Positions 1-64,000 of a stretch of DNA of 64,000 nucleotides are shown piece by piece (within the stretch, counting starts at the first letter, position 1; each line of letters starts with the position of its first letter). The stretch spans positions 744,001-808,000 of the forward strand of contig NZ_CP063164.1 in the NCBI RefSeq assembly GCF_014931715.1, given 5' to 3'. The DNA comes from Sulfurovum indicum (GTDB taxonomy: Bacteria > Campylobacterota > Campylobacteria > Campylobacterales > Sulfurovaceae). The notes beneath the pieces were generated by a model. That model saw nothing but the letters and a program-made list of their open reading frames with translations, made no database searches and was not told the origin of the DNA. The position numbers were made by a program, and so were the translations under genes.

Positions 1-798
1 TATACAGCATCATTAAAAGCATTCCAAAATGCTAAACAAGAGGCCGTAATACGTATTCATCATGAAGAGATGATGAATATTCCATCCGAGTCGATCGATT
101 ATGCTGTCATGGAAAAAAGCGACAGGGTAAAGGTCGTTCCCGCAGACATTGACTGGAGCGATCTTGGAAGCTTCGATGCACTTTACGAAGAATTGCCGAA
201 AGATGAAAATAGTAATTCGTCATTAGTGCTTAGTGATTCGAAAAAAGAACATAAGGCTAATGACCAATTACCAATTACCAATCATGCAACAGGTAATTTG
301 ATCATTTCGGAGAAACAAGTTGCCGTTGTCGATGTAGATGACCTTATCATCATCGACACTGCAGATGCCTTGCTCATCTCAAAAAAAGGATCTTCCCAAA
401 AGGTCAAGGAGGTTGTTAAAACGCTTAAAGAGAGAAACTCTGAACTGCCAAACATTCATGTGACTGCACACAGACCATGGGGTACCTATACCATACTCGA
501 TGAATCAAATGGCTACAAGGTCAAACGTATCGTTGTTAAACCCGGGAAACGTCTCTCTTTGCAAAAACACTATCACCGTTCAGAACACTGGGTTGTTGTA
601 AGTGGTACGGCCATAGTAACCCAGGGAACGGAAACGTATGCCGTCAGGGCCAACGAATCCACCTATATTCCCATCGGAGAGATACACCGCCTTGAGAATG
701 TCGGGAAGATTCCGCTGGTAATGATAGAGGCACAGGTAGGTGAGTATGTGGGGGAAGATGACATCGTTCGGATGGAGGATGACTTTAAGAGAGCATAG
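1..798 (+). CDS. manC: Mannose-1-phosphate guanylyltransferase / mannose-6-phosphate isomerase, C-terminal part (5' end outside window)
   Basis: The reading frame is open from base 1, so the gene is cut by the window edge; 265 residues remain. The first part is the end of the nucleotidyltransferase domain (DWSDLGSFDALYEEL). It is followed by the left-handed helix linker and by a type II phosphomannose isomerase cupin (about residues 155-265) with metal ligands in KHYHRSEHW and GEIHRLEN. The family makes GDP-mannose, the precursor used by gmd and fcl just downstream. Residues roughly 70-96 (NSNSSLVLSD through QLPITNHATG) are extra compared with the usual linker and are encoded by two 7-nt repeat arrays (211-238 and 264-284). 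Family assignment is firm; how the insert affects the enzyme is unknown. Confidence 0.93.
   Translation, partial: YTASLKAFQNAKQEAVIRIHHEEMMNIPSESIDYAVMEKSDRVKVVPADIDWSDLGSFDALYEELPKDENSNSSLVLSDSKKEHKANDQLPITNHATGNLIISEKQVAVVDVDDLIIIDTADALLISKKGSSQKVKEVVKTLKERNSELPNIHVTAHRPWGTYTILDESNGYKVKRIVVKPGKRLSLQKHYHRSEHWVVVSGTAIVTQGTETYAVRANESTYIPIGEIHRLENVGKIPLVMIEAQVGEYVGEDDIVRMEDDFKRA
211..284 (+). repeat. Two heptanucleotide arrays inside manC
   Basis: Positions 211-238 read as AGTAATT, CGTCATT, AGTGCTT, AGTGATT, four units in 7-nt phase. Positions 264-284 read as CCAATTA, CCAATTA, CCAATCA. Both lie in frame in the linker between the two manC domains and encode residues not expected in the family. 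Confidence 0.75.
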
Positions 799-832
799 TG
801 TTAAGGGGTATGAGCTAAGGGCTGCGTGTTAC
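798..832 (+). repeat. Degenerate heptanucleotide array upstream of first four-helix-bundle ORF
   Basis: Five degenerate units in 7-nt phase: GTGTTAA, GGGGTAT, GAGCTAA, GGGCTGC, GTGTTAC. The array begins at the last base of the manC stop codon and ends 16 nt before the ORF at 849, so it fills the gap between the two genes. Confidence 0.6.
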
Positions 833-848
833 GACAAAGGAATGAAAG

Positions 849-1208
849 ATGAAATGTGAGAAATTGGATGTTTGGAAGAAGAGTGCTAGATTTTCTTCTG
901 ATGTCTATAAAGCTTTTAAGGAGTGTAAATATTTTGGCTTTAAAGACCAGATCACGCGTACCGGGCTTTCTATTCCAAATAATATTGCTAAAGGCATGAA
1001 GAAAGAGTCTCCAAAGGAACAGGTCAGGCTTCTCGATATAGCAAAAGGTTCAGCAGCAGAATTTGCAACACAAACGTATATCGATAGATCAGAAGGCAGA
1101 AAATGGATAGAAGAGTCAGAAACTATGCTCTCAATGCTATCTAGCCTTCAAAAAGTACGAAGAGAAAAAATCGTCACACGTAGTTCTTTGCACGTAACAC
1201 GTAATTAA
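849..1208 (+). CDS. Four-helix-bundle protein (S23 / 23S rRNA-intervening-sequence type), internally deleted copy
   Basis: The 119-residue product opens with [11 protein letters not shown] and carries [19 protein letters not shown], the hallmark of the small four-helix-bundle family (TIGR02436 type) first noticed in rRNA intervening sequences. That family is structurally related to Avd of diversity-generating retroelements. Compared with the paralogue at 2533-2880 it lacks seven residues (GIEIGYI) between TYI and DRSEGRKW, an exact 21-nt in-frame loss in a normally conserved turn. Its last ten residues ([10 protein letters not shown]) and the stop codon come from a heptanucleotide array. It sits between manC and gmd with its own ribosome site (AAAGGA). 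The fold may be damaged, so this could be a decaying copy. Function of the family is unknown. Confidence 0.8.
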
Positions 1209-1209
1209 T
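1175..1209 (+). repeat. Heptanucleotide array forming the 3' end of the first four-helix-bundle ORF
   Basis: Units CACACGT, AGTTCTT, TGCACGT, AACACGT, AATTAAT follow in 7-nt phase. They encode the C-terminal tail and supply the TAA stop at 1206-1208. Confidence 0.65.
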
Positions 1210-1230
1210 ACAAATACAGGAAAACAGTCA

Positions 1231-2460
1231 ATGAATAAAGAAACTCAAAATTCAACATCCAAAACCCATCCTAGCGAAGCGACAATCCCGCAGGAACGAG
1301 GACAAAACCCAAATGAACCAAAGGTGGCATTGATCACCGGAATTACTGGCCAGGACGGATCCTATCTGTCAGAGTTTCTACTTAAAAAAGGATACATTGT
1401 CCACGGTATCAAAAGAAGGGCATCACTCTTTAATACCGACCGTATCGACCATCTCTATGAAGATCCTCATGTTGAGAACCGCCATCTTATTTTGCACTAT
1501 GGAGATATGACCGACTCCATGAACCTGACGCGTATCATACAGGAGGTGCAGCCTGATGAGATCTACAACCTTGCCGCCATGAGCCATGTTGCCGTTTCAT
1601 TTGAGACACCGGAGTATGTCGCCAATGCCGACGGTACGGGAACCCTTCGTATTCTCGAAGCGGTCAGACTGTTGGGGCTTGAAGAAAAGACACGTATCTA
1701 CCAGGCTTCTACTTCCGAGCTTTACGGAAAGGTGCAGGAGGTACCACAAAGTGAGACTACACCCTTCTATCCGCGTTCCCCTTATGCTGTAGCCAAGATG
1801 TATGCCTACTGGATCACTGTGAATTACCGTGAAGCCTACAACATGTTCGCCTGTAACGGTATTTTATTCAATCATGAGTCTCCGGTACGGGGTGAGACCT
1901 TCGTGACCAGAAAGATCACCAGGGCAGCTTCAAAGATCGCTTTGGGACTCCAGGACAAACTCTATCTGGGCAACCTCGACGCCAAACGTGACTGGGGCCA
2001 TGCCAAGGACTATGTGAAGATGATGTGGCTGATCCTCCAGGCAGATGAGCCCGAAGACTGGGTCATCGCAACAGGTGTGACGACAACGGTACGTGATTTT
2101 GTCAAAATGGCATTTTCCTACTGCGGTATAGAATTGGAATTCAAAGGTGAAGGTGTTGATGAAGTCGGTATTGTTAAATCGGTTAACCAAGAGAGAGCCA
2201 AATCACTATTACTATCACCATCCACTATCACTAATCTTCTTGGAAAAGAGGTTGTTGCCGTCGATCCGCGCTACTTCCGTCCTACTGAGGTAGACCTGCT
2301 TATCGGTGATCCAAGTAAAGCAGAGAAAAAACTTGGCTGGAAACGCGAATACAAACTAGAAGAGCTTGTCAATGACATGATGCAGTCAGACCTAAAACTC
2401 ATGACAAAAGACCAGTATCTTCAAGATGGTGGATATACGATAATGAATTACTTTGAATAA
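1231..2460 (+). CDS. gmd: GDP-mannose 4,6-dehydratase
   Basis: Converts GDP-mannose to GDP-4-keto-6-deoxymannose, the substrate of fcl. It is an extended SDR protein of 409 residues, against about 340-375 for the family. The Rossmann motif GITGQDG is at residues 37-43 and the catalytic Tyr-x3-Lys at Y185/K189 (SPYAVAK); EFYRP-type motif [12 protein letters not shown] is near residue 350. Two segments are foreign: an N-terminal extension of about 30 residues before KVALITG, encoded by heptanucleotide repeats plus a GCGAAGC-containing element, and about 12 residues ([12 protein letters not shown]) in the loop before the VDPRYFRP motif, encoded by CACTATC-type repeats. A start nearer KVALITG is not available as ATG, so the extension is probably translated. 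Confidence 0.95.
1244..1318 (+). repeat. Heptad array plus GCGAAGC element encoding the gmd N-terminal extension
   Basis: Units CTCAAAA, TTCAACA, TCCAAAA, CCCATCC occupy 1244-1271 in perfect 7-nt phase. They are followed by a segment with GCGAAGC at 1274-1280 and GCAGGAACGAGG near 1290-1301. The latter resembles the common GAGCGAAGCGACAATC-type palindromic repeats of many bacteria. ACAAAAC and CCAAATG units follow before the conserved gmd sequence starts. Confidence 0.65.
2204..2235 (+). repeat. CACTATC-type array inside gmd
   Basis: Units CACTATT, ACTATCA, CCATCCA, CTATCAC are in 7-nt phase and encode [10 protein letters not shown] in a surface loop of gmd. It is the reverse complement of the TAGTGATAG arrays in the intergenic gaps at 34.5 kb and 54.2 kb. 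Confidence 0.7.
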
Positions 2461-2508
2461 GCGCGAAGCGCAGTGTTCAGCATGTAGCTCGTAGATAGAA
2501 TATAGTGT
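2461..2508 (+). repeat. Mini-hairpin plus heptanucleotide array upstream of second four-helix-bundle ORF
   Basis: Directly after the gmd stop lies GCGCGAAGCGC (2461-2471), a 4-bp stem with a GAA loop. Units TGTTCAG, CATGTAG, CTCGTAG, ATAGAAT, ATAGTGT follow in 7-nt phase. The ORF at 2533 starts 24 nt further on, behind its own AGGAG. Confidence 0.65.
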
Positions 2509-2532
2509 GTAAATGAGTAGGAGTAAAAGTGT

Positions 2533-2880
2533 ATGCAGTGTGAGAACCTTGATGTCTGGAAACGGAGTTGTCGATTGAGTGTAGAAGTCTATAAAAACTT
2601 TGCGGAATTAAAAGATTATGGTTTCAAAGATCAAATTACAAGAAGCTCCCTTTCGATTGCCAGCAATATTGCTGAAGGACTGGAAAAAGATTCGGCTAAA
2701 GAGAAAGTACGTTTTATAGAGATTGCGCGAGGCTCGACTGCTGAACTAATCACCCAGGTTTATATTGGTATCGAAATAGGCTATATTGAAAAGAGTATGG
2801 GCTTGAAATGGGTGAAAGAGCTTAATGATATTTCCAAAATGTTGAATGGTCTTAAAAAATCATATAAAGAGAGTAATTAA
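2533..2880 (+). CDS. Four-helix-bundle protein (S23 / IVS type), intact copy
   Basis: 115 residues, the normal length for this family. It shows ENLDVWKRS at the N-terminus, [21 protein letters not shown] in helix 1-2, [19 protein letters not shown] in the central turn, and a final amphipathic helix. AGGAG lies about 10 nt upstream of the ATG. It separates gmd from fcl just as the deleted copy separates manC from gmd, and it also has a heptad array at its 5' side. The family has no settled function. Structural kinship with the Avd protein of diversity-generating retroelements suggests nucleic-acid binding, which is inference here. No reverse transcriptase gene is present in the window. Confidence 0.88.
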
Positions 2881-2881
2881 A

Positions 2882-4132
2882 ATGAAAAAAGATTCTAAAA
2901 TCTTTGTAGCAGGTGGTAGTGGCCTGGTTGGAAGTGCAATTTTGAAAAATCTCAGTGAAAAAGGATATACTAACCTGATTACCAATTACCATACCCGTCC
3001 CCTACATGCTACACGCTACACGCCACATGCCGAAAAACTCGACTTGCTTGATGCTCAAGCAGTCAAAGAGTTTTTTGAAAGAGAAAAACCAGAATTTGTT
3101 TTCTTAGCTGCAGCAAAGGTCGGCGGTATTGTTGCCAACAATACCTATCGTGCGGATTTCATCTATGAGAATCTGCAGATACAGAACAACATCATTCATC
3201 AGAGTTACTTAAATGGTGTAAAGAAGCTGATGTTCCTGGGCTCAACCTGTATCTACCCCAAAAATGCCCCGCAGCCTATGCCGGAAGACTGTCTGTTGAC
3301 CGATACGCTTGAATACACTAATGAACCCTATGCCATTGCAAAAATAGCGGGCATCAAGATGTGCGAAAGCTATAATCTGCAGTATGGGACGAACTTCATC
3401 TCTGTCATGCCTACAAACCTCTACGGTCCCAATGATAATTTTGATTTAGAAAAGTCTCATGTTTTACCCGCTTTGATCCGCAAAATACATCTAGGCAAAG
3501 CCCTGGAAGAAAACAACTGGGATACAATCAGAAAAGATTTAAATAAGTTACCTATAGAAGGTACTGATGGATCAGCTTCGAATGAAGAGATCATTAAAAT
3601 ACTTGAAAAGTATGGCATAAAGAAACAATTCAACACTCAACATTGCCCAACGGAAATGCCTTTAGGTGCAACATTCAACATTAGTATAGAAATCTGGGGT
3701 TCGGGTTCCCCGAAACGCGAATTTCTATACTCGACCGATATGGCCGACGCCTGCGTCTTCCTCATGGAGAAGATTAACTTCGACGATATTTTAAAAAATC
3801 AATTCAACACCCAACACCAAACACTACCGTCAACAGATGGAAAATCCTGCGAAGCAGTAACAAAACCACTATCACTATCCACTATCACTGAAGTGCGTAA
3901 CACGCACATCAACATCGGAACTGGAATAGATGTGAGTATCAAAGAATTAGCCTACATGATAAAAGATTTTATTTGTTTTAAGGGTGAACTCTACTTTAAT
4001 ATCGACAAACCGGATGGGACGATGAAGAAGCTTACGGATGTTTCCAAGCTTCATTCTTTAGGTTGGCATCACAAAGTGGAGCTTCAAGAAGGGATTGAGA
4101 AGATATATCAGTGGTATAAGGAAAGTAATTAA
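2882..4132 (+). CDS. fcl: GDP-L-fucose synthase, enlarged by repeat-encoded inserts
   Basis: Epimerase-reductase that turns GDP-4-keto-6-deoxymannose into GDP-L-fucose. I start it at 2882, right after the four-helix-bundle stop; an in-frame ATG at 2846 only adds residues overlapping that gene. GGSGLVG is at residues 11-17, and the catalytic Tyr-x3-Lys is in [10 protein letters not shown]. The product has 416 residues, about 100 more than the usual 310-320. The excess is in at least three inserts of repeat [23 protein letters not shown] (2977-3032), [18 protein letters not shown] (3627-3683) and QFNTQH through TITEVRNTH (3802-3908). A further unusual segment, [15 protein letters not shown] and neighbours, precedes the second. 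Conserved blocks remain intact and in frame. Confidence 0.92.
2977..3032 (+). repeat. Eight-unit heptanucleotide array inside fcl
   Basis: GATTACC, AATTACC, ATACCCG, TCCCCTA, CATGCTA, CACGCTA, CACGCCA, CATGCCG: eight consecutive units in unbroken 7-nt phase, drifting from the AATTACC family into the CACGCTA family. It encodes an extra loop after the first Rossmann helix. Confidence 0.8.
3627..3683 (+). repeat. Heptad array joined to a shared ~36-nt element inside fcl
   Basis: Units AATTCAA, CACTCAA, CATTGCC run into a segment (3635-3670) containing ACTCAACATTGCCC and GGAAATGCC. The same element recurs on the minus strand at 34375-34413 inside an unrelated gene. Confidence 0.75.
3802..3908 (+). 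repeat. Composite repeat insert near the fcl C-terminus
   Basis: ATTCAAC, ACCCAAC, ACCAAAC, ACTACCG (3802-3829), then the mini-hairpin CTGCGAAGCAG (3847-3857), then CCACTAT, CACTATC, CACTATC (3866-3886), then GTGCGTAACACGCAC (3894-3908). Three repeat families and a hairpin are stacked in one in-frame insert. Confidence 0.75.
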
Positions 4133-5298
4133 ATGCAAAAAATATTAATCGTCTTTGGGACTCGTCCAGAAGCCATAAAAATGGCACCACTCGTTAAAGA
4201 ATTCCAGAAACATACGAATATTTTTGATATAAAAGTATGTGTAACTGCCCAGCATAGAGAGATGCTTGATCAGGTCTTAGCGTTGTTTAATATCATACCT
4301 GATTATGATCTTGATATTATGAAGCCTGGACAGGATCTTTACGATGTGACCTCCAGTGTTCTTCTGGGTATGAAAGATGTTCTGAGTGACTTCCAACCTA
4401 ATGTTATTTTTGTGCATGGTGATACATCAACGACTTTTGCAGCATCCTTGGCAGCTTTTTATCAGCAGATCAAAGTAGCACATATTGAAGCAGGGCTTAG
4501 AACAGGAGATATCTACTCTCCATGGCCTGAAGAAGCGAATCGTCAGCTTACTACACAGATCACAGCCTACCATTTTGCTCCTACAGAAATAAGTAAAGCA
4601 AACCTTCTCAAAGAGAATGTCAAAGAAAATACTATTGAGATTACGGGCAATACTGTTATTGATGCTCTCTTTTTGGCACTAGAGAAGATTAGAACTAATA
4701 TTGAACTGGAAAAAGAGATCATCTCTTCCATCAACAAGCTTTTACCTTCAAACTATCAATTACCAATTACGAATTTCGATTCACCTCAAAACCATAAAAT
4801 GATTTTAGTCACCGGACATAGAAGAGAGAACCACGGTCAAGGCTTTATCAATATCTGCAAGGCACTCAAAACTATTGCAGAAAACAACCCTGATATACAT
4901 ATCGTCTACCCTGTTCACCTAAACCCCAATGTTCAAAATCCGGTAAAAGAACTGCTTAGTAACATAGAAAATGTTCATCTCATTGAGCCCTTGCAATATG
5001 AGCAGTTTATCTATATGATGAATAGATCATACTTAATTATTACTGACAGTGGTGGTGTACAGGAAGAAGCACCAAGTCTTGGTAAACCGGTCCTTGTCAT
5101 GCGTGATACTACAGAACGTCCAGAAGCACTGGAGGCAGGTACGGTTAAACTGGTGGGTACAGATATCCAATTGATTATAAATGAAGCACAAGAATTAATA
5201 GAGAGCCAACAGGCATACGAAAAAATGTCAAAAGCACATAATCCATATGGAGATGGAGATGCATGTTATAAAATAGTACAATTTATCAAAGGAAGAGA

Positions 5299-5302
<4 letters not shown>
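4133..5302 (+). CDS. wecB: UDP-N-acetylglucosamine 2-epimerase (non-hydrolysing)
   Basis: Interconverts UDP-GlcNAc and UDP-ManNAc, feeding the dehydrogenase encoded next. It has 389 residues, slightly longer than the usual 370-380. Family motifs are [15 protein letters not shown] at the N-terminus, [20 protein letters not shown] and [20 protein letters not shown]. About ten residues around [11 protein letters not shown] come from a CAATTAC heptad array at 4750-4777, placed just before the conserved [11 protein letters not shown]. It starts immediately after the fcl stop and overlaps wecC by 4 nt (ATGA), so translation is likely coupled. Confidence 0.95.
4750..4777 (+). repeat. CAATTAC heptad array inside wecB
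   Basis: AAACTAT, CAATTAC, CAATTAC, GAATTTC in 7-nt phase. Same family as the arrays in manC (264-284) and fcl (2977-2990). Confidence 0.7.
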
Positions 5303-7500
<2,198 letters not shown>

Positions 7501-7501
<1 letters not shown>

Positions 7502-8634
7502 TGAATTTCATACCTTACGGCAAGCAATGGATCGAGCAGGATGATATTGATGCAGTAGTTGAAACACTGCATTCTAACTATTTGACAACAGGTCCGAAGG
7601 TCAAAGCATTTGAATGTGCTTTAGCAGAATATTGCGGAGCTAAATATTGTGTAGCAGTTTCAAACGGTACGGCAGCACTGCATCTTGCCTCAATAGTTCT
7701 TTTGAACGAAGGTGATAAGGTGTTGACGACACCTAATTCTTTTCTCGCCACATCCAATGCTATTCTTTATTCAGGTGCCAAACCTATTTTTGTCGATATC
7801 GCAGAAGATGGCAATATTGATCTTGATTTGTGCGAAAAAGCACTTAAAGAAGATCCTTTAATCAAAGCTATTTATCCTGTGGCATTTAGCGGAAAAATGA
7901 TTGACCAAAAAAAGTTGAAACACCTTAGAGAGACATTCAAGGTTAAAGTCCTTGAAGACTGTGCGCATGCCATCGGTGCAAAAGATGGTGATATTAAAGC
8001 AGCATCCTGTACCAATAGTGATGTATCTATTCTTTCATTTCACCCCGTTAAACATATGACAACGGGTGAAGGCGGTGCCATCACTACAAATTCGCTAGAG
8101 ATCTATGAAAAACTACTCATGCTTCGTACACATGGTATGGTCAAAACTCCGGAAATGAAACCATGGGAGTATGAGATGCGTGACTTAGGGGTTAATTATC
8201 GTATCACAGATATACAGTGTGCACTCGGCCTCTCTCAACTCAAAAAATTGGACCGTTTTATAGCAAGACGTATAGAGATCGCTAAGACCTACGATAAAGC
8301 CTTTCAAAACACCAACATCAAACCACTCTACACCTATGATGGAAAGTCATCTTACCACCTCTACGTTGTTCAGGTAGACTTCTCTAAACAGAATATCGAT
8401 AAAGTAGCACTCTTTAATAAACTTAGAGAAAAAAACATCGGTATACAACTTCACTATATCCCTATCAACAAACAGCCTTATTATAGAGGGCTAGGTTATG
8501 GTGGTGAGTCTACCCCTATGATGGATAAATATTATGAAGAGTGCTTTTCATTACCGATGTATCCAAAGATGAGTGATGGAGAACAATCTTATGTGATTGA
8601 CACTTTGTTTGAGGTATTAAATGAAAAAAATTGA
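7501..8634 (+). CDS. pseC: UDP-4-amino-4,6-dideoxy-N-acetyl-beta-L-altrosamine transaminase
   Basis: PLP aminotransferase of the DegT/DnrJ/EryC1 family, second step of pseudaminic acid synthesis. 377 residues. It begins IPYGKQWIEQDDIDAVVETL, has LTTGPKVKAFECALAEYCGAKY, and the PLP lysine lies in SFHPVKHMTTGEGGA, the pattern typical of PseC. Its ATG overlaps the pseB stop by one base and its 3' end overlaps the aldo/keto reductase gene by 14 nt, so the set is one translational unit. Confidence 0.94.
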
Positions 8635-9526
8635 TTTTAAAGGGCAGAAGTTGTCAAAACTAAGTTTTGGTACTGTTCAGTTGGGTCTTGATTATGGTAT
8701 ATCAAATATTGTGGGAAAGCCAACACAGGATATGGCAGATGACATCATTGCTTATCTTGTAAATGAGGGTATAAACTGTTTTGATACGGCAGTTGCATAT
8801 GGTAATAGCGAAGAGGTCTTGGGGCATGCGATAGCAGAGAAAAGTACAGTCAATCTAGTTTCAAAAGTAAAATCAGATTTATTCACTGATAATATAGTAG
8901 AAATAGTTAGTGGGTCATTAAAACGACTAAAAACAGACAAGTTATTTGGCCTTCTTTTACATGATGGCGACCTGTTATATAGTTGGGATAAAAAGAAAGA
9001 TGCAACAGTAACCTTACTGCAAGAACAAGAATTAATCCGTTATTTTGGAGTTTCAATTTATACATCTGATGAATTTGATAAAGCAATTGAAAACTCAACT
9101 GTTGATATTATACAACTACCTTTTAACCTATTTGATCAGAGAGCTATTAGGGATAACTGGTTTAAAAGAGCAAAAGAAGCAAATAAATTAATATTTATCC
9201 GTTCGGTTTTTCTTCAAGGATTGTTTTTTATGGATATTGATCAATTGACGGGAAACCTCGCTGAAGCAGGCCCTTACTTGAAAGAAATGCATACTATACG
9301 TTCAAACCTCAATCTTTCTGTTTCTGAATTTGCATTGGCGTATGTTGATAGCATTGCTACAGATGCAATCATCTTGTTTGGATGTGATACGTTAGAGCAG
9401 GCTAAAGAAAATATAAGAAGCTATAACAACCTTCTAACTATAGATCAGGCGACATTAAATATGATTTATGATTCATTTTCAGATATTTCTGGGTTTATAA
9501 CAAATCCCGGCCAGTGGAGATTGTAA
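8621..9526 (+). CDS. Aldo/keto reductase in the pseudaminic-acid cassette
   Basis: 301 residues, TIM-barrel aldo/keto reductase. Visible signs are KLSFGTVQLGLDYGI, the catalytic region NCFDTAVAYGNSEEVLG, the Lys in LVSKVKSD and LLLHDGD. It is not part of the minimal pseudaminic pathway. The position between pseC and the cytidylyltransferase, with a 14-nt overlap at one side and TAATG at the other, suggests a redox step on a nonulosonic-acid sugar or a precursor. The substrate cannot be read from sequence. It may act together with the class III aminotransferase two genes downstream. Confidence 0.85.
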   Translation: MKKIDFKGQKLSKLSFGTVQLGLDYGISNIVGKPTQDMADDIIAYLVNEGINCFDTAVAYGNSEEVLGHAIAEKSTVNLVSKVKSDLFTDNIVEIVSGSLKRLKTDKLFGLLLHDGDLLYSWDKKKDATVTLLQEQELIRYFGVSIYTSDEFDKAIENSTVDIIQLPFNLFDQRAIRDNWFKRAKEANKLIFIRSVFLQGLFFMDIDQLTGNLAEAGPYLKEMHTIRSNLNLSVSEFALAYVDSIATDAIILFGCDTLEQAKENIRSYNNLLTIDQATLNMIYDSFSDISGFITNPGQWRL

Positions 9527-10287
9527 TGGAAAGAAAAATTGTAGCTTTTTTACAAGCCAGAACAGATTCTACACGCCTACCCAAAAAAGTCTTGAAAACA
9601 CTTCTGGATAAACCAATGATCATTCAAGAGCTAATACGTGTAAAGAGATCAAGTATGATCGATAAATTAGTCCTGTTGACAAGTGAAGAGACTAGTGATG
9701 ATGAGTTGGCAAGCATTGTGTCTGAATATGGTTTTTCTGTTTTTAGAGGTTCAAAAGATAATGTTTTGGAACGATTTTATAAATGCACAGAAGCGTTGAA
9801 GTTAAATACAAATGATATTGTTGTTCGACTTACCGGTGACTGCCCTGTACATGATGCAGTTATTATTGATGAGTTAATAAATGCATTTTTAGAATCTGAA
9901 TTTGATTATATGGCTAATTGTGTCAATCCTATTTATCCTGATGGTTTTGATGTAGAAGTATTTACATTTGAAGCCCTAAAAAAAGCTTATTTTGGTGCAA
10001 AAAAACTTTCAGAGAAAGAACATGTTACGCCTTATATAAGAGACAGTGGATTGTTTAAAACAGCAGACTTACAACTAGAATCTATTCATCCAGAATGGAG
10101 ACTTACTGTAGATGAACCTACCGATTTTACTGTCATTGAAAAAATATACAATTATTTTGGATCTAATGACTTTAATTTTACTGATGTAGTTGCATATATT
10201 GAAAATAATCCAAGTATTACAGAGATTAATAGTACAATTAATCGTAATGAGGGTTATTTAAAGTCTTTAGAAAAAGATAAAATATAA
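9526..10287 (+). CDS. Acylneuraminate cytidylyltransferase-like / SpsF-type nucleotidyltransferase
   Basis: 253 residues. I use ATG 9526 (TAATG junction with the preceding stop) rather than the in-frame GTG at 9514. The start MERKIVAFLQARTDSTRLPK is the CMP-sugar transferase signature, with RLTGDCPVHDAVIID for metal and sugar binding and EHVTPYIRD later. The SpsF/PseF group activates nonulosonic acids as CMP sugars; SpsF-like members in spore-coat loci have less certain substrates. Here it is the only cytidylyltransferase in the cassette, so it most likely fills the PseF role. Confidence 0.85.
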   Translation: MERKIVAFLQARTDSTRLPKKVLKTLLDKPMIIQELIRVKRSSMIDKLVLLTSEETSDDELASIVSEYGFSVFRGSKDNVLERFYKCTEALKLNTNDIVVRLTGDCPVHDAVIIDELINAFLESEFDYMANCVNPIYPDGFDVEVFTFEALKKAYFGAKKLSEKEHVTPYIRDSGLFKTADLQLESIHPEWRLTVDEPTDFTVIEKIYNYFGSNDFNFTDVVAYIENNPSITEINSTINRNEGYLKSLEKDKI

Positions 10288-10298
10288 AAGGATGTTTA

Positions 10299-11609
10299 AT
10301 GGGTAAATCACAAGAACTATATAACAAAGCGAAGAAGTTGATACCTGGTGGGACACAACTACTATCAAAACGACCAGAGATGTTCTTACCAGATTTGTGG
10401 CCAGCATATTATAGTAAAGCAAAAGGCTGTCAAATATGGGATTTAGATAACAACCAATATACTGATATGAGCTATATGGGTATAGGTAGTTGTATACTTG
10501 GTTATGCAGAGGAAACAGTAAATACTGCTGTTAAAAATGCAATTGATAGTGGAAACATGACAACACTGAATGCTCCTGAAGAAGTAGAGTTGGCTGAGCT
10601 GCTATGTGACCTGCATCCATGGGCTGATGAAGTCAGATATGCAAGAAGCGGTGGTGAGTCTATGGCTATTGCTGTTAGAATTGCCAGGGCTAAGACACAA
10701 AAAGATGTAGTTCTTTTTTGTGGCTATCATGGCTGGCATGATTGGTATCTTGCTGCTAATCTTGCTGATGATGAAGCATTGGATGGACATCTGATTCCCG
10801 GACTTTCCCCCCGTGGTGTTCCTCGCGGACTTAAAGGTACATCTTTCCCTTTTAAATATAATGACGTTGATAGTTTTTTAGCTTTATATGAAGAGCATAA
10901 AGACAATATAGCAGCAGTAGTAATGGAGCCGTTACGCAATGTTTATCCTGACAAAGATTTTATTGATGTTATCCACAAAAAGACAAAAGATAATGATGTT
11001 GTTCTTATTGTAGATGAGATAACTGCTGGTTGGCGCTTGAATGTAGGTGGTGCACATCTTATCTTGGGAATTCAGCCAGACATCGCAGTATTTGGAAAGG
11101 CAATCAGCAATGGTTTTCCTATGGGGGTAATTCTTGGGAAAAAAGAGGTTATGGATGCTGCTCAAGATACATTTATCAGCAGTACTTATTGGACTGACCG
11201 TATAGGCTTTGTATCATCACTGGCTACTATTCGTGCATTACAAAAAAATAATGTTGTTGAACACCTTGGGAAGATGGGAAAAAAAGTTCAAGAAGGTTGG
11301 ATCGAAGCTGCGAGGATACATGGTTTGGATATTTATGTAGATGGCATCTATCCTTTAGGACATTTTGGTTTTAACCATGAAAAAGCGATTCTATTAAAGA
11401 CTCTCTTTACAAAGTTGATGTTGGAAAAGGGCTTTTTGGCAACGACTGCTTTTTATGCATCTTATGCACAGAAAGAAGATGATGTACAAAGATATTTGAA
11501 GGCTGTAAATGAAGTTTTTAGTACATTGGCGGGGTATATTAATGCAAATGATATTGAAACACATTTAGAAACACCTGTTTGCCATAGTGGATTTTCAAGG
11601 TTGACATAG
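10299..11609 (+). CDS. Class III PLP aminotransferase (glutamate-1-semialdehyde aminomutase-like)
   Basis: 436 residues with the class III aminotransferase fold: an N-terminal KAKKLIPGGTQLLSKRP, the cofactor region RSGGESMAIAVRIARA, the Asp in VLIVDEITAGWRLNVGG, and the PLP lysine in AVFGKAISNGFPMG. It resembles glutamate-1-semialdehyde aminomutase in outline, but its place between the cytidylyltransferase and the pseG-pseH fusion argues for a sugar or amino-acid decoration role rather than haem synthesis. With the aldo/keto reductase it is a plausible oxidise-then-aminate pair. The substrate is unknown. Confidence 0.83.
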   Translation: MGKSQELYNKAKKLIPGGTQLLSKRPEMFLPDLWPAYYSKAKGCQIWDLDNNQYTDMSYMGIGSCILGYAEETVNTAVKNAIDSGNMTTLNAPEEVELAELLCDLHPWADEVRYARSGGESMAIAVRIARAKTQKDVVLFCGYHGWHDWYLAANLADDEALDGHLIPGLSPRGVPRGLKGTSFPFKYNDVDSFLALYEEHKDNIAAVVMEPLRNVYPDKDFIDVIHKKTKDNDVVLIVDEITAGWRLNVGGAHLILGIQPDIAVFGKAISNGFPMGVILGKKEVMDAAQDTFISSTYWTDRIGFVSSLATIRALQKNNVVEHLGKMGKKVQEGWIEAARIHGLDIYVDGIYPLGHFGFNHEKAILLKTLFTKLMLEKGFLATTAFYASYAQKEDDVQRYLKAVNEVFSTLAGYINANDIETHLETPVCHSGFSRLT

Positions 11610-11612
11610 ACA

Positions 11613-13001
11613 ATGAATATATTGGTTAGAGCAGATTCATCATCTTTTATTGGTACTGGTCATATTATGCGTGATCTGGTATTGATAGAACAGTACCCTA
11701 ATGCTAATATTGTTTTTGCAACACAGAATTTTCCGGGGAATATTAGCCATAAGATAAAAGATAAAGGTTATGCCATTGAGATATTGAAATCTAATGATAT
11801 AGAAGAGTTGGATGCTCTTGTAAAGAAGCATGCTAGTGATATGATAGTGATCGATCACTATGGAATTGACTACAACTTTGAAAAAGAATTAAAAGTTAAA
11901 AATCCAACATTAAAAATTATGGTATTGGATGATACCTACGAAAAACACTACTGTGATATTTTACTCAATCACAATATCTATGCAGATGAAACAAAATATC
12001 AAGGATTGATACCGGAAAACTGTGAGCTTAGATGTGGAGCCAAATTTACGCTGCTTCGTGAAGAGTTTAGAGTAGAGAAAGTAAAAGGACGACAAAATAA
12101 CATTAACAGGGGAAAGTTGAATGTATTTGTTGCTATGGGTGGAATAGATCATACAAATATTAATATCGATATCCTTGAACTCCTTCGAGAGTTTTCGAAT
12201 ATACATATGCATGTTATTACTACAACGGCAAACCGACATTTGGCTGAACTTAAAGCCTATGTTGCTGATAAATCAAACATAACACTGCATATCAATACTA
12301 AACAAATAGCTAAATTGATGAATAAAGCAGATTTTACCATTGTGACCCCCAGTGTAACGATCAATGAGATCTTTTACTTAGGTGTACCATTCATTGCTAT
12401 CAAGACGGCTGAGAATCAAAGGTTTATGTATGAATATTTAAAAGAAAATAATTTTGCTGCACTTGAACACTTTGACCACACACAACTAAGTCAGAAAATC
12501 AGTGAACAAATAGATGAGTTAAAAGTTGCATTGGTAAATTTTATCGATCTGTCACAGGAAGAGAAGAAAATGATTTTGGAGTGGAGAAATCATGAAAGAA
12601 TTCGTAGGTGGATGTTTACACAGGATATCATAGAGTTAAATGATCATTTGGAATACATTGAATCTCTAAAAGAACGTAAAGATAGACTCTATTTTTTGGT
12701 AAAGTGTAATTTAAAACCAATCGGTGTGATAGACTTTACCAAAATAGACCTTGAAAACGGGCATAGTGAGTTTGGTGTCTATTCAAACCCGACTATAAAA
12801 GGTGTGGGTCGTATTCTAATGAAGGCTATCTTGAATTATGCATTTTCTGTACTTAAGATTGATAGATTGTTCTCTGAAGTATTTGAAGATAATTATCGTG
12901 CTATACAGCTTTATGAACAGTATAATTTTAGTAAGATAAATAGTAAAACCATCAATCGTAGAAATGTAATTGTAATGGAGTTGAAAAATGAAAATAGGTA
13001 A
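11613..13001 (+). CDS. Fused UDP-sugar hydrolase (PseG) and N-acetyltransferase (PseH)
   Basis: 462 residues. Residues 1 to about 305 are PseG-like: NILVRADSSSFIGTGHIMRDL, MIVIDHYGIDYNFE, VAMGGIDHTN and FTIVTPSVTINEIFYLGVP. This enzyme releases UDP from UDP-2,4-diacetamido-trideoxy-altrose. Residues about 309-460 are a GNAT acetyltransferase of the PseH type: LEWRNHERIRRWMFTQ, HSEFGVYSNP, GVGRILMKAILNYAF and DNYRAIQLYEQYNF. PseH acetylates the 4-amino group made by PseC, one step before PseG acts. The two steps are usually on separate proteins, so the fusion joins consecutive reactions. It overlaps pseI by 14 nt. Confidence 0.9.
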   Translation: MNILVRADSSSFIGTGHIMRDLVLIEQYPNANIVFATQNFPGNISHKIKDKGYAIEILKSNDIEELDALVKKHASDMIVIDHYGIDYNFEKELKVKNPTLKIMVLDDTYEKHYCDILLNHNIYADETKYQGLIPENCELRCGAKFTLLREEFRVEKVKGRQNNINRGKLNVFVAMGGIDHTNINIDILELLREFSNIHMHVITTTANRHLAELKAYVADKSNITLHINTKQIAKLMNKADFTIVTPSVTINEIFYLGVPFIAIKTAENQRFMYEYLKENNFAALEHFDHTQLSQKISEQIDELKVALVNFIDLSQEEKKMILEWRNHERIRRWMFTQDIIELNDHLEYIESLKERKDRLYFLVKCNLKPIGVIDFTKIDLENGHSEFGVYSNPTIKGVGRILMKAILNYAFSVLKIDRLFSEVFEDNYRAIQLYEQYNFSKINSKTINRRNVIVMELKNENR

Positions 13002-14025
13002 CTTTGAGCTAAATAGTGATGGAGTATTCATTATTGCAGAACTTAGTGCAAATCATGGTGGTGATATCAATATCGCAAAAGAAACAATCAAAGCAGCCAA
13101 AGACATAGGGGCCAATGCGATCAAGCTCCAGACCTATACAGCAGATACTTTGACACTGGATAGCGATAAAGAAGATTTTATTATAAAAGGCGGTACGCTT
13201 TGGGATGATAAAAAGCTTTATGATCTTTATAAAGAGGCATATTTGCCATGGGAGTGGCATAAAGAGCTTTTTAGATATGCCAGAGAGATTGGTATCGATA
13301 TTTTCTCTTCACCTTTTGACAAAACTGCTGTAGATTTCCTGGAACAATTTAATCCATCTGCTTACAAAATAGCTTCTTTCGAGATCACTGACTATGAGCT
13401 CATCCGTCACGCAGCATCAAAAGGAAGAGTGATGATCATCTCCACAGGTATTGCAACGATAGATGAAATCCAGGATGCCGTGGATATCTGTAGAAGTGAA
13501 GATAATGAAGATATTATTTTGCTAAAATGTACATCTGCCTATCCAGCTTCTTTAGAAGATGCCAACCTTTTAACCATTCCAAATTTAGCTGAAACCTTTG
13601 GTGTAATTAGTGGTTTTTCCGACCATACGCTTGGTACAACGGCCCCTATTGTTGCGACAACGCTGGGAGCGAAAGTTATAGAAAAGCATTTTATTTTAGA
13701 CAGATCTATTGGTGGAGCGGATGCTGATTTCTCATTGGATAAAAAAGAGTTTTCCGAGATGGTAAAAGCAGTTAGAAATACTGAAAAACTCCTGGGTAAA
13801 GTTGATTACAGTATGACCGATAAAAAGAGGAAAAGTCGACAATTCTCACGAAGCCTTTATATTACAGAAGATATTAAAGTTGGTGATGTGATTAACGGAA
13901 AGAATATTCGCTCCGTCAGACCGGGTTATGGATTACATCCCAAGCATTTAAAAGAGGTTTTGGGGAAGAAGTTTTCTACTAATAGATCAATGGGAACTCC
14001 CCTTTCATGGAGAGATATAGACTGA
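12988..14025 (+). CDS. pseI: Pseudaminic acid synthase
   Basis: Condenses phosphoenolpyruvate with 2,4-diacetamido-2,4,6-trideoxy-altrose to give pseudaminic acid. 345 residues. The NeuB TIM barrel begins IIAELSANHGGDINIAKETI, with NAIKLQTYT, the metal-site stretch FSDHTLGTTAPIVA and IEKHFILDRSIGGADADFS. The C-terminal SAF (antifreeze-like) domain is visible as SRSLYITEDIKVGDVI and IRSVRPGYGLHPK. The start codon lies inside the end of the pseG-pseH gene and the stop overlaps the flippase ATG (TGATG). Confidence 0.94.
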   Translation: MKIGNFELNSDGVFIIAELSANHGGDINIAKETIKAAKDIGANAIKLQTYTADTLTLDSDKEDFIIKGGTLWDDKKLYDLYKEAYLPWEWHKELFRYAREIGIDIFSSPFDKTAVDFLEQFNPSAYKIASFEITDYELIRHAASKGRVMIISTGIATIDEIQDAVDICRSEDNEDIILLKCTSAYPASLEDANLLTIPNLAETFGVISGFSDHTLGTTAPIVATTLGAKVIEKHFILDRSIGGADADFSLDKKEFSEMVKAVRNTEKLLGKVDYSMTDKKRKSRQFSRSLYITEDIKVGDVINGKNIRSVRPGYGLHPKHLKEVLGKKFSTNRSMGTPLSWRDID

Positions 14026-15542
14026 TGTTAAAAAAAATCATTTCAAATACGTTTTCAAACTATGTACTGAAATTAGTACAAATTCTTCTAAACCTTATAG
14101 CAATTCCGGTATTGATTAACAATGTAGGTAGCGAAGGATTTGGAATTATTCTTTTTGCAAATGTATTAGTTGGCTATTTTAGTGTATTGGATTTGGGTAT
14201 TTCACAAGGATTAACTAAATTTGTGGCTGAATACACTGCAAAACATAACCTTGAAAGAGTCAAAAGTATCATAAATACTTCACTGTTTTTCTATTTCTTT
14301 ATTGGATTAATTGTGTTATCCAGTGTTGTTTTAATTGTGCTTTTTGATGGTCTGAAACTATTTAATATTTCAGAAGAAAATTATGATGTTGCCAAAAATA
14401 TTTTTATGTTAGCAGGAGTTTTAGCACTGTTTGCATGGCCTAAAATAGCAATGGAAGGGGCCTTTAGAGGTATACAGAAGTTTTCTGTACTCAATTTAAC
14501 TATTGGTATAGGAAGAATTTTTTCTGTTGCTTTAGCTATTTTATTAGCCTTAATGGATACTCCTTTAGAATATATATTCTTGGCATTTAATGCTGATAAA
14601 ATCATTCTCTTTTTCTGGCAGTATCAGCTGTTGACAAAACATATGAGTTTTTGGAGATTTGAGATGAGTACAGTCAGTATAAAAACATTTCAGATGATTT
14701 TTGCATTTAGTGGTTGGATTATGCTGGGACAGATCGCTGTTGTATTGGAATATCAATCAGACCAGTTTATTTTGGCAAGTATGGTTTCTGTTTCTGCAAT
14801 TGCTACCTACACAATTGTGTTTTTTCTTTTTTTATTGATCCAACAAGTTTCAGGGTTGGCAGCATCGGCTGTTATGCCGGCTGTAGCAGAGACAAAAGCA
14901 AGGAATAATCAAGATACTGTAGACTTTTTTGTATTGTATGGTTCAAAATATCATAATCTTCTTTTTGTTCCTATAGTAATTATTTGTTATTATTTGGCAG
15001 AGCCATTTATACGTTTATGGGTAGGGGATGAGTATACAGAATATGTTTGGCTTGTACAGGTTTCTGTATTGTTTCAACTTTTCTGGCAATCTAATGCATT
15101 TTTAGGGCAGGTATATACTGGTATAGGAAAGTCTAAAAAAACAGGGCTTATTGCGATATTTAGTGGAATATCAAATGTTTTTCTGAGTGTGCTTCTTGTT
15201 AACTATTATGGGCTGTCGGGAGTGATCCTGGGAACGCTTTTAGCAGGAGCATTTAGTGTACCGTTAGTATATGTCTATATATTGCCAGATCTCAATTTAT
15301 CTAGATTGCTTTATTTTAAAAAAATATTTATTGAGACACAAATCCCCCTTTTATTTTTAGGACTGTTGCTTTATCCATTAAGTGGTTATTTTAATGATAT
15401 TGATAGTTGGGTGGGCTTAATAGCTGTATTTATGGTTTTGTTGGTATTGCTGTATGGTTTCAGTTATGTTTTTATTTTTGAGAAAGCGCATAAAGCAAAA
15501 CTGATAGCATCGTTATCTTCCAAATATGGACATACCGTATGA
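14025..15542 (+). CDS. Oligosaccharide flippase (Wzx/MATE-like)
   Basis: 505 residues from ATG 14025, which overlaps the pseI stop (TGATG); an in-frame ATG at 14007 lies within pseI. About 12-14 hydrophobic segments run through the protein, beginning LVQILLNLIAIPVLINNVG and VLDLGISQGLTKFVAEYTAK, the signature of the polysaccharide-export flippase family. It would move lipid-linked repeat units across the inner membrane. Its coding sequence is AT-rich like the rest of the pse region. It may serve O-antigen or capsule rather than flagellin glycan; the flanking genes cannot decide. Confidence 0.88.
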   Translation: MLKKIISNTFSNYVLKLVQILLNLIAIPVLINNVGSEGFGIILFANVLVGYFSVLDLGISQGLTKFVAEYTAKHNLERVKSIINTSLFFYFFIGLIVLSSVVLIVLFDGLKLFNISEENYDVAKNIFMLAGVLALFAWPKIAMEGAFRGIQKFSVLNLTIGIGRIFSVALAILLALMDTPLEYIFLAFNADKIILFFWQYQLLTKHMSFWRFEMSTVSIKTFQMIFAFSGWIMLGQIAVVLEYQSDQFILASMVSVSAIATYTIVFFLFLLIQQVSGLAASAVMPAVAETKARNNQDTVDFFVLYGSKYHNLLFVPIVIICYYLAEPFIRLWVGDEYTEYVWLVQVSVLFQLFWQSNAFLGQVYTGIGKSKKTGLIAIFSGISNVFLSVLLVNYYGLSGVILGTLLAGAFSVPLVYVYILPDLNLSRLLYFKKIFIETQIPLLFLGLLLYPLSGYFNDIDSWVGLIAVFMVLLVLLYGFSYVFIFEKAHKAKLIASLSSKYGHTV

Positions 15543-17341
15543 GAAGCAAAGTAGCTAATATGCATGACGGTAGAGAATTGTTTCTTGCTTTAACATCTGA
15601 TGAGTCATTTTGGGATACATCTAAAGAGATAGTCTTTTTGGGGGAGGAAGTGTGTTCATATACCAGTAAATATTATTCACCAGAGAGAGTAGTTTTACCG
15701 GAGTTTTGGGAAGATGAAAAACAATTAAACGATTCAATAGAATTTACAAATGCTACATATGAGAATGTATTGCAAAAACTTACTTTATCTTTAAACGAGA
15801 TTCATGGCTTAGAGAAAAATACTCTTTACTGGAGAAGGATTATAGGATATTTTTTAAGAACTTATGTTGATACAATGTACGATAAATATGTGCGATTGAA
15901 ATATACCTTGAAGGCTCATCCACATATTGTGGTATGTACGCTTGCGCAGGAGTCATTCTGTACATCTGATAATGCATTTCACTTTGTCCAGGCAGTTAGA
16001 GAAAGCGACACACTCAATTTGCAGCTTTTTACACAGATATTAAGTGAATTAGATCATAAAACGATAATTTCAAAACCATACTCTTTTTCTATTATCAAAG
16101 ATGCTGAAAAAATCCAAAGAGGTAATCAAAAAAACTTTAAACATTTCGTAGTTGAACAAATACAAAAATTTATGAATAGAGGTAAGAAAAGCCAAGTTTC
16201 CCTCTATGTTTCACTGTTTAATAACAGGAGTTTGTTGAAAATTGTTTTTGGAACGAAATTCAAATGTTGGCCAATATTTTCTATGGATAGCATAGAACAA
16301 AATATCACTATGAATTATGATTTGAGAAATCAAATCTTTTCTATGAATAGTGATAACAGTGAAAATGAATTTGAAAATATTATACTGAAAACGTTAGTAA
16401 ATGATATGCCAACTGATTTTATCGAAGGTTTTTCAAATATTCGTAATAAAGCTTTGATGAATATAGAATACAATGTACCAAAAGCAATTATAACGGGGAT
16501 TGGTTTTCTTTGGGAGACTGCTTTCTCCATCTGGGCGGCAGAGTGTGCTGAAAGGGGTTCGGTACTATATGGAATGCAGCATGGGGGGACATACGGTGAA
16601 GTGGAATATATCAGTGTTGGAGAGGTCTTTGAGCAATCCCTGACGGATTATTATATAACATGGGGTTGGAAAAAGGATGAGACAACCATTCCTATGCCAC
16701 CGTCTCGTTTGATTGGACTTGAGAAACAGAACTTTAATAAAAATGAGAATATCTTGTGGGTCACATCAGCTGATTCTAAATATGTTGCATTTATAGGTAC
16801 TATAGTTTTTGGAAGCAGGTATATCAAATACTTTGAGCATCAAGCAAATCTTTACAATAATCTTTCTCCCAAGCTGAAAGAAAAGATAAGTGTAAGGTTG
16901 TATCCTGACGATTTTGGATGGCAACTAAAAGAAAGATGGCTTGATAGAAATAAAGATATACATTTTGCCGATGTCTCAGAACCATTGATGATACAGGCTC
17001 AAAAACACAAACTTCTGATTATTGACCATTTTGGAGGAACATCTACTTTGGAATGTTTTCGGTTAAAAATTCCCATGATTATCATTGGGAGCAATAAACT
17101 ATTTACACTTGATCCTGAAGCAAAAAAATATTATAAACTTCTTGAAGATGCCGGTGTTTTGTTTTTTGATGCATTCCAGGCAGCAGATTCTATCAAGTCT
17201 GCATATGATAATATAGATGAATGGTGGAATGATTCTGAAAGACAAAAAGCAATTGGAAAATTTGTTAATCATTTTGCAAAGCCATTCAATAGACCCATAG
17301 ATGAATGGGTATTATTTATCAATGAGATTGGAAAAAAGTAG
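15539..17341 (+). CDS. LIC12162-type putative transferase
   Basis: 600 residues. LALTSDESFWDTSKEIVFLGEEV near the start, with FVQAVRES and the later GMQHGGTYGE and IIDHFGGTSTLECF blocks, matches the LIC12162 family of putative surface-carbohydrate transferases, known from Leptospira and nonulosonate loci. The C-terminal part (GMQHGG, HFGGTST, PMIIIG) looks like a GT-B nucleotide-sugar binding half. I expect it to transfer the sugar made by the pse cassette, but that is inference. The start is uncertain: 15539 gives a 4-nt overlap with the flippase and ATG 15560 is also possible. Confidence 0.75.
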   Translation: MRSKVANMHDGRELFLALTSDESFWDTSKEIVFLGEEVCSYTSKYYSPERVVLPEFWEDEKQLNDSIEFTNATYENVLQKLTLSLNEIHGLEKNTLYWRRIIGYFLRTYVDTMYDKYVRLKYTLKAHPHIVVCTLAQESFCTSDNAFHFVQAVRESDTLNLQLFTQILSELDHKTIISKPYSFSIIKDAEKIQRGNQKNFKHFVVEQIQKFMNRGKKSQVSLYVSLFNNRSLLKIVFGTKFKCWPIFSMDSIEQNITMNYDLRNQIFSMNSDNSENEFENIILKTLVNDMPTDFIEGFSNIRNKALMNIEYNVPKAIITGIGFLWETAFSIWAAECAERGSVLYGMQHGGTYGEVEYISVGEVFEQSLTDYYITWGWKKDETTIPMPPSRLIGLEKQNFNKNENILWVTSADSKYVAFIGTIVFGSRYIKYFEHQANLYNNLSPKLKEKISVRLYPDDFGWQLKERWLDRNKDIHFADVSEPLMIQAQKHKLLIIDHFGGTSTLECFRLKIPMIIIGSNKLFTLDPEAKKYYKLLEDAGVLFFDAFQAADSIKSAYDNIDEWWNDSERQKAIGKFVNHFAKPFNRPIDEWVLFINEIGKK

Positions 17342-17346
17342 ATCAA

Positions 17347-17613
17347 ATGAAGCAAAAATTTAATATTATATATTTTAGTGCGTTGGATTTTGGTGGAGCA
17401 GATGCTGCACTTGATCTTGTTAAAACGGCTTATACAGAATATTTGGCATGTTTCAAAGATAAGTATGACCTAGCTAAAGGCATAACAATTATTGACTTGG
17501 AACCTTCAGAATATCAAACAGTTTCACAGAACTGTAGAAAAGTTACATTGAAAAATCATACAGAAAAATCTCAAATGGAACAATTTTATAAAATTATTGA
17601 AGGATTAAAATGA
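17347..17613 (+). CDS. Small protein of unknown function (88 aa)
   Basis: I do not recognise this protein. It is 88 residues, soluble, with no signal peptide or membrane segment. [25 protein letters not shown] could be the first strand and helix of an alpha/beta domain. It lies 5 nt behind the LIC12162-type gene and overlaps rfbA by 4 nt (ATGA), so it belongs to the operon. Coding composition matches its neighbours. It might be the remnant of a larger enzyme, but no continuation is seen in other frames. Confidence 0.6.
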
Positions 17614-18482
17614 AAGGTATCATATTGGCAGGAGGAAGTGGAACACGGCTTTATCCTATTACCAAAAGTGTGTCAAAACAATTGCTCCCTATCTATGACA
17701 AGCCAATGATCTATTACCCATTATCAGTGCTTATGTTGGCTGGAATTAAAGATATACTTATAATTTCAACTCCCCATGATTTATCGCGATTTAAAGAACT
17801 TTTAGGGAATGGCAGTGATATTGGAATGTCTTTTAGTTATATTGAGCAACCTTCTCCTGATGGTTTGGCACAGGCATTTATTTTGGGTGAAGAGTTTATA
17901 GGTAATGACCGTGTAGCTTTAGTCTTGGGTGACAACATCTATTATGGTCAGGGATTTACTCCTATTCTTAAAAAAGCTGCTGCACAAAAGAATGGAGCTA
18001 CTGTGTTTGGTTATCGGGTAAAAGACCCTGAACGCTTTGGTGTGGTTGAGTTTGATACAGATAAAAAAGTCATTAGCATTGAAGAAAAACCTAAAAATCC
18101 AAAATCAAACTTTGCCGTTACCGGACTTTACTTTTATGATAATGATGTGGTAGAAATTGCCAAAAATGTGCAGCCTTCATACCGTGGTGAGCTGGAAATA
18201 ACATCTATTAATGAAGCGTATCTTAAAAGAGGTGCACTCAATGTGGAGCTTCTTGGCCGAGGATTTGCATGGCTCGATACAGGAACACATGACTCTTTAA
18301 TGGATGCAAGCCAGTTTGTGCAGACCATAGAGCATAGACAAGGCTACAAAGTGGCATGTATAGAAGAGATAGCCTTTAGAAACGGATGGATCAATAAAGA
18401 GCAGATCTTGAAACTGGCAGAGCCGCTTAAAAAAACCGGATATGGTCAATACCTGCTTGAGATAGCCGAGGAAAGTATGTAA
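17610..18482 (+). CDS. rfbA: Glucose-1-phosphate thymidylyltransferase
   Basis: Makes dTDP-glucose from dTTP and glucose-1-phosphate. 290 residues, the normal length. [25 protein letters not shown] is the nucleotide-binding signature, with [12 protein letters not shown] and the Mg/sugar site near [20 protein letters not shown]. It overlaps the 88-residue ORF by 4 nt and rfbB by one base (TAATG). Confidence 0.96.
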
Positions 18483-19588
18483 TGTTCAAGAACGACAATA
18501 TAACGATACTTGTAACTGGTTGTGCCGGGTTCATTGGAAGTAACTTTGTACCGTATTTTCTCGACAAATACGCTGAGTACAACCTGCTCAATCTAGACCT
18601 GCTGACCTATGCCGGTAACTTGGACAATCTGAAAGAAGTTGAGAATAATCCAAGATACAAATTTATAAAAGGAGATATCTGCAACAGAGAACTTGTAGAG
18701 TTCATCTTTAATGAGTACGATATTCAAGGTGTCATTCATTTTGCAGCAGAGTCTCATGTTGACAACTCCATTAAAACCCCTGGGGTTTTCATAGAGACCA
18801 ATGTCAATGGTACCTTCACACTTTTGGATGTCGCCTATAAACACTGGATGGAGAAGCCATTTAAATACAAAGATAAATACATTCAAAAACTATCAACCAT
18901 CAACTATCAACCATCAACTGATGAAAACACTCCTCGTTTTCATCATATCTCAACAGATGAAGTCTACGGCACCCTTGACGAAACAGGCCTTTTTACTGAA
19001 GAGACCCCTTATGCACCAAACTCGCCATACAGTGCATCCAAAGCAGGCAGCGATATGATCGTGCGAAGCTATGTGGAGACGTATGGAATGAACTGCGTCA
19101 TCACCAACTGCTCTAATAACTACGGCCCCAAACAACACGATGAAAAGCTCATTCCGACCATCATCAGAAAGGCACTGGCAGGTGAGCCCATACCCATCTA
19201 CGGTGACGGCAAGAACATCCGAGACTGGCTCTATGTTCTTGACCACTGCAAAGGTGTCGACCTTGTCTACCATACCGGAAAAAAAGGTGAGGTTTACAAC
19301 ATAGGTGGAAGAAATGAAAGAACTAACCTGCAGATCGCAGATACCATCTGTACCATATTGGACGAGAAAGTTCCACCACAAAAAAATCCTTCACTAATTA
19401 CTAATAACCAATCACTAATCACGTACAAAAGTCTCATCACTTTTGTAGAAGACAGAGCTGGCCATGACCGCCGCTATGCCATTGATGCTACAAAAATTGA
19501 AAATGAGCTTGGCTGGAAAGCAGATGAGAATTTTGATACGGGTATAGTTAAGACTATTGAATGGTATTTTGGGAAGTATAGTGATTAA
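18482..19588 (+). CDS. rfbB: dTDP-glucose 4,6-dehydratase with two repeat-encoded inserts
   Basis: Forms dTDP-4-keto-6-deoxyglucose. 368 residues. VTGCAGFIGSNFVPYFLDKY is the Rossmann start, STDEVYGTL is the catalytic Asp/Glu segment and SPYSASKAGSD holds Tyr-x3-Lys. Repeat DNA is present in two loops: LSTINYQPSTD at 18892-18919 before the conserved PRFHHISTDEVYG, and NPSLITNNQSLITYK at 19392-19419 before the conserved ITFVEDRAGHDRRYAID. Typical rfbC and rfbD do not follow. Instead there is a truncated aminotransferase, then a divergent RfbD-like SDR at 21067. The dTDP-sugar end product is therefore unclear. Confidence 0.95.
   Translation: MFKNDNITILVTGCAGFIGSNFVPYFLDKYAEYNLLNLDLLTYAGNLDNLKEVENNPRYKFIKGDICNRELVEFIFNEYDIQGVIHFAAESHVDNSIKTPGVFIETNVNGTFTLLDVAYKHWMEKPFKYKDKYIQKLSTINYQPSTDENTPRFHHISTDEVYGTLDETGLFTEETPYAPNSPYSASKAGSDMIVRSYVETYGMNCVITNCSNNYGPKQHDEKLIPTIIRKALAGEPIPIYGDGKNIRDWLYVLDHCKGVDLVYHTGKKGEVYNIGGRNERTNLQIADTICTILDEKVPPQKNPSLITNNQSLITYKSLITFVEDRAGHDRRYAIDATKIENELGWKADENFDTGIVKTIEWYFGKYSD
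18892..18919 (+). repeat. ATCAACC/ATCAACT heptad array inside rfbB
   Basis: Four units in perfect 7-nt phase: ATCAACC, ATCAACT, ATCAACC, ATCAACT. Same family as the array in the heparinase gene at 31334-31361. Confidence 0.78.
19392..19422 (+). repeat. CACTAAT heptad array inside rfbB
   Basis: CACTAAT, TACTAAT, AACCAAT, CACTAAT, then CAC: four units in strict 7-nt phase, encoding SLITNNQSLIT near the C-terminus. Confidence 0.78.
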
Positions 19589-19787
19589 CGTAATAAAACC
19601 CCATCTTCCTAATAAAGAGAAGTGCAAAAAATATTTTGATAATGTCTATGCCAATGACTATGTGACAAAATATCGAAGCATAGATCACGCTGTATGCCTC
19701 TGCCATCACTACTTTGCTCGAGATTTTGAGAATGCTTTAGAAGATTGGGTTAAATTTTTACATTTGGAAAATGAGAAGAAAGAATGA
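19581..19787 (+). pseudogene. Truncated DegT/DnrJ/EryC1 aminotransferase remnant
   Basis: From GTG 19581 the frame encodes VINVIKPHLPNKEKCKKYF and NVYANDYVTKY, which matches the N-terminal 30 residues of DegT-family sugar aminotransferases (usually continuing NFGPL). The next residues RSIDHAVCLCHHYFARDFEN do not fit that family, and the ORF stops after about 68 codons. The protein is far too short to bind PLP. It overlaps the end of rfbB and, by 4 nt, the next glycosyltransferase gene. It looks like a deleted dTDP-4-keto-sugar aminotransferase gene, whose loss would leave the RfbA/RfbB product without its original next enzyme. Confidence 0.6.
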
Positions 19788-21070
19788 ATATACTCCATTT
19801 AAGTTCATATGATGATGGCGGAGCTGGATATGCAGCTTACAAAGTACATAAACATTTGAAAGATGCTGGTCATAATACATTGTTCTGTGTTGAAAGAAAA
19901 ACTATTAAAGATGATGCAATAATTGAAATTAGACCTAGTCTGTTACATAAGCTAAAACGTAAAATATTTAGATTTTTTGAAGATAAACTACTTGATAGTT
20001 CGTATTCATTTATTGATAGAGGTCATTATTCGTTAAATTCTATTGAAAAGTTCAAGAAAAATGTAGCCATGAAACCAGATGTAATTGTGATTTATTGGGT
20101 TTCTCGTTTTATTAATATGAAGTTTATATATAAACTTCATAAAGAATATAATGTTCCAATATTTTGGTACTTTTTAGATATGGCTCCAATGACAGGCGGA
20201 TGCCATTATGCACTGGAATGTCAAGGGTACTTTCACAACTGTAAAAATTGTAAGGCCATCAAATCAAAATATTGGAAATTGTCTGAAAAAAATTGGAAGC
20301 ATAAAAAGAAATATATTGACAAGTCAAAGATTGTTGGTATGACAATATCAAGCTGGACAAAAAAGCAAGCCAAACAATCATCACTTTTTAAAGATGTCCC
20401 AATTGAAAGGTTGATTATAGATGTAGATGAAAATATATTTCAACCTATTAATAAAACTGCTTTAAGGAAAAAATATAATTTAAGTGCAGATAAAAAAATT
20501 ATTTTATTTGGAGCAATGAATTTTAATGATTATAGAAAAGGAATGAACTTTCTATTTGATGCCTTCCAACAGTTAAAGAAGAGTTCCAAAGTAAATATAG
20601 AAGAGATCATTCTTGTTTCAATAGGCAATATTAACAATATTGATATTAGCCGAATATCTGGATTCGAGCATGTTAATTTAGGATATTTAAACGGTGAAGA
20701 AAAATTAGCTGAAGCATATCAATTAGCTGATATATTTGTTTCTCCTTCTATTGATGATTCGGGACCAATGATGATTAATGAAGCAATTATGTGTGGCACT
20801 CCAGTAGTTGCTTTTAAAACAGGGGTCGCTTGTGATCTTGTCATTAATAATAAAACAGGATACTTGGCAGAAATAAAAAATATTGATGACTTTTGTGACG
20901 GTATGGCTGCTCTTTTAAATATGAATAAGGTTCAATATGACGAAATGTCCCGTTCATGTCGTATGCTTGGATTGGAACTATATAGTTCAAAAAAACAGCT
21001 CGATAAAATATTGGCTATATTTCATAAGTATAGCTATGATTTTAAAGGTGAAGGAGTTCATTCCGGATGA
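19784..21070 (+). CDS. Glycosyltransferase, GT4-like
   Basis: 428 residues, GT-B fold. The N-terminal half starts MNILHLSSYDDGGAGYAAYKVHKHLKDAG, with a small Cys-rich stretch (GGCHYALECQGYFHNCKNCKA) typical of one GT4 subgroup. The C-terminal half has IILFGAMNFNDYRKGMNFLFDAF and the donor-binding segment VSPSIDDSGPMMINEAIMCGTPVVAFKTG. It would add one sugar to the repeat unit in the cytoplasm; donor unknown. The coding sequence is clearly more AT-rich than rfbA/rfbB. It overlaps the remnant upstream and the SDR downstream by 4 nt each. Confidence 0.88.
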   Translation: MNILHLSSYDDGGAGYAAYKVHKHLKDAGHNTLFCVERKTIKDDAIIEIRPSLLHKLKRKIFRFFEDKLLDSSYSFIDRGHYSLNSIEKFKKNVAMKPDVIVIYWVSRFINMKFIYKLHKEYNVPIFWYFLDMAPMTGGCHYALECQGYFHNCKNCKAIKSKYWKLSEKNWKHKKKYIDKSKIVGMTISSWTKKQAKQSSLFKDVPIERLIIDVDENIFQPINKTALRKKYNLSADKKIILFGAMNFNDYRKGMNFLFDAFQQLKKSSKVNIEEIILVSIGNINNIDISRISGFEHVNLGYLNGEEKLAEAYQLADIFVSPSIDDSGPMMINEAIMCGTPVVAFKTGVACDLVINNKTGYLAEIKNIDDFCDGMAALLNMNKVQYDEMSRSCRMLGLELYSSKKQLDKILAIFHKYSYDFKGEGVHSG

Positions 21071-21978
21071 AAAAAGTTTTAATTCTGGGGGTAACTAGTA
21101 ATATTGGTTATAGGTTTTACACAATGTATCAACACCGGTATGATCTTTATGGAACTTGTCGAAAATTACCTGATTTAAAAATGTTAAATGTATATGAATT
21201 GAATAGTTTGAGTAAAGAAAAACTGAGTATGATTATTAACGAAGTAAAACCTGATATAGTCATAAATTGTATTGGTATTGGTTCGATAGATTTTTGCGAG
21301 TTGAATAAGGAAATAGCCAAAGAAATAAATTTTGAAGTTGTGAAATTATTGAGAGAGATCGGATATAAGGCAAAGTATATATTTTTTTCATCGGCTAGTA
21401 TTTATTCGGGATCAGCTAATTTATATAATGAAGAATCTATACCAATGCCTTTGCATTTCTACGGTAAACTGAAAGTTGAAGCAGATCAATATATTAAACA
21501 AAAATTTGATGATTATTTGATTTTAAGACCAGCACCAATTATTGGAGTGCAACAATCATTTCAACGAGTAAATCCGGCAACATTTATAATCAGGAAGTTA
21601 TATCAAAACTTGTCAATTATGTTGGTAAATGATGTATTTTCAAATTTGCTTTTTTTGGATGATTGTATAAAAATTATGGGAGAATTAATAGATTGCGATT
21701 CTCAAGGAGATTTTAATTTAGCGGGTAATGAAATAGTTAGTCGTTATGAATTAGGGAAAATGATAGCTAAAGCTATGCATAAAGATAATGGAGTGATTAA
21801 GGCATGTGATTCAAATTATTTTAAAAGCCTTGTACCTCGCCCACAAAACTTGATACTTGATAATAAAAAAATAAAATGTGAAATTGGGTATGAACCTTTA
21901 TCTATTTCATCAGCAATTGAACAAATAGTAAAAGAACAATTAAATGATTTAAGAAAGACTCTAGAGGAGGAGATATGA
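21067..21978 (+). CDS. RfbD-like NAD-dependent sugar nucleotide reductase/epimerase
   Basis: 303 residues, atypical extended SDR of the dTDP-4-dehydrorhamnose reductase type. ILGVTSNIGYRFYTMY replaces the usual GxxGxxG loop, then DIVINCIGIGSIDFCE, FFSSASIYSGSANLYNEES and the catalytic HFYGKLKVEADQY (Tyr-x3-Lys). Since a dTDP-4-keto-6-deoxyglucose maker (rfbB) lies upstream, it may reduce that sugar, but it is divergent and no RfbC 3,5-epimerase is present, so the product could be dTDP-6-deoxy-hexose of another configuration. Strongly AT-rich. Confidence 0.78.
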   Translation: MKKVLILGVTSNIGYRFYTMYQHRYDLYGTCRKLPDLKMLNVYELNSLSKEKLSMIINEVKPDIVINCIGIGSIDFCELNKEIAKEINFEVVKLLREIGYKAKYIFFSSASIYSGSANLYNEESIPMPLHFYGKLKVEADQYIKQKFDDYLILRPAPIIGVQQSFQRVNPATFIIRKLYQNLSIMLVNDVFSNLLFLDDCIKIMGELIDCDSQGDFNLAGNEIVSRYELGKMIAKAMHKDNGVIKACDSNYFKSLVPRPQNLILDNKKIKCEIGYEPLSISSAIEQIVKEQLNDLRKTLEEEI

Positions 21979-21999
21979 AGCAGATATATCTATATTGTA

Positions 22000-22917
22000 A
22001 TGAGTAATGTAAATCAAAAATATTCTACTACAAAACGTGTACTCAAAGAAAAACCTGATATTTTAAAGATAGGAAGTGATTTGTATAAGACAAGTTTGTT
22101 CATTAAAAGTACTGGTAATAAATTTGATGAAGGTGGATTGAGAAAGAAGGGTTATTATAAGCAGTCAAAGCCTGATCTGCCTCTTGTCAGCGTAGTTACA
22201 GTTGTTTATAATGGTGAGAAATACTTGGAAGAAACCATTAAGAGTGTTATTGGCCAGTCTTATGATAATGTTGAATACATTATAGTTGACGGTGCTTCAA
22301 AAGATACTACCCTTGATATTATTAAAAAGTATGATGAAGTTATAGACTATTGGATTAGTGAACCTGATAAAGGTATTTATGATGCCATGAATAAAGGTAT
22401 TTCACTTTGTACCGGTGACATTATAAAACTGATCAATGCAGATGACCTTCTGACGGAGGGTTCAGTCTCAAAAGCCGTTCAAGTTTACAATGATCATACA
22501 AAAGATCGAGAATTTTTTATCAGCAGTTATCTTGAAATTATGGATGTAGATGGCAAATCAATAGCTATATGGGATGATCAGGGATTTACAAAATACTTTC
22601 AAGTTTTTAATCATCCAGGATGGTATGTCCCGACAAGGATTTATAAAAAATATGGATTATACAGTACCGATTTTTCAATTTCAGGAGATTATGAGTATTT
22701 TGCAAGACTTATGTCAAACAGAGTTGAGATGGTAATGATAGATGTCCCTTTGGCAAAGTTTCGCAAAGATGGCTCCTCAAGCGGGTTTGCCGGTGTTTTT
22801 CAGGTGTATGAGATTAATAAAAAGTATTTTAGTCTTGTGAGGGCAGTATATGTTTTTTTAATGCATGGAGGCATTAAGCTTGCAGGAAAAATAAAAAAGG
22901 TGCTTCTGACCCGATGA
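22000..22917 (+). CDS. Glycosyltransferase family 2
   Basis: 305 residues. An N-terminal extension of about 60 residues precedes the GT-A domain: PLVSVVTVVYNGEKYLEETIKSVIGQSYDN, YIIVDGASKDTT, and the DxD-equivalent in KLINADDLLTEGS. The middle GDYEYFARLM and DVPLAKFRKDGSS fit the group that adds the next sugar to an undecaprenyl-linked oligosaccharide. A 21-nt gap separates it from the preceding SDR; the 3' end overlaps the polymerase gene by 4 nt. Confidence 0.9.
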   Translation: MSNVNQKYSTTKRVLKEKPDILKIGSDLYKTSLFIKSTGNKFDEGGLRKKGYYKQSKPDLPLVSVVTVVYNGEKYLEETIKSVIGQSYDNVEYIIVDGASKDTTLDIIKKYDEVIDYWISEPDKGIYDAMNKGISLCTGDIIKLINADDLLTEGSVSKAVQVYNDHTKDREFFISSYLEIMDVDGKSIAIWDDQGFTKYFQVFNHPGWYVPTRIYKKYGLYSTDFSISGDYEYFARLMSNRVEMVMIDVPLAKFRKDGSSSGFAGVFQVYEINKKYFSLVRAVYVFLMHGGIKLAGKIKKVLLTR

Positions 22918-24173
22918 GAAAAATGCTTTTCTATTTGCTCTGCTTATATGCTTTTTTTGTTCCATTGGAATATTTGTATGTAGTGTTATTCAGTTTTGAC
23001 AGTCCATTAAAACCATATCGCATTATATTTTTTATGCAGATGCCACTGTTTATGATATTTTTATTTATGAACAAAAGAAAAGTTGTCAAATTTGATAAAA
23101 TCGATCTTTTGCTTTTAGTGCTCTTTTTATATGGGTTTATAATGGCATTTGTACGTTATTATTTTTTTGATGAAGGTATTATTGGTTATGCAATAAATGA
23201 TATACAGCTGATTCTATTTGGTTATTTGACCTTTTTGATCTTAAAGCAATTGGAATTAAAAACTGATGAAATAAAAAAAATATTAGTTTTCTTTTTTATT
23301 TCGATTATGATAAATTCTTTTTATATCATCTACAATGCATTTGTATTGCATAGTTTTGAAAGGCTGGGCGGGTTTTTCAAAAACCCGAATCAGGCAGCAG
23401 AGGCAATAGTAATGGGTATTTTGATTCTCTTGTATTTTGTGGGGAAAAAATCATTTTCAAAATGGTGGCTGGGCCTTCTACCGGTCATGCTTATAGCAAT
23501 TTTTTTCACTGGTTCAAGAGGGGCTTTAATTGGCTTGCTCATTGCCGGAAGTTATTTTTTGCTTCAAAACAGCAGACGTATGCTTTTTCGATTGTCTGCC
23601 GCGGGTATGCTGATTCTGGCATTTGTTTTGCCTTTTAATGCAGCTATGGAGACGTTAGATTTAAATAAGCTCATGAATCGTTTCACTTCGGAAAATATTG
23701 AAAGCAGTGGAGGGTCCGGACGTATTGATATTTGGAAAAGTGGGCTCTTGTTAGGAAAAGATACATACTTTACCGGAGTTGGAGCATCGGAATACAGAGC
23801 ATATCATCATCACTATATACGCAAGATACCTGATGCCTATATTACAGTTCTTAATTATGATTTAGGCTTACACAGTGATTATATGTCGATGCTTGTCGAA
23901 TATGGTTTTATAGGTTTGTTGTTATATCTATATTTGATATATTTTCTATTTTATAGACTTCATCAGATTAAGAGAGAAAAAGAACTTGATGATTTACCAA
24001 CCCTTTTTATACTGATTTTCATCTCCATGTTTATTCAGGGTATGTTCCAAGTATCTTATATTTTACCTATGTATTGGTTGTTTATTGGACTTGGGTTCTC
24101 GTTGGTAAAAAATAGATACCGATATTCCAAAAAAGATTTATACTCTAAAGGAATTATTAATGCAAATTCATGA
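22914..24173 (+). CDS. O-antigen polymerase/ligase (Wzy/WaaL family)
   Basis: 419 residues, about ten membrane-spanning segments, with the Wzy_C/O-antigen ligase pattern: MAFVRYYFFDEG in an early loop, FFKNPNQAAEAIVMGIL, FFTGSRGALIGLLIAGSYF, and a large periplasmic loop (about residues 260-330) with GSGRIDIWKSGLLLG and LGLHSDYMSMLVEYGFIGLLLY. The H-S-D-Y-M-x-x-L-V-E stretch matches the conserved His region of the family. Polymerase and ligase cannot be told apart from sequence alone; the locus also has its own Wzc kinase at 35.6 kb, which favours Wzy. Confidence 0.85.
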   Translation: MRKMLFYLLCLYAFFVPLEYLYVVLFSFDSPLKPYRIIFFMQMPLFMIFLFMNKRKVVKFDKIDLLLLVLFLYGFIMAFVRYYFFDEGIIGYAINDIQLILFGYLTFLILKQLELKTDEIKKILVFFFISIMINSFYIIYNAFVLHSFERLGGFFKNPNQAAEAIVMGILILLYFVGKKSFSKWWLGLLPVMLIAIFFTGSRGALIGLLIAGSYFLLQNSRRMLFRLSAAGMLILAFVLPFNAAMETLDLNKLMNRFTSENIESSGGSGRIDIWKSGLLLGKDTYFTGVGASEYRAYHHHYIRKIPDAYITVLNYDLGLHSDYMSMLVEYGFIGLLLYLYLIYFLFYRLHQIKREKELDDLPTLFILIFISMFIQGMFQVSYILPMYWLFIGLGFSLVKNRYRYSKKDLYSKGIINANS

Positions 24174-24651
24174 CCTGTTAAGGAAGGTAGTGAGGTTCTA
24201 TCGATTAGTCAGAGCTAGTGATGATTTTAAAAAGTTAAAATACGGAAGTAGTTTTATTGTTGGAACAAATTGTTTGATATATCCAAGTCAATTTATTAGT
24301 TTTGGAAATAATACGGCAATAGGAAGAGATGTAATTATTTCTACTTCAAAGTCAGGAAGAAGCCCTATTCAAATTGGAGACCATGTGATGATAGCCCAGA
24401 GAGTAATGATAATAGGTGGTAATCATGAAATTTCACAGATAGATGTTCCTATGGATACTCAGGGAGAAGGAAAGCAAGGACCAATTACAATAGAAGATGA
24501 TGTATGGATTGGTGCTGGAAGCATTATATTGACTGGTATAACCATTGGTAAAGGAGCTGTTGTCGGTGCGGGGAGTGTCGTTACAAAGTCAGTAGAGCCT
24601 TATAGTATTGTAGCAGGCAACCCGGCTCGGTTGATAGGGAAACGGATATGA
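24160..24651 (+). CDS. Hexapeptide-repeat acyltransferase (WbbJ-like)
   Basis: 163 residues of left-handed beta-helix. Isoleucine-rich hexad rungs run from about residue 40 to the end: IGRDVIISTS, GDHVMIAQRVMIIGGNHEI, TIEDDVWIGAGSIILTGITIGKGAVVGAGSVVTK, closing with SIVAGNPARLIGKRI. The catalytic His lies in GNHEI. Such enzymes O- or N-acetylate the growing glycan. It overlaps the polymerase by 14 nt and the next gene by 4 nt. Confidence 0.9.
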   Translation: MQIHDLLRKVVRFYRLVRASDDFKKLKYGSSFIVGTNCLIYPSQFISFGNNTAIGRDVIISTSKSGRSPIQIGDHVMIAQRVMIIGGNHEISQIDVPMDTQGEGKQGPITIEDDVWIGAGSIILTGITIGKGAVVGAGSVVTKSVEPYSIVAGNPARLIGKRI

Positions 24652-25736
24652 TGAAGGATATAGTGATAGTCGGAGGCGCCAGGGATTACCATGTAATGGA
24701 TTGGTATAGAACCGTAAAGGCTTTGGTTTCGGAGCGTAGAGTGATATTATTGACCGATTTGATCGGTGGTGAAGGGTTTGATATCCTGGTCACTCCTGAT
24801 GATACAGTTAAAAAACTGTTCATTATTGACTGGTTTCTCTTTCGGATACAGAGCAGGAAAGGTGATCTTTGGAGAAATATATTTAAGCTTATTGTATTGC
24901 CAATTCAGGTGTTTTTACTAAAACGGTATGCAAAAAAGCATCCTGATTCTGTCTATCATGCGCAACCAATGTATTATATGTTTCTTTGCTGGCTTGCAGG
25001 TGTTGAGTTCATAGGTACGCCACAGGGTAGTGAAGTTTTGGTTAGACCGAAAAGGTCAAAACTTTACAAGTATTTTGCAACAAAGGCATTAAATGCAGCC
25101 AAGTTTATTACTATTGATTCCCAGTCAATGAAAGATGGTATTAAAGAGTTAAGTGGAAAAGATGCGATGATTATTCAAAATGGAATAGACATTCAAAATA
25201 TAGCTAAGTATAGAATTGAAAACAAGAATAAGAATATAGTATGTTCCATTCGGGGCATGACAGAACTATATAGAATAAAAAATATATTAGAGGCAAGAAA
25301 CAGCAGTAATACTATGTATCCGATAACTTTTATATACCCTTTTCAAGATCAAATATATAGAAATGAAATAGATGCTTTATTTCAAACTGACGATAAAGAT
25401 CTGGGGAGGCTGGGGAAAGAGGATATGTATAAATTGCTTGCTTCTGCAAAGTTGGTTATTTCCATTCCTAAAAGTGATTCATCACCAAGAAGTGTATATG
25501 AATCTATTTTCTCAGGGGCGTGTGTTGCCGTTACATATAATCCCTGGATAGATATTTTACCAGTGTGTATGAAAAAAAGAGTATTTATTGTTGATTTGGA
25601 GGATAACAATTGGTTTGACAATGCAATAAAATATGCCAATAGCATATCGAAAAGACCATATGTTCCATCAGAAGAAGCTATGGAAATGTTTGATGAAAAA
25701 AGAACAATGAGGAAAGCTATTGAGCTTTTATATTAA
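24648..25736 (+). CDS. Glycosyltransferase, GT-B fold (GT4-like)
   Basis: 362 residues. VIVGGARDYHVMDWYRTVKAL opens the protein, with FIGTPQGSEVLVRPKRSKLYKYF in the middle and the donor-site block LLASAKLVISIPKSDSSPRSVYESIFSGACVAV in the C-terminal half, a GT4-like arrangement in which SPRSVYESI replaces the usual EGFGLxxxEA. Two ATGs in a row (24648 and 24651) fit a TGATG overlap with the acyltransferase. Acceptor and donor unknown. Confidence 0.75.
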   Translation: MMKDIVIVGGARDYHVMDWYRTVKALVSERRVILLTDLIGGEGFDILVTPDDTVKKLFIIDWFLFRIQSRKGDLWRNIFKLIVLPIQVFLLKRYAKKHPDSVYHAQPMYYMFLCWLAGVEFIGTPQGSEVLVRPKRSKLYKYFATKALNAAKFITIDSQSMKDGIKELSGKDAMIIQNGIDIQNIAKYRIENKNKNIVCSIRGMTELYRIKNILEARNSSNTMYPITFIYPFQDQIYRNEIDALFQTDDKDLGRLGKEDMYKLLASAKLVISIPKSDSSPRSVYESIFSGACVAVTYNPWIDILPVCMKKRVFIVDLEDNNWFDNAIKYANSISKRPYVPSEEAMEMFDEKRTMRKAIELLY

Positions 25737-25750
25737 AATGGGGAGAGAAA

Positions 25751-26890
25751 ATGAGTGAAAGAAAATACCAAATATGTACAAACTGTGTAATGGATACGAC
25801 CGACAGTAAAATAATTTTTGATGAGAACGGAATGTGCGATCACTGCCAGACGTTTTACCATGAGATCCAGCCAAATTGGCATCCGAATGAAGAGGGTTGG
25901 AAAGAGATAACAAAAATTGCCGAGAACATTAAAAAAGAGGGTGAAGGCAAAGACTTTGACTGTATCATCGGGATGAGTGGGGGAATAGACAGCTCTTACC
26001 TTGTGTACCTGGCTACAGAAAAATTGGGCTTAAGACCATTGGTCTTTCATGTCGATGCGGGGTGGAACTCTGACACTGCCGTACATAACATAGAACGGAT
26101 AGTCGATAAGCTGGACCTGGATCTTTATACGGAAGTGATAGATTGGGAAGAGATGAAAGATCTTCAGTTAGCATACTTTAAAGCAGGGGTATCGAACACT
26201 GACACACCTCAGGACCATGCTTTTTTTGCTACCATGTACAAGTTTGCCGAGCAGTACGATGTCAAATATATATTGACGGGTGGAAACTACTCTACTGAAT
26301 GCATCCGAAACCCTTTGGAATGGATGTACTATCAGTCAGACTCCATTCAGCTGCGGGACATACATAAAAAATTTGGTACGCGTCCATTAAAGAATTTTCC
26401 GGTGACAAACATACTTTGGCATAAAGTATATCTGCCGTATATCAAGAAGATCAAACTCATAAGACCGCTTGACTATATGCCTTACCATAAAGAAGAAGCA
26501 ACACAGTTTCTAGTGGATAATTTTGGTTATCAGCGTTACGCACAAAAGCATTTTGAATCACGGTTTACCAAATTTTACGAATCGTACTGGCTGCCGAAAA
26601 AATTTGGCTACGACACGAGAAAAGTCCAGTACTCCAGCCTAATCGTTACCGGACAGATGACAAGAGAAGAAGCATTGGTAAAGTTGAAAAATCCTGCCTA
26701 TGATGAAGAGACCATTAATCAGGATTTCGAATATATCGCTACCAAGCTGGGGATCACTGTCAATGAATTGCAAAGCTATATGGATGCACCTAATAAAACC
26801 TATAAAGATTATAGAAATCAGATGGCGATATATGATATAGGTGCGAAAGTAATGCGAATGTTGGGTCTGGAGCGTGGAGGAAAGCGATGA
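25751..26890 (+). CDS. N-acetyl sugar amidotransferase (WbpG/PseA type)
   Basis: 379 residues. N-terminal zinc-like site [24 protein letters not shown], then the PP-loop [12 protein letters not shown] for [17 protein letters not shown] and [20 protein letters not shown]. This family (TIGR03573 type) converts an acetamido group on a sugar to acetamidino, using ammonia. It is followed directly by HisH and HisF paralogues, the same trio as WbpG-HisH2-HisF2 in Pseudomonas O-antigen loci, where HisH/HisF supply ammonia. Target may be ManNAc(3N)A or pseudaminic acid; both precursor pathways lie upstream. It follows a GGGGAGA ribosome site. Confidence 0.92.
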
Positions 26891-27501
26891 TAGCGATCGT
26901 TGACTATGGAGTAGGAAATATTAAAGCATTTGCCAATATTTATAAAAACTTGAATATCCCTTTTAAAGTGGCAAAATCCGAAGATGATCTGGAAGATGCA
27001 ACCAAGATCATCTTACCCGGAGTCGGGTCGTTTGACCATGTGATGCAAAGTCTTAATGGTTCAGGTATGAGGGAAAAACTGGATAAACTTGTGTTGGACA
27101 AAAAACTGCCTGTTCTTGGTATTTGTGTCGGTCTTCAAATGTTGGCAAAGTCAAGTGACGAAGGAGAACTCGAGGGGTTAGGTTGGATAGATGCTCATGT
27201 TAGAAAGTTTGATGAGTCAAAACTGACAAAAACAACACCGCTTCCTCATATGGGATGGAACAGTATTAAAATAGTAAAAGATAATGCACTTTTGAAGGAT
27301 CTGGATACAGAAGCACGGTTCTATTTTTTACATTCGTATTTTATAGAATGTAAGAATGAGAATGTAGTCGCTGCCACAGCAAGCTACAGTGAAACATTTA
27401 CAAGCATGGTGCATCAAGACAATATTTACGGGATTCAACCGCATCCAGAGAAAAGCCATAAAAATGGTATTACATTACTTAAAAACTTTGGAGAACTCTA
27501 A
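26887..27501 (+). CDS. hisH: HisH-like glutamine amidotransferase subunit (glycan-locus paralogue)
   Basis: 204 residues, class I glutaminase: [29 protein letters not shown], catalytic Cys in [15 protein letters not shown], and the His/Glu pair in [13 protein letters not shown]. Normally it makes ammonia for HisF in histidine synthesis. No other his genes are nearby, and ATGA overlap with the amidotransferase and one-base overlap with hisF point to service of the acetamidino-forming enzyme. Confidence 0.92.
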
Positions 27502-28283
27502 TGCTTTATCCAAGAATCATTCCATGCCTTTTGGTGCACAATAAAGGGCTTGTTAAAACCATTAAGTTTAAAGAGGGCAAATATGTCGGTGATCCTATCA
27601 ATGCAGTGAAGATATTTAATGAAAAAGAGGTTGATGAACTGATGGTCTTGGACATCGACGCAACAGTAGAGGGGTGTGAACCCGACTATAAGATGATAGA
27701 AAACCTTGCCGTTGAGTGTAGGATGCCTTTGTGTTATGGAGGAGGGATAAAAACTGCCGAGCAAGCTGAAAAGATATTTAGCCTTGGTGTGGAAAAGATA
27801 GCTATCAGCTCTGCAGTAATCGATAATCCATCTATAGTAAAAGAGTTGGCACAAAAAGTAGGAACACAAAGTGTTGTTGTAGTCCTCGATGTTAAAAAGA
27901 AGATGTTTGGCGGATATGAAGTTGTGACTCATAACGCAACAAGGAAAACAGGGATTGACCCGGTGAAATTTACTAAAGAGTTGGAAGCGTTAGGTATTGG
28001 AGAGATTGTAATAAACTCTGTAGATAATGACGGCATAATGAAAGGTTATGATTTTAACATTATCGACAAAGTCAAAGAGATCGTTACAGTACCCATGACC
28101 GTACTTGGTGGAGCCGGTTCGTTGGATGATATGGGACAGGTAATAAAACGGCATGGAATTATCAGTGTTGCTGCGGGAAGCTTGTTTGTGTTTAAAGGGA
28201 AGTATAAAGCTGTTTTGATTAATTATCCGAAGCATGATGAAAAAGAAAAACTAATAAATGAAAATTACAAGGGAATAGAATGA
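27501..28283 (+). CDS. hisF: HisF-like cyclase subunit (glycan-locus paralogue)
   Basis: 260-residue (beta/alpha)8 barrel. Starts LYPRIIPCLLVHNKGLVKTIKF; canonical HisF has IPCLDV, so the usual catalytic Asp near position 11 (CLDV) is replaced here (CLLV), as in WbpI-side HisF2 paralogues. MVLDIDATVEG and VTHNATRKTGIDPVKF follow. Loss of the histidine-pathway Asp fits a role as ammonia conduit for the sugar amidotransferase rather than cyclase. The first base overlaps the hisH stop. Confidence 0.9.
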   Translation: MLYPRIIPCLLVHNKGLVKTIKFKEGKYVGDPINAVKIFNEKEVDELMVLDIDATVEGCEPDYKMIENLAVECRMPLCYGGGIKTAEQAEKIFSLGVEKIAISSAVIDNPSIVKELAQKVGTQSVVVVLDVKKKMFGGYEVVTHNATRKTGIDPVKFTKELEALGIGEIVINSVDNDGIMKGYDFNIIDKVKEIVTVPMTVLGGAGSLDDMGQVIKRHGIISVAAGSLFVFKGKYKAVLINYPKHDEKEKLINENYKGIE

Positions 28284-30415
28284 AACAACTAATACAAAGC
28301 TTTAAAACAGGAGAACTTGGACTTTTTGATGTCCCCGCTCCGATCTGCCAGGAAAATGGTGCCTTGGTGCAAACAACAGTGAGTCTAGTGAGTGCAGGTA
28401 CAGAGAAGATGTTGGTGGACTTTGCTAAGAAGTCGATGTTGGCAAAAGCTAAAGATAGACCTGACCTTGTAAAACAAGTTGTGGACAAGATGAAAAAAGA
28501 GGGTGTTAAAAACACACTTGAAAAAGTGTTTACTAAACTCGATACACCAATACCTCTTGGGTACTCTGCTGCCGGTCAAGTGATAGAAGTCGGTTCTAAC
28601 ATGAGTGGACTCAATGTAGGTGACAGAGTTGCTTGTGGTGGTGCTGGGTATGCAAACCATGCTGAGATCAATTATGTGCCTAAGAACCTGATGGTCAAAA
28701 TACCTGACGAAGTGGATGACATCGATGCTTCGTTTGTCACTGTAGGGGCTATTGCACTTCAAGGTGTGCGCCAGACAGAACCAAAACTTGGTGAGAGAGT
28801 GGCGGTTATAGGACTTGGACTGCTTGGACAACTTACTGTTCAGCTTCTTAAAGCCAACGGCTGTAAAGTCATCGGTTCTGATGTTGACCCAGACAAGATA
28901 GCATTGGCTAAAAAATTGGGTGCTGACGAGACTTGTCATGCAGGAGATCTCATAGCCAAAGCCAATGAATTTTCTAACGGACATGGAGTAGATGCAGTCA
29001 TCATCGCGGCTTCGACATCATCTAACCAACCTGTCATCGATGCAGCTGAGATCTCTCGTATGCGTGGTAGAGTCGTGTTCCTTGGTATGGTAGGAATGGA
29101 CATTCCTCGTAACGACTACTACAAAAAAGAGATCGACCTGCGTTTGTCTATGGCCTATGGACCGGGACGTTATGACCCTGAGTATGAAGAGAAAGGACAT
29201 GATTACCCCTTTGACCTGGTACGCTGGACAGAACAGCGTAACTTTGAAGCCTTTTTGGGACTCATAGAAGAGGGGAAGATCACCCCTAAAGAGCTCATCA
29301 CCCATAGTTACGGCTTCGATGATGCCATGACCGCTTACGATCTGCTCGAAGGCAAGATACAGGAGAAGTACCTCGGTATTGTCTTGAAGTATAAAAAGGA
29401 CATCAACCTCGACGAACACAAGATCGTTCAGCGCAGTGACAAGGCTGTGAGTGCTGACAAAGTCAATGTTGGGCTTATCGGTGCGGGGAACTTTACCAAA
29501 TCTGTCATCTTACCGAATATGCAAAAAGTCGGTGGCTATGAACTGGTTGGTCTTTGTACAGCTACAGGAGTTAGCGCCCAAGGGACAGGTAAGAAGTATG
29601 ACTTTAAGTACATCACGACAGACAGTGACGAGATCTTTAAAAACACTGAGATCAACTCTGTCTTTGTGACAACACAACACAATGACCACGCCCTAAAAGT
29701 CATCAAAGCTATGGAGAACCAAAAACATTGTTTTGTAGAGAAACCACTCTGCATCTATGAAGAGGAGCTTGAAGCCATTAAAGAAGCATATAACGGAAAA
29801 TCCATCTTGCAGGTGGGCTTTAACCGACGTTTCTCACCAATGGTAGAGAAGATGAAAGTCAAACTTAACGGACCGGCCTCCATTAACTACCGTGTTAATG
29901 CCGGGATCATTCCTAAAGATATCTGGATACAGGACAGGACCATCGGCGGTGGGCGCATCATCGGTGAAGTGTGTCACTTCATCGATACCTGCTCTTACCT
30001 TGTAGATTCCGAAGTGGTGTCTGTGTATGCCGCAACGGTACAAAAAGATGACCAGTCTATCCCTGATGAGGACAACGTCAACATCACGTTGAAATATGCA
30101 AATGGAAGCACCGCGATCATTTCCTACTATGCCTATGGCGATACCTCTATGCCCAAAGAGCATATAGAGGCTTTTTGCAATGGAGTGAGCATGCAGATGA
30201 CAGACTTCAGAGAACTCATCATCTACAGTGGCGGAAAGAAAGAGAAGATTAAAAGTGCTAATCAAGACAAAGGTTTCATGGGAGAGTTCAAAGCCTTTAA
30301 AGAATCTGTACAGAATGGGAGACCGGCGATACCATTTGAGAGCATCTATAATACGACGAAGACGACATTTAAGATCTTGGAATCGATTAGAAGAGGGAAT
30401 GTAGAACAAGTTTAA
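28280..30415 (+). CDS. Bi-domain oxidoreductase: zinc-type alcohol dehydrogenase plus Gfo/Idh/MocA
   Basis: 711 residues, two dehydrogenases in one chain. Residues about 1-370 are a medium-chain dehydrogenase with a quinone-oxidoreductase/threonine-dehydrogenase look (GYSAAGQVIEVGSNM, GDRVACGGAGYANHAE, VAVIGLGLLGQLTVQLLKANG). Residues about 393-711 are Gfo/Idh/MocA: NVGLIGAGNFTKSVILPNM, CFVEKPLCIYEEEL and GGGRIIGEVCHFIDTCSYLV. The combination, next to a heparinase II/III protein and a GT4, recurs in O-antigen and capsule loci, where it is thought to act on a uronate-type sugar; the reaction is not established. GC content is higher than in the neighbouring glycosyltransferases. Confidence 0.9.
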   Translation: MKQLIQSFKTGELGLFDVPAPICQENGALVQTTVSLVSAGTEKMLVDFAKKSMLAKAKDRPDLVKQVVDKMKKEGVKNTLEKVFTKLDTPIPLGYSAAGQVIEVGSNMSGLNVGDRVACGGAGYANHAEINYVPKNLMVKIPDEVDDIDASFVTVGAIALQGVRQTEPKLGERVAVIGLGLLGQLTVQLLKANGCKVIGSDVDPDKIALAKKLGADETCHAGDLIAKANEFSNGHGVDAVIIAASTSSNQPVIDAAEISRMRGRVVFLGMVGMDIPRNDYYKKEIDLRLSMAYGPGRYDPEYEEKGHDYPFDLVRWTEQRNFEAFLGLIEEGKITPKELITHSYGFDDAMTAYDLLEGKIQEKYLGIVLKYKKDINLDEHKIVQRSDKAVSADKVNVGLIGAGNFTKSVILPNMQKVGGYELVGLCTATGVSAQGTGKKYDFKYITTDSDEIFKNTEINSVFVTTQHNDHALKVIKAMENQKHCFVEKPLCIYEEELEAIKEAYNGKSILQVGFNRRFSPMVEKMKVKLNGPASINYRVNAGIIPKDIWIQDRTIGGGRIIGEVCHFIDTCSYLVDSEVVSVYAATVQKDDQSIPDEDNVNITLKYANGSTAIISYYAYGDTSMPKEHIEAFCNGVSMQMTDFRELIIYSGGKKEKIKSANQDKGFMGEFKAFKESVQNGRPAIPFESIYNTTKTTFKILESIRRGNVEQV

Positions 30416-31971
30416 TGAAAAAGTTTATAAGACTCTTTAATACCGTTAAATACCTAAAGAGTATTCAGGTTTTTTATAGATTGTATTATTTCACACGAAG
30501 ACGATGGAGAAATTTTAGAGGATTTCAGTACCCGTTGGCAATACCTGCGAATTCGGCAGCATTGATAATGGAACAATCAATACCAAGCTATAGTTCGATT
30601 GAGGAGAAAAGGTTTACTTTTTTAAATCTTTCTCATACTTTTGAACATAATATAGACTGGAATTTTTCGGAGTATGGGAAACTTTGGACTTATAATCTTA
30701 CATATTTTGACTATTTGCAGCAAGATGATATGAACAAAGAGAGAGGTGTAGCACTGATCTATGAGTTTATAGATCAATCTACTTTGGTCAAAGATGGACT
30801 GGAACCCTTCCCCATCTCACTTCGTGGTATTAATTGGATAAAGTTCCTTACCCAGCATAACATCCGGGATCAAAAGATAGACGACAGTCTTTATGCCCAG
30901 TATATGATACTGTTGGATAATCTAGAGTACCATCTTCTGGGGAACCATCTACTTGAAAATGGTTTTTCTCTGTTTTTTGCTGCCTACTACTTTCAGGATA
31001 AAAAATTTTACGTAAAAGCCAAAGAGATATTACTTGCGGAATTGGAAGAACAAATACTCGATGACGGAGCACATTTCGAACTAAGCCCTATGTATCATCA
31101 GATCATACTGTTTAGAGTTTTGGATTGTTTGAACCTTCTTCAGAACAATCAGTGGATGGTTGATAGTCGATTGTTGATAGAGTTTTTGGTGGCTAAAGCT
31201 GTGAAAATGTTGGGATGGCTGAACGCCATAACCTTTGAAAATGGGGAGATCCCGTTGTTTAATGACAGTACTTACGATATCGCTCCCACTACAGAACAAC
31301 TTAATTATTATGCAAAATTACTTGGTATTGACCATCAACCATCAACCGTCAACCCTCAACTAAACGAAAGTGGTTACCGAAAGATAACAAAGCAAAATTA
31401 TGAAATGACCATCGATGTTGGTCCCATCGGTCCAGACTATATTCCAGGGCATGCTCACGCTGATACATTTAATTTTGAATTACAGATAAATGGTAAGCCG
31501 TTGATTGTTGATACCGGACTCTCAACTTATGAAACCAATGCAAGACGAACAGAAGAACGTGCTACATCTGCACATAATACCGTTGAGATTCTGGACAGCA
31601 ACAGTAGTGAAGTCTGGGCCGGCTTTAGAGTGGCTGATCGTGCTTACGTTACTATAGAACAAGAGAGTGACAATAGGATCGTTGCAAGTCATGACGGCTA
31701 CCAGAAGAAGTTTGGCATAATCCATACGAGAGAGTGGCAGTTTGAAGAGGATAAGATCGTTATAAAAGATACCCTGAACAAACCCGTAAAAGCGGTTGTC
31801 AGGCTTCATTTTCATCCCAGTGTAACGGAAGAGATGATACATGAACGAATTCAAAATTCAAAATTCAAAATTCAAAATTATAAATACGCTCCTGAGTTCA
31901 ACAAGCTTGTTGATGCTAAAGTAGTTGAGATAGAATTTGAAAAAGAGTTGGAGATAGAGATACGACTATGA
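30415..31971 (+). CDS. Heparinase II/III family protein with two repeat-encoded inserts
   Basis: 518 residues. An N-terminal alpha/alpha toroid (about 80-300; LGNHLLENGFSLFFAAYYF, DGAHFELSPMYHQIIL) carries the lyase-type Tyr/His. It is followed by a beta-sandwich (GHAHADTFNFELQINGKPLIVDTGLSTYE, RATSAHNTVEI) of the Hepar_II_III_C type. It has no signal peptide, so it may be a cytoplasmic or glycan-modifying member rather than a secreted lyase. Two segments come from heptad repeats: DHQPSTVNPQLNESG (31334-31361) between domains, and NSKFKIQNYKYAPE (31850-31877) near the C-terminus. Confidence 0.88.
   Translation: MKKFIRLFNTVKYLKSIQVFYRLYYFTRRRWRNFRGFQYPLAIPANSAALIMEQSIPSYSSIEEKRFTFLNLSHTFEHNIDWNFSEYGKLWTYNLTYFDYLQQDDMNKERGVALIYEFIDQSTLVKDGLEPFPISLRGINWIKFLTQHNIRDQKIDDSLYAQYMILLDNLEYHLLGNHLLENGFSLFFAAYYFQDKKFYVKAKEILLAELEEQILDDGAHFELSPMYHQIILFRVLDCLNLLQNNQWMVDSRLLIEFLVAKAVKMLGWLNAITFENGEIPLFNDSTYDIAPTTEQLNYYAKLLGIDHQPSTVNPQLNESGYRKITKQNYEMTIDVGPIGPDYIPGHAHADTFNFELQINGKPLIVDTGLSTYETNARRTEERATSAHNTVEILDSNSSEVWAGFRVADRAYVTIEQESDNRIVASHDGYQKKFGIIHTREWQFEEDKIVIKDTLNKPVKAVVRLHFHPSVTEEMIHERIQNSKFKIQNYKYAPEFNKLVDAKVVEIEFEKELEIEIRL
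31334..31361 (+). repeat. ATCAACC heptad array in the heparinase gene
   Basis: ATCAACC, ATCAACC, GTCAACC, CTCAACT in 7-nt phase, in frame in the linker between the toroid and the sandwich domain. Confidence 0.78.
31850..31877 (+). repeat. Perfect TTCAAAA x4 heptad array in the heparinase gene
   Basis: Four identical tandem copies of TTCAAAA, the least diverged array in the window apart from TTAACTC near 58.85 kb. Being perfect suggests recent origin or ongoing slippage. Confidence 0.88.
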
Positions 31972-33188
31972 ACAATAAAATATTATTTATAACCGACAAC
32001 TTTCCACCAGAAGTGAATGCGCCTGCAACAAGAACATATGAACATTGCCAGGAATGGATAAAAAAAGGAGTAGAAGTAACTGTCATTACATGTGCACCTA
32101 ATTTCCCTCATGGGAAAGTTTATGATAGATATAAGAATAGACTGTATCAAAAAGAAAATATGGATGGTATAGAAGTGATACGTGTCTGGAGTTACATTAC
32201 TTCCAACAGCGGATTTGCAAAAAGAGTCTTTGACTATGTTAGTTTTGCGTTTATGGCATTTTGGGTCGGACTTTTTCAAAAATATGATGTCATAGTTGCT
32301 ACCTCACCACAGTTCTTTACTACATGGACAGCCTGGGCTCTTTCTAAGATACAAAGAAAACCATGGATATTTGAATTACGTGATCTCTGGCCTGAGTCCA
32401 TTAAAACTGTTGGAGCAATGGAACAGGGAAAAATCATTGATATTTTGGAGAAAATAGAACTCGGACTTTACCGGGATGCTGATAAAGTCGTGCCTGTAAC
32501 AGATGCTTTTAAAACCAATCTCATAAACCGTGGCATAGATGCTTACAAAATAGAAGTAGTTACAAATGGTTCAAATATGGAAATGTTTTCTCCAAGAGAT
32601 AAAGATATTTCATTACTGAAAGAGTTGGAATTGGAAGATAAATTTATTGTCGGGTATATCGGGACACATGGAATGGCTCACAGTTTGGATTTCATTGTTC
32701 GGTCTATCGCAAACATCAAAGATGAGAATATTCATTTTCTTTTTATAGGAGATGGAGCAATGAAAAGTATGATAGTGGATTTGGTAAAAGAACTCAAACT
32801 AAACAATATTACCTTTTTGGCACCGGTTTCCAAAGAAGAAGTGCCAAAGTATCTCTCAATTGTAGATGTTTCTCTTGCACCATTGAAAAAAGAAGATAAT
32901 TTCAAGACAGTTATCCCTTCTAAAATATTTGAAGCTTCTGCTATGCAAAAACCGACATTGCTGGGTGTAGAAGGACAGGCACAGGAGATTATAGAAAAAT
33001 ATGATGCAGGAATTTGTTTTGAACCAGAGAATGAAGAAGATTTTATTAAAAAACTGACAGAGCTACGTGATAAAAAAAGATATAAAAAGTTAGAAAAAGG
33101 CTGTGAGATGCTAGCTCAGGATTTTGATAGAAAAAGATTGGCAGAGAAAATGCTCAATGTTATTTTGCAGGTGATTAGAGATTGGTAA
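31968..33188 (+). CDS. Glycosyltransferase family 4 (WbuB-like)
   Basis: 406 residues. ILFITDNFPPEVNAPATRTYEHCQEW, VIRVWSYITSNSGFAKRVFDY, WIFELRDLWPESIKTVGAM and the donor-binding PSKIFEASAMQKPTLLGVEGQAQEII are hallmarks of the WbuB/WcaI-like branch, often found beside bi-domain oxidoreductase and heparinase genes. It is the last gene of the long glycan operon, overlapping the heparinase gene by 4 nt and ending in the stem of a terminator. Confidence 0.93.
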   Translation: MNNKILFITDNFPPEVNAPATRTYEHCQEWIKKGVEVTVITCAPNFPHGKVYDRYKNRLYQKENMDGIEVIRVWSYITSNSGFAKRVFDYVSFAFMAFWVGLFQKYDVIVATSPQFFTTWTAWALSKIQRKPWIFELRDLWPESIKTVGAMEQGKIIDILEKIELGLYRDADKVVPVTDAFKTNLINRGIDAYKIEVVTNGSNMEMFSPRDKDISLLKELELEDKFIVGYIGTHGMAHSLDFIVRSIANIKDENIHFLFIGDGAMKSMIVDLVKELKLNNITFLAPVSKEEVPKYLSIVDVSLAPLKKEDNFKTVIPSKIFEASAMQKPTLLGVEGQAQEIIEKYDAGICFEPENEEDFIKKLTELRDKKRYKKLEKGCEMLAQDFDRKRLAEKMLNVILQVIRDW

Positions 33189-33208
33189 CTAGCGGTCAGT
33201 TACTTTTT
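33185..33208 (+). terminator. Rho-independent terminator closing the glycan operon
   Basis: Stem GTAACT (33185-33190), loop AGCGGTC, stem AGTTAC (33198-33203), followed by TTTTT. The stem overlaps the stop codon of the upstream gene and the T-run overlaps the end of the convergent gene. The stem is short, so strength is uncertain. Confidence 0.6.
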
Positions 33209-34457
33209 AAGTAATGAAATATTTTTTGATCAGCAGATAGGGTCTGACAAGATAATAGGCCCAAGAAAACTCTTTGGGAAGATCGATATGCCAGTATTCA
33301 TTGAATGAGGGTTTAAGTATGACCTTGTGTAAGTATTTTATTTGCTCTTTTGTGCCGGGAAAAAGTTTGAGCATGGCAGCAGTTTTGGCAAAAGTACTTT
33401 TTGGAGTTTTCCAGCTTTGCAGAACAAATTCTGAAAGTGGTTCGACCTGCGGATACTGTACGATCTCATTATGGATACTTTTTGGTAATGGTGTATGAAA
33501 CAAAAAGACACTTAGTGAAAGTCCAAGATAGACCATTTTCTCAAAATTGTTTTCTTTTGCCTTTTGAATGATAATCTCCCAGTTGACCTTATGTTTCCGT
33601 ATCAGCAGATCGATATCTTTGATCCATTCTACCCGTTCCCAAAGATGCTTTGAACCGTGTATACAGAGGTAATAGAGTAAGTTTTCATTTGAAAAAGTAG
33701 AGATATCATGACCGTTTAGTTTCACTGTTTGGGTCTCTTTCCAAAAATTTTCAAGGTTTACCTGCATAGGATAGTCTTCATCCAAAAATGACCAGTGCAT
33801 TTCAAAATGTACACCTTTTTGTTTGTGAATGAACCCCATATCGTGTGCGTATTTGATCCAGACTTTCTCTTGAATAGGTGTGAGTGTTAATAAGCGTTTA
33901 TACCCATAGGCTTTTAGAAGGGAATCGATTTTGTATATATTTTCTTTTCTTGTGAGTACATCTAGATCGCTATACTGCCGCAGTGTAATATCTTCATACA
34001 CCATCTGTGCCAGTGCAGGGCCTTTGAAGGCAAGGGCTTCGATGGAATTCTTTCTGAGTAAATCCATAATTTTAATAAGTTCGCTTGTCATTAACATATT
34101 TCTTTGAACTATTGACATATAGTATGGCTTAAGCTCAGAGAGAAAAGTGTTGAGCGTTGAGCGTTGAGCGTTGAGAGAATCGCTTTGCGATAGGTTTTTG
34201 ATGGTTTTGTAGACCAATGGTAGAATGCCATGGCGGGATGCCATGGAAGTGATAGTGGATAGTGATAGTGATGGTGTGGAGAGGTAAGAAAGGATGAACT
34301 CTGTGTCTTCTTCTGAGGGATCTGTCTGGCAGCAGGCGATGAGAAACTTGATCTCGTTGAAGATCAGTTCCGAGTGCACCCCAAGGGCATTTCCTGTTGG
34401 GGCAATGTTGAGTTTTTTTAGTTGTTGGTTGATAGAAGGCTTTGTATTATTTGGCAT
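33207..34457 (-). CDS. Nucleotidyltransferase-fold protein (NTP_transf_5 type)
   Basis: 416 residues on the minus strand, converging on the glycan operon. YYMSIVQRNMLMTSELIKIMDLL, AFKGPALAQMVYEDITLRQYSDLDVL (the D-x-D metal site) and FEMHWSFLDEDYPMQ match the uncharacterised nucleotidyltransferase family PF14907, common in capsule and O-antigen loci; its substrate is unknown. The N-terminal 30 residues (NQQLKKLNIAPTGNALGVHS) come from a shared repeat element. Two later segments, TPSLSLSTITSMAS and SQSDSLNAQRSTLNTF, are encoded by TAGTGAT and GTTGAGC heptad arrays. The ATG at 34457 faces the large intergenic array. Confidence 0.85.
   Translation of the reverse strand: MPNNTKPSINQQLKKLNIAPTGNALGVHSELIFNEIKFLIACCQTDPSEEDTEFILSYLSTPSLSLSTITSMASRHGILPLVYKTIKNLSQSDSLNAQRSTLNTFLSELKPYYMSIVQRNMLMTSELIKIMDLLRKNSIEALAFKGPALAQMVYEDITLRQYSDLDVLTRKENIYKIDSLLKAYGYKRLLTLTPIQEKVWIKYAHDMGFIHKQKGVHFEMHWSFLDEDYPMQVNLENFWKETQTVKLNGHDISTFSNENLLYYLCIHGSKHLWERVEWIKDIDLLIRKHKVNWEIIIQKAKENNFEKMVYLGLSLSVFLFHTPLPKSIHNEIVQYPQVEPLSEFVLQSWKTPKSTFAKTAAMLKLFPGTKEQIKYLHKVILKPSFNEYWHIDLPKEFSWAYYLVRPYLLIKKYFIT
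34149..34192 (-). repeat. GTTGAGC heptad array and adjacent mini-hairpin inside the nucleotidyltransferase gene
   Basis: On the plus strand three exact GTTGAGC units plus GTTGAGA occupy 34149-34176. The palindrome ATCGC-TTT-GCGAT follows at 34179-34191; read on the coding strand this is a five-pair stem with an AAA loop. Confidence 0.78.
34248..34284 (-). repeat. CACTATC-type array inside the nucleotidyltransferase gene
   Basis: On the plus strand it reads AGTGATAGTGGATAGTGATA and so on; on the coding strand it gives PSLSLSTITS, the same peptide style as the arrays in gmd and fcl. Confidence 0.72.
34375..34413 (-). repeat. Copy of the fcl ~36-nt element, read in a different frame
   Basis: On the minus strand it shares ACTCAACATTGCCC and GGAAATGCC, plus GGTGCA, with fcl 3635-3670, with small indels. 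It contains a CCCCAA/TTGGGG inverted pair. Here it is translated LNIAPTGNALGVH, whereas in fcl it gives [12 protein letters not shown]. Confidence 0.75.
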
Positions 34458-34466
34458 AGGGTATTA

Positions 34467-34712
34467 TAGCAGTATAGTGATTAGTGATAGTGGATAGTGG
34501 ATAGTGGATAGTGGATAGTGATAGTGGTAGTGACAGTTGATAGTTGGTAGTTGGTAGTGATGGTGATGGTAGAGAGTGATAAAGGGAAGTGATAGTTGGT
34601 AGTGATAGTTGGTAGTGATAGCGGTGAGTGATAGTGGATAGTGGTAGTGGATAGTGGTAGTGATAGTTGCTAGTTGGTAGTGATAGTGATGGTGGGGAGT
34701 GATGGTGATGGT
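34467..34712 (+). repeat. Large intergenic TAGTGAT/TAGTGGA array
   Basis: The 394-base gap between the divergent genes is mostly this array: about 245 bp of tandem TAGTGA (6-nt) and TAGTGGA/TAGTTGG (7-nt) units with drift, including four consecutive GATAGTG units near its start. No ORF is possible on the plus strand because the repeat contains TAG and TGA in several frames. From 34713 to the promoter at 34792 I see nothing else. Confidence 0.88.
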
Positions 34713-34791
34713 GGGATGCTCCGTATCAGTTATATATGAAGGTGCTTTTGTAGAAAGGGTTGTTTGGCATTTAAAAAACGGTGTCTATTTC

Positions 34792-34820
34792 TTGGTCCTT
34801 AAGAGAGATAAAGATATAAT
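34792..34820 (+). promoter_or_regulatory. Sigma-70-type promoter for the outer-membrane barrel gene
   Basis: TTGGTC at 34792-34797, 17-bp spacer, TATAAT at 34815-34820, 31 nt before the ATG. AAAGGATGAGG supplies the ribosome site. Confidence 0.6.
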
Positions 34821-34851
34821 CAACTATTAAATCTTTAAAAAAGGATGAGGA

Positions 34852-35475
34852 ATGAAAAAGAGAGTATTTGCTGCATTGGCAGTAGCAGCGTGGAGCAGTT
34901 TTGCAGTTGCCGGCGGAGATATGCTAAACAGTAAAGAGGTAGAGCCTGCAGTGGCTTTACCTGTAGTCATAGATGAGCCTGCAGATGAGAGCGGCTTTTA
35001 TGCCGGACTTGCTTTGAGTGCGCTCAGCGCACGTGACGCTTCTGTTTCAATGGATCTTTTCAGCGGCCAGGATGGGCAGGACAGGCTGGGGAATGTTACG
35101 CTGCAGGCAGGGTACAACTTCAACACCTATATGGCACTGGAAGGCAGATATACGACTTCAGTTTCCCAGGAGGACCGTGTAGAGATGGAGGGCTGGAGCC
35201 TTTTTGTCAAACCGCAGTATCCTCTCGATGAGTCGTTCAGTATCTATGCGCTCCTTGGCTTTGGGAATGTGACTCTGAATGGTGTGAACGGCATCAATAT
35301 AGATGTGGACGATACCGGGTTCCAATGGGGGGTCGGCATGAGTTATCTGATTATGGAAGACCTCTCTCTCTTTACTGACTATACTTCTCTCGGAAACGAT
35401 ATGGACGGTTTCTACGACGGGGCATCCAAGGCGGATGCGGATGCCGTTACTGTCGGTGTGACATACAGCTTCTAG
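34852..35475 (+). CDS. Outer-membrane beta-barrel (porin-like) protein
   Basis: 207 residues. Signal peptide MKKRVFAALAVAAWSSFAVA with likely cleavage before GGD. Alternating hydrophobic strands follow, such as SGFYAGLALSALSAR, NVTLQAGYNFNTYMALEGRYT, FSIYALLGFGNVTL and FQWGVGMSYLIMEDLSLFTDY, ending in the aromatic VTVGVTYSF expected for BAM recognition. This is the OmpA-like/OMP_b-brl 8-strand type. It has its own promoter and terminator, so it is not part of either glycan unit. Function unknown. Confidence 0.88.
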   Translation: MKKRVFAALAVAAWSSFAVAGGDMLNSKEVEPAVALPVVIDEPADESGFYAGLALSALSARDASVSMDLFSGQDGQDRLGNVTLQAGYNFNTYMALEGRYTTSVSQEDRVEMEGWSLFVKPQYPLDESFSIYALLGFGNVTLNGVNGINIDVDDTGFQWGVGMSYLIMEDLSLFTDYTSLGNDMDGFYDGASKADADAVTVGVTYSF

Positions 35476-35510
35476 GCATAGAAGGCTAAAGCCTGCCTGG
35501 GGGGATGAAC

Positions 35511-35532
35511 CTGCTCTTGGAGCAGTTTTTGT
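35511..35532 (+). terminator. Rho-independent terminator after the barrel gene
   Basis: CTGCTC (35511-35516), loop TTG, GAGCAG (35520-35525), then TTTTTGT. Strong six-pair stem with T-run. Confidence 0.8.
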
Positions 35533-35609
35533 CTAAAACCGTGTTAACATACAATAACAATCTAAACTTTTTATAACACTAAACTGAACATATAAGGGTA
35601 TTTATATTT

Positions 35610-37901
35610 ATGAGTAATGAACATCCTATCGACGAAGATGAGATAGACATCAAAGAGCTCTTTCGTACCATATACCGCTATAAAGTGATGATCCTCTTCT
35701 TTGTCCTGCTCTTTGGTGCTGCCAGTGCATATATCGCCTACTTTAAACCTAATGTTTATCAGGCATCCTCTACTGTAGAAGTGGGACTGCAGAAGCGCGG
35801 ATACGGCAGCAATGACATTTTGAGTATGGCGATGGATCCGGGTGTGATGACCCCCGATACGGAGATCGAGATTATCAAGTCCCGCTTTCTTGCCAAAAAA
35901 GCGCTGGAGAAGGTCGACTTCAGCCACCGCTACTTTACGACACGTAACTTTAGAGAGATAGAACTCTATAAAGCCTCCCCGTTCCAGGTAGGGATGCTGA
36001 AGGGGTTTGAGGTGCCTTTCACCCTTTACGGCGTCGATGAGAAAAGCTACCGCCTTGTTGTAGAGGGAGCCGAAGATGAGAAGGGGAGGGAGTGGAGATA
36101 CGACAAGGTCCTGCCGTACGGAAAAGAGATCGTCACCGAACACTTTCACCTCAATGTCGTGCGCAATGCTCCGCTTACAGATGAATCCTACCACTTTGTT
36201 GTCTACGAAGAGAACCTGCCGGTGGGAAAGGTTGGGGTGACACAGACCTCCAAGTTCTCCACGATACTGAAGATCTCCTATGAGGACAATGTACCTCTGC
36301 GTGCACAGGAGTATACCAATGCACTGGCCGAGGCCTATATACAGCAGAGTATAGAGAAGAAGACCAAAGAGGCGACACGCAAACTCGACTTCATTGACAA
36401 ACAGCTCAAGAAGATCACGGAGAACCTCAAAAGCTCCGCAGTGAAGATAGAAGAGTTCAAGAAAGGCACCAATACCGTTAGTCTCAGCTCCAAGGCGGAG
36501 ATCATCATCCGGCAGATGAGCGAGGCGGAAGCGAAGCTTGAGGAGATCTCCATGGAGAGTGAACTGCTCAACAGCCTCTACAAAAAGATCAAAAAAGGGA
36601 AACACCTCGAATCACTCTCTGTGGTAGGCATAGGCAGCGGGAATGCTGCACTGGCCGAGCAGGTCAAGGCACTCCAGGAGGCGATCTTGAAGAAGAAGAT
36701 CCTTCGTGAGGACTATACGGAGATGTACCCGGGTGTGATCAAGCTGCGCAAGCAGATCGCCTATCTGAAAAAGAACATCATCGAGACGATCGATAACCTC
36801 AGAAGCAGTATGAATGAGAAGAAGCAGCTGCTTGAAAAGTCCATTGCCAAGTACCAGAAGAGCCTGAATGTACTCCCCGCGGATGAGAGAATGTACGGGC
36901 AGCTGCAGCGCAAGTTTGCCGTCAATGAGAAGATCTACTCCTACCTGCTGGAGAAACGTTCGGAAACGGCGATCATCAAAGCCTCTACCGTCAGCAGGAA
37001 CAGGATCATCGATACGGCACTGCTCCCGGAAAAACCGGTCAAGCCAAAGCGCAAGCTTATTGTGCTTGTCGGACTGATCTTGGGGCTGGTAGCGGGGATC
37101 GCCCTTGCCTTCCTGAGAAACTTCCTGGATGACAGGATCAAGACCGAAGAGGATATCAAGCATCTGACGAAAGCGCCGATTCTGGGGTTCATCCCGCATA
37201 TGAAAGAGGACAATAACAAGCTCAAAGTACTCATCTCGCCCAAATCAGCTGTTGCCGAGTCGTTCAGGAACCTGCGTACCAACCTGCAGTTCATGGTACG
37301 CAAGGACCGCTCCCATGTCATCGCCGTAACATCGACCATCAGCGGCGAAGGGAAGACGACCGTCTGTGTCAACCTCGCGGCGATCATGAGCATCGCCAAC
37401 AAAAAGGCGATCGTCCTGAATCTCGATATGCGTAAACCGACACTGCATGAGAAGTTCGGCCTCTCCAACCAGCAGGGAATGAGCACGCTGCTTTCAGGCA
37501 GTACTACCCTTGGAAGTGTCATACAGAAGACAGAATATGAGAACCTCGATGTCATTACATCAGGTCCCGTACCGCCAAACCCGAGTGAACTCATTCAGAG
37601 TGAACTGATGGAGAAGGTCATTGAAAAACTGCGCGAAGCCTACGATGTGATCATACTCGATACACCGCCCATAGGGCTGGTCACCGATGCGAGGACCCTG
37701 ATGCATATGGCAGATACCAGCATCTATATACTGCGTACCGGGTATTCGAAAAAAGGGTTTGTACAGAGCATCAATGAACTCTCTGTCCTGAGAGAGATAC
37801 ACGGTCTGGGCATACTGCTCAATGATGTGAAGATCGACAAACACGGGTACGGATACGGTTATGGCTATGGGTACGGTTACTATGAGGAAGAGAGTAAATG
37901 A
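35610..37901 (+). CDS. Polysaccharide co-polymerase / tyrosine autokinase (Wzc-like)
   Basis: 763 residues. Wzz domain with first membrane segment about residues 28-48 (VMILFFVLLFGAASAYIAYF), a long periplasmic coiled-coil region (about 200-430), second membrane segment near 480-500 (LIVLVGLILGLVAGIALAFL), then a cytoplasmic BY-kinase. Its Walker A is in TSTISGEGKTTVCVNLA (near 577), the second nucleotide motif is LNLDMRKPTLHEKFGL and Walker B is VIILDTPPIGLVTDA. The C-terminus is a run of six Gly-Tyr pairs plus one Tyr, a clear autophosphorylation cluster. It overlaps the phosphatase gene by 4 nt. It sets polymer length and drives export. Confidence 0.95.
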   Translation: MSNEHPIDEDEIDIKELFRTIYRYKVMILFFVLLFGAASAYIAYFKPNVYQASSTVEVGLQKRGYGSNDILSMAMDPGVMTPDTEIEIIKSRFLAKKALEKVDFSHRYFTTRNFREIELYKASPFQVGMLKGFEVPFTLYGVDEKSYRLVVEGAEDEKGREWRYDKVLPYGKEIVTEHFHLNVVRNAPLTDESYHFVVYEENLPVGKVGVTQTSKFSTILKISYEDNVPLRAQEYTNALAEAYIQQSIEKKTKEATRKLDFIDKQLKKITENLKSSAVKIEEFKKGTNTVSLSSKAEIIIRQMSEAEAKLEEISMESELLNSLYKKIKKGKHLESLSVVGIGSGNAALAEQVKALQEAILKKKILREDYTEMYPGVIKLRKQIAYLKKNIIETIDNLRSSMNEKKQLLEKSIAKYQKSLNVLPADERMYGQLQRKFAVNEKIYSYLLEKRSETAIIKASTVSRNRIIDTALLPEKPVKPKRKLIVLVGLILGLVAGIALAFLRNFLDDRIKTEEDIKHLTKAPILGFIPHMKEDNNKLKVLISPKSAVAESFRNLRTNLQFMVRKDRSHVIAVTSTISGEGKTTVCVNLAAIMSIANKKAIVLNLDMRKPTLHEKFGLSNQQGMSTLLSGSTTLGSVIQKTEYENLDVITSGPVPPNPSELIQSELMEKVIEKLREAYDVIILDTPPIGLVTDARTLMHMADTSIYILRTGYSKKGFVQSINELSVLREIHGLGILLNDVKIDKHGYGYGYGYGYGYYEEESK

Positions 37902-38635
37902 TCTTCTCCTTTTTCAGAAAAGGGAAAAAGAAGAGCAGGTGCGGGCCCCAACTTCGGGTGGACATCCATTCGCACCTGATACCCGGCATCGATGACGGCT
38001 CCCAAAGTATGGAGGAGAGCCTGAAGCTGCTGCGCGGGCTTGAGGCGCTTGGCTATGAAAAGGTCATTACCACACCCCACATCATGTCCGACAGTTACCC
38101 CAACAGCGCCGAGAGTATACTCACCGGGCTTGAAGCCTTGAGAAGTGCAGCTGCCAAAGAGGGCATTGCCCTGCATATCGAGGCAGCAGCAGAGTACTAC
38201 CTCGATGAGCACTTCTATGACGAGATGAAAAAAGAGCAGATACTGACGATAGCGGGGAAGTATGTGCTTTTTGAAAGCTCCTATATCTCCAAACCGCTTC
38301 AAATGGAGGAGATGATCTTTGCCATCGGAGAAGCAGGGTATGAGCCGATGATGGCGCATCCGGAACGCTGCCGCTACATCAGAGAACCCGAAAAGGAGTA
38401 CCGGCGCTTTAAAGAGCTGGGGGTACATTTTCAGGTAAACCTGAACTCCTTTGGCGGACACTACGGCAAGAGTGCAAAGTATCTGGCGAACTATCTGAGC
38501 GAAGCGGGGATGATAGACTTTCTTGGTTCGGACGTACACCATCAAAAGCATGTTGATACACTCCATGAGGTCTTTCATTCTGAAGCCTACCGCAAGATCT
38601 TTGAACATAATACGATCAAAAATGATACCCTCTGA
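37898..38635 (+). CDS. PHP-family tyrosine-protein phosphatase (CpsB/CapC/YwqE type)
   Basis: 245 residues. RVDIHSHLIPGIDDGSQSMEESL is the metal-binding N-terminal motif (H-x-H), then VITTPHIM, LFESSYISKPLQMEEMIFAI, MMAHPERCRYI and DFLGSDVHH, all typical metal ligands of the Mn-dependent PHP phosphatases. The partner substrate is most likely the Tyr tail of the kinase encoded just upstream, with which it overlaps by 4 nt. Confidence 0.94.
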   Translation: MIFSFFRKGKKKSRCGPQLRVDIHSHLIPGIDDGSQSMEESLKLLRGLEALGYEKVITTPHIMSDSYPNSAESILTGLEALRSAAAKEGIALHIEAAAEYYLDEHFYDEMKKEQILTIAGKYVLFESSYISKPLQMEEMIFAIGEAGYEPMMAHPERCRYIREPEKEYRRFKELGVHFQVNLNSFGGHYGKSAKYLANYLSEAGMIDFLGSDVHHQKHVDTLHEVFHSEAYRKIFEHNTIKNDTL

Positions 38636-38657
38636 TAAGAATTCATTTGATTTGTGA

Positions 38658-38683
38658 TATCATAAAAAAACAAAAACAAGGAG
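38658..38683 (+). promoter_or_regulatory. Putative -10 box and ribosome site for the export lipoprotein gene
   Basis: TATCAT at 38658-38663 and AAGGAG at 38678-38683, 7 nt before ATG 38691. The -10 is only a fair match. Confidence 0.4.
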
Positions 38684-38690
38684 TTGGAAT

Positions 38691-39440
38691 ATGTTGACGG
38701 GAAAAAGTATAGCAGCGGTTCTTTTGGCTTTTTTGCTCGCAGGGTGCGGAAGCGACTCTGACTACAGACTGCTGCAGACAGAACATGCGGTCGAAAACCA
38801 CAAAGTCACCGATAGGAGCATAGAGTACCGTATTCTGCCGCAGGACAGACTGGCGGTTGTACTCTACAAAGACCCGAATCAGGAAAACATGGTAAGCGCA
38901 GGTGAACTTGGACAGAGAATGACCAGTAAAGGGATACTTGTAGATACGGCAGGGAACATCACACTTCCTCTTATCGGAAAGGTAAAAGTAGCAGGCTTGA
39001 GCCAGACACAGGCTGCGGACAGGATCACAAAGCGCTACAAAAAGTACCTGAACACCCCTTCGGTCTACCTGGAAGTGCTCAATAAACGTATTTTGGTACT
39101 CGGAGAGGTCAGGAAGCCGGGTGTGATAGAACTGGACAAAGAGAAGATGACGCTCTTTGAGGCCCTGGCACATGCGGGAGACCTGACAGACTCTGCTGTA
39201 CGGGACAATGTGATCATTCTCTCCAACGATACGCACGGTATGCATATCAGACGTGTGGACCTGACACACTTTGACACGATGACCTATGCCAGTCTGATGC
39301 TCAGACCCAATGACATTGTCTATGTGCAGCCAAACAACTGGAAAGAGTTTAAGATCGCATCGGACAACTTCACGGCACCGTTCGAGACGATCAGCAAGGT
39401 CGCTTCGCCGTTTGTGACACTGAAGTACCTGGACAACTGA
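38691..39440 (+). CDS. Polysaccharide export outer-membrane lipoprotein (Wza-like, short form)
   Basis: 249 residues. Signal peptide with lipobox LLAGC, acylated Cys at 19. The polysaccharide export (Poly_export) domain is YRILPQDRLAVVLYKDPNQ through GNITLPLIGKVKVAGLSQTQAA, followed by one SLBB-type domain (ILVLGEVRKPGVIELDKEKMTLFEALAHAG) and the closing LRPNDIVYVQPNNWKE. Shorter than E. coli Wza (about 379), lacking the extra repeats and the C-terminal membrane helix; such short forms are common in Campylobacterota. It completes the kinase-phosphatase-export set. Confidence 0.92.
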   Translation: MLTGKSIAAVLLAFLLAGCGSDSDYRLLQTEHAVENHKVTDRSIEYRILPQDRLAVVLYKDPNQENMVSAGELGQRMTSKGILVDTAGNITLPLIGKVKVAGLSQTQAADRITKRYKKYLNTPSVYLEVLNKRILVLGEVRKPGVIELDKEKMTLFEALAHAGDLTDSAVRDNVIILSNDTHGMHIRRVDLTHFDTMTYASLMLRPNDIVYVQPNNWKEFKIASDNFTAPFETISKVASPFVTLKYLDN

Positions 39441-39452
39441 TGCGTACGTGAC

Positions 39453-39476
39453 GGGGAGAGCCGGGTGGCTCTCCCC
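39453..39476. terminator. Perfect hairpin between convergent genes
   Basis: GGGGAGAGCC (39453-39462), loop GGGT, GGCTCTCCCC (39467-39476). Ten perfect pairs between the end of the export gene and the end of the minus-strand Cys-rich gene. No T-run on either side, so it is a structure barrier or factor-assisted terminator. Confidence 0.6.
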
Positions 39477-39479
39477 CGA

Positions 39480-39905
39480 TCAGGATTTGGGAGGGACCCT
39501 CTTCATGATGGCAAACCAGTCTCTCTTAAAATGTTTTCTGATGTAGGCTTCATGATGAGGGACCGTGCAGGCCGAACAGTTCTGATGCAGCGCCTCTTTG
39601 CTTTCAAATACACTTCCATCCTCTGAATCGATACTGCAGTAGCTGTAGAGCGTTTTGCCCTCTCTTTCCCTGAAGCCCGAGTCGTCGAACCTGAAGTTGG
39701 GACAGGCGCAGAGATAGCAGTTGAGCAGATCTGTCTCATGGCATTTCCGGTTCTCTTTGTAGAGAGGACAGAAGTCCGGTTCGTGTATGACCATATTTTC
39801 AAAACGGAAATACGCTATGACCTCTTCATCACTCATATGCGTAAGCTTCTCCATGATCTTCCGATGCTTCTCTCCATGTTGTCTAAACCAGCTGCTGTAA
39901 CCCAC
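39480..39905 (-). CDS. Cysteine-rich small domain protein in the cobalamin locus
   Basis: 141 residues with eight cysteines clustered as DFCPLYKENRKC, LLNCYLCACPNF, YSYCSIDS and HQNCSACTVPHHE, matching the cysteine-rich small domain family (PF04071 type). The pattern suggests metal or Fe-S binding. The family often accompanies cobalamin genes in archaea and Campylobacterota, but its role is unknown. It is the last gene of the minus-strand cobalamin operon and overlaps cobC by 23 nt. Confidence 0.8.
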   Translation of the reverse strand: MGYSSWFRQHGEKHRKIMEKLTHMSDEEVIAYFRFENMVIHEPDFCPLYKENRKCHETDLLNCYLCACPNFRFDDSGFREREGKTLYSYCSIDSEDGSVFESKEALHQNCSACTVPHHEAYIRKHFKRDWFAIMKRVPPKS

Positions 39906-40413
39906 GTTCGATCCTTATAAATTCGAGATAGTCTATCTTTGCTTTTGAAAGACCAAGCAGATAGAGTATTTTTTGCAGTGTTCCGGCATGGGAACAGATG
40001 AGTATCTCTTTATCGTGAGGCAATTCTGCCATAAAATGCCTGATACGCCGTTCAAAAGCAGATGCACTCTCAGCACAGACATAGGCGTGCCATCTCTCCT
40101 CCTCTTTTAAAAGTGAAGCATCATAGTCCTGAAGACGGCAGATCTCATCGAAACTCTTTCCCTCTATATGGGCTTTGAAGCGCACTTCTCGAAGCCTCTT
40201 CTCAATGGAGTACTCCTTTATGCCCATCAGCTCAAGTGTCTGTGTACAGCGTACCAGATCGGAACTGTAGACAAGATCGAACTTCTGTCTCTGCAGCAGA
40301 GAGATCTTCTCTTTTTTAAAAAGGGAGGGCTCGATGGAGAGGTCGGTCCATCCGTTATACCGTCCCTGGTCTCTTGGGTGCAGCGCAGCATGGCGCAGAA
40401 GGGTCAGAGCCAC
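39883..40413 (-). CDS. cobC: Alpha-ribazole-5'-phosphate phosphatase-like histidine phosphatase
   Basis: 176 residues. The phosphohistidine motif is LTLLRHAALHPRDQGRYNG (RH at 7-8), VYSSDLVRCTQTLELM follows, and the second catalytic His is in ILICSHAGTLQKILYLLG. The GRYNGWTDLSI stretch is typical of CobC/phosphoglycerate-mutase-like members. In this context it should dephosphorylate alpha-ribazole phosphate or adenosylcobalamin phosphate after CobS. The start overlaps the end of cobS. Confidence 0.85.
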   Translation of the reverse strand: MALTLLRHAALHPRDQGRYNGWTDLSIEPSLFKKEKISLLQRQKFDLVYSSDLVRCTQTLELMGIKEYSIEKRLREVRFKAHIEGKSFDEICRLQDYDASLLKEEERWHAYVCAESASAFERRIRHFMAELPHDKEILICSHAGTLQKILYLLGLSKAKIDYLEFIRIERGLQQLV

Positions 40414-41150
40414 AGCAGGGCTCCTGCAGCAAAAAGTACTGTCTCCGTACTCTCCAGCGTTGTGCCAATGACATCACCGTTGATAAAACCGAGTTTCCGC
40501 TTTATGGCGGCAGCTGTGAGATAAGAGAGCAGAAGCCCCATGAAAAGCAGAACAATAAAGTGCATGCCTGCTGTCAGGAGACCGGCCAGTGTAAAGAGTA
40601 TAAGTGCAGACCATAGATAGGCAGAGGTGAGGGCATGCTTGAGCTGTGTCAGAAATGAAGATCTGAATCTCTGCGTGTAAAAAAGCACCAGGAGCGCCAT
40701 GCGGCTGACCGTCAGTATGGCAATGAACTCGGCAAAAAGATGGTGCATCAGCAAAAAAACAGTACCGGAGCCCTTGAGCAGTACAACAGTGATGCCCCAG
40801 AGCACTCCCATCGCCCCTGCGGCAGGATCTTTGATGACCTCATAGGCATCTTTTCCGGAATGGGAGGCATAGAGGGCATCTGCTACATCGATGACCGCTT
40901 CGGTGTGTATAAAGCCGTAAAAGACCATATAGGCTGCGGCAGAGAGTACAGTCCCGTACCATCCGAGTGTTTCAAGCAGATGAAAGAGTCCGACGGTCAG
41001 AAGACCCAGGACGATGCCCACAAGCGGGAAGAAGAGAAGCATCGCCCCCAGTACCTCCTTTGAAGCCAGGTCATCACTGCTTTTAAACCGTACAGGCAGT
41101 ATGGAAAAGTAGGAGAAAGCAAATTTTAAACCTAAATAGAGATTTCGCAC
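40404..41150 (-). CDS. cobS: Adenosylcobinamide-GDP ribazoletransferase
   Basis: 248 residues, membrane protein with about six hydrophobic segments. Joins adenosylcobinamide-GDP to alpha-ribazole (phosphate), the last assembly step. It opens LGLKFAFSYFSILPVRF, and FIHTEAVIDVADALYASHSG aligns with the family metal motif HLDGLADTADA, but the first Asp is Glu and the Gly is Ala. GAMGVLWGITVVLLKG and GDVIGTTLESTETVLF (usually NGxTGD) follow. Length and position leave little doubt about the family. Confidence 0.9.
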   Translation of the reverse strand: MRNLYLGLKFAFSYFSILPVRFKSSDDLASKEVLGAMLLFFPLVGIVLGLLTVGLFHLLETLGWYGTVLSAAAYMVFYGFIHTEAVIDVADALYASHSGKDAYEVIKDPAAGAMGVLWGITVVLLKGSGTVFLLMHHLFAEFIAILTVSRMALLVLFYTQRFRSSFLTQLKHALTSAYLWSALILFTLAGLLTAGMHFIVLLFMGLLLSYLTAAAIKRKLGFINGDVIGTTLESTETVLFAAGALLWL

Positions 41151-42148
41151 AAGGCCTCCTTCAGTCTCAGCAGTGCCTGCATATCTTTGACTGCTATCCT
41201 CAGATAGCGCTCATCGAGAAATTCGAAGTTCGAACAGTCGCGCACCATGATCCTGTACGGGGTAAGCTTTGACTGGAAGGCCGCTGCACTCATCTGCCTC
41301 AATTTTACCATAACAAAGTTGGCACAGGAGGGAAATACTTTCTCTATGGCAGGATGCGCTTCCAGCATACGGACCAGGTACTCCCTGTGCGCTTCGTTTG
41401 CGCTTTGTGACCTCTGTGCAAATGTGCTGTCCCTGAGTGCCGACTGCAGATAGAGGCTGTCAAACCGTGAGAGCTTCCAGAGGGGTTCTCTGCGGTGGAT
41501 CTCCTCTATATTTTCTGCTGAGGAGATAAGCGCGCCTATACGGATACCTGCGGCAGCGTAGAACTTTGTCATGGACTTGAGAACATAGAGCCGTCTGCAG
41601 CTTTTCAGATGGGAAAGCGCAGAGCCGGCAGCAGCAAAGTCCAGGAACGACTCATCTATCAGAACGGTACACTCCTTCTCCCTCCAGCGCTCCATGAGTT
41701 CCTTCAGGAGGTAGCAGCTTCCGTCCGGAGTAGAAGGGTTGACGAAGACTACCAGTGACCTGGGCCGGACCTCTGCATAGAGATCTTCGAAGCGGTGAAT
41801 GTGATCGATGGCATATCCATGGGCCTTTGCAGCTTTCTGGTACTCCAGGTAGAGTGGCGCATAGAGGGTGGTATGTTTCAGACCGAGCAGTCTGTAAAGC
41901 GCATAGATGGCTGAAGTCGCACCGTTGAAAAGTTCGATATTGGAAACATCCACACCGTAAAGCGCCGCAATGTCACTCTGCAGTGCGCTGTAGTCGGGAT
42001 AGGGTGCCGTATCGATACTGTTGAAATCGATATCGAGCTCCGGTTTGATGAAATTGATATTGGAGGAGAGGTCGATGACTTCATCTACCCTGCATCCATT
42101 CTCCTGTGCGAACCGGTAGATATCTCCTCCGTGTCCGTTCTCTCTCAT
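41132..42148 (-). CDS. cobD: Threonine-phosphate decarboxylase-like aminotransferase
   Basis: 338 residues, class I/II PLP fold. It starts HGGDIYRFAQENGCRVDEVIDLSSNINF, typical of CobD/CobC-type L-threonine-O-3-phosphate decarboxylase, with VFVNPSTPDGSCYLLKEL, VLIDESFLDFA and the PLP lysine in YVLKSMTKFYAAAGIRIGAL. It would supply (R)-1-aminopropan-2-ol phosphate for the CbiB reaction encoded two genes upstream in the operon. It overlaps the kinase gene by 4 nt and cobS by 19 nt. Confidence 0.88.
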   Translation of the reverse strand: MRENGHGGDIYRFAQENGCRVDEVIDLSSNINFIKPELDIDFNSIDTAPYPDYSALQSDIAALYGVDVSNIELFNGATSAIYALYRLLGLKHTTLYAPLYLEYQKAAKAHGYAIDHIHRFEDLYAEVRPRSLVVFVNPSTPDGSCYLLKELMERWREKECTVLIDESFLDFAAAGSALSHLKSCRRLYVLKSMTKFYAAAGIRIGALISSAENIEEIHRREPLWKLSRFDSLYLQSALRDSTFAQRSQSANEAHREYLVRMLEAHPAIEKVFPSCANFVMVKLRQMSAAAFQSKLTPYRIMVRDCSNFEFLDERYLRIAVKDMQALLRLKEALCEISI

Positions 42149-42933
42149 ATCATACGCTCCAGTCTCTTTAACAGGATACGATAGTCACGCCCTCCGGCAT
42201 ATCGTACAGCGGCATAATAGAGCAGTGCATACCTGATGTAGGCTCTGAATGCAAACGCATCCATTCCGGAGCCGTAGTATTCCAAAAGCGTCTCTGTCTT
42301 CTCTTCGTTAAGCGATGCTCCTTCAAAACACCAGCCTGCAGCGACAACTGCCAGATCGAAATGGAAATCCCCCAGGCATATATCGGAGAGATCATAGACA
42401 CCGCTCAGTCTGCCCTCTGTGAACTTGCAGTTGTCAGGGAAGAGGTCTCCGTGGATGATCCCATCTTTTTTCAGGACCAGGTCACTCTCTTTGAAGTGCT
42501 GAAGCAGGAGAGGGTACCCGGTCTCTGCGATCAGCGCTTCAAGCTCTTGCCTCTGAAACCTCTTGGTGCAGGATATCTTGATGTTTTGGCTTTGTGCATG
42601 AAATGCTTTGAGAAAAAGAGCGATCTGACTGATATGCCGGAGAGTCGGCTTATCTATGCTCTCTCCGGCTATCTGTGTGTAGACAATAGCCTGGCGGCCT
42701 TTGAGGAGAAACCTCTCTACTACCCTGGGAAGAGGCAGACCGCTGATGCCTGAAAGCAGATCGGTCTCATTCTCTATCATCGATAGAGGCGTCTCTTTTT
42801 CAAAAAGTTTCAGCACATAGAGATCGTCCAAAAGATAGACGGTCGCCATCACGCCGTTCTCGGTGGGAATGAGCCGGTAACGCCGGTATCTCTTGGGCAG
42901 TTCAGCGTGTGTTATGGAGGTTCTTATACCCAT
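42145..42933 (-). CDS. APH/choline-kinase-fold phosphotransferase in the cobalamin locus
   Basis: 262 residues. The fold signs are VMATVYLLDDLYVLKLFEKE (P-loop region and Lys), the catalytic loop IIHGDLFPDNCKF (H-x-D-x4-N) and the metal Asp segment GVYDLSDICLGDFHFDLA. Families with this fold phosphorylate small amines or homoserine. Lying between cbiB and the threonine-phosphate decarboxylase gene and overlapping both, it is a good candidate for the L-threonine kinase that PduX provides elsewhere (PduX belongs to another fold). Ethanolamine or aminopropanol would be alternative substrates. This is inference from context. Confidence 0.75.
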   Translation of the reverse strand: MGIRTSITHAELPKRYRRYRLIPTENGVMATVYLLDDLYVLKLFEKETPLSMIENETDLLSGISGLPLPRVVERFLLKGRQAIVYTQIAGESIDKPTLRHISQIALFLKAFHAQSQNIKISCTKRFQRQELEALIAETGYPLLLQHFKESDLVLKKDGIIHGDLFPDNCKFTEGRLSGVYDLSDICLGDFHFDLAVVAAGWCFEGASLNEEKTETLLEYYGSGMDAFAFRAYIRYALLYYAAVRYAGGRDYRILLKRLERMI

Positions 42934-43853
42934 ATGAGCGCTCCTAAGAGTAGAATAAAAAAGATATCGAATCGTTGTTGAAAGGAGAGTGCATGGCGGA
43001 TATCTTCAGTCGTGATGGTCTCTCTCCCCTCTCCAAAACAGGGTTTGGGTCTTATTTTTCCAAAATAGGAGGCGGCTCCTCCCACCCGTATGCCCAGAGA
43101 GAAGGCCATAGCCGAGATCGGGTATCCTGCATTCGGACTGTCGTGATCTCTTCCCTGGCGGAATACTTTAAAGAGGAGGCCGGGTGCCTCTGCCAACGCA
43201 CCGCCCAATACTGTGATCATAACAGCCGTAATGCGGGCAGGTATGTAGTTTGCCGCATCATCGAGCCTTGCAGCAAATTTGCCGAACCTCTCATACCTCT
43301 CATTTCTGTACCCCACCATAGAGTCGAGGGTGTTGACGGCCTTATAGACAAATGCACCGGGCAGTCCAAAGAGCAGCAGGTAGAAGAGTGGCGCAACGAC
43401 ACCGTCCGAGAGATTTTCGGCATAGGTTTCAATGGCCGCTTTGTTGATATCGGAACGGTTGAGAGATCCTGTATCTCGGCTGACAAGATAGCGGATGCTC
43501 TGAGGGTCGTCAATGACGCCCTTGACAGAATCGAAGAGCATTTTGGAGGCGATGGAGGTCGATCCTATTGTGCCCATAAGGATCGAAGTGATGAGTGTCG
43601 GGTAGTGGCTGCCAAGAGAGAGGAGAAGGGATTGGAGAAGATAGGAGATTGCCGCGACTATTGAAATGAGAGATATGCCAAGCCATGCACCCCGGATGAC
43701 ACTCTCTTTATAAAAGTGTTTTTCAAACCATTTGATGTAGTCACCCATCAGCACGACCGGATGGCGGACAAAGCGGAATTCGCCGACGGTGCGGTCAACA
43801 AGGTAGGCGATGAGAGCGGTTTCAGCGTACACTTTGTATGATCCTCTCTGCAT
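42924..43853 (-). CDS. cbiB: Adenosylcobinamide-phosphate synthase
   Basis: 309 residues, membrane protein. ETALIAYLVDRTVGEFRFVRHPVVLMGDYI opens it as in CbiB/CobD; VSRDTGSLNRSDINKAAIETYAENLSDGVVAPLFYLLLFGLPGAFVYKAVNTLDSMVGY and DDAANYIPARITAVMI are conserved family blocks. It attaches aminopropanol phosphate to adenosylcobyric acid. It overlaps cobQ by 32 nt and the kinase gene by 10 nt. Confidence 0.93.
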   Translation of the reverse strand: MQRGSYKVYAETALIAYLVDRTVGEFRFVRHPVVLMGDYIKWFEKHFYKESVIRGAWLGISLISIVAAISYLLQSLLLSLGSHYPTLITSILMGTIGSTSIASKMLFDSVKGVIDDPQSIRYLVSRDTGSLNRSDINKAAIETYAENLSDGVVAPLFYLLLFGLPGAFVYKAVNTLDSMVGYRNERYERFGKFAARLDDAANYIPARITAVMITVLGGALAEAPGLLFKVFRQGRDHDSPNAGYPISAMAFSLGIRVGGAASYFGKIRPKPCFGEGRETITTEDIRHALSFQQRFDIFFILLLGALIWV

Positions 43854-45150
43854 CCAGATGCCTCTTCATCTTTTTTACAAACCTCTCAATGGTCTCTCTC
43901 TCGTAGTGCTTAAACCACGCATCTGCAAAAAGTCCGTGTGAAAAGGTACCGTAGACTTTACCGTTCCTGTATTCGGAAGGGTAGGCGGCAGAAGTACCAT
44001 GGTGTATCTCATACTTTTCTCCGTTCCGCTTCAGTATCTTCTCTTTTTGGAAGTGTATCTCTCCCTCTATGAAGCCGAGCGCTGCCGCGGAAGCAGGCTT
44101 TTGCACCTCTATGCAGTGCTCATCCACGATGCGCTCGAACATCATCTGGTAGCCGCCGCAGATTCCGACAAGGTTGATCCTGCCCTCCCTGTAGTGTTGT
44201 TGAAGCTGGGCGAAGAGACCTCTCTCTTTAAGCCATGTCAGATCCTGCATCACAAGCTTGGAGCCGGGCAGGATGATACATTCAAATCCTGAGAGATCCA
44301 CATTGGTTCTGATGAACTCCAGGCAGATATCGGGATTGGCCAGCAGTGGTTCAAAGTCGGTGTAGTTACTCATCGCAGGGTAGGCGATGACGGCAATGCG
44401 CCGCAGGGCTCTGCTGCACTCCTGTGTATAGTTCATCAGGCTTTGCGAGTCCTCGAACCCAAGGTTGAAAGGAGTGTAGGGAAGTACACCCAGTACAGGG
44501 ATGCCGAATTCATTTTCGATGATCTCTATGCCTTTGTCAAAGAGGCTCAGATCACCTCTGAACTTGTTGATGATAACCCCGGCGACATTCTCTCTGAGTT
44601 GTTCCGGAAGCAGGTGGTAAACGCCGTAAACAGAAGCAAAAACCCCGCCTTTTTCGATGTCTGCTACAAGAATGATACGGGTATTGAAGCGGGTTGCGAT
44701 GAAGATATTGGAGAGATCCTTGTCCATCAGGTTCAGCTCTACCGGACTGCCCGCACCTTCTGCAATGACCACATCGTAACGCGCATCCAGGTACTCAAAT
44801 GCCTCCTGGACAATGGGTTTGAGCGTATCAAGATCGCGGTAGTACTCTCTGACATCTTTGGAGGCTGCCGTTTTGCCGCCAACAATGAGCGAGGCAGATG
44901 AACCGCGTCCCGATTTGAGCAGTACGGGGTTGTTGTGCCAGGAGGTGGGTACGCTGAGCGCTTTTGCCTGAAAGTACTGTGCTATGGCAATTTCGCTGCC
45001 GTCATCTGCTACATGAGCGTTGTTGGAGACATTTTGGGCCTTGAAGGGGGCAACGCTGCAGCCGGCTTCCTGCAGCAGCCGCCCGACAAGCCATGTAACG
45101 GTACTTTTACCCGCATCGCTGGAGGTGCCGAAAATAGAGATGTTATGCAT
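43822..45150 (-). CDS. cobQ: Cobyric acid synthase
   Basis: 442 residues, somewhat shorter than the usual 480-510. The N-terminal amidoligase domain has SIFGTSSDAGKSTVTWLVGRLL and APFKAQNVSNNAHV; the C-terminal type 1 glutaminase has LPGSKLVMQDLTWL, nucleophile Cys in LVGICGGYQMMFERI, and the catalytic His in YEIHHGTSAA and GTFSHGLF. It amidates four side chains of adenosylcobyrinic a,c-diamide. Since early corrin-ring genes are not in this window, its substrate may come from elsewhere in the genome or from salvage. Confidence 0.93.
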   Translation of the reverse strand: MHNISIFGTSSDAGKSTVTWLVGRLLQEAGCSVAPFKAQNVSNNAHVADDGSEIAIAQYFQAKALSVPTSWHNNPVLLKSGRGSSASLIVGGKTAASKDVREYYRDLDTLKPIVQEAFEYLDARYDVVIAEGAGSPVELNLMDKDLSNIFIATRFNTRIILVADIEKGGVFASVYGVYHLLPEQLRENVAGVIINKFRGDLSLFDKGIEIIENEFGIPVLGVLPYTPFNLGFEDSQSLMNYTQECSRALRRIAVIAYPAMSNYTDFEPLLANPDICLEFIRTNVDLSGFECIILPGSKLVMQDLTWLKERGLFAQLQQHYREGRINLVGICGGYQMMFERIVDEHCIEVQKPASAAALGFIEGEIHFQKEKILKRNGEKYEIHHGTSAAYPSEYRNGKVYGTFSHGLFADAWFKHYERETIERFVKKMKRHLDAERIIQSVR

Positions 45151-45644
45151 TATTTTAACCTTCTCTCCAGTCCAAGTTTTACCTCGTAGACCTCGTCGCA
45201 GAGCGCTGCCAGCCTCTGTCCTGTAGTGCCCGATCTGTCTACATATTTTCGGCTCTGTGCATCCATGGGGATCACCCCGGAGCCCACATCGTTAAGTACA
45301 AAAACAATGTTCGCCTCCAGCTTTGCCAAAGCATTTATCCGGGCAGATATCGTCTCTTCGCTCTCATGGAGTGTATTGAGTATCCACATACTCATGCAGT
45401 CGATGAGGTAGGTACCGTCACCTTTGATGACCTCGTCAAGCCTGACGCTCTCTTCGATGGTCGTAAAAGACTCCTTTCTCTGCAGCTGGTGTTTTGTGAT
45501 ACGCTCAGCCATTTCACTGTCGCCATAGCTGTTGTCGTAGGTAGCGATGTAGCAGGGTTTTCGACTGCCTGCAAGCGCAAGTGCTTTTTGCTCAGCTACC
45601 CGGCTTTTACCGGATTTCTGACCGCCGTAATAGAGAACTTTCAT
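45150..45644 (-). CDS. cobU: Adenosylcobinamide kinase / guanylyltransferase
   Basis: 164 residues. P-loop YYGGQKSGKSRVAEQKALAL (usual GGARSGKS), then CYIATYDNSYGDSEMAERITKHQ, the E-x3-L segment TTIEESVRLDEVI, VLNDVGSGVIPMDAQSRKYVDRSGTTGQRLAALCDEVYEV. The Asn-Asp-Val-Gly region replaces the more usual NEVG. It makes adenosylcobinamide-GDP for CobS. It shares a base with cobQ and overlaps the bluB-cobT gene by 4 nt. Confidence 0.93.
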   Translation of the reverse strand: MKVLYYGGQKSGKSRVAEQKALALAGSRKPCYIATYDNSYGDSEMAERITKHQLQRKESFTTIEESVRLDEVIKGDGTYLIDCMSMWILNTLHESEETISARINALAKLEANIVFVLNDVGSGVIPMDAQSRKYVDRSGTTGQRLAALCDEVYEVKLGLERRLK

Positions 45645-47383
45645 ACCAGGAACCCCTCTGTCTGCCGGGTGATCTCTTCGTGTGTTAATCCGTTCAGGAA
45701 CCCGTACATCAAAGCTCCGCCGGCTCCAACACCCTCCTTGGCCTCACCCTTGTCATACAGCTTCAAGGCAGGATGATGGCTCAATGAGAAGTCAAAGTCC
45801 GCATAGTAGGCGTTGACAGGGAACTCCAGCATCTCCAGCAGGGCTTTGATGTCAGAGTTCCTGTCTTTGGCTACCCATTTGGTGGTGCAAAGCATGATAT
45901 GCCCGAATGAGGCATGCTGCATATGGGGTACAGAGTGCCGGTATCTGTTGTTTCGCAGCGCTTTTATGACGGAGTTGGCTACAAGCAGTACGGCTGCCAT
46001 CTGGGTACCGCCTGCAAGTATAACAGGGAAACGTCCGTTGACACCCAGTATAAATCCGGCATTGAAGAGGAGCATGTTGTCAGATACAGAGCCCAGGATA
46101 TCAAAGATATCGGTGCTGCCTTTTGCATTGGTAAGCGCTTTGGTAATGGTCTTCTCCCGTATGGTGTCGGGTACCTCTTTGAAGCTTGAAGAGAAAAGCG
46201 CTTTGGCATCGTAGCCCAAAGCCAGTGCCGCTGTCGCGGCGGTAGTGGTACCGGAGGGGACGGATTCACCGAGAATGAGGTAGTCATCCCGAAGTCGGTA
46301 GCTCTCTCCGAAGGCATAGCCCTTTTCAAAGACCGCTTTGGCATCGATACCCGCGCCTTTGGCGATGCTTTTGCTTGGAGCAATGCCAAAGCGGTGCAGT
46401 CTGCCTTTGAACCTGGGAGGGGTTTTGAGCCCAAGATCGAGTGCTTCTATGCGTCCGAAGGGGTGCAGCAGATGGACTGCCCGGCTGATAAGAGCAGGGG
46501 TGGGGATACCTTTTTGGGTTTCAGGCAGTTTTTTGAGGCTTTTGAGTTTTCCGCGTGAGAGAAACTCTGCATCGAGCGTGGGGGTCAGGTGCATCAGTCC
46601 CGGCAGTCCTGCCTGGGAGATGCCTTTGATCTTCGCTGTTGCGGTATTGCTCAGAGCGAGCATAAAGGTGGCTTTTTTGTCTATGAGGGGCTGAAGAGAG
46701 CTTTTGTCTCCTGTAATGACCTCAATGGCACTGTGCGATCCTCTTTGTCCGGAGCTCTCTATGTGCAGAACGGTTTGTCTCTTTTTTTTCGCTTCCTGCC
46801 ACTTTTTGGTCTTGAGTTCCGGTTCATTGAGAAATCTTTTGACCTTGCCGACACAGAGGTAGCCGACAAGCTCATAGGCTTCTCCCAGTCCGAGCAGTCT
46901 GCGTACTTTTCCGGGACTGAGGATGCTGACCCAGCCGATACCGATATTCATGGCACGTGCCATCAGCCACATATTCTGTATGGCAGCTGCGACACTGTAG
47001 CGTCCGGTGTCCGGCTGGGATGTCTGTCCGAGGATACTTCCTCCCTGGTGGTGGTAGAAAACAGCAATATGCACAGAAGTCTCTTTCAGTGCTTCAAGTT
47101 TCAGTTTTTTGTACAAAGGGCGGTGTTTGAACTTTTTTTTACTCTTTTTGTAGGTTCGTTTAAAGTTCTCATAGACGGCATCCCGGATCTTGCTGTCTCG
47201 GATGACGACAAATTTCCATGGCTGTGAATAACCTACCGACGGCGCATGCATGGCAGCTTCAAGGATGGTGTCGATCTCTTCGCGGCTGACCGCTTCGCTG
47301 GTAAAGAGATTGCCTCTGACATCACGTCTGGCCCTGATGACTGCTTCGAGCGTTCGGGCATCCTGGAAAGAGAAACGTTTCAT
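45641..47383 (-). CDS. Fusion of 5,6-dimethylbenzimidazole synthase (BluB) and NaMN:DMB phosphoribosyltransferase (CobT)
   Basis: 580 residues. Residues about 1-215 are BluB-type flavin nitroreductase: RRDVRGNLFTSEAVS, APSVGYSQPWKFVVI, AIQNMWLMARAMNIGIGWVSIL and RRLLGLGEAYELVGYLCVG. Residues about 225-580 are a CobT of the archaeal/cyanobacterial sort (TIGR00303 type) rather than the enterobacterial sort: LHRFGIAPSKSIAKGAGIDAKAVF, ILGESVPSGTTTAATAALALGYDA and ILAGGTQMAAVLLVAN. BluB makes the dimethylbenzimidazole base from FMNH2 and CobT activates it to alpha-ribazole phosphate, so the fusion joins two consecutive lower-ligand steps. The start MKRFSFQDARTLEAVIRARR fits the BluB N-terminus. 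Confidence 0.9.
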   Translation of the reverse strand: MKRFSFQDARTLEAVIRARRDVRGNLFTSEAVSREEIDTILEAAMHAPSVGYSQPWKFVVIRDSKIRDAVYENFKRTYKKSKKKFKHRPLYKKLKLEALKETSVHIAVFYHHQGGSILGQTSQPDTGRYSVAAAIQNMWLMARAMNIGIGWVSILSPGKVRRLLGLGEAYELVGYLCVGKVKRFLNEPELKTKKWQEAKKKRQTVLHIESSGQRGSHSAIEVITGDKSSLQPLIDKKATFMLALSNTATAKIKGISQAGLPGLMHLTPTLDAEFLSRGKLKSLKKLPETQKGIPTPALISRAVHLLHPFGRIEALDLGLKTPPRFKGRLHRFGIAPSKSIAKGAGIDAKAVFEKGYAFGESYRLRDDYLILGESVPSGTTTAATAALALGYDAKALFSSSFKEVPDTIREKTITKALTNAKGSTDIFDILGSVSDNMLLFNAGFILGVNGRFPVILAGGTQMAAVLLVANSVIKALRNNRYRHSVPHMQHASFGHIMLCTTKWVAKDRNSDIKALLEMLEFPVNAYYADFDFSLSHHPALKLYDKGEAKEGVGAGGALMYGFLNGLTHEEITRQTEGFLV

Positions 47384-47435
47384 GACCTTCCTTTATTTTG
47401 ATAGTACAGGCTGAGCTGTTGGAACTGCAAGGCCG

Positions 47436-48380
47436 TCATGAGGACCTTCTTGCAAGCAAAAGATAGATAAAGAAGGGTGCCCCGATAAAGGAGGTCACCA
47501 CACCAATGGGGATATCTGATGCCGTACCGAGATTACGCGCTATGAGATCGGAGAGCACCAGAAAGAGACCACCGTAGAAAAATACCTGCAAAATAAGCGT
47601 GTCGGCACTCTGACGGTAGAGCTCTTTGACAATATGGGGAATGATGAGCCCTACAAATCCGATAGGACCGGTTATGCTCACTGCAACCCCTACGGCGAAC
47701 GAAACGAGGAAAAGCAGCATATAGCTGCTCTTTTTGACATTGATCCCTTTGAGGTAAGCGAACTCATAAGAGACAAGCAGCAGTTTGAGTGTATGGCGGT
47801 ACCGATAGATGCCCGGCAGCAGAACGAGGGATGTGAAAACAAGCGTGAGAATCTCTTTAAAACCGACTGTGTCCAGACTCCCCATCGTAAAACGCATGAT
47901 CTCGTAACTCTCCTGAAGCGAGGAGATATAGTACATAACCATCAGTGCAGCGGCATAGAAGAATGAAAGGGCAATACCCACCAGCAGCAGGGTGTTGGGA
48001 TCATAGCCTTTAAACCTTGCGGCAATGGCAAAGAGGATAATGACCGTCAGCATCGCACCGGCAAAAGCAAAGAAGGGGCTGAACGTGCCCAGGCCGAGTA
48101 TGATGGCGATGGCGGTAAAGAGTGTTGCGCCAGAGGCAACCCCCAGTGTGAAGGGGGTACTCATGGGATTGCGGAAGACCACTTGAAAGATGAGCCCGCC
48201 GAGTGAGAGGATCCCTCCTGCAAAAAAGGCCAGCAGTACACGGGGAAGGCGTATCTCGAAAAAGACCTGATGCTCCATACTCGCACCATCGGCAAGTTTA
48301 TTCAGAGGGAGGTCGATCTGTCCGAAAAAAGGTGCGGATATCAGCAGCAGGAGCGAGCTTAAAAAAAGTATTTTTTTCAT
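47436..48380 (-). CDS. btuC: ABC transporter permease, BtuC/FecCD family
   Basis: 314 residues, eight to ten membrane segments. EIRLPRVLLAFFAGGILSLGGLIFQVVFRNPMSTPFTLGVASGATL is the FecCD signature, with GPIGFVGLIIPHIVKELYRQ near the end, the coupling helix region. Located between the ATPase and the bluB-cobT gene and next to a BtuB-like receptor, it should import corrinoids. Slightly short for the family (about 325-335). 4-nt overlap with the ATPase. Confidence 0.9.
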   Translation of the reverse strand: MKKILFLSSLLLLISAPFFGQIDLPLNKLADGASMEHQVFFEIRLPRVLLAFFAGGILSLGGLIFQVVFRNPMSTPFTLGVASGATLFTAIAIILGLGTFSPFFAFAGAMLTVIILFAIAARFKGYDPNTLLLVGIALSFFYAAALMVMYYISSLQESYEIMRFTMGSLDTVGFKEILTLVFTSLVLLPGIYRYRHTLKLLLVSYEFAYLKGINVKKSSYMLLFLVSFAVGVAVSITGPIGFVGLIIPHIVKELYRQSADTLILQVFFYGGLFLVLSDLIARNLGTASDIPIGVVTSFIGAPFFIYLLLARRSS

Positions 48381-49075
48381 AGTGCTGTCACCACATGTGT
48401 GCCGATGTTCCGAACGGCACCGTCATAGAGCCGGTCAAGATGCGACTGTTCAAAGAACTCACTGCTTCTGCCGTGAAATGCCACCTCTCCCTCATGCAGA
48501 TAGAGAATATCAAATCCCAAACGGTAGGCCAGATCGAGGTTGTGGGTAATGATGAGCTTGCTTGGCAGGGTTCTCTCCTCTTTGAGCAGTGCAAAAAGCA
48601 AGCGCATACGGACAGGGTCGAGGTTGGCAGTAGGTTCGTCGAAGATCGTATAGTCTGCCCCGTGCAGGAGGGCGGAAGCGGTCAGAAGCAGTTGTGATTC
48701 CCCTGAGCTGAGCAGTCTGCACGGTTTGCCTTTAAGGTGTGCAATGCCTACACGCTCCAGTACCGCATCGATGGTCAGGTTTCGGTTAAAATGCGAAAGT
48801 GCCAGGAAATCCTCTACCGGAAGATAGCTATCGTAGATCTCCAGTTTGGGAGGGATATAGTTGATGATCCCGGCTCGTTTCTCTCCATAGACTTTGGAGG
48901 GAATGATATCGTCAACACGTACTGCTTCGGAAGGTATAAGTCCGCAAAGGACTTTGGCAAGGGTGCTCTTTCCTACCCCGTTGGCACCAAGAATGACAAG
49001 GTGTTTCCCTTTTTCCAATGAGAAAGAGATCCCGCTGAGGATGGCGTCGGTATAGTTACTGATCTGCAGCGGCAT
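48377..49075 (-). CDS. btuD: ABC transporter ATP-binding protein, BtuD/FepC family
   Basis: I start it at 49075 (MPLQISNYTDAILSGI, 232 residues); the frame is open to 49147, but that extension overlaps btuF and looks non-coding. No clear Shine-Dalgarno is seen, so translation may be coupled to btuF, which it overlaps by 20 nt. Walker A is LGANGVGKSTLAKVLCGL, the signature is RLLSSGESQLLLTASALL (LSSGE instead of LSGGQ), and Walker B is YTIFDEPTANLDPVRM. Confidence 0.9.
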   Translation of the reverse strand: MPLQISNYTDAILSGISFSLEKGKHLVILGANGVGKSTLAKVLCGLIPSEAVRVDDIIPSKVYGEKRAGIINYIPPKLEIYDSYLPVEDFLALSHFNRNLTIDAVLERVGIAHLKGKPCRLLSSGESQLLLTASALLHGADYTIFDEPTANLDPVRMRLLFALLKEERTLPSKLIITHNLDLAYRLGFDILYLHEGEVAFHGRSSEFFEQSHLDRLYDGAVRNIGTHVVTAL

Positions 49076-49880
49076 GGAGGATCGCTTTGAAATCATTGAG
49101 AAAAAGTACAAGACGGTCACTGGGAATGCCCGCGTACTCCTTGTCAATGATGTAAATGTCTCTGTTCCGGGCTGCGGTAACAGGCAGTTTCAGCCATGGA
49201 TCGATAAGCTCTTGCTTTGTCACTCCCCGTGCTTTCATCCCGTGTGCAAGCAGAATAACAATGTCGGGGTTGGCAGCAATGATGTTTTCCCGGTTGAGTA
49301 TGGGCTGTCCTTTGCGGTTTGAGTGCAGGGCATTGGTATTGCCCGAAGCATTGATGATGTCATCAAGGTAAAGATTCTGTCCTGCGACAAAGATCTGCTT
49401 GACCAGTTGTGTGTTATGCCCTATGACAATCAGTATCTTTCTGTCCGAAACGATACCCTTGGTCTCTTTCAGCGCACGGTCGATATCGGCTACAATGTTG
49501 TTGGCTCTCTCCTCCTTTTGCAGTACTCTTCCAAGCGCTAAAACAGCTTCTGTGATATGCGGCAGTCTGTCGATTCGGATGATCCGGGTCCTGATGCCGA
49601 GCTTTTGCAGTTTTTGGGCCAGTTTTGCATTGTTCTGCTGCATGATGACCAGTGTCGGTCTGAGTGCAATGATCTTTTCAAGATCAGGGGAGAAATAGCC
49701 GCCTACTTTAGGAACACTCCCGGAAGCCTCCGGGTAGGTGGCGTAAGTGGTGTTGCCCACGACCTGATTGCCCGCTCCAAGGGCATAGACGATCTCGTTG
49801 ATGGCAGGTGAGAGGGTAACAATGCGCTCCTGCGCGAAGGCAGAAAAAGCAAGTGAAAGTAACACCATCCAAAATTTCAT
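49056..49880 (-). CDS. btuF: Corrinoid ABC transporter substrate-binding protein (BtuF-like)
   Basis: 274 residues. Signal peptide MKFWMVLLSLAFSAFAQ. Class III periplasmic-binding fold: RIVTLSPAINEIVYALGAGNQVVG, YPEASGSVPKVGGYFSPDLEKIIALRPTLVI and NAKLAQKLQKLGIRTRI in the N-lobe, DIVILLAHGMKARGVTKQELIDPWLKLPVTAARNRDIYIID in the C-lobe. First gene after btuB, 83 nt downstream of it. Confidence 0.9.
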   Translation of the reverse strand: MKFWMVLLSLAFSAFAQERIVTLSPAINEIVYALGAGNQVVGNTTYATYPEASGSVPKVGGYFSPDLEKIIALRPTLVIMQQNNAKLAQKLQKLGIRTRIIRIDRLPHITEAVLALGRVLQKEERANNIVADIDRALKETKGIVSDRKILIVIGHNTQLVKQIFVAGQNLYLDDIINASGNTNALHSNRKGQPILNRENIIAANPDIVILLAHGMKARGVTKQELIDPWLKLPVTAARNRDIYIIDKEYAGIPSDRLVLFLNDFKAILHAAADQ

Positions 49881-49900
49881 ATGTACCCCTTTAAAAGGAA

Positions 49901-49920
49901 GGTATAAGACCTGCCCCTGT
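49901..49920. repeat. Partial copy of the dispersed CTGCCCC palindrome
   Basis: AAGACCTGCCCCTGT in the btuB-btuF gap resembles the right half of the repeat at 55643-55665. The rest of the 83-nt gap shows nothing I can name. Confidence 0.4.
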
Positions 49921-49963
49921 AATTTGACTCTCTGCTCCTGGCTGCCTGCGCTTTACGGTCTAT

Positions 49964-51826
49964 CTAGATTTTTCCTCTTACCCCGATGTAGAAGGCTCTG
50001 GGGCTTGTTGCATAGCCATAAACAGTTTGGTAGTATTTGTCACCGAGATTCTCGATTTTACCATAAACCTGAACGTTCTCTGTGACCTGATAGTCCGCTG
50101 TCACATTGAATAGAGTATATTTTCCTGTCTGGGCACCCTGATTGTCTGCCCGGTCATAACGTTCTCCGATGTATTGGGCATCTGCCCCGATGTGCAGTTT
50201 TTCAATACCGTAGTAGTCTACAGCAAGGTTGAAGGTCTCTTTTGCACGTCTTGCCAGTGCTTTTCCGTCATTGTCCTCCGCGCTGATGAGTCGTGTATAG
50301 TTGGTGTTGAACAGTATACCGTCAAAGATCTCTTTTTCATAGGCAAGTTCGATACCGTCGATCTTTGAAGTTCCGGCTATATTCTCATAACCTCCACCGA
50401 TCCAGTTTCCGTTTGCATCATACTGGCTTACATACTGGATCATATCATCGATCTTATTGTTAAAGTATGTCACTTTGAAATCTTTATATGCCACAGTGAC
50501 ATCATAACTCTTGATACTTTCAGGTGTCAAGTCTGCATTACCGCTGAACGGATCATAGAGGTTGTACATAGTAGGTACATTGTAGGCTGTACCGTAATTG
50601 AATGAGGTGACCAGTCCCTGAATATGTTCATGGATATGTTTGATACCTATCTTTCCGGTTATTTCATTGTCAAAGTCACTGTATCTGTCGTAGCGTAGAG
50701 ACTCGGTCAGTATGGTCGTTCCGCCCATTACACCCTCAAGGGTATTGGTATTGGTTGCAAAAAAACCGGTAGAATCATAAGATTTGTTCAGGCTGTTCTC
50801 ATGGCTGTACTCTTTTGTATCAAGACCGACAAGTATGAAGTCCTTTGTTCCGTAACCGATTTTGGAGTTGACCCCGAACTCATCGATGCTGCCGTCAAAG
50901 TGCTGGCTGTATGTCGCATCTGGGTAGGTACGGCTGAAGTCGGAGCGTTGTGCGTATATATTGAGCTCGTTGAAGCTGTCAATGTGGTTGAAGTTCATTT
51001 TTGTGAACTTGTAGGTACTTTCGAGTCTGTAGTCACCATCGGGGTTGAAAGAGTAGGTAGAGAAATCAAAAGGATCCGCATCACCTTTCCCCTCTATGCG
51101 TGTATGCAGGAGGTCCACCTTGTTGGCTGCATTGAAGCTGAAGCCGGCCTGTATGTTCAGTGTTTTGTTTCTATACTCATCGTCTTCATACTGGTCGATA
51201 TCTTCACCATAAGGAGCTACCGTGGTAAATCCGTCCGTATCGACAATGTTGTAGCTGAGTTTGAGGTAGTAGTTCTCAGCTGCAGTAGAGAGTGTGGCAC
51301 CGTATTTCCAGGTATTGAAACTTCCGCGTTCGATGTGTGCAGAGGCGTGTGTACCCGGTTGTGCCTTTTTGGTGATAATATTGATCACACCGGCACTGGC
51401 ATCTGCTCCCCATATACCGGACTGTGCCCCTTTGACCACTTCGATCTGTGCAATGTCATCGATCATCAGATCGGCAAAGGGTGCACCGCCAAGAGATGTC
51501 GGATCATTGTAGCGTACGCCGTCGATGAGTACGAGGGTATACTTGCTGCTCATACCGCGAAGGAAAAGAGAAGTGCTTTTCCCGATGCCGCCGTTGCTCA
51601 CATAGGATACACCGGCAATAGAGCCAAGTACCTGTGCTACAGTGGTATAGCCTCGGGCTTCGATCTCCTCTGCTGTGATCACATCGACGTTGGAAGTGAC
51701 TTCATCAAGACTCTGTGCCGTTTGTGTAGCTGTGGTGACAATGATCTCTCCGAGATCTTCCTGTGCGAATGTGTGTGTGGTTAAAAGCAGAGCCGGTATC
51801 AGGCTGAGTGTAATGTTTTTTTTCAT
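49964..51826 (-). CDS. btuB: TonB-dependent receptor, BtuB-like
   Basis: 620 residues. Signal peptide MKKNITLSLIPALLLTTHTFAQ, TonB box near EIIVTTATQT, plug domain with VIDVITAEEIEARGYTTVAQVLGSIAGV-like sequence, FLRGMSSKYTLVLIDGVRYNDP and IEVVKGAQSGIWGADASAGVINIITKKA, then a 22-strand barrel ending FYIGVRGKI. Plug sequence and gene context mark it as a vitamin B12 receptor. AGGAAAACAGAC precedes the ATG. Upstream lies a long inverted-repeat region rather than a recognisable cobalamin riboswitch. Confidence 0.93.
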   Translation of the reverse strand: MKKNITLSLIPALLLTTHTFAQEDLGEIIVTTATQTAQSLDEVTSNVDVITAEEIEARGYTTVAQVLGSIAGVSYVSNGGIGKSTSLFLRGMSSKYTLVLIDGVRYNDPTSLGGAPFADLMIDDIAQIEVVKGAQSGIWGADASAGVINIITKKAQPGTHASAHIERGSFNTWKYGATLSTAAENYYLKLSYNIVDTDGFTTVAPYGEDIDQYEDDEYRNKTLNIQAGFSFNAANKVDLLHTRIEGKGDADPFDFSTYSFNPDGDYRLESTYKFTKMNFNHIDSFNELNIYAQRSDFSRTYPDATYSQHFDGSIDEFGVNSKIGYGTKDFILVGLDTKEYSHENSLNKSYDSTGFFATNTNTLEGVMGGTTILTESLRYDRYSDFDNEITGKIGIKHIHEHIQGLVTSFNYGTAYNVPTMYNLYDPFSGNADLTPESIKSYDVTVAYKDFKVTYFNNKIDDMIQYVSQYDANGNWIGGGYENIAGTSKIDGIELAYEKEIFDGILFNTNYTRLISAEDNDGKALARRAKETFNLAVDYYGIEKLHIGADAQYIGERYDRADNQGAQTGKYTLFNVTADYQVTENVQVYGKIENLGDKYYQTVYGYATSPRAFYIGVRGKI

Positions 51827-51863
51827 GTCTGTTTTCCTGTTTTGTTTTAATGATTGGTCTTCG

Positions 51864-51925
51864 TGTTCCCATGTGTAACGCGGTAATAAAGTTATCTATG
51901 CATTACCGGGTTACTCATGGGAACA
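51864..51925. repeat. 24-bp inverted repeat upstream of btuB
   Basis: TGTTCCCATGTGTAACGCGG... at 51864-51887 pairs with 51902-51925 with two mismatches over 24 bp, leaving a 14-nt loop. It lies 38 nt before the btuB start on the minus strand. It could be a MITE-like palindrome or an RNA hairpin in the btuB leader. Confidence 0.75.
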
Positions 51926-51940
51926 GCTTGAATATTTTAC

Positions 51941-52048
51941 TCGTTCCCATACTCTGCATGGGAATGCATAGATACATTATAGATCCAAATCCAATATATA
52001 TTAGAGGTGCCCTTAAAGTACGCATTCCTACGGAGAGCGCGGGAACGA
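51941..52048. repeat. MITE-like element with 27-bp imperfect terminal inverted repeats
   Basis: TCGTTCCCATACTCTGCATG... (51941-51967) is inversely repeated at 52022-52048 (GCATTCCTACGGAGAGCGCG...) with several mismatches, around a 54-bp AT-rich core. The ends resemble the CGTTCCCA...TGGGAATGC palindromes common in many bacterial genomes. A TATAAT facing btuB lies in the core (complement of 51974-51979). Confidence 0.6.
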
Positions 52049-52068
52049 GAGAAACGGTTCAGATGAAT

Positions 52069-52233
52069 TTATGCAGAGAGAACCGGCGGAGCGGTTTTGC
52101 GAGGCAGGGGGGAGTATGCCAGTTTGTGGTACTGATAGCTGCTGTCAAGACGGCAGAGTCTGTGCAGTGTCGAGTACATGGCGATGATGGCAAGGGAAAA
52201 GTACCTTCTGGTATAGCCTCGTAAGTGTTTCAT
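52069..52233 (-). CDS. Possible small ORF (54 aa) between btuB and dapD
   Basis: ATG at 52233 on the minus strand, 54 codons, starting MKHLRGYTRRYFSLAIIAMY and ending PPVLSA. It has a short hydrophobic stretch (FSLAIIAMY) and is rich in Tyr and Arg. Without a clear ribosome site it may be spurious. The 486-base gap between btuB and dapD otherwise holds only the two inverted-repeat elements and the dapD promoter. Confidence 0.3.
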   Translation of the reverse strand: MKHLRGYTRRYFSLAIIAMYSTLHRLCRLDSSYQYHKLAYSPLPRKTAPPVLSA

Positions 52234-52267
52234 GCGCGGATTTTACACTATTTTAAATAAAAACGAG

Positions 52268-52273
52268 TATAAT
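52268..52273 (+). promoter_or_regulatory. -10 box of dapD
   Basis: TATAAT preceded by an AT-rich stretch but no clear -35, as is usual in Campylobacterota. 39 nt before the ATG; CAGGAGT lies between. Confidence 0.65.
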
Positions 52274-52312
52274 CACCCATCATTTTTATCATTATATTCA
52301 GGAGTATTTTAT

Positions 52313-53506
52313 ATGGCAATAGAGACATTGACATCAACAGAAGAGTTTAAAAAACTGGTAGCGGAGACGACTTCACAGAAGGGGTACAGAGAGCCGGTTG
52401 CATTTGGTATTGCCAGAGTGGACAGAGGACAGAAGAATGCGGAGAAAGTACTTCAGGCAAGCTTCCCCCTGATCAACTGGAAAGAGAACTTCGGTTCGGC
52501 AGCAGTATTCATCAAGGCACTTCAGGAGGCTAAGTGTGATGTTGATTTCAGCGGCAGTGAGTTTGTAGCGACTATCAATGACAACTTTGTAGCCAATGCG
52601 ATGGCTGCATTTGCACCCTATGCAGCAGAAGCGACAGGTGATGCACACAGAAATGTGCAGGTGATCAAAGCACTGGCAAACATGGAAGATATTGGTAAAG
52701 ACTACCGCATTGTATTCCTTTTTGAAGATGCGGCACCTCAGAGTGTAGAAGCGGTCTATCTCAAGCTTTATGCTCTTTCTCTGAGAAAAGCAGAGCTTAG
52801 AAAAGTCAATCTCAACGGTGCATTCGGTATTCTCTCCAATGTGGCATGGGTAGGCAACACACCGTATGAACTGGAGTGGCTGCGAGAAAATGAGATCGAG
52901 ATGAAACTGAACGGTACCTATCCGGCAGTCGACTCTGTAGACAAGTTCCCGAGATTCCTTCAGCACATCATTCCTGATGACAATACGCGTATCCTTGATG
53001 CATCCAAAGTACGTATGGGAGCACAGCTTGCAGCCGGTACGACAGTGATGCCGGGAGCCTCCTACATCAACTTCAATGCCGGAACGCTCGGACCGGTCAT
53101 GGTTGAAGGACGTATCTCATCTTCGGCGATCGTGGGCAGCGGTTCGGATGTCGGAGGGGGTGCGAGTATCCTCGGTGTCCTTTCCGGAACGGACGGCAAT
53201 CCTATCAGCATCGGAGAGAATACCCTGCTTGGTGCCAACTCGGTAACAGGTCTGCCGGTAGGTGACGGATGTATTGTGGATGCGGGTGTAACGATCCTTG
53301 CAGGAACGAAGATCAAGATCTCACCTGAAGAGCTGGAGAAGATCAAAGCAGCGAATCCGGATGCAGAACTTGAAGAGAAAACAACTTTCAAGGGAGAAGA
53401 GCTCCAGGGGCTCAACGGTATCCACTACAGACAGAACTCACTGACCGGTGAGACCATTGCACGCAGAAGTACGCGTGAAGTAAAGCTTAATGCCGACCTC
53501 CATTAA
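52313..53506 (+). CDS. dapD: 2,3,4,5-tetrahydropyridine-2,6-dicarboxylate N-succinyltransferase
   Basis: Lysine and diaminopimelate pathway enzyme. ATG 52313 (MAIETLTSTEEFKK) is chosen because CAGGAGT precedes it; the frame is open upstream to 52232 but that part lies over the promoter. 397 residues, the long type found in Campylobacterota and gammaproteobacterial DapD-like groups. The N-terminal domain has QASFPLINWKENFGSAAVF; the C-terminal left-handed beta-helix has VMVEGRISSSAIVGSGSDVGGGASILGVLSGTDGNPISIG and LLGANSVTGLPVGDGCIVDAGV. Confidence 0.95.
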   Translation: MAIETLTSTEEFKKLVAETTSQKGYREPVAFGIARVDRGQKNAEKVLQASFPLINWKENFGSAAVFIKALQEAKCDVDFSGSEFVATINDNFVANAMAAFAPYAAEATGDAHRNVQVIKALANMEDIGKDYRIVFLFEDAAPQSVEAVYLKLYALSLRKAELRKVNLNGAFGILSNVAWVGNTPYELEWLRENEIEMKLNGTYPAVDSVDKFPRFLQHIIPDDNTRILDASKVRMGAQLAAGTTVMPGASYINFNAGTLGPVMVEGRISSSAIVGSGSDVGGGASILGVLSGTDGNPISIGENTLLGANSVTGLPVGDGCIVDAGVTILAGTKIKISPEELEKIKAANPDAELEEKTTFKGEELQGLNGIHYRQNSLTGETIARRSTREVKLNADLH

Positions 53507-53508
53507 CA

Positions 53509-53536
53509 TGTAGGGGTCGATCTTGTGTCGACCCTT
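53509..53536. repeat. Dispersed TAGGGGTCGA palindrome after dapD
   Basis: GGGTCGA (53514-53520), loop TCTTGTG, TCGACCC (53528-53534) preceded by TGTAG. Forms a hairpin just after the dapD stop and is one unit of a repeat type also present at 55622-55669. Confidence 0.65.
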
Positions 53537-53571
53537 GAGAAAGATAATATCTTCCCATACGGAGATTAAAT

Positions 53572-53814
53572 ATGAACGATGAAGATAAAAAGCTTTTAAA
53601 ACAGGTCACCCTCCTTGGTATACTCAAAAAGCATAAAGGTGAAGGGCTGGATGATGTTATCGGGATGCTGATCGACTCTGGCAGCTACTCGCAGAGTGAA
53701 GCAAAAAAGCTTGTGAAAGAGCTCAAACGTGAAGGGCTTATTAACTCCATGGGCAACCTGACGATGAAGGGGCATGCCAGGGCCAAAGAGGCTGAAGCAA
53801 AGTTCAAACAGTAA
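53572..53814 (+). CDS. Small conserved-looking protein, paralogue A (80 aa)
   Basis: 80 residues, acidic and basic mixed, helical, no membrane segment. DKKLLKQVTLLGILKKHKGEGLDDVIGML and YSQSEAKKLVKELKREGLINSMGNLTMKGHARAKEAEAKFKQ suggest a small winged-helix fold: three helices and a short beta wing (LINSMGNLTMKG). It pairs with the next ORF, which shares the same layout. GGAG precedes the ATG. Function unknown. Confidence 0.75.
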   Translation: MNDEDKKLLKQVTLLGILKKHKGEGLDDVIGMLIDSGSYSQSEAKKLVKELKREGLINSMGNLTMKGHARAKEAEAKFKQ

Positions 53815-53826
53815 GAAGGGACACAT

Positions 53827-54066
53827 ATGAATGCAGATGATATAGATATTCTGAAGAAGGTGACGCTTCTTGGTATTATGAACAAAAAGCCTGATGAGAC
53901 ACTGAAAGATATCCAGGTGATGCTGGTGGCAACAGGTATGTACAATATGAAAGAGGCAAAGCAGATCTTCAAGCAGCTGAAGGCGGAAAAGTACCTGATG
54001 GACGGGCAGCTGACCCTGAAAGGGCTGACAGGTGCGAAGGAAGCGGAAGCACTTTTCAAGCAGTGA
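53827..54066 (+). CDS. Small conserved-looking protein, paralogue B (79 aa)
   Basis: 79 residues, clearly related to the upstream ORF: shared KVTLLGI, MLxxxGxY, EAKxxxKxLKxE, LTLKG and KEAEAxFKQ. The tandem pair is 12 nt apart and probably arose by duplication. Winged-helix-like; could be a DNA-binding pair or a heterodimer. A large TAGTGAT array begins directly after its stop codon. Confidence 0.75.
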   Translation: MNADDIDILKKVTLLGIMNKKPDETLKDIQVMLVATGMYNMKEAKQIFKQLKAEKYLMDGQLTLKGLTGAKEAEALFKQ

Positions 54067-54303
54067 AAAGTGTAGTGGTAGTTGCGAGTGATAGAGGGCG
54101 CTTCGCGCTGGATTCAGCGTTGAGCGTTCAGCGTTCAGGATGCGTGTGGCACAGTGATAGAGACGCTTTGCTTAGTGATAGTTGATAGTGATAGTGATAG
54201 TGATAGTGGGGAGTGATAGTTTTTAGTGATAGTGATAGTGGGGAGTGATAGTGACAGTTGGTAGGGGGTGTATAAAATTTTTATCACTATCTACTATCAC
54301 TTT
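54067..54303 (+). repeat. Composite TAGTGAT array with GCGC-TTC-GCGC hairpin and inverted end
   Basis: Fills the 254-bp gap before the S4 gene. TAGTGGTAGTTG and AGTGATAG units (from 54072) are followed by the hairpin GCGCTTCGCGC (54098-54108), then TTCAGCG, TTGAGCG, TTCAGCG, TTCAGGA (54113-54140), GACGCTTTGC (54162-54171), and a long run of AGTGATAGTGATAG. At 54282-54303 the repeat is in the opposite orientation (TATCACTATCTACTATCACT), so it can pair with the upstream units. Confidence 0.82.
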
Positions 54304-54320
54304 CGATGAAAGGAGAAGTG

Positions 54321-54566
54321 ATGCGTGTAGATAAATGGCTCAGTGCGGTGAATGTGGTCAAGCGCAGGACCATTGCGACCGATATGCTCAAGAGCGGGGT
54401 GGTCTATGTCAACGGGCAAAAGGCAAAGGCTTCGAAGGATGTGAAGGTCGGAGACAGGATCACGATCGAGTATCTGAAAGGACCGAGATCGTATGAGGTG
54501 CTTCAGATACCGATGACCAAGACGATCCCGAAGAGTCAGAAAGAGGAGTATGTGAAAGAACTTTGA
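54321..54566 (+). CDS. S4-domain RNA-binding protein
   Basis: 81 residues from ATG 54321 (GGAGAAGTG before it); the frame is open to 54306. MRVDKWLSAVNVVKRRTIATDMLKSGVVYVNGQKAKASKDVKVGD is a complete S4 domain of the HslR/YbcJ/RqcP kind. Such proteins bind structured RNA, often on stalled 50S subunits. It is isolated from other translation genes by repeat arrays on both sides. Confidence 0.9.
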   Translation: MRVDKWLSAVNVVKRRTIATDMLKSGVVYVNGQKAKASKDVKVGDRITIEYLKGPRSYEVLQIPMTKTIPKSQKEEYVKEL

Positions 54567-54580
54567 GAGTTCTTTCGCAT

Positions 54581-54636
54581 ACAGTGATAGTAGCTAGTGA
54601 TAGTGATGGTGGAGAGTGATAGTGAGAGTGAGGAAG
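54581..54636 (+). repeat. TAGTGAT array abutting the trpD start
   Basis: AGTGATAGTAGCTAGTGATA and GTGATGGTGGAGAGTGATAG units continue to AGTGAGAGTGAGGAAG, ending one base before the trpD ATG. The AGGAAG at 54631-54636 may serve as ribosome site. Confidence 0.75.
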
Positions 54637-54637
54637 A

Positions 54638-55621
54638 ATGAACATCAAAGAACAATTCGAAAGACTGTTTAACAACGAGATGGAAGAAACAGAGGCGCGT
54701 CAGTTCCTCATTGACCTTTATGAAAAAGGAGAGAGCGGAGAAGATATCGCCGCAGCGGCTTCGGTGATGCGCGAGCACTCTGTAAAGCTTCCTCTCTCTG
54801 ATGAACTCAGAGCAAAAGCGATCGATGTAGTCGGTACGGGCGGAGACAGAAGCGGTTCGTTCAACATCTCTACCACCGTTTCCCTCCTGCTTGCTTCCAT
54901 GGGGTGTGTGGTAGCCAAGCACGGGAACCGTTCCATTACTTCCAATTCGGGTTCAGCAGATGTGCTGGAAGCACTGGGTATCAATCTGAACCTTCCTGTG
55001 GAGGCACAGATCAGAATGCTTGAAGAGACAGGTTTCGCATTTATCTTTGCCATGAACCATCATCCTGCCATGAAACATATCATGCCGGTGAGAAAGTCGA
55101 TAGAGCACCGTACCATCTTCAATATTCTGGGACCGCTTACCAACCCTGCCGGAGCAGGAAAATATCTGCTTGGCGTGTTCGATCCGGACTTTATAAAACG
55201 CATGGCTGAAGCGCTTCTGGAACTTGATACAGAGCGTGCATTCGTGGTCAGCAGCCATGACGGGATGGATGAGATCTCCCTGGCATGCAGCAGCTCTTTT
55301 GCCTATGTAGAGAACGGACGCATTCTGGAAGGGGAGATAGACCCTGCTGCCTTTGGCTTCTCAAAAGCGCCCAAAGAGGAGATACTCGGAGGGGATGCGC
55401 AACATAATGCACAGATCACCAGAGAGATCCTCTCCGGTGTGGAGCAGGGCCCGAAACGTGACATTGTTCTGCTTAATGCTGCCTATGCGCTTTTTGCCGA
55501 TGGCAGTGTACGGGACATTCAGGAAGCGGTAGAAAAGGCAAAAGATGCCATAGCCAGCGGTAAAGCTGCAGCGCATCTGCAGAAGGTGGCGGATGTGAGC
55601 CAGTCATTGGTGATCGCGTAG
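54638..55621 (+). CDS. trpD: Anthranilate phosphoribosyltransferase
   Basis: Tryptophan pathway: joins anthranilate and PRPP. 327 residues. AIDVVGTGGDRSGSFNISTTVSLLLASMG is the PRPP-binding GTGGD region, KHGNRSITSNSGSADVLEALGINL follows, and HPAMKHIMPVRKSIEHRTIFNILGPLTNPAG is the anthranilate-site block. It stands alone, without other trp genes. Confidence 0.95.
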   Translation: MNIKEQFERLFNNEMEETEARQFLIDLYEKGESGEDIAAAASVMREHSVKLPLSDELRAKAIDVVGTGGDRSGSFNISTTVSLLLASMGCVVAKHGNRSITSNSGSADVLEALGINLNLPVEAQIRMLEETGFAFIFAMNHHPAMKHIMPVRKSIEHRTIFNILGPLTNPAGAGKYLLGVFDPDFIKRMAEALLELDTERAFVVSSHDGMDEISLACSSSFAYVENGRILEGEIDPAAFGFSKAPKEEILGGDAQHNAQITREILSGVEQGPKRDIVLLNAAYALFADGSVRDIQEAVEKAKDAIASGKAAAHLQKVADVSQSLVIA

Positions 55622-55669
55622 GGGATCGGTCTTGTGCCGACCGGGGCAGGCATAAAACCTGCCCCTACA
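55622..55669. repeat. Dispersed double palindrome after trpD
   Basis: GGTC-TTGTGCC-GACC type stem (55628-55642) followed by GGGGCAGG (55643-55650), loop CATAAAA, CCTGCCCC (55658-55665) and TACA. Such TAGGGGC/CTGCCCCTACA palindromes are interspersed in many bacterial genomes and may act as transcription-end hairpins. Nothing else is apparent up to 55765. Confidence 0.7.
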
Positions 55670-55765
55670 TACATCAACAAGAATAAGAATGGCTGAAACA
55701 AGCCAAAAACTCAGGTAGGGTACCCACAAGGGAGACCTCTGCAGATATTCATAAGTAGGAACAAA

Positions 55766-56179
55766 ATGAGTAAAGAGATAAGAGCATCCCTGTCGGAACT
55801 TGACAAAGTAGTCAGTTACCTGGAAGAGACACTTCCTGCCAATGCGATCGTATTCCTCAGAGGAGATCTTGCTGCGGGCAAGACCACGCTGACCCAGGCC
55901 ATAGCCAAAGCCAGGGGTGTGGAAGGGGAAGTGACCTCTCCGACCTTCTCTTTGCAGCACTGTTACGGTGAAGACCTCTGCCACTACGATCTTTACCGTC
56001 TGGAGCATGAGGAGTTCATGCAGATGGGGCTTTTTGAAGAGTTTGAGAAGCCGGGATGGCATATGGTCGAGTGGGGAAGCGATGCACTCAAAGCATTCTT
56101 AGAAGGGGTTGGTTATAATGTGGCCATTGTAGAGATCACTCCCCATGATCAGAGAAGAATATACAGGATAGAAACCTAA
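55766..56179 (+). CDS. tsaE: tRNA threonylcarbamoyladenosine biosynthesis ATPase
   Basis: 137 residues. P-loop FLRGDLAAGKTTLTQAIAKA, then VTSPTFSLQHCYG with the second conserved Thr, HYDLYRLEHEEFMQMGLFEEF as the Walker B-like acidic segment and MVEWGSD. Acts with TsaB and TsaD in t6A formation. Its stop shares a base with the lptB ATG (TAATG). Confidence 0.93.
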   Translation: MSKEIRASLSELDKVVSYLEETLPANAIVFLRGDLAAGKTTLTQAIAKARGVEGEVTSPTFSLQHCYGEDLCHYDLYRLEHEEFMQMGLFEEFEKPGWHMVEWGSDALKAFLEGVGYNVAIVEITPHDQRRIYRIET

Positions 56180-56901
56180 TGCACACACTTGAAGCCAGAA
56201 GTCTCTCCAAAACCATCAAAAAGACCAAGATCGTCCATGATATCTCACTCAAGGTAAAAAGCAAAGAGATCGTCGGCCTGTTGGGGCCGAACGGTGCAGG
56301 TAAGACCACTTCTTTCTATATGGTATGCGGATTGACCGGAGTGACTGAAGGAGAGGTGTTCCTGGACGGGGAGAACATTACAGCACTGCCTCTGAGCAGA
56401 CGTGCACAGATGGGGATAGGATATCTTCCCCAGGAGTCGAGTATCTTCAAGGACCTGACGGTAGAGGAGAATCTGCTTATTGCCGCAGAAGCACTGCGCC
56501 TGCCTGAAGAGACGGTTCAGCCCCGTATTGAGAAACTTTTGGAGATCTTCAATATAGAACCGATACGTGCACGCATGGGTATTCGCCTGAGCGGAGGTGA
56601 GCGACGGCGTGTGGAGATCGCACGGGCACTGGTGGGAGAGCCGAAATTCCTGCTGCTTGATGAACCTTTCGCCGGTGTCGATCCTATTGCCGTACTTGAC
56701 ATTCAAAATATCATTCGCCAACTGGTGGAGCTGGATATGGGTATACTGATCACAGATCACAACGTGCGTGAAACACTGGGAATATGTAACCGTGCCTATG
56801 TGATGCGAAGCGGGGAGATGCTTGCTTCGGGCAGCAGTGACGAGATCGCCAATGATGAAAATGTCCGCAGGTACTATCTGGGAGAGCACTTTACATTCTA
56901 G
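56179..56901 (+). CDS. lptB: LPS export ABC transporter ATP-binding protein
   Basis: 240 residues. Walker A LLGPNGAGKTTSFYMVCGL, Q-loop GYLPQESSIFKDLTVEENL, signature LSGGERRRVEIARAL, Walker B FLLLDEPFAGVDP, H-loop ITDHNVRETLGICNRAYVM. Standard LptB length. It powers the transfer of lipopolysaccharide from the inner membrane to the Lpt bridge. Confidence 0.94.
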   Translation: MHTLEARSLSKTIKKTKIVHDISLKVKSKEIVGLLGPNGAGKTTSFYMVCGLTGVTEGEVFLDGENITALPLSRRAQMGIGYLPQESSIFKDLTVEENLLIAAEALRLPEETVQPRIEKLLEIFNIEPIRARMGIRLSGGERRRVEIARALVGEPKFLLLDEPFAGVDPIAVLDIQNIIRQLVELDMGILITDHNVRETLGICNRAYVMRSGEMLASGSSDEIANDENVRRYYLGEHFTF

Positions 56902-56977
56902 AGACTAGAGAGGATCTCAGGTATCAAAGCTGGTTCTCTTACCGGTCCGCGGGCTTTTCAAAACGCCTTTCCAGGTA

Positions 56978-57757
56978 TTGAACAGGAGAAGAAAACTGAA
57001 ACTTTCTGATGTGAGAAGCATGCTTGAAACAGAAGCAGCCAGGCGTAACGATCTTTCGGAACTCTCTTATGAGAAACCCGATCCGCTCTTTGTTGCTTCA
57101 CGCTGGAAAGATGAATCCGTCGCATTGATCTGTGCGCTTTTCGCCTATGGCAATGCCGGGCAGATCGTCAAATTCCTGGAGAGTCTTGATTTTGCACTTC
57201 TGGATGCAAGTGAAGAGGAGATCTCTGTCTCATTGCAGAAACACTACTACCGCTTTCAAAAACCTGAAGATGTTGCAGCACTTTTTATAGCACTCAAGCG
57301 TTTGAAAGAGGTAGAGAGCGTTGAAGATCTTTTTTATGAGGGATACAGAAAAGAGGGGAATATTCTCGATGGTCTGTGGCACTTTATCGGGACATTGAGG
57401 CGCGTTTACCCGCATACCTCCTACGGTTACGATTTTCTTACCGGAAAAATCCCCAAAAACCCGGCTTCAGCCGGAACATACAAACGTTACATGATGTATC
57501 TGCGCTGGATGGTCCGTGACGATGCACTGGATATGGGACTGTGGTCAAAGATCAAAAAGAGGGATCTGCTGATGCCGCTTGATACACATACCTTCACAGT
57601 AGCAAAAAAGCTGAAGCTTCTGAAACGGAAAAGTTACGATATGAAAGCAGTGACCGAACTGACAGAAGTATTCAGAAGATGGGACCGGGAAGATCCTGTG
57701 AAGTACGACTTTGCGCTCTATCGTATCGGACAGGAAAAAATTCTATCTATTCATTAA
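56978..57757 (+). CDS. TIGR02757 family protein (DUF2400)
   Basis: About 259 residues. LFVASRWKDESVALICALFAYGNAGQIVKFL, YRFQKPEDVAALFIALKRL, YMMYLRWMVRDDALDMGLW and LLMPLDTHTFTVAKKLKLL are the family blocks; the layout resembles the helix-hairpin-helix DNA glycosylase group, but no activity is known. The start is uncertain: TTG 56978 is used here, and AGGAG at 56982-56986 suggests a start slightly later, while the first ATG is 57020. Confidence 0.85.
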   Translation: MNRRRKLKLSDVRSMLETEAARRNDLSELSYEKPDPLFVASRWKDESVALICALFAYGNAGQIVKFLESLDFALLDASEEEISVSLQKHYYRFQKPEDVAALFIALKRLKEVESVEDLFYEGYRKEGNILDGLWHFIGTLRRVYPHTSYGYDFLTGKIPKNPASAGTYKRYMMYLRWMVRDDALDMGLWSKIKKRDLLMPLDTHTFTVAKKLKLLKRKSYDMKAVTELTEVFRRWDREDPVKYDFALYRIGQEKILSIH

Positions 57758-57786
57758 AATTAACCCGTAATTTAGTGCTTTTTATG

Positions 57787-57816
57787 TAAAATACAGCAAA
57801 TTATAACAAGAGGATG
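57787..57816 (+). promoter_or_regulatory. Putative -10 box and ribosome site of atpB
   Basis: TAAAAT at 57787-57792 within an AT-rich stretch, and AAGAGGA at 57808-57814, 6 nt before the ATG. Confidence 0.45.
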
Positions 57817-57820
57817 TTTT

Positions 57821-58540
57821 ATGGAAGGTGTATTTACTTACCTAGGCGTGATTTTCGGACATGGACAGATGCTGTTCGTTGCCCACCTTGTACTGGTGGC
57901 GGGAATTATTCTGTTCATTGCAAAATCAGCGACAAAAAGTCTAAGAGCTGTACCGACAGGTGCACAGAATGTAATGGAAGCTTACCTTGGCGGTGTGGTT
58001 GCTATGGGTAAAGATGTGATCGGTGAAGAGTTGGCAAGAAAGTACCTTCCGCTTGTTGCGGCAGTAGGGCTTTTCATTTTTGTTTCGAACGTGATCGGTA
58101 TTATTCCCGGTTTTGAATCCCCGACCTCCAACATCAATATTACACTGCCTTTGGCATTGATGGTATTCTTCTACTACAACTATGAAGGTATCAGAAAGCA
58201 GGGTGTGGTACACTACTTTGCACACTTTGCAGGGCCGGTAAAACTTCTTGCGCCTTTGATGTTCCCGATCGAGATCGTTTCACATATTTCAAGAATCATC
58301 TCTCTCAGTTTCCGTTTGTTCGGTAACATTAAAGGGGATGACCTTTTCCTGTGGGTACTCTTGATGCTGGTCCCATTCATTGCACCGCTTCCGGCATATC
58401 TCCTGCTTACATTCTCTGCGCTGCTTCAGACATTCGTTTTCATGATCCTTATCTACGTTTACCTTGCAGGTGCTGTAGCGATCGATGAAGAGCATGAAAC
58501 AGCACCAAACCCTGCAGCCGACACTATGGGTGCTGTGTAA
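57821..58540 (+). CDS. atpB: F0F1 ATP synthase subunit a
   Basis: 239 residues, five to six membrane helices. [35 protein letters not shown] is the conserved first part. [22 protein letters not shown] carries the essential Arg of the proton half-channel (SLSFRLFGN), and [25 protein letters not shown] is the last helix pair. In Campylobacterota atpB stands apart from the other atp genes, as here. Confidence 0.95.
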
Positions 58541-58545
58541 CGCTG

Positions 58546-58815
58546 ATGCGGTTTGAGAACAGAACACTTGGTTTTGTGATCAATTTTCTTTTAGGTGTTG
58601 CCTGGGCCGTTATGCTTATAGGCGCACTGACCTCTTTTCTCTCTTTTTACGAAAGCAGTATTCTCTTTGCCGTTATCTCTGCACTGATAGGAGCAACGCC
58701 CGGTCTGCTGGGTGTACTTGCGCTGGAGTATTTCATCACTGACAAAGAGAAACTGTCAGAACTGAAGAAGCAGACGAAACTGCTTGAAAAGCTTGCAGAT
58801 CAGAAAGAGGGTTAA
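58546..58815 (+). CDS. Small two-helix membrane protein
   Basis: 89 residues. Two hydrophobic segments (FVINFLLGVAWAVMLIGAL and ILFAVISALIGATPGLLGVLALEYF) and a charged C-terminal helix (KEKLSELKKQTKLLEKLADQK). It starts 5 nt after atpB and is probably co-transcribed. No known family recognised; an assembly factor for the ATP synthase is conceivable but unproven. Confidence 0.75.
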   Translation: MRFENRTLGFVINFLLGVAWAVMLIGALTSFLSFYESSILFAVISALIGATPGLLGVLALEYFITDKEKLSELKKQTKLLEKLADQKEG

Positions 58816-58877
58816 GAATTAGGAAAGGTTTGCTGCATGATCGTTCTTAACTCTTAACTCTTAACTCTTAACTCTTC
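58811..58877 (+). repeat. TTAACTC x4 heptad array with inverted flanks
   Basis: Four perfect TTAACTC units at 58847-58874. GTTAAGAA (58811-58818) is inversely repeated by TTCTTAAC at the array start (58844-58851), and TTAGGAA by TTCCTAA just after it, so the gap can form a hairpin before gatB. Confidence 0.8.
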
Positions 58878-58904
58878 CTAAACTGCATCAAATAACCAAA
58901 ACGC

Positions 58905-58910
58905 TATAAT
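58905..58910 (+). promoter_or_regulatory. -10 box of gatB
   Basis: TATAAT, 40 nt before the ATG; GAAGGAAAA gives the ribosome site. Confidence 0.6.
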
Positions 58911-58950
58911 ATCTTCTAATTTAACACCTACGTTTTGAAGGAAAATCACT

Positions 58951-60381
58951 ATGTTTGAAACCGTTATCGGTCTTGAAGTTCACGTTCAACTCAACACGAA
59001 AACCAAACTCTTCTGCTCTTGTCCAACCTCATTTGCCGAGCACCAGAACAGCAATACCTGTCCAACCTGCCTTGCACTTCCGGGAGCTTTGCCTGTGGTG
59101 AACAAGGAAGCGGCTATGAAGGCGATGAGACTGGGCTATGCACTCAATGCAACAGTCAACCATGATTCGACATTTGACAGAAAATCCTACTTTTATCCGG
59201 ACAGTCCTTCCGCGTACCAGATCACACAGCTTACCAAAGCGATCGTACAGAACGGGGAGCTCTACATCGATCTGGAAGACGGGTCTCAAAAGCGTGTAGG
59301 GATCACCCAGGCGCACCTGGAGGCAGATGCAGGAAAGAACATGCATGAGGGAGACCACTCCAAAGTCGATCTCAACCGTGCAGGGACACCGCTTATCGAG
59401 ATCGTCTCTGCTCCGGATATGAGAAGTTCGGATGAAGCGGTTGCCTACCTGAAAAAGCTCCATGCTACTGTACGCTATCTTGATATCTCCGATGCAAATA
59501 TGCAGGAGGGGTCGTTCAGATGTGATGTGAATGTCTCGATCCGTCCCAAAGGACAGGAGGAGTACGGCACCAGAGTAGAGATCAAAAATATCAACTCTTT
59601 CCGTTTTGTGGCACAGGCGATCGCATATGAGGTGCAAAGACAGATAGAAGCATATGAGGATGGGGTCTATGACCAGGAGGTCGTACAGGAGACAAGACTC
59701 TGGAATGTAGCCGAAGGGGTGACCAGATCAATGAGAGGGAAAGAGGAAGCGGCAGACTACCGTTACTTCCCTGACCCTGACCTCAGACCGCTTATCGTGA
59801 CAGAGGAGATGATCGAAGAGGCGAAAAAGATCCCTGAGATGCCTGATGAAAAAGTGAAGCGTTATGTTGAAGAGCTTGGTATCAAAAGAGATGATGCCCT
59901 TGTCATCACATCTGTCAAAGAGATGGCATACTATTTCGAAGAGATGCTCTCACACGGTGCGGTTGCCAAGACAGCAGTGACCTGGTTAACCTCGGAACTG
60001 CTCGGGCGTTTGAACAAAGCCGGTCTTTCAATCGAAGCATCACCGGTAGATGCAAAGACGCTGGGGACTCTGGTCTCAAAGATCGCAGATGATACCATCT
60101 CCGGGAAAGGTGCCAAAGAGGTACTGGACTATATGATGGAGAATGAGAGTCGTGATGTTGATGCGATCATTGATGAACTTGGTCTGGCACAGGTAAGCGA
60201 TGACGGTGCGATCTTGGCACTCATCGATGAGATACTGGCTGCAAATGAGGAGAAAGTTGAACAATACAAAGCAGGAAAAGAGAAGCTTTTCGGCTTCTTT
60301 GTCGGACAGACGATGAAGGCAAGCAAAGGTTCGGCCAATCCTGCCAAGGTGAACGAGTTGCTTAAACAGCGGCTTGCATAA
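58951..60381 (+). CDS. gatB: Asp/Glu-tRNA amidotransferase subunit B
   Basis: 476 residues. [40 protein letters not shown] (zinc Cys pairs), [16 protein letters not shown] (usual YPDLPKGYQI), [63 protein letters not shown], and a C-terminal YqeY-like tail domain ([27 protein letters not shown]). Amidates misacylated Glu-tRNA(Gln)/Asp-tRNA(Asn). Confidence 0.97.
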
Positions 60382-60405
60382 CCTGCCTTAAAGGAGAAAC
60401 GGGAA

Positions 60406-61941
60406 ATGAACGATACGATACTCTCCATTGCCCGTTTTTTACACAGCTCCAGGCGTTACCGGAAGACAAAGTCCGCTATACGCGACATTCTCAACAACCC
60501 AAACAATGAAAAGAAGAAGTATTTTGATCTGACCATTATCTTTCTCATAGTTACCTCTGTATTCATTCTGGTCTATGAAGTGAAGCATCCGGTACCTGTA
60601 TGGCTGGACTACTATGACATCTATTTCGTCTCTGTGGTCTTTGCTATTGAGTATCTGTTGCGTCTATGGGTACACAATGATCTCTCAGAAGCGGTATTGA
60701 GCGAATACTACGATTCGAAGTTTCTTGACAAACCTTTTAAAATAGCAAGACCTCTCAGGAAAGTACTGCTGGAGAAGTTCAGATATATGCTCACCCCATC
60801 GGCGATCATCGATCTGCTGGCGATCTTTCCCGCATACAGACCGATCAGAGTGCTGCGCATCTTTGTACTCTTCAGGGTATTGAAGCTGCTGCGTTATGCC
60901 AGGAGTATCAATCAGTTTGTAGAGGTATTGAGAAACAAACAGTTCGAGCTCTATACACTTCTTTTTCTGCTCGCATTCATTGTGATTACCGCCGGGATCG
61001 CCATCTATGTTCTCGAAGAGAAGGTCAATCCGAATATCAATTCGCTCTTTGATGCGCTCTACTGGTCTCTCGTAACCATCTCGACAGTAGGGTTCGGTGA
61101 TATTTCGCCTGTTACTCCGGAAGGAAGAAGTATTTCGATGATCATTATTATCAGCGGAATAGCGATGATCTCCTTTGCGACTTCGGTGATTGTCTCCGCT
61201 TTCTCTGAAAGGCTCAATGAGGTCAAAGAGATGCGAACTATTGAACGGATCAACAAGAGTGAGTCGTTCCTGGTCATTTGCGGTTACGGACAGATGACGA
61301 AAATGTTCCTGCGGCAGGGTGATCCTGCGAAGAACGGCTACATTATTTTGGAAAAAGATCGTGAGCGTGTGGAAGAGGCAAGGAAAGACGGGTTTGATGT
61401 GATCCATGAAGATGCTAGCCGCACTGAAGTACTCAAACGTTTCAATACGGAATATGCAAAGATCACACTGCTGTGTCTGACAGCCAGTGATGTGGAGAAT
61501 ATCTATATTACGCTCACGGCAAAATCTATTTCAAAAAAGATCCAGGTGATCGCCAGAGCCAGTCACCAGAATATGGTCAGAAAGTTCGAATATGCCGGCG
61601 CGAACCACATTTTACTGCCGCATGAAGTGGTCAACAATATGATCCATATCGCGATTACCCAGCCTACGATGTATAAAGCACTGCATGCCGTATTGACCGG
61701 GAAAGAGTCGGCACAGATCTATGAGATCCATATGAATGCCTATGGTTCCCTGGTGGAAAAAACGGTAGAGGATCTGGCATTCAGGGAGTTCAAACTGCTC
61801 TTTCTTGGTATTCACCGAAAGGGCGAATTCTTCTTTAATCCACCCAAAGAGACCCGTCTGGAGGCACATGATGTGCTTTTGGTCATTGGCAGAAAGATCA
61901 GTCTGGATCATTTTAGAGAGAGAAACAGAGGAGTGGGGTGA
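60406..61941 (+). CDS. Voltage-gated-type K+ channel with RCK domain
   Basis: 511 residues. Six membrane segments: S4-like PIRVLRIFVLFRVLKLLRYARSI with regularly spaced Arg/Lys, pore filter in SLVTISTVGFGDISPVT (TVGFGD). The first cytoplasmic TrkA-N/RCK domain starts SFLVICGYGQMTKMFLRQG (about residue 285), and a TrkA-C part ends the protein (LLFLGIHRKGEFFFNPPKETRLEAHDVLLVIG). AAGGAGAAACGGGAA precedes the ATG. The next gene encodes a second RCK unit and overlaps by one base. Confidence 0.92.
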   Translation: MNDTILSIARFLHSSRRYRKTKSAIRDILNNPNNEKKKYFDLTIIFLIVTSVFILVYEVKHPVPVWLDYYDIYFVSVVFAIEYLLRLWVHNDLSEAVLSEYYDSKFLDKPFKIARPLRKVLLEKFRYMLTPSAIIDLLAIFPAYRPIRVLRIFVLFRVLKLLRYARSINQFVEVLRNKQFELYTLLFLLAFIVITAGIAIYVLEEKVNPNINSLFDALYWSLVTISTVGFGDISPVTPEGRSISMIIIISGIAMISFATSVIVSAFSERLNEVKEMRTIERINKSESFLVICGYGQMTKMFLRQGDPAKNGYIILEKDRERVEEARKDGFDVIHEDASRTEVLKRFNTEYAKITLLCLTASDVENIYITLTAKSISKKIQVIARASHQNMVRKFEYAGANHILLPHEVVNNMIHIAITQPTMYKALHAVLTGKESAQIYEIHMNAYGSLVEKTVEDLAFREFKLLFLGIHRKGEFFFNPPKETRLEAHDVLLVIGRKISLDHFRERNRGVG

Positions 61942-62678
61942 TGCCGTCAAAAAAGATCCTTCTATTCGGATACGGGCACCATGGAAAATATATTGCCAAA
62001 GGACTGCTTGAAGACGGATATGTGCTTAAAGTAGCAGAGCAGAATGAAACATTCTATCAGAATGCGCTTGAGGATGGTTTCAAGGAGAGTGTTCTGATAG
62101 ATATGAGTAAAGATGAGGAGCTTGTTGCGCTCGATCCGGAAAGTTACGATAAACTGGTCTGTGTGATGGATGATGAACACTATAATGTCTTTATTACACT
62201 CTCTTTGACCTCGCTGTTCCCCGACCTCTATATCGTGGCGATCTCCGACTCCATCCATACGACCGGCAAACTCAAGCTGGCCGGTGCAAAAAAGGTGATC
62301 GATCTTTATGAAGTGAGTGCCAACCGTATCCATAATATTCTTAAACGTCCCATCACCACACAGCTGATGAAAGATTTTATTATGAGCAAAGAGGGGATCA
62401 GTTTCATGGAGATGGAGATCCCGGAAGGGTCATTCCTTAACGGCAGGAAACTTGAAGAGGTGAATTTCTCCTCTTATGATGTTTTGCTGGTAGGTATGGT
62501 CGATATGGAACTTGGCAGAGGCTTTGAATTTGTCACAGCAGGACATGAACACCAGCTTGACAGCGGTGATATCATCGTCTGTATGGGAGAGATGGAGAAG
62601 CTGCGTATCTTTAAGAAGATCATAGGAAGGAAAGAACCTGATAGAGGTGATCAAGATAAAAAGGAGCATACGTCATGA
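61941..62678 (+). CDS. TrkA-N (RCK) domain protein
   Basis: 245 residues from ATG 61941 (TGATG with the channel gene). ILLFGYGHHGKYIAKGLLEDGYVLKVAEQ is the Rossmann nucleotide motif, then YDKLVCVMDDEHYNVFITLSL and KLAGAKKVIDLYEVSANRI, and a TrkA-C-like end (LDSGDIIVCMGEMEKLRIF). As a free RCK protein it probably assembles with the channel upstream, completing a gating ring with two RCK units per subunit. 4-nt overlap with gpsA. Confidence 0.88.
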   Translation: MPSKKILLFGYGHHGKYIAKGLLEDGYVLKVAEQNETFYQNALEDGFKESVLIDMSKDEELVALDPESYDKLVCVMDDEHYNVFITLSLTSLFPDLYIVAISDSIHTTGKLKLAGAKKVIDLYEVSANRIHNILKRPITTQLMKDFIMSKEGISFMEMEIPEGSFLNGRKLEEVNFSSYDVLLVGMVDMELGRGFEFVTAGHEHQLDSGDIIVCMGEMEKLRIFKKIIGRKEPDRGDQDKKEHTS

Positions 62679-63562
62679 AGATGGCAGTTATTGGGGCAGG
62701 CAAGTGGGGACAGGCATTGTATCATGCCTTTTCGCAGAAGAATGATGTAGTAATACACTCCAGAACACCCAGAGAGATCGAAAATTTTGTCTCTCTGGAT
62801 GAGGCGCTTTCAAGAGAGTATCAGGTCATGGCGATCCCTGCACAGTTCGTCAGAAGCTGGCTTGAGAAGTATTTTGAGGATAGAGGACAGAAGATACTGG
62901 TCGCAGCCAAAGGGATAGAGACCGCTACAGGAGCATTTCTCAATGATATCTACGGGGAGTTCGTTCCCCAGCAGAGACTTGCCTATATCTCCGGACCCTC
63001 TTTCGCTGCGGAAGTGGTTCAGTCTCTGCCTACTGCATTGATGATTAGTTCTGTTAACCTGGAACTGGCACGGACTTTTTCCGATGCACTCCCTAACTAT
63101 ATCAAAGGGTATATAAGTGATGATATCATAGGTGCAGAGGTTTCGGGTGCATACAAGAATGTCATTGCGATCGCCAGTGGTGTCTGTGACGGCTTGGGGC
63201 TGGGCAACAATGCCAGGGCTGCACTTATCTCGCGCGGTCTGGTGGAGATGACACGCTTTGGAGAGGCATTCGGTGCGCACAGCGAAACGTTTCTCTCTCT
63301 GGGCGGTGCCGGCGATCTTTTCCTGACGGCAAGCTCAACTCTCTCCCGTAACTACCGTGTAGGACTCGGTCTTGCAAAAGGGAAGAAGATGGATGAGATC
63401 CTCAAAGAGCTGGGCGAAGTGGCAGAAGGAGTGGGGACCTCAAAAGCCCTGCAGAAGATCGCAGAGAAAAAAGGTATCTACCTCCCTATTGCCTCAGAGG
63501 TCTATGCGATGATCGAAAAGGGGAAAGACCCCCGGCAGAGCGTCAGAGATCTTCTGGGATAA
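62675..63562 (+). CDS. gpsA: Glycerol-3-phosphate dehydrogenase (NAD(P)+)
   Basis: 295 residues, somewhat short for the family (about 330). KMAVIGAGKWGQALYHAFSQK is the nucleotide-binding loop, VAAKGIETATGAFLNDI, SGPSFAAEVVQSLPTALMISS, and the catalytic Lys in SGAYKNVIAIASGVCDGLGLGNNARAALISRGLVEM follow. It makes sn-glycerol-3-phosphate for phospholipids. Confidence 0.95.
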   Translation: MKMAVIGAGKWGQALYHAFSQKNDVVIHSRTPREIENFVSLDEALSREYQVMAIPAQFVRSWLEKYFEDRGQKILVAAKGIETATGAFLNDIYGEFVPQQRLAYISGPSFAAEVVQSLPTALMISSVNLELARTFSDALPNYIKGYISDDIIGAEVSGAYKNVIAIASGVCDGLGLGNNARAALISRGLVEMTRFGEAFGAHSETFLSLGGAGDLFLTASSTLSRNYRVGLGLAKGKKMDEILKELGEVAEGVGTSKALQKIAEKKGIYLPIASEVYAMIEKGKDPRQSVRDLLG

Positions 63563-63572
63563 CTTTTTACGC

Positions 63573-63578
63573 TACAAT
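63573..63578 (+). promoter_or_regulatory. -10 box of the BamA/TamA-like gene
   Basis: TACAAT at 63573-63578, 22 nt before the ATG. GAGAAAGG lies between. Confidence 0.5.
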
Positions 63579-63600
63579 AGGTGTTTTAAGAGAAAGGCTA

Positions 63601-64000
63601 ATGGTTTTGAAACACTTGTTTTTACTTCTGCTTCTTTGTACTCTCCTTTTGGCTGACGGGAACGTCACGGAGGGAGAGGGTGTGGAGACGAACAGTTCCC
63701 GGAAGAGTGTACTCTCTGTCAAAAAGATATCTATCAAAGGGGTCAAGGCATTCGAACTCTCTGATCTCTATGAGGCATTGAGCATCGAGTACCCCGGTTT
63801 CTTTCAATTCTGGAAAGAGAAGAAAGCGACGATACGCCAGAGGCTTGTTCCGACACTTCCTTTGGCCCTGCGCAGTTTTTATGATTCGGAAGGGTACTAT
63901 GATGCACGGTTCGAGATAAAAGAGAGTGCTTCAGTCGTGAATGTAAAGATAGAAGAGGGGAAGCCTGTCAGGGTCAGAGATATCAACATCAGCAGCGATT
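63601..64000 (+). CDS. BamA/TamA-family outer-membrane assembly protein, N-terminal part (3' end outside window)
   Basis: 133 residues visible. Signal peptide MVLKHLFLLLLLCTLLLA, a short linker (DGNVTEGEGVETN), then POTRA-type sequence: SVKKISIKGVKAFELSDLYEAL, LRSFYDSEGYYDARFEIKE and VKIEEGKPVRVRDINISSD. YDSEGYYDA is the typical POTRA turn. The barrel would lie beyond the window. TamA fits the first-POTRA pattern a little better than BamA; the assignment between the two is open. Confidence 0.8.
   Translation, partial: MVLKHLFLLLLLCTLLLADGNVTEGEGVETNSSRKSVLSVKKISIKGVKAFELSDLYEALSIEYPGFFQFWKEKKATIRQRLVPTLPLALRSFYDSEGYYDARFEIKESASVVNVKIEEGKPVRVRDINISSD

Follow-up and report, generated by a model that had tools for sequence, protein, structure and literature searches.

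How Sulfurovum indicum obtains threonine phosphate for the aminopropanol arm of cobalamin is the question raised by a stretch of its genome of 64,000 nucleotides (contig NZ_CP063164.1, positions 744,001 to 808,000; the whole stretch is here called the window). The gene cluster in it covers the steps of nucleotide-loop synthesis save the phosphorylation of threonine. Phosphorylation of cobinamide is the work of CobU and CobT needs no kinase, so that threonine phosphorylation is the kinase step left without a gene. A gene for a putative kinase of the APH fold overlaps both neighbours in the aminopropanol arm, cobD and cbiB, and a sequence-only reading of the window had proposed its product for the missing step. 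The matter reaches beyond one organism. Most B12 makers have no annotated enzyme for threonine phosphorylation, and a family ready for cloning and assay would close the threonine-kinase gap for a phylum common in sulfidic and vent habitats.

The kinase gene and its cluster

The open reading frame is exactly where the sequence-only reading had placed it, on the minus strand with an ATG start and 262 codons. The two motifs named there, HGDLFPDN and YDLSD, and the overlap with both the decarboxylase gene and cbiB are likewise confirmed from the sequence: the 3′ end of the kinase gene overlaps cobD by 4 bp and its 5′ end overlaps cbiB by 10 bp (Table 1). In an alignment of 86 kinases H161, D163, F165, D167 and N168 of the catalytic loop are invariant and G162 and L164 nearly so; D181 of the metal-binding motif is also invariant. 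The only Pfam family found on the protein is APH (PF01636), at 69.3 bits (cut-off 23.2). Recurrence of the same gene in cob clusters of many genera shows that the reading frame is not a chance one. A role in defence was dropped, as PADLOC gave no match.

The minus strand carries every gene between 39480 and 51826, in the order btuB, btuF, btuD, btuC, bluB-cobT, cobU, cbiP, cbiB, kinase, cobD, cobS, cobC and the gene for a Cys-rich protein. The CobD of the window aligns with Salmonella CobD (1lc5) at 1e-28. In relatives, too, btu genes are found upstream of the cob cluster. No cobalamin riboswitch was found in the window by Rfam search at the gathering score.

Table 1. Features of the cob/btu cluster of the window
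Feature	Position	Strand	Basis
Cys-rich 141-aa protein	39480..39905	-	no Pfam or NCBIfam match; conserved cob neighbour
cobC, alpha-ribazole phosphatase	39883..40413	-	TIGR03162, 1.8e-20
cobS, cobamide synthase	40404..41150	-	NF001278, 1.9e-21
cobD, threonine-phosphate (or serine-phosphate) decarboxylase	41132..42148	-	TIGR01140, 3.2e-73; below equivalog cut-off (247/290 bits)
candidate L-threonine kinase, APH fold, 262 aa	42145..42933	-	ORF, ATG start
metal-binding motif YDLSD, kinase residues 180-184	42382..42396	-	sequence and alignment
catalytic loop HGDLFPDN, kinase residues 161-168	42430..42453	-	sequence and alignment
cbiB, adenosylcobinamide-phosphate synthase	42924..43853	-	TIGR00380, 226 bits, over cut-off
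cbiP/cobQ, cobyric acid synthase	43822..45150	-	NF001989, 443 bits
cobU, adenosylcobinamide kinase/guanylyltransferase	45150..45644	-	NF004469, 5e-37
bluB-cobT fusion, DMB synthase and CobT	45641..47383	-	BluB residues 8-203, CobT-type 223-578
btuC, btuD, btuF, btuB, corrinoid uptake	47436..51826	-	names by position and sequence inspection, not family search

Some features of the surroundings are of separate interest. BluB and CobT form a single fused protein of 580 aa in the window; in Sulfuricurvum and several Arcobacter their genes are separate, often with the kinase gene between them. The Cys-rich protein is kept in the majority of the phylum’s cob clusters, and a cluster of the same kind in Sulfurospirillum multivorans encodes SMUL_1548, described as a ‘cysteine-rich domain protein’. 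Adjoining the cob operon on the plus strand (35610–39440) is what appears by inspection to be a polysaccharide export cluster, with a Wzc-like tyrosine kinase that ends in a YGYGYG tail, a CpsB-like phosphatase and a Wza-like protein.

Other kinases of the genome

The sequence-only reading had held that PduX and BluE, both taken there for GHMP-type kinases, are lacking. For PduX this is true of the complete genome of 2.21 Mb. A genome-wide search gave only two GHMP kinases: ThrB, at 272 bits for a cut-off of 168, and IspE, at 307 bits for one of 191. It gave no PduX or third GHMP kinase, and PduX is thereby ruled out as the threonine kinase of S. indicum. For BluE the statement does not stand as worded: a review terms it nonorthologous to PduX (PMC8123684), so a GHMP search alone cannot exclude a homologue of it. 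The genome’s own ThrB makes the window kinase unneeded for threonine synthesis. Its remaining APH genes resemble AmgK or thiamine kinase or are unassigned.

Most of the relatives tested have two GHMP kinases and some incomplete drafts have one; in nearly all the other genomes tested that carry the window-type kinase (carriers), there are two, of ThrB and IspE size. A third is present in six genomes (G069, G044, G365, G283, G391 and G173), and in four of these six it is approximately 334–338 aa long.

The nearest relative, type II homoserine kinase

That the APH fold includes type II homoserine kinase (HSK2), whose substrate is a close analogue of threonine, was a further point of the first reading. 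By profile, sequence and fold HSK2 is the nearest relative of the window kinase. The best NCBIfam models for the kinase are two HSK2 equivalogs, PRK05231 (NF003558; 5.7e-22) and thrB_alt (TIGR00938; 2.1e-14), with scores under the equivalog cut-off in both cases (78.1/271 and 53.6/255.9 bits, respectively); for comparison the HSK2 of Methylotuvimicrobium, a full member, scores 318 bits. The best PDB chain by sequence is 2ppq, a homoserine kinase of Agrobacterium. It is also, well ahead of the rest, the best solved match (Z 27.9; 252 residues at rmsd 2.1) to an AlphaFold2 model of the kinase that was built from 15 family members and has a mean pLDDT of 91; it is followed by an N-acetylhexosamine kinase (Z 23.2), and the aminopropanol kinase 6ef6 stands lower (Z 20.3). 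As modelled, the overall fold is the same as that of HSK2, though a fold match alone does not decide the substrate.

HSK2 and the window kinase share the APH fold, the HGDxFxDN loop and the metal Asp. Both keep G27, G90, H112, Y220 and R244 (window numbering) and mostly W201 and C202. The differences are as distinct. The window kinase has 262 aa in contrast to the approximately 310 of HSK2, and Asn30, Asn199 and Phe240, present in 100% of 32 HSK2 rows, are A30, A199 and Y240 in it and are replaced in most Campylobacterota rows of the alignment. A Lys42–Glu56 pair marks the kinases of the main Campylobacterota clade, that of the window included; at these positions HSK2 has Thr or Gln and a non-acidic residue. 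The setting differs as well, since the window kinase sits in cob clusters and its genome has a separate, genuine ThrB. In a tree of 89 kinases, in which the placement of three long-branch rows is unsure, a supported branch (96/100, length 1.98) parts the Campylobacterota kinases from canonical HSK2. The separate branch and the lost HSK2 residues indicate, at the level of sequence, that the kinase is not an HSK2 and belongs to a sister subfamily.

A longer HSK2-like family of approximately 300 aa also occurs in Campylobacterota, away from cob genes (L151 and L153–L157, also L075–L078), and those of its genomes that were tested have a pair of GHMP kinases, of ThrB and IspE size.

Linkage to cobamide synthesis in the phylum

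Among 318 Campylobacterota genomes of high quality, a strong match to the kinase occurs in 29 and CbiB in 40. CbiB is present in 28 of the 29 carriers (27 when G004, whose CbiB match is weak, is left out) versus 12 of the 289 other genomes, a co-occurrence for which Fisher’s test gives p of about 1e-27 to 1e-29 with kinship ignored. The carriers are spread over 15 genera in five families. The single CbiB-less carrier, G173, has cobD beside the kinase gene at a contig end. Where a genome has both, the kinase gene and cbiB are at most about 9 kb apart in 22 of 28 instances. A sample of 150 genomes from the family to which the window belongs has the kinase in 22, CbiB in 40 and both in 18. Many sulfur-oxidising Campylobacterota have this kinase within their vitamin B12 gene cluster.

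Neighbours within 450 bp were counted at 40 cob-linked loci, to which the window locus is extra. They are bluB or cobT at 24 loci, cobD at 12 and cbiB at seven, every one of them on the kinase strand. The order cbiB–kinase–cobD is found in the window and at three further loci (L061, L065 and L129). While the position varies with lineage the association persists, and this favours function in the pathway over a frozen accident. Action of the kinase in cobamide nucleotide-loop assembly is accordingly close to certain.

Lone copies outside a cob cluster occur at five loci (L072, L073, L064, L067 and L068), where they lie by a RibF-like gene (G051, G025) or by argJ (G008, G018, G109). G051 is a close-type carrier with no CbiB in its draft genome. 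One contig with a cob-cluster kinase (L142/L297; G458:C128) is filed as from a Desulfosporosinus MAG; its kinase groups with those of Arcobacteraceae and a whole-genome tool places G458 in the order of the window, so the record is probably mislabelled.

Genomes with CbiB but without the kinase

The kinase is absent from 12 of the 40 CbiB-positive genomes of the phylum sample and from about 20 in the family sample. Four of the 12 are members of a Sulfurospirillum-like group, g33, and three of these were examined by cluster. The clusters of G219, G386 and G398 match the published order SMUL_1541–1552 of S. multivorans, which produces a norcobamide (PMC7755780). They have no kinase gene, and their CobD is only 28% identical to that of the window. 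G412, which is of the same genus as the norcobamide-type Sulfurospirillum, has a window-like cluster with the kinase present. The norcobamide route takes serine phosphate, an ordinary intermediate of serine synthesis, and needs no threonine phosphate. The CobD homologue of S. multivorans, SMUL_1544, is said to work on serine phosphate supplied in this way.

The other kinase-less CbiB genomes have no recognisable PduX, though two of them, G044 and G365, do have a third GHMP gene. In the non-carrier clusters that were read there is no alternative kinase; the genes in the gap are toxin-antitoxin-like, for an ATPase, for a short-chain dehydrogenase or hypothetical. Comparison of CobD and CbiB between carriers and non-carriers gave no clear diagnostic residue. 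Another APH kinase was considered as the stand-in in non-carriers and rejected: those inspected are AmgK-like or thiamine-kinase-like, several beside pnuC. A thiamine-kinase-like APH gene is found in kinase-negative Campylobacterota at L226–L228, L231, L232, L355 and L361, and in several of these genomes it overlaps or abuts a pnuC-like transporter gene. As non-carriers are without PduX too, its absence counts for less than it first seemed to. Three explanations offer themselves for the non-carriers: use of serine phosphate, a ThrB that phosphorylates threonine as well, or a further enzyme.

Proposed function and its alternatives

On the proposed route the kinase would phosphorylate L-threonine with ATP to give L-threonine O-3-phosphate. 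This would be decarboxylated to (R)-1-amino-2-propanol O-2-phosphate by CobD, whose gene overlaps that of the kinase on the downstream side; CbiB, whose gene overlaps it on the upstream side, would attach the amine phosphate to adenosylcobyric acid. The kinase would descend from HSK2 or share an ancestor with it. A homoserine-kinase ancestor is plausible, as homoserine and threonine are constitutional isomers.

Of the proposals available, that of the sequence-only reading is the best, and the probability that the kinase is a non-orthologous APH-fold L-threonine kinase is put at roughly 0.6. We infer an active enzyme that takes L-threonine in preference to L-serine, aminopropanol or alpha-ribazole and whose product goes to CobD. 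The linkage to cobD and cbiB in genomes without pduX is as expected of an L-threonine kinase (EC 2.7.1.177). The lack of PduX, the descent that HSK2 as nearest relative suggests, the association with CbiB and the absence from norcobamide-type clusters all point the same way. Against it, the 12 CbiB-positive genomes have neither the kinase nor PduX, and the neighbour is bluB or cobT more often than cobD. The lone copies, the close-type carrier G051 and the want of a diagnostic residue in CobD also tell against it.

A different linker precursor is an unlikely substrate, though less so than the alternatives below. It could be L-serine, leading to ethanolamine phosphate and so to norcobamides, or, in salvage, free aminopropanol or ethanolamine. 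The phylum is shared with the norcobamide maker S. multivorans, and aminopropanol and choline/ethanolamine kinases of the APH fold exist. However, a serine kinase would make what serine synthesis already provides, and the norcobamide-type clusters are those without the kinase. An aminopropanol kinase would be redundant, since CobD of the same operon itself yields the phosphorylated amine, and the fold is nearer to homoserine kinase than to 6ef6.

Slightly less likely again is a role in the lower-ligand arm or in salvage, for instance as an alpha-ribazole kinase beside BluB, CobT and CobC. The prevalence of bluB or cobT among the adjoining genes speaks for it, as does the presence of bluB in the cob cluster of 18 of 31 carriers versus one of 15 non-carriers (p 0.001, kinship ignored). 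However, alpha-ribazole phosphate comes directly from CobT with no kinase required, and cobT is common in non-carrier clusters too (12 of 15, with 27 of 30 for carriers). There is no bluB nearby in 13 of the 31 carrier clusters, cbiB and cobD flank the kinase gene at the four loci given above, and among known enzymes the kinase is most closely related to an amino-acid kinase. The link to bluB would also be expected if true cobalamin were the product of carriers and nor- or pseudo-cobamides that of non-carriers. Tentatively, the threonine-kinase proposal may be extended: presence of the kinase, often alongside bluB, would identify organisms that make true cobalamin, and kinase-less cob clusters would make norcobamides from serine phosphate. 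The carriers without bluB and the cbiB–kinase–cobD loci are the grounds for preferring this explanation of the bluB link to a lower-ligand role.

It is improbable that the kinase is simply the organism’s homoserine kinase II, in the cob operon by chance. HSK2 is its best profile and fold match, and a few Methylococcales do have a canonical HSK2 within a cob cluster. However, the genome has a GHMP ThrB above the curated cut-off and almost all other carriers tested have the ThrB- and IspE-size pair; the HSK2 scores of the kinase are far under the cut-offs, it forms its own clade with HSK2 residues lost, and its linkage is to CbiB rather than to threonine genes. Least probable by a further step is an unrelated small-molecule kinase, for an antibiotic or a sugar, riding in the operon: the breadth of function in the APH superfamily and the lone copies by argJ and the RibF-like gene would allow it, but same-strand cob linkage in 40 loci at shifting positions and phylum-wide co-occurrence with CbiB argue against it.

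Comparison with known systems

If carriers and non-carriers do differ in linker chemistry, whether an organism makes cobalamin or norcobamide would be predictable from sequence. A 2018 survey of cobamide biosynthesis noted that a genomic signature for linker type was lacking (PMC6461909); were the kinase such a marker, it would be one. The counterpart within the phylum is the S. multivorans system, where SMUL_1544 belongs to an alternative linker route and clusters of its type are without the kinase.

The aminopropanol kinase 6ef6 resembles the window kinase in having the APH fold and acting on a related small molecule, but its context is a catabolic bacterial microcompartment and there is none at the window. 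A further parallel is offered by some Methylococcales. At most of their loci examined, canonical HSK2 is beside a DUF2782-like gene, so named after the thrB locus of Pseudomonas. In three genomes, including that of Methylotuvimicrobium buryatense 5G, it directly follows cobD–cbiB, and in another it is beside bluB. In the two of these Methylococcales in which HSK2 was searched for (G150 and G151), the cob-linked gene is the only strong HSK2 match, with two GHMP kinases in each genome. These are faint hints that an ordinary HSK2 may also supply threonine phosphate there.

The known L-threonine kinases would share their reaction with the window kinase. PduX of Salmonella has the same place, feeding CobD, but it is of the GHMP fold, whereas Pfam and the fold search find only APH in the window kinase. 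BluE of Rhodobacterales would likewise catalyse the same reaction, and it also co-occurs with DMB-type cobalamin synthesis. The literature search gave no paper joining homoserine kinase, threonine phosphate and cobalamin; a related proposal surfaced separately. In Dehalobacter restrictus, which is without pduX, the cob-operon gene Dehre_1608 was proposed to encode an L-threonine kinase and named cbiU, and its product resembles the archaeal-type, phosphoglycerate-mutase-like homoserine kinase (PMC4285132). The likeness is considerable: a relative of homoserine kinase, in a cob operon, in a genome without pduX, and the same deduction drawn. CbiU is nevertheless of a fold unrelated to APH, and TIGR02535, its phosphoglycerate-mutase-like domain, is not among the NCBIfam matches of the window kinase, which would thus be a parallel case. 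If the present proposal is correct, one reaction would be served by three unrelated folds, GHMP in PduX, phosphoglycerate-mutase-like in the proposed CbiU and APH in the window kinase. Two of the three would have been drawn from homoserine kinases, and BluE may be a fourth kind.
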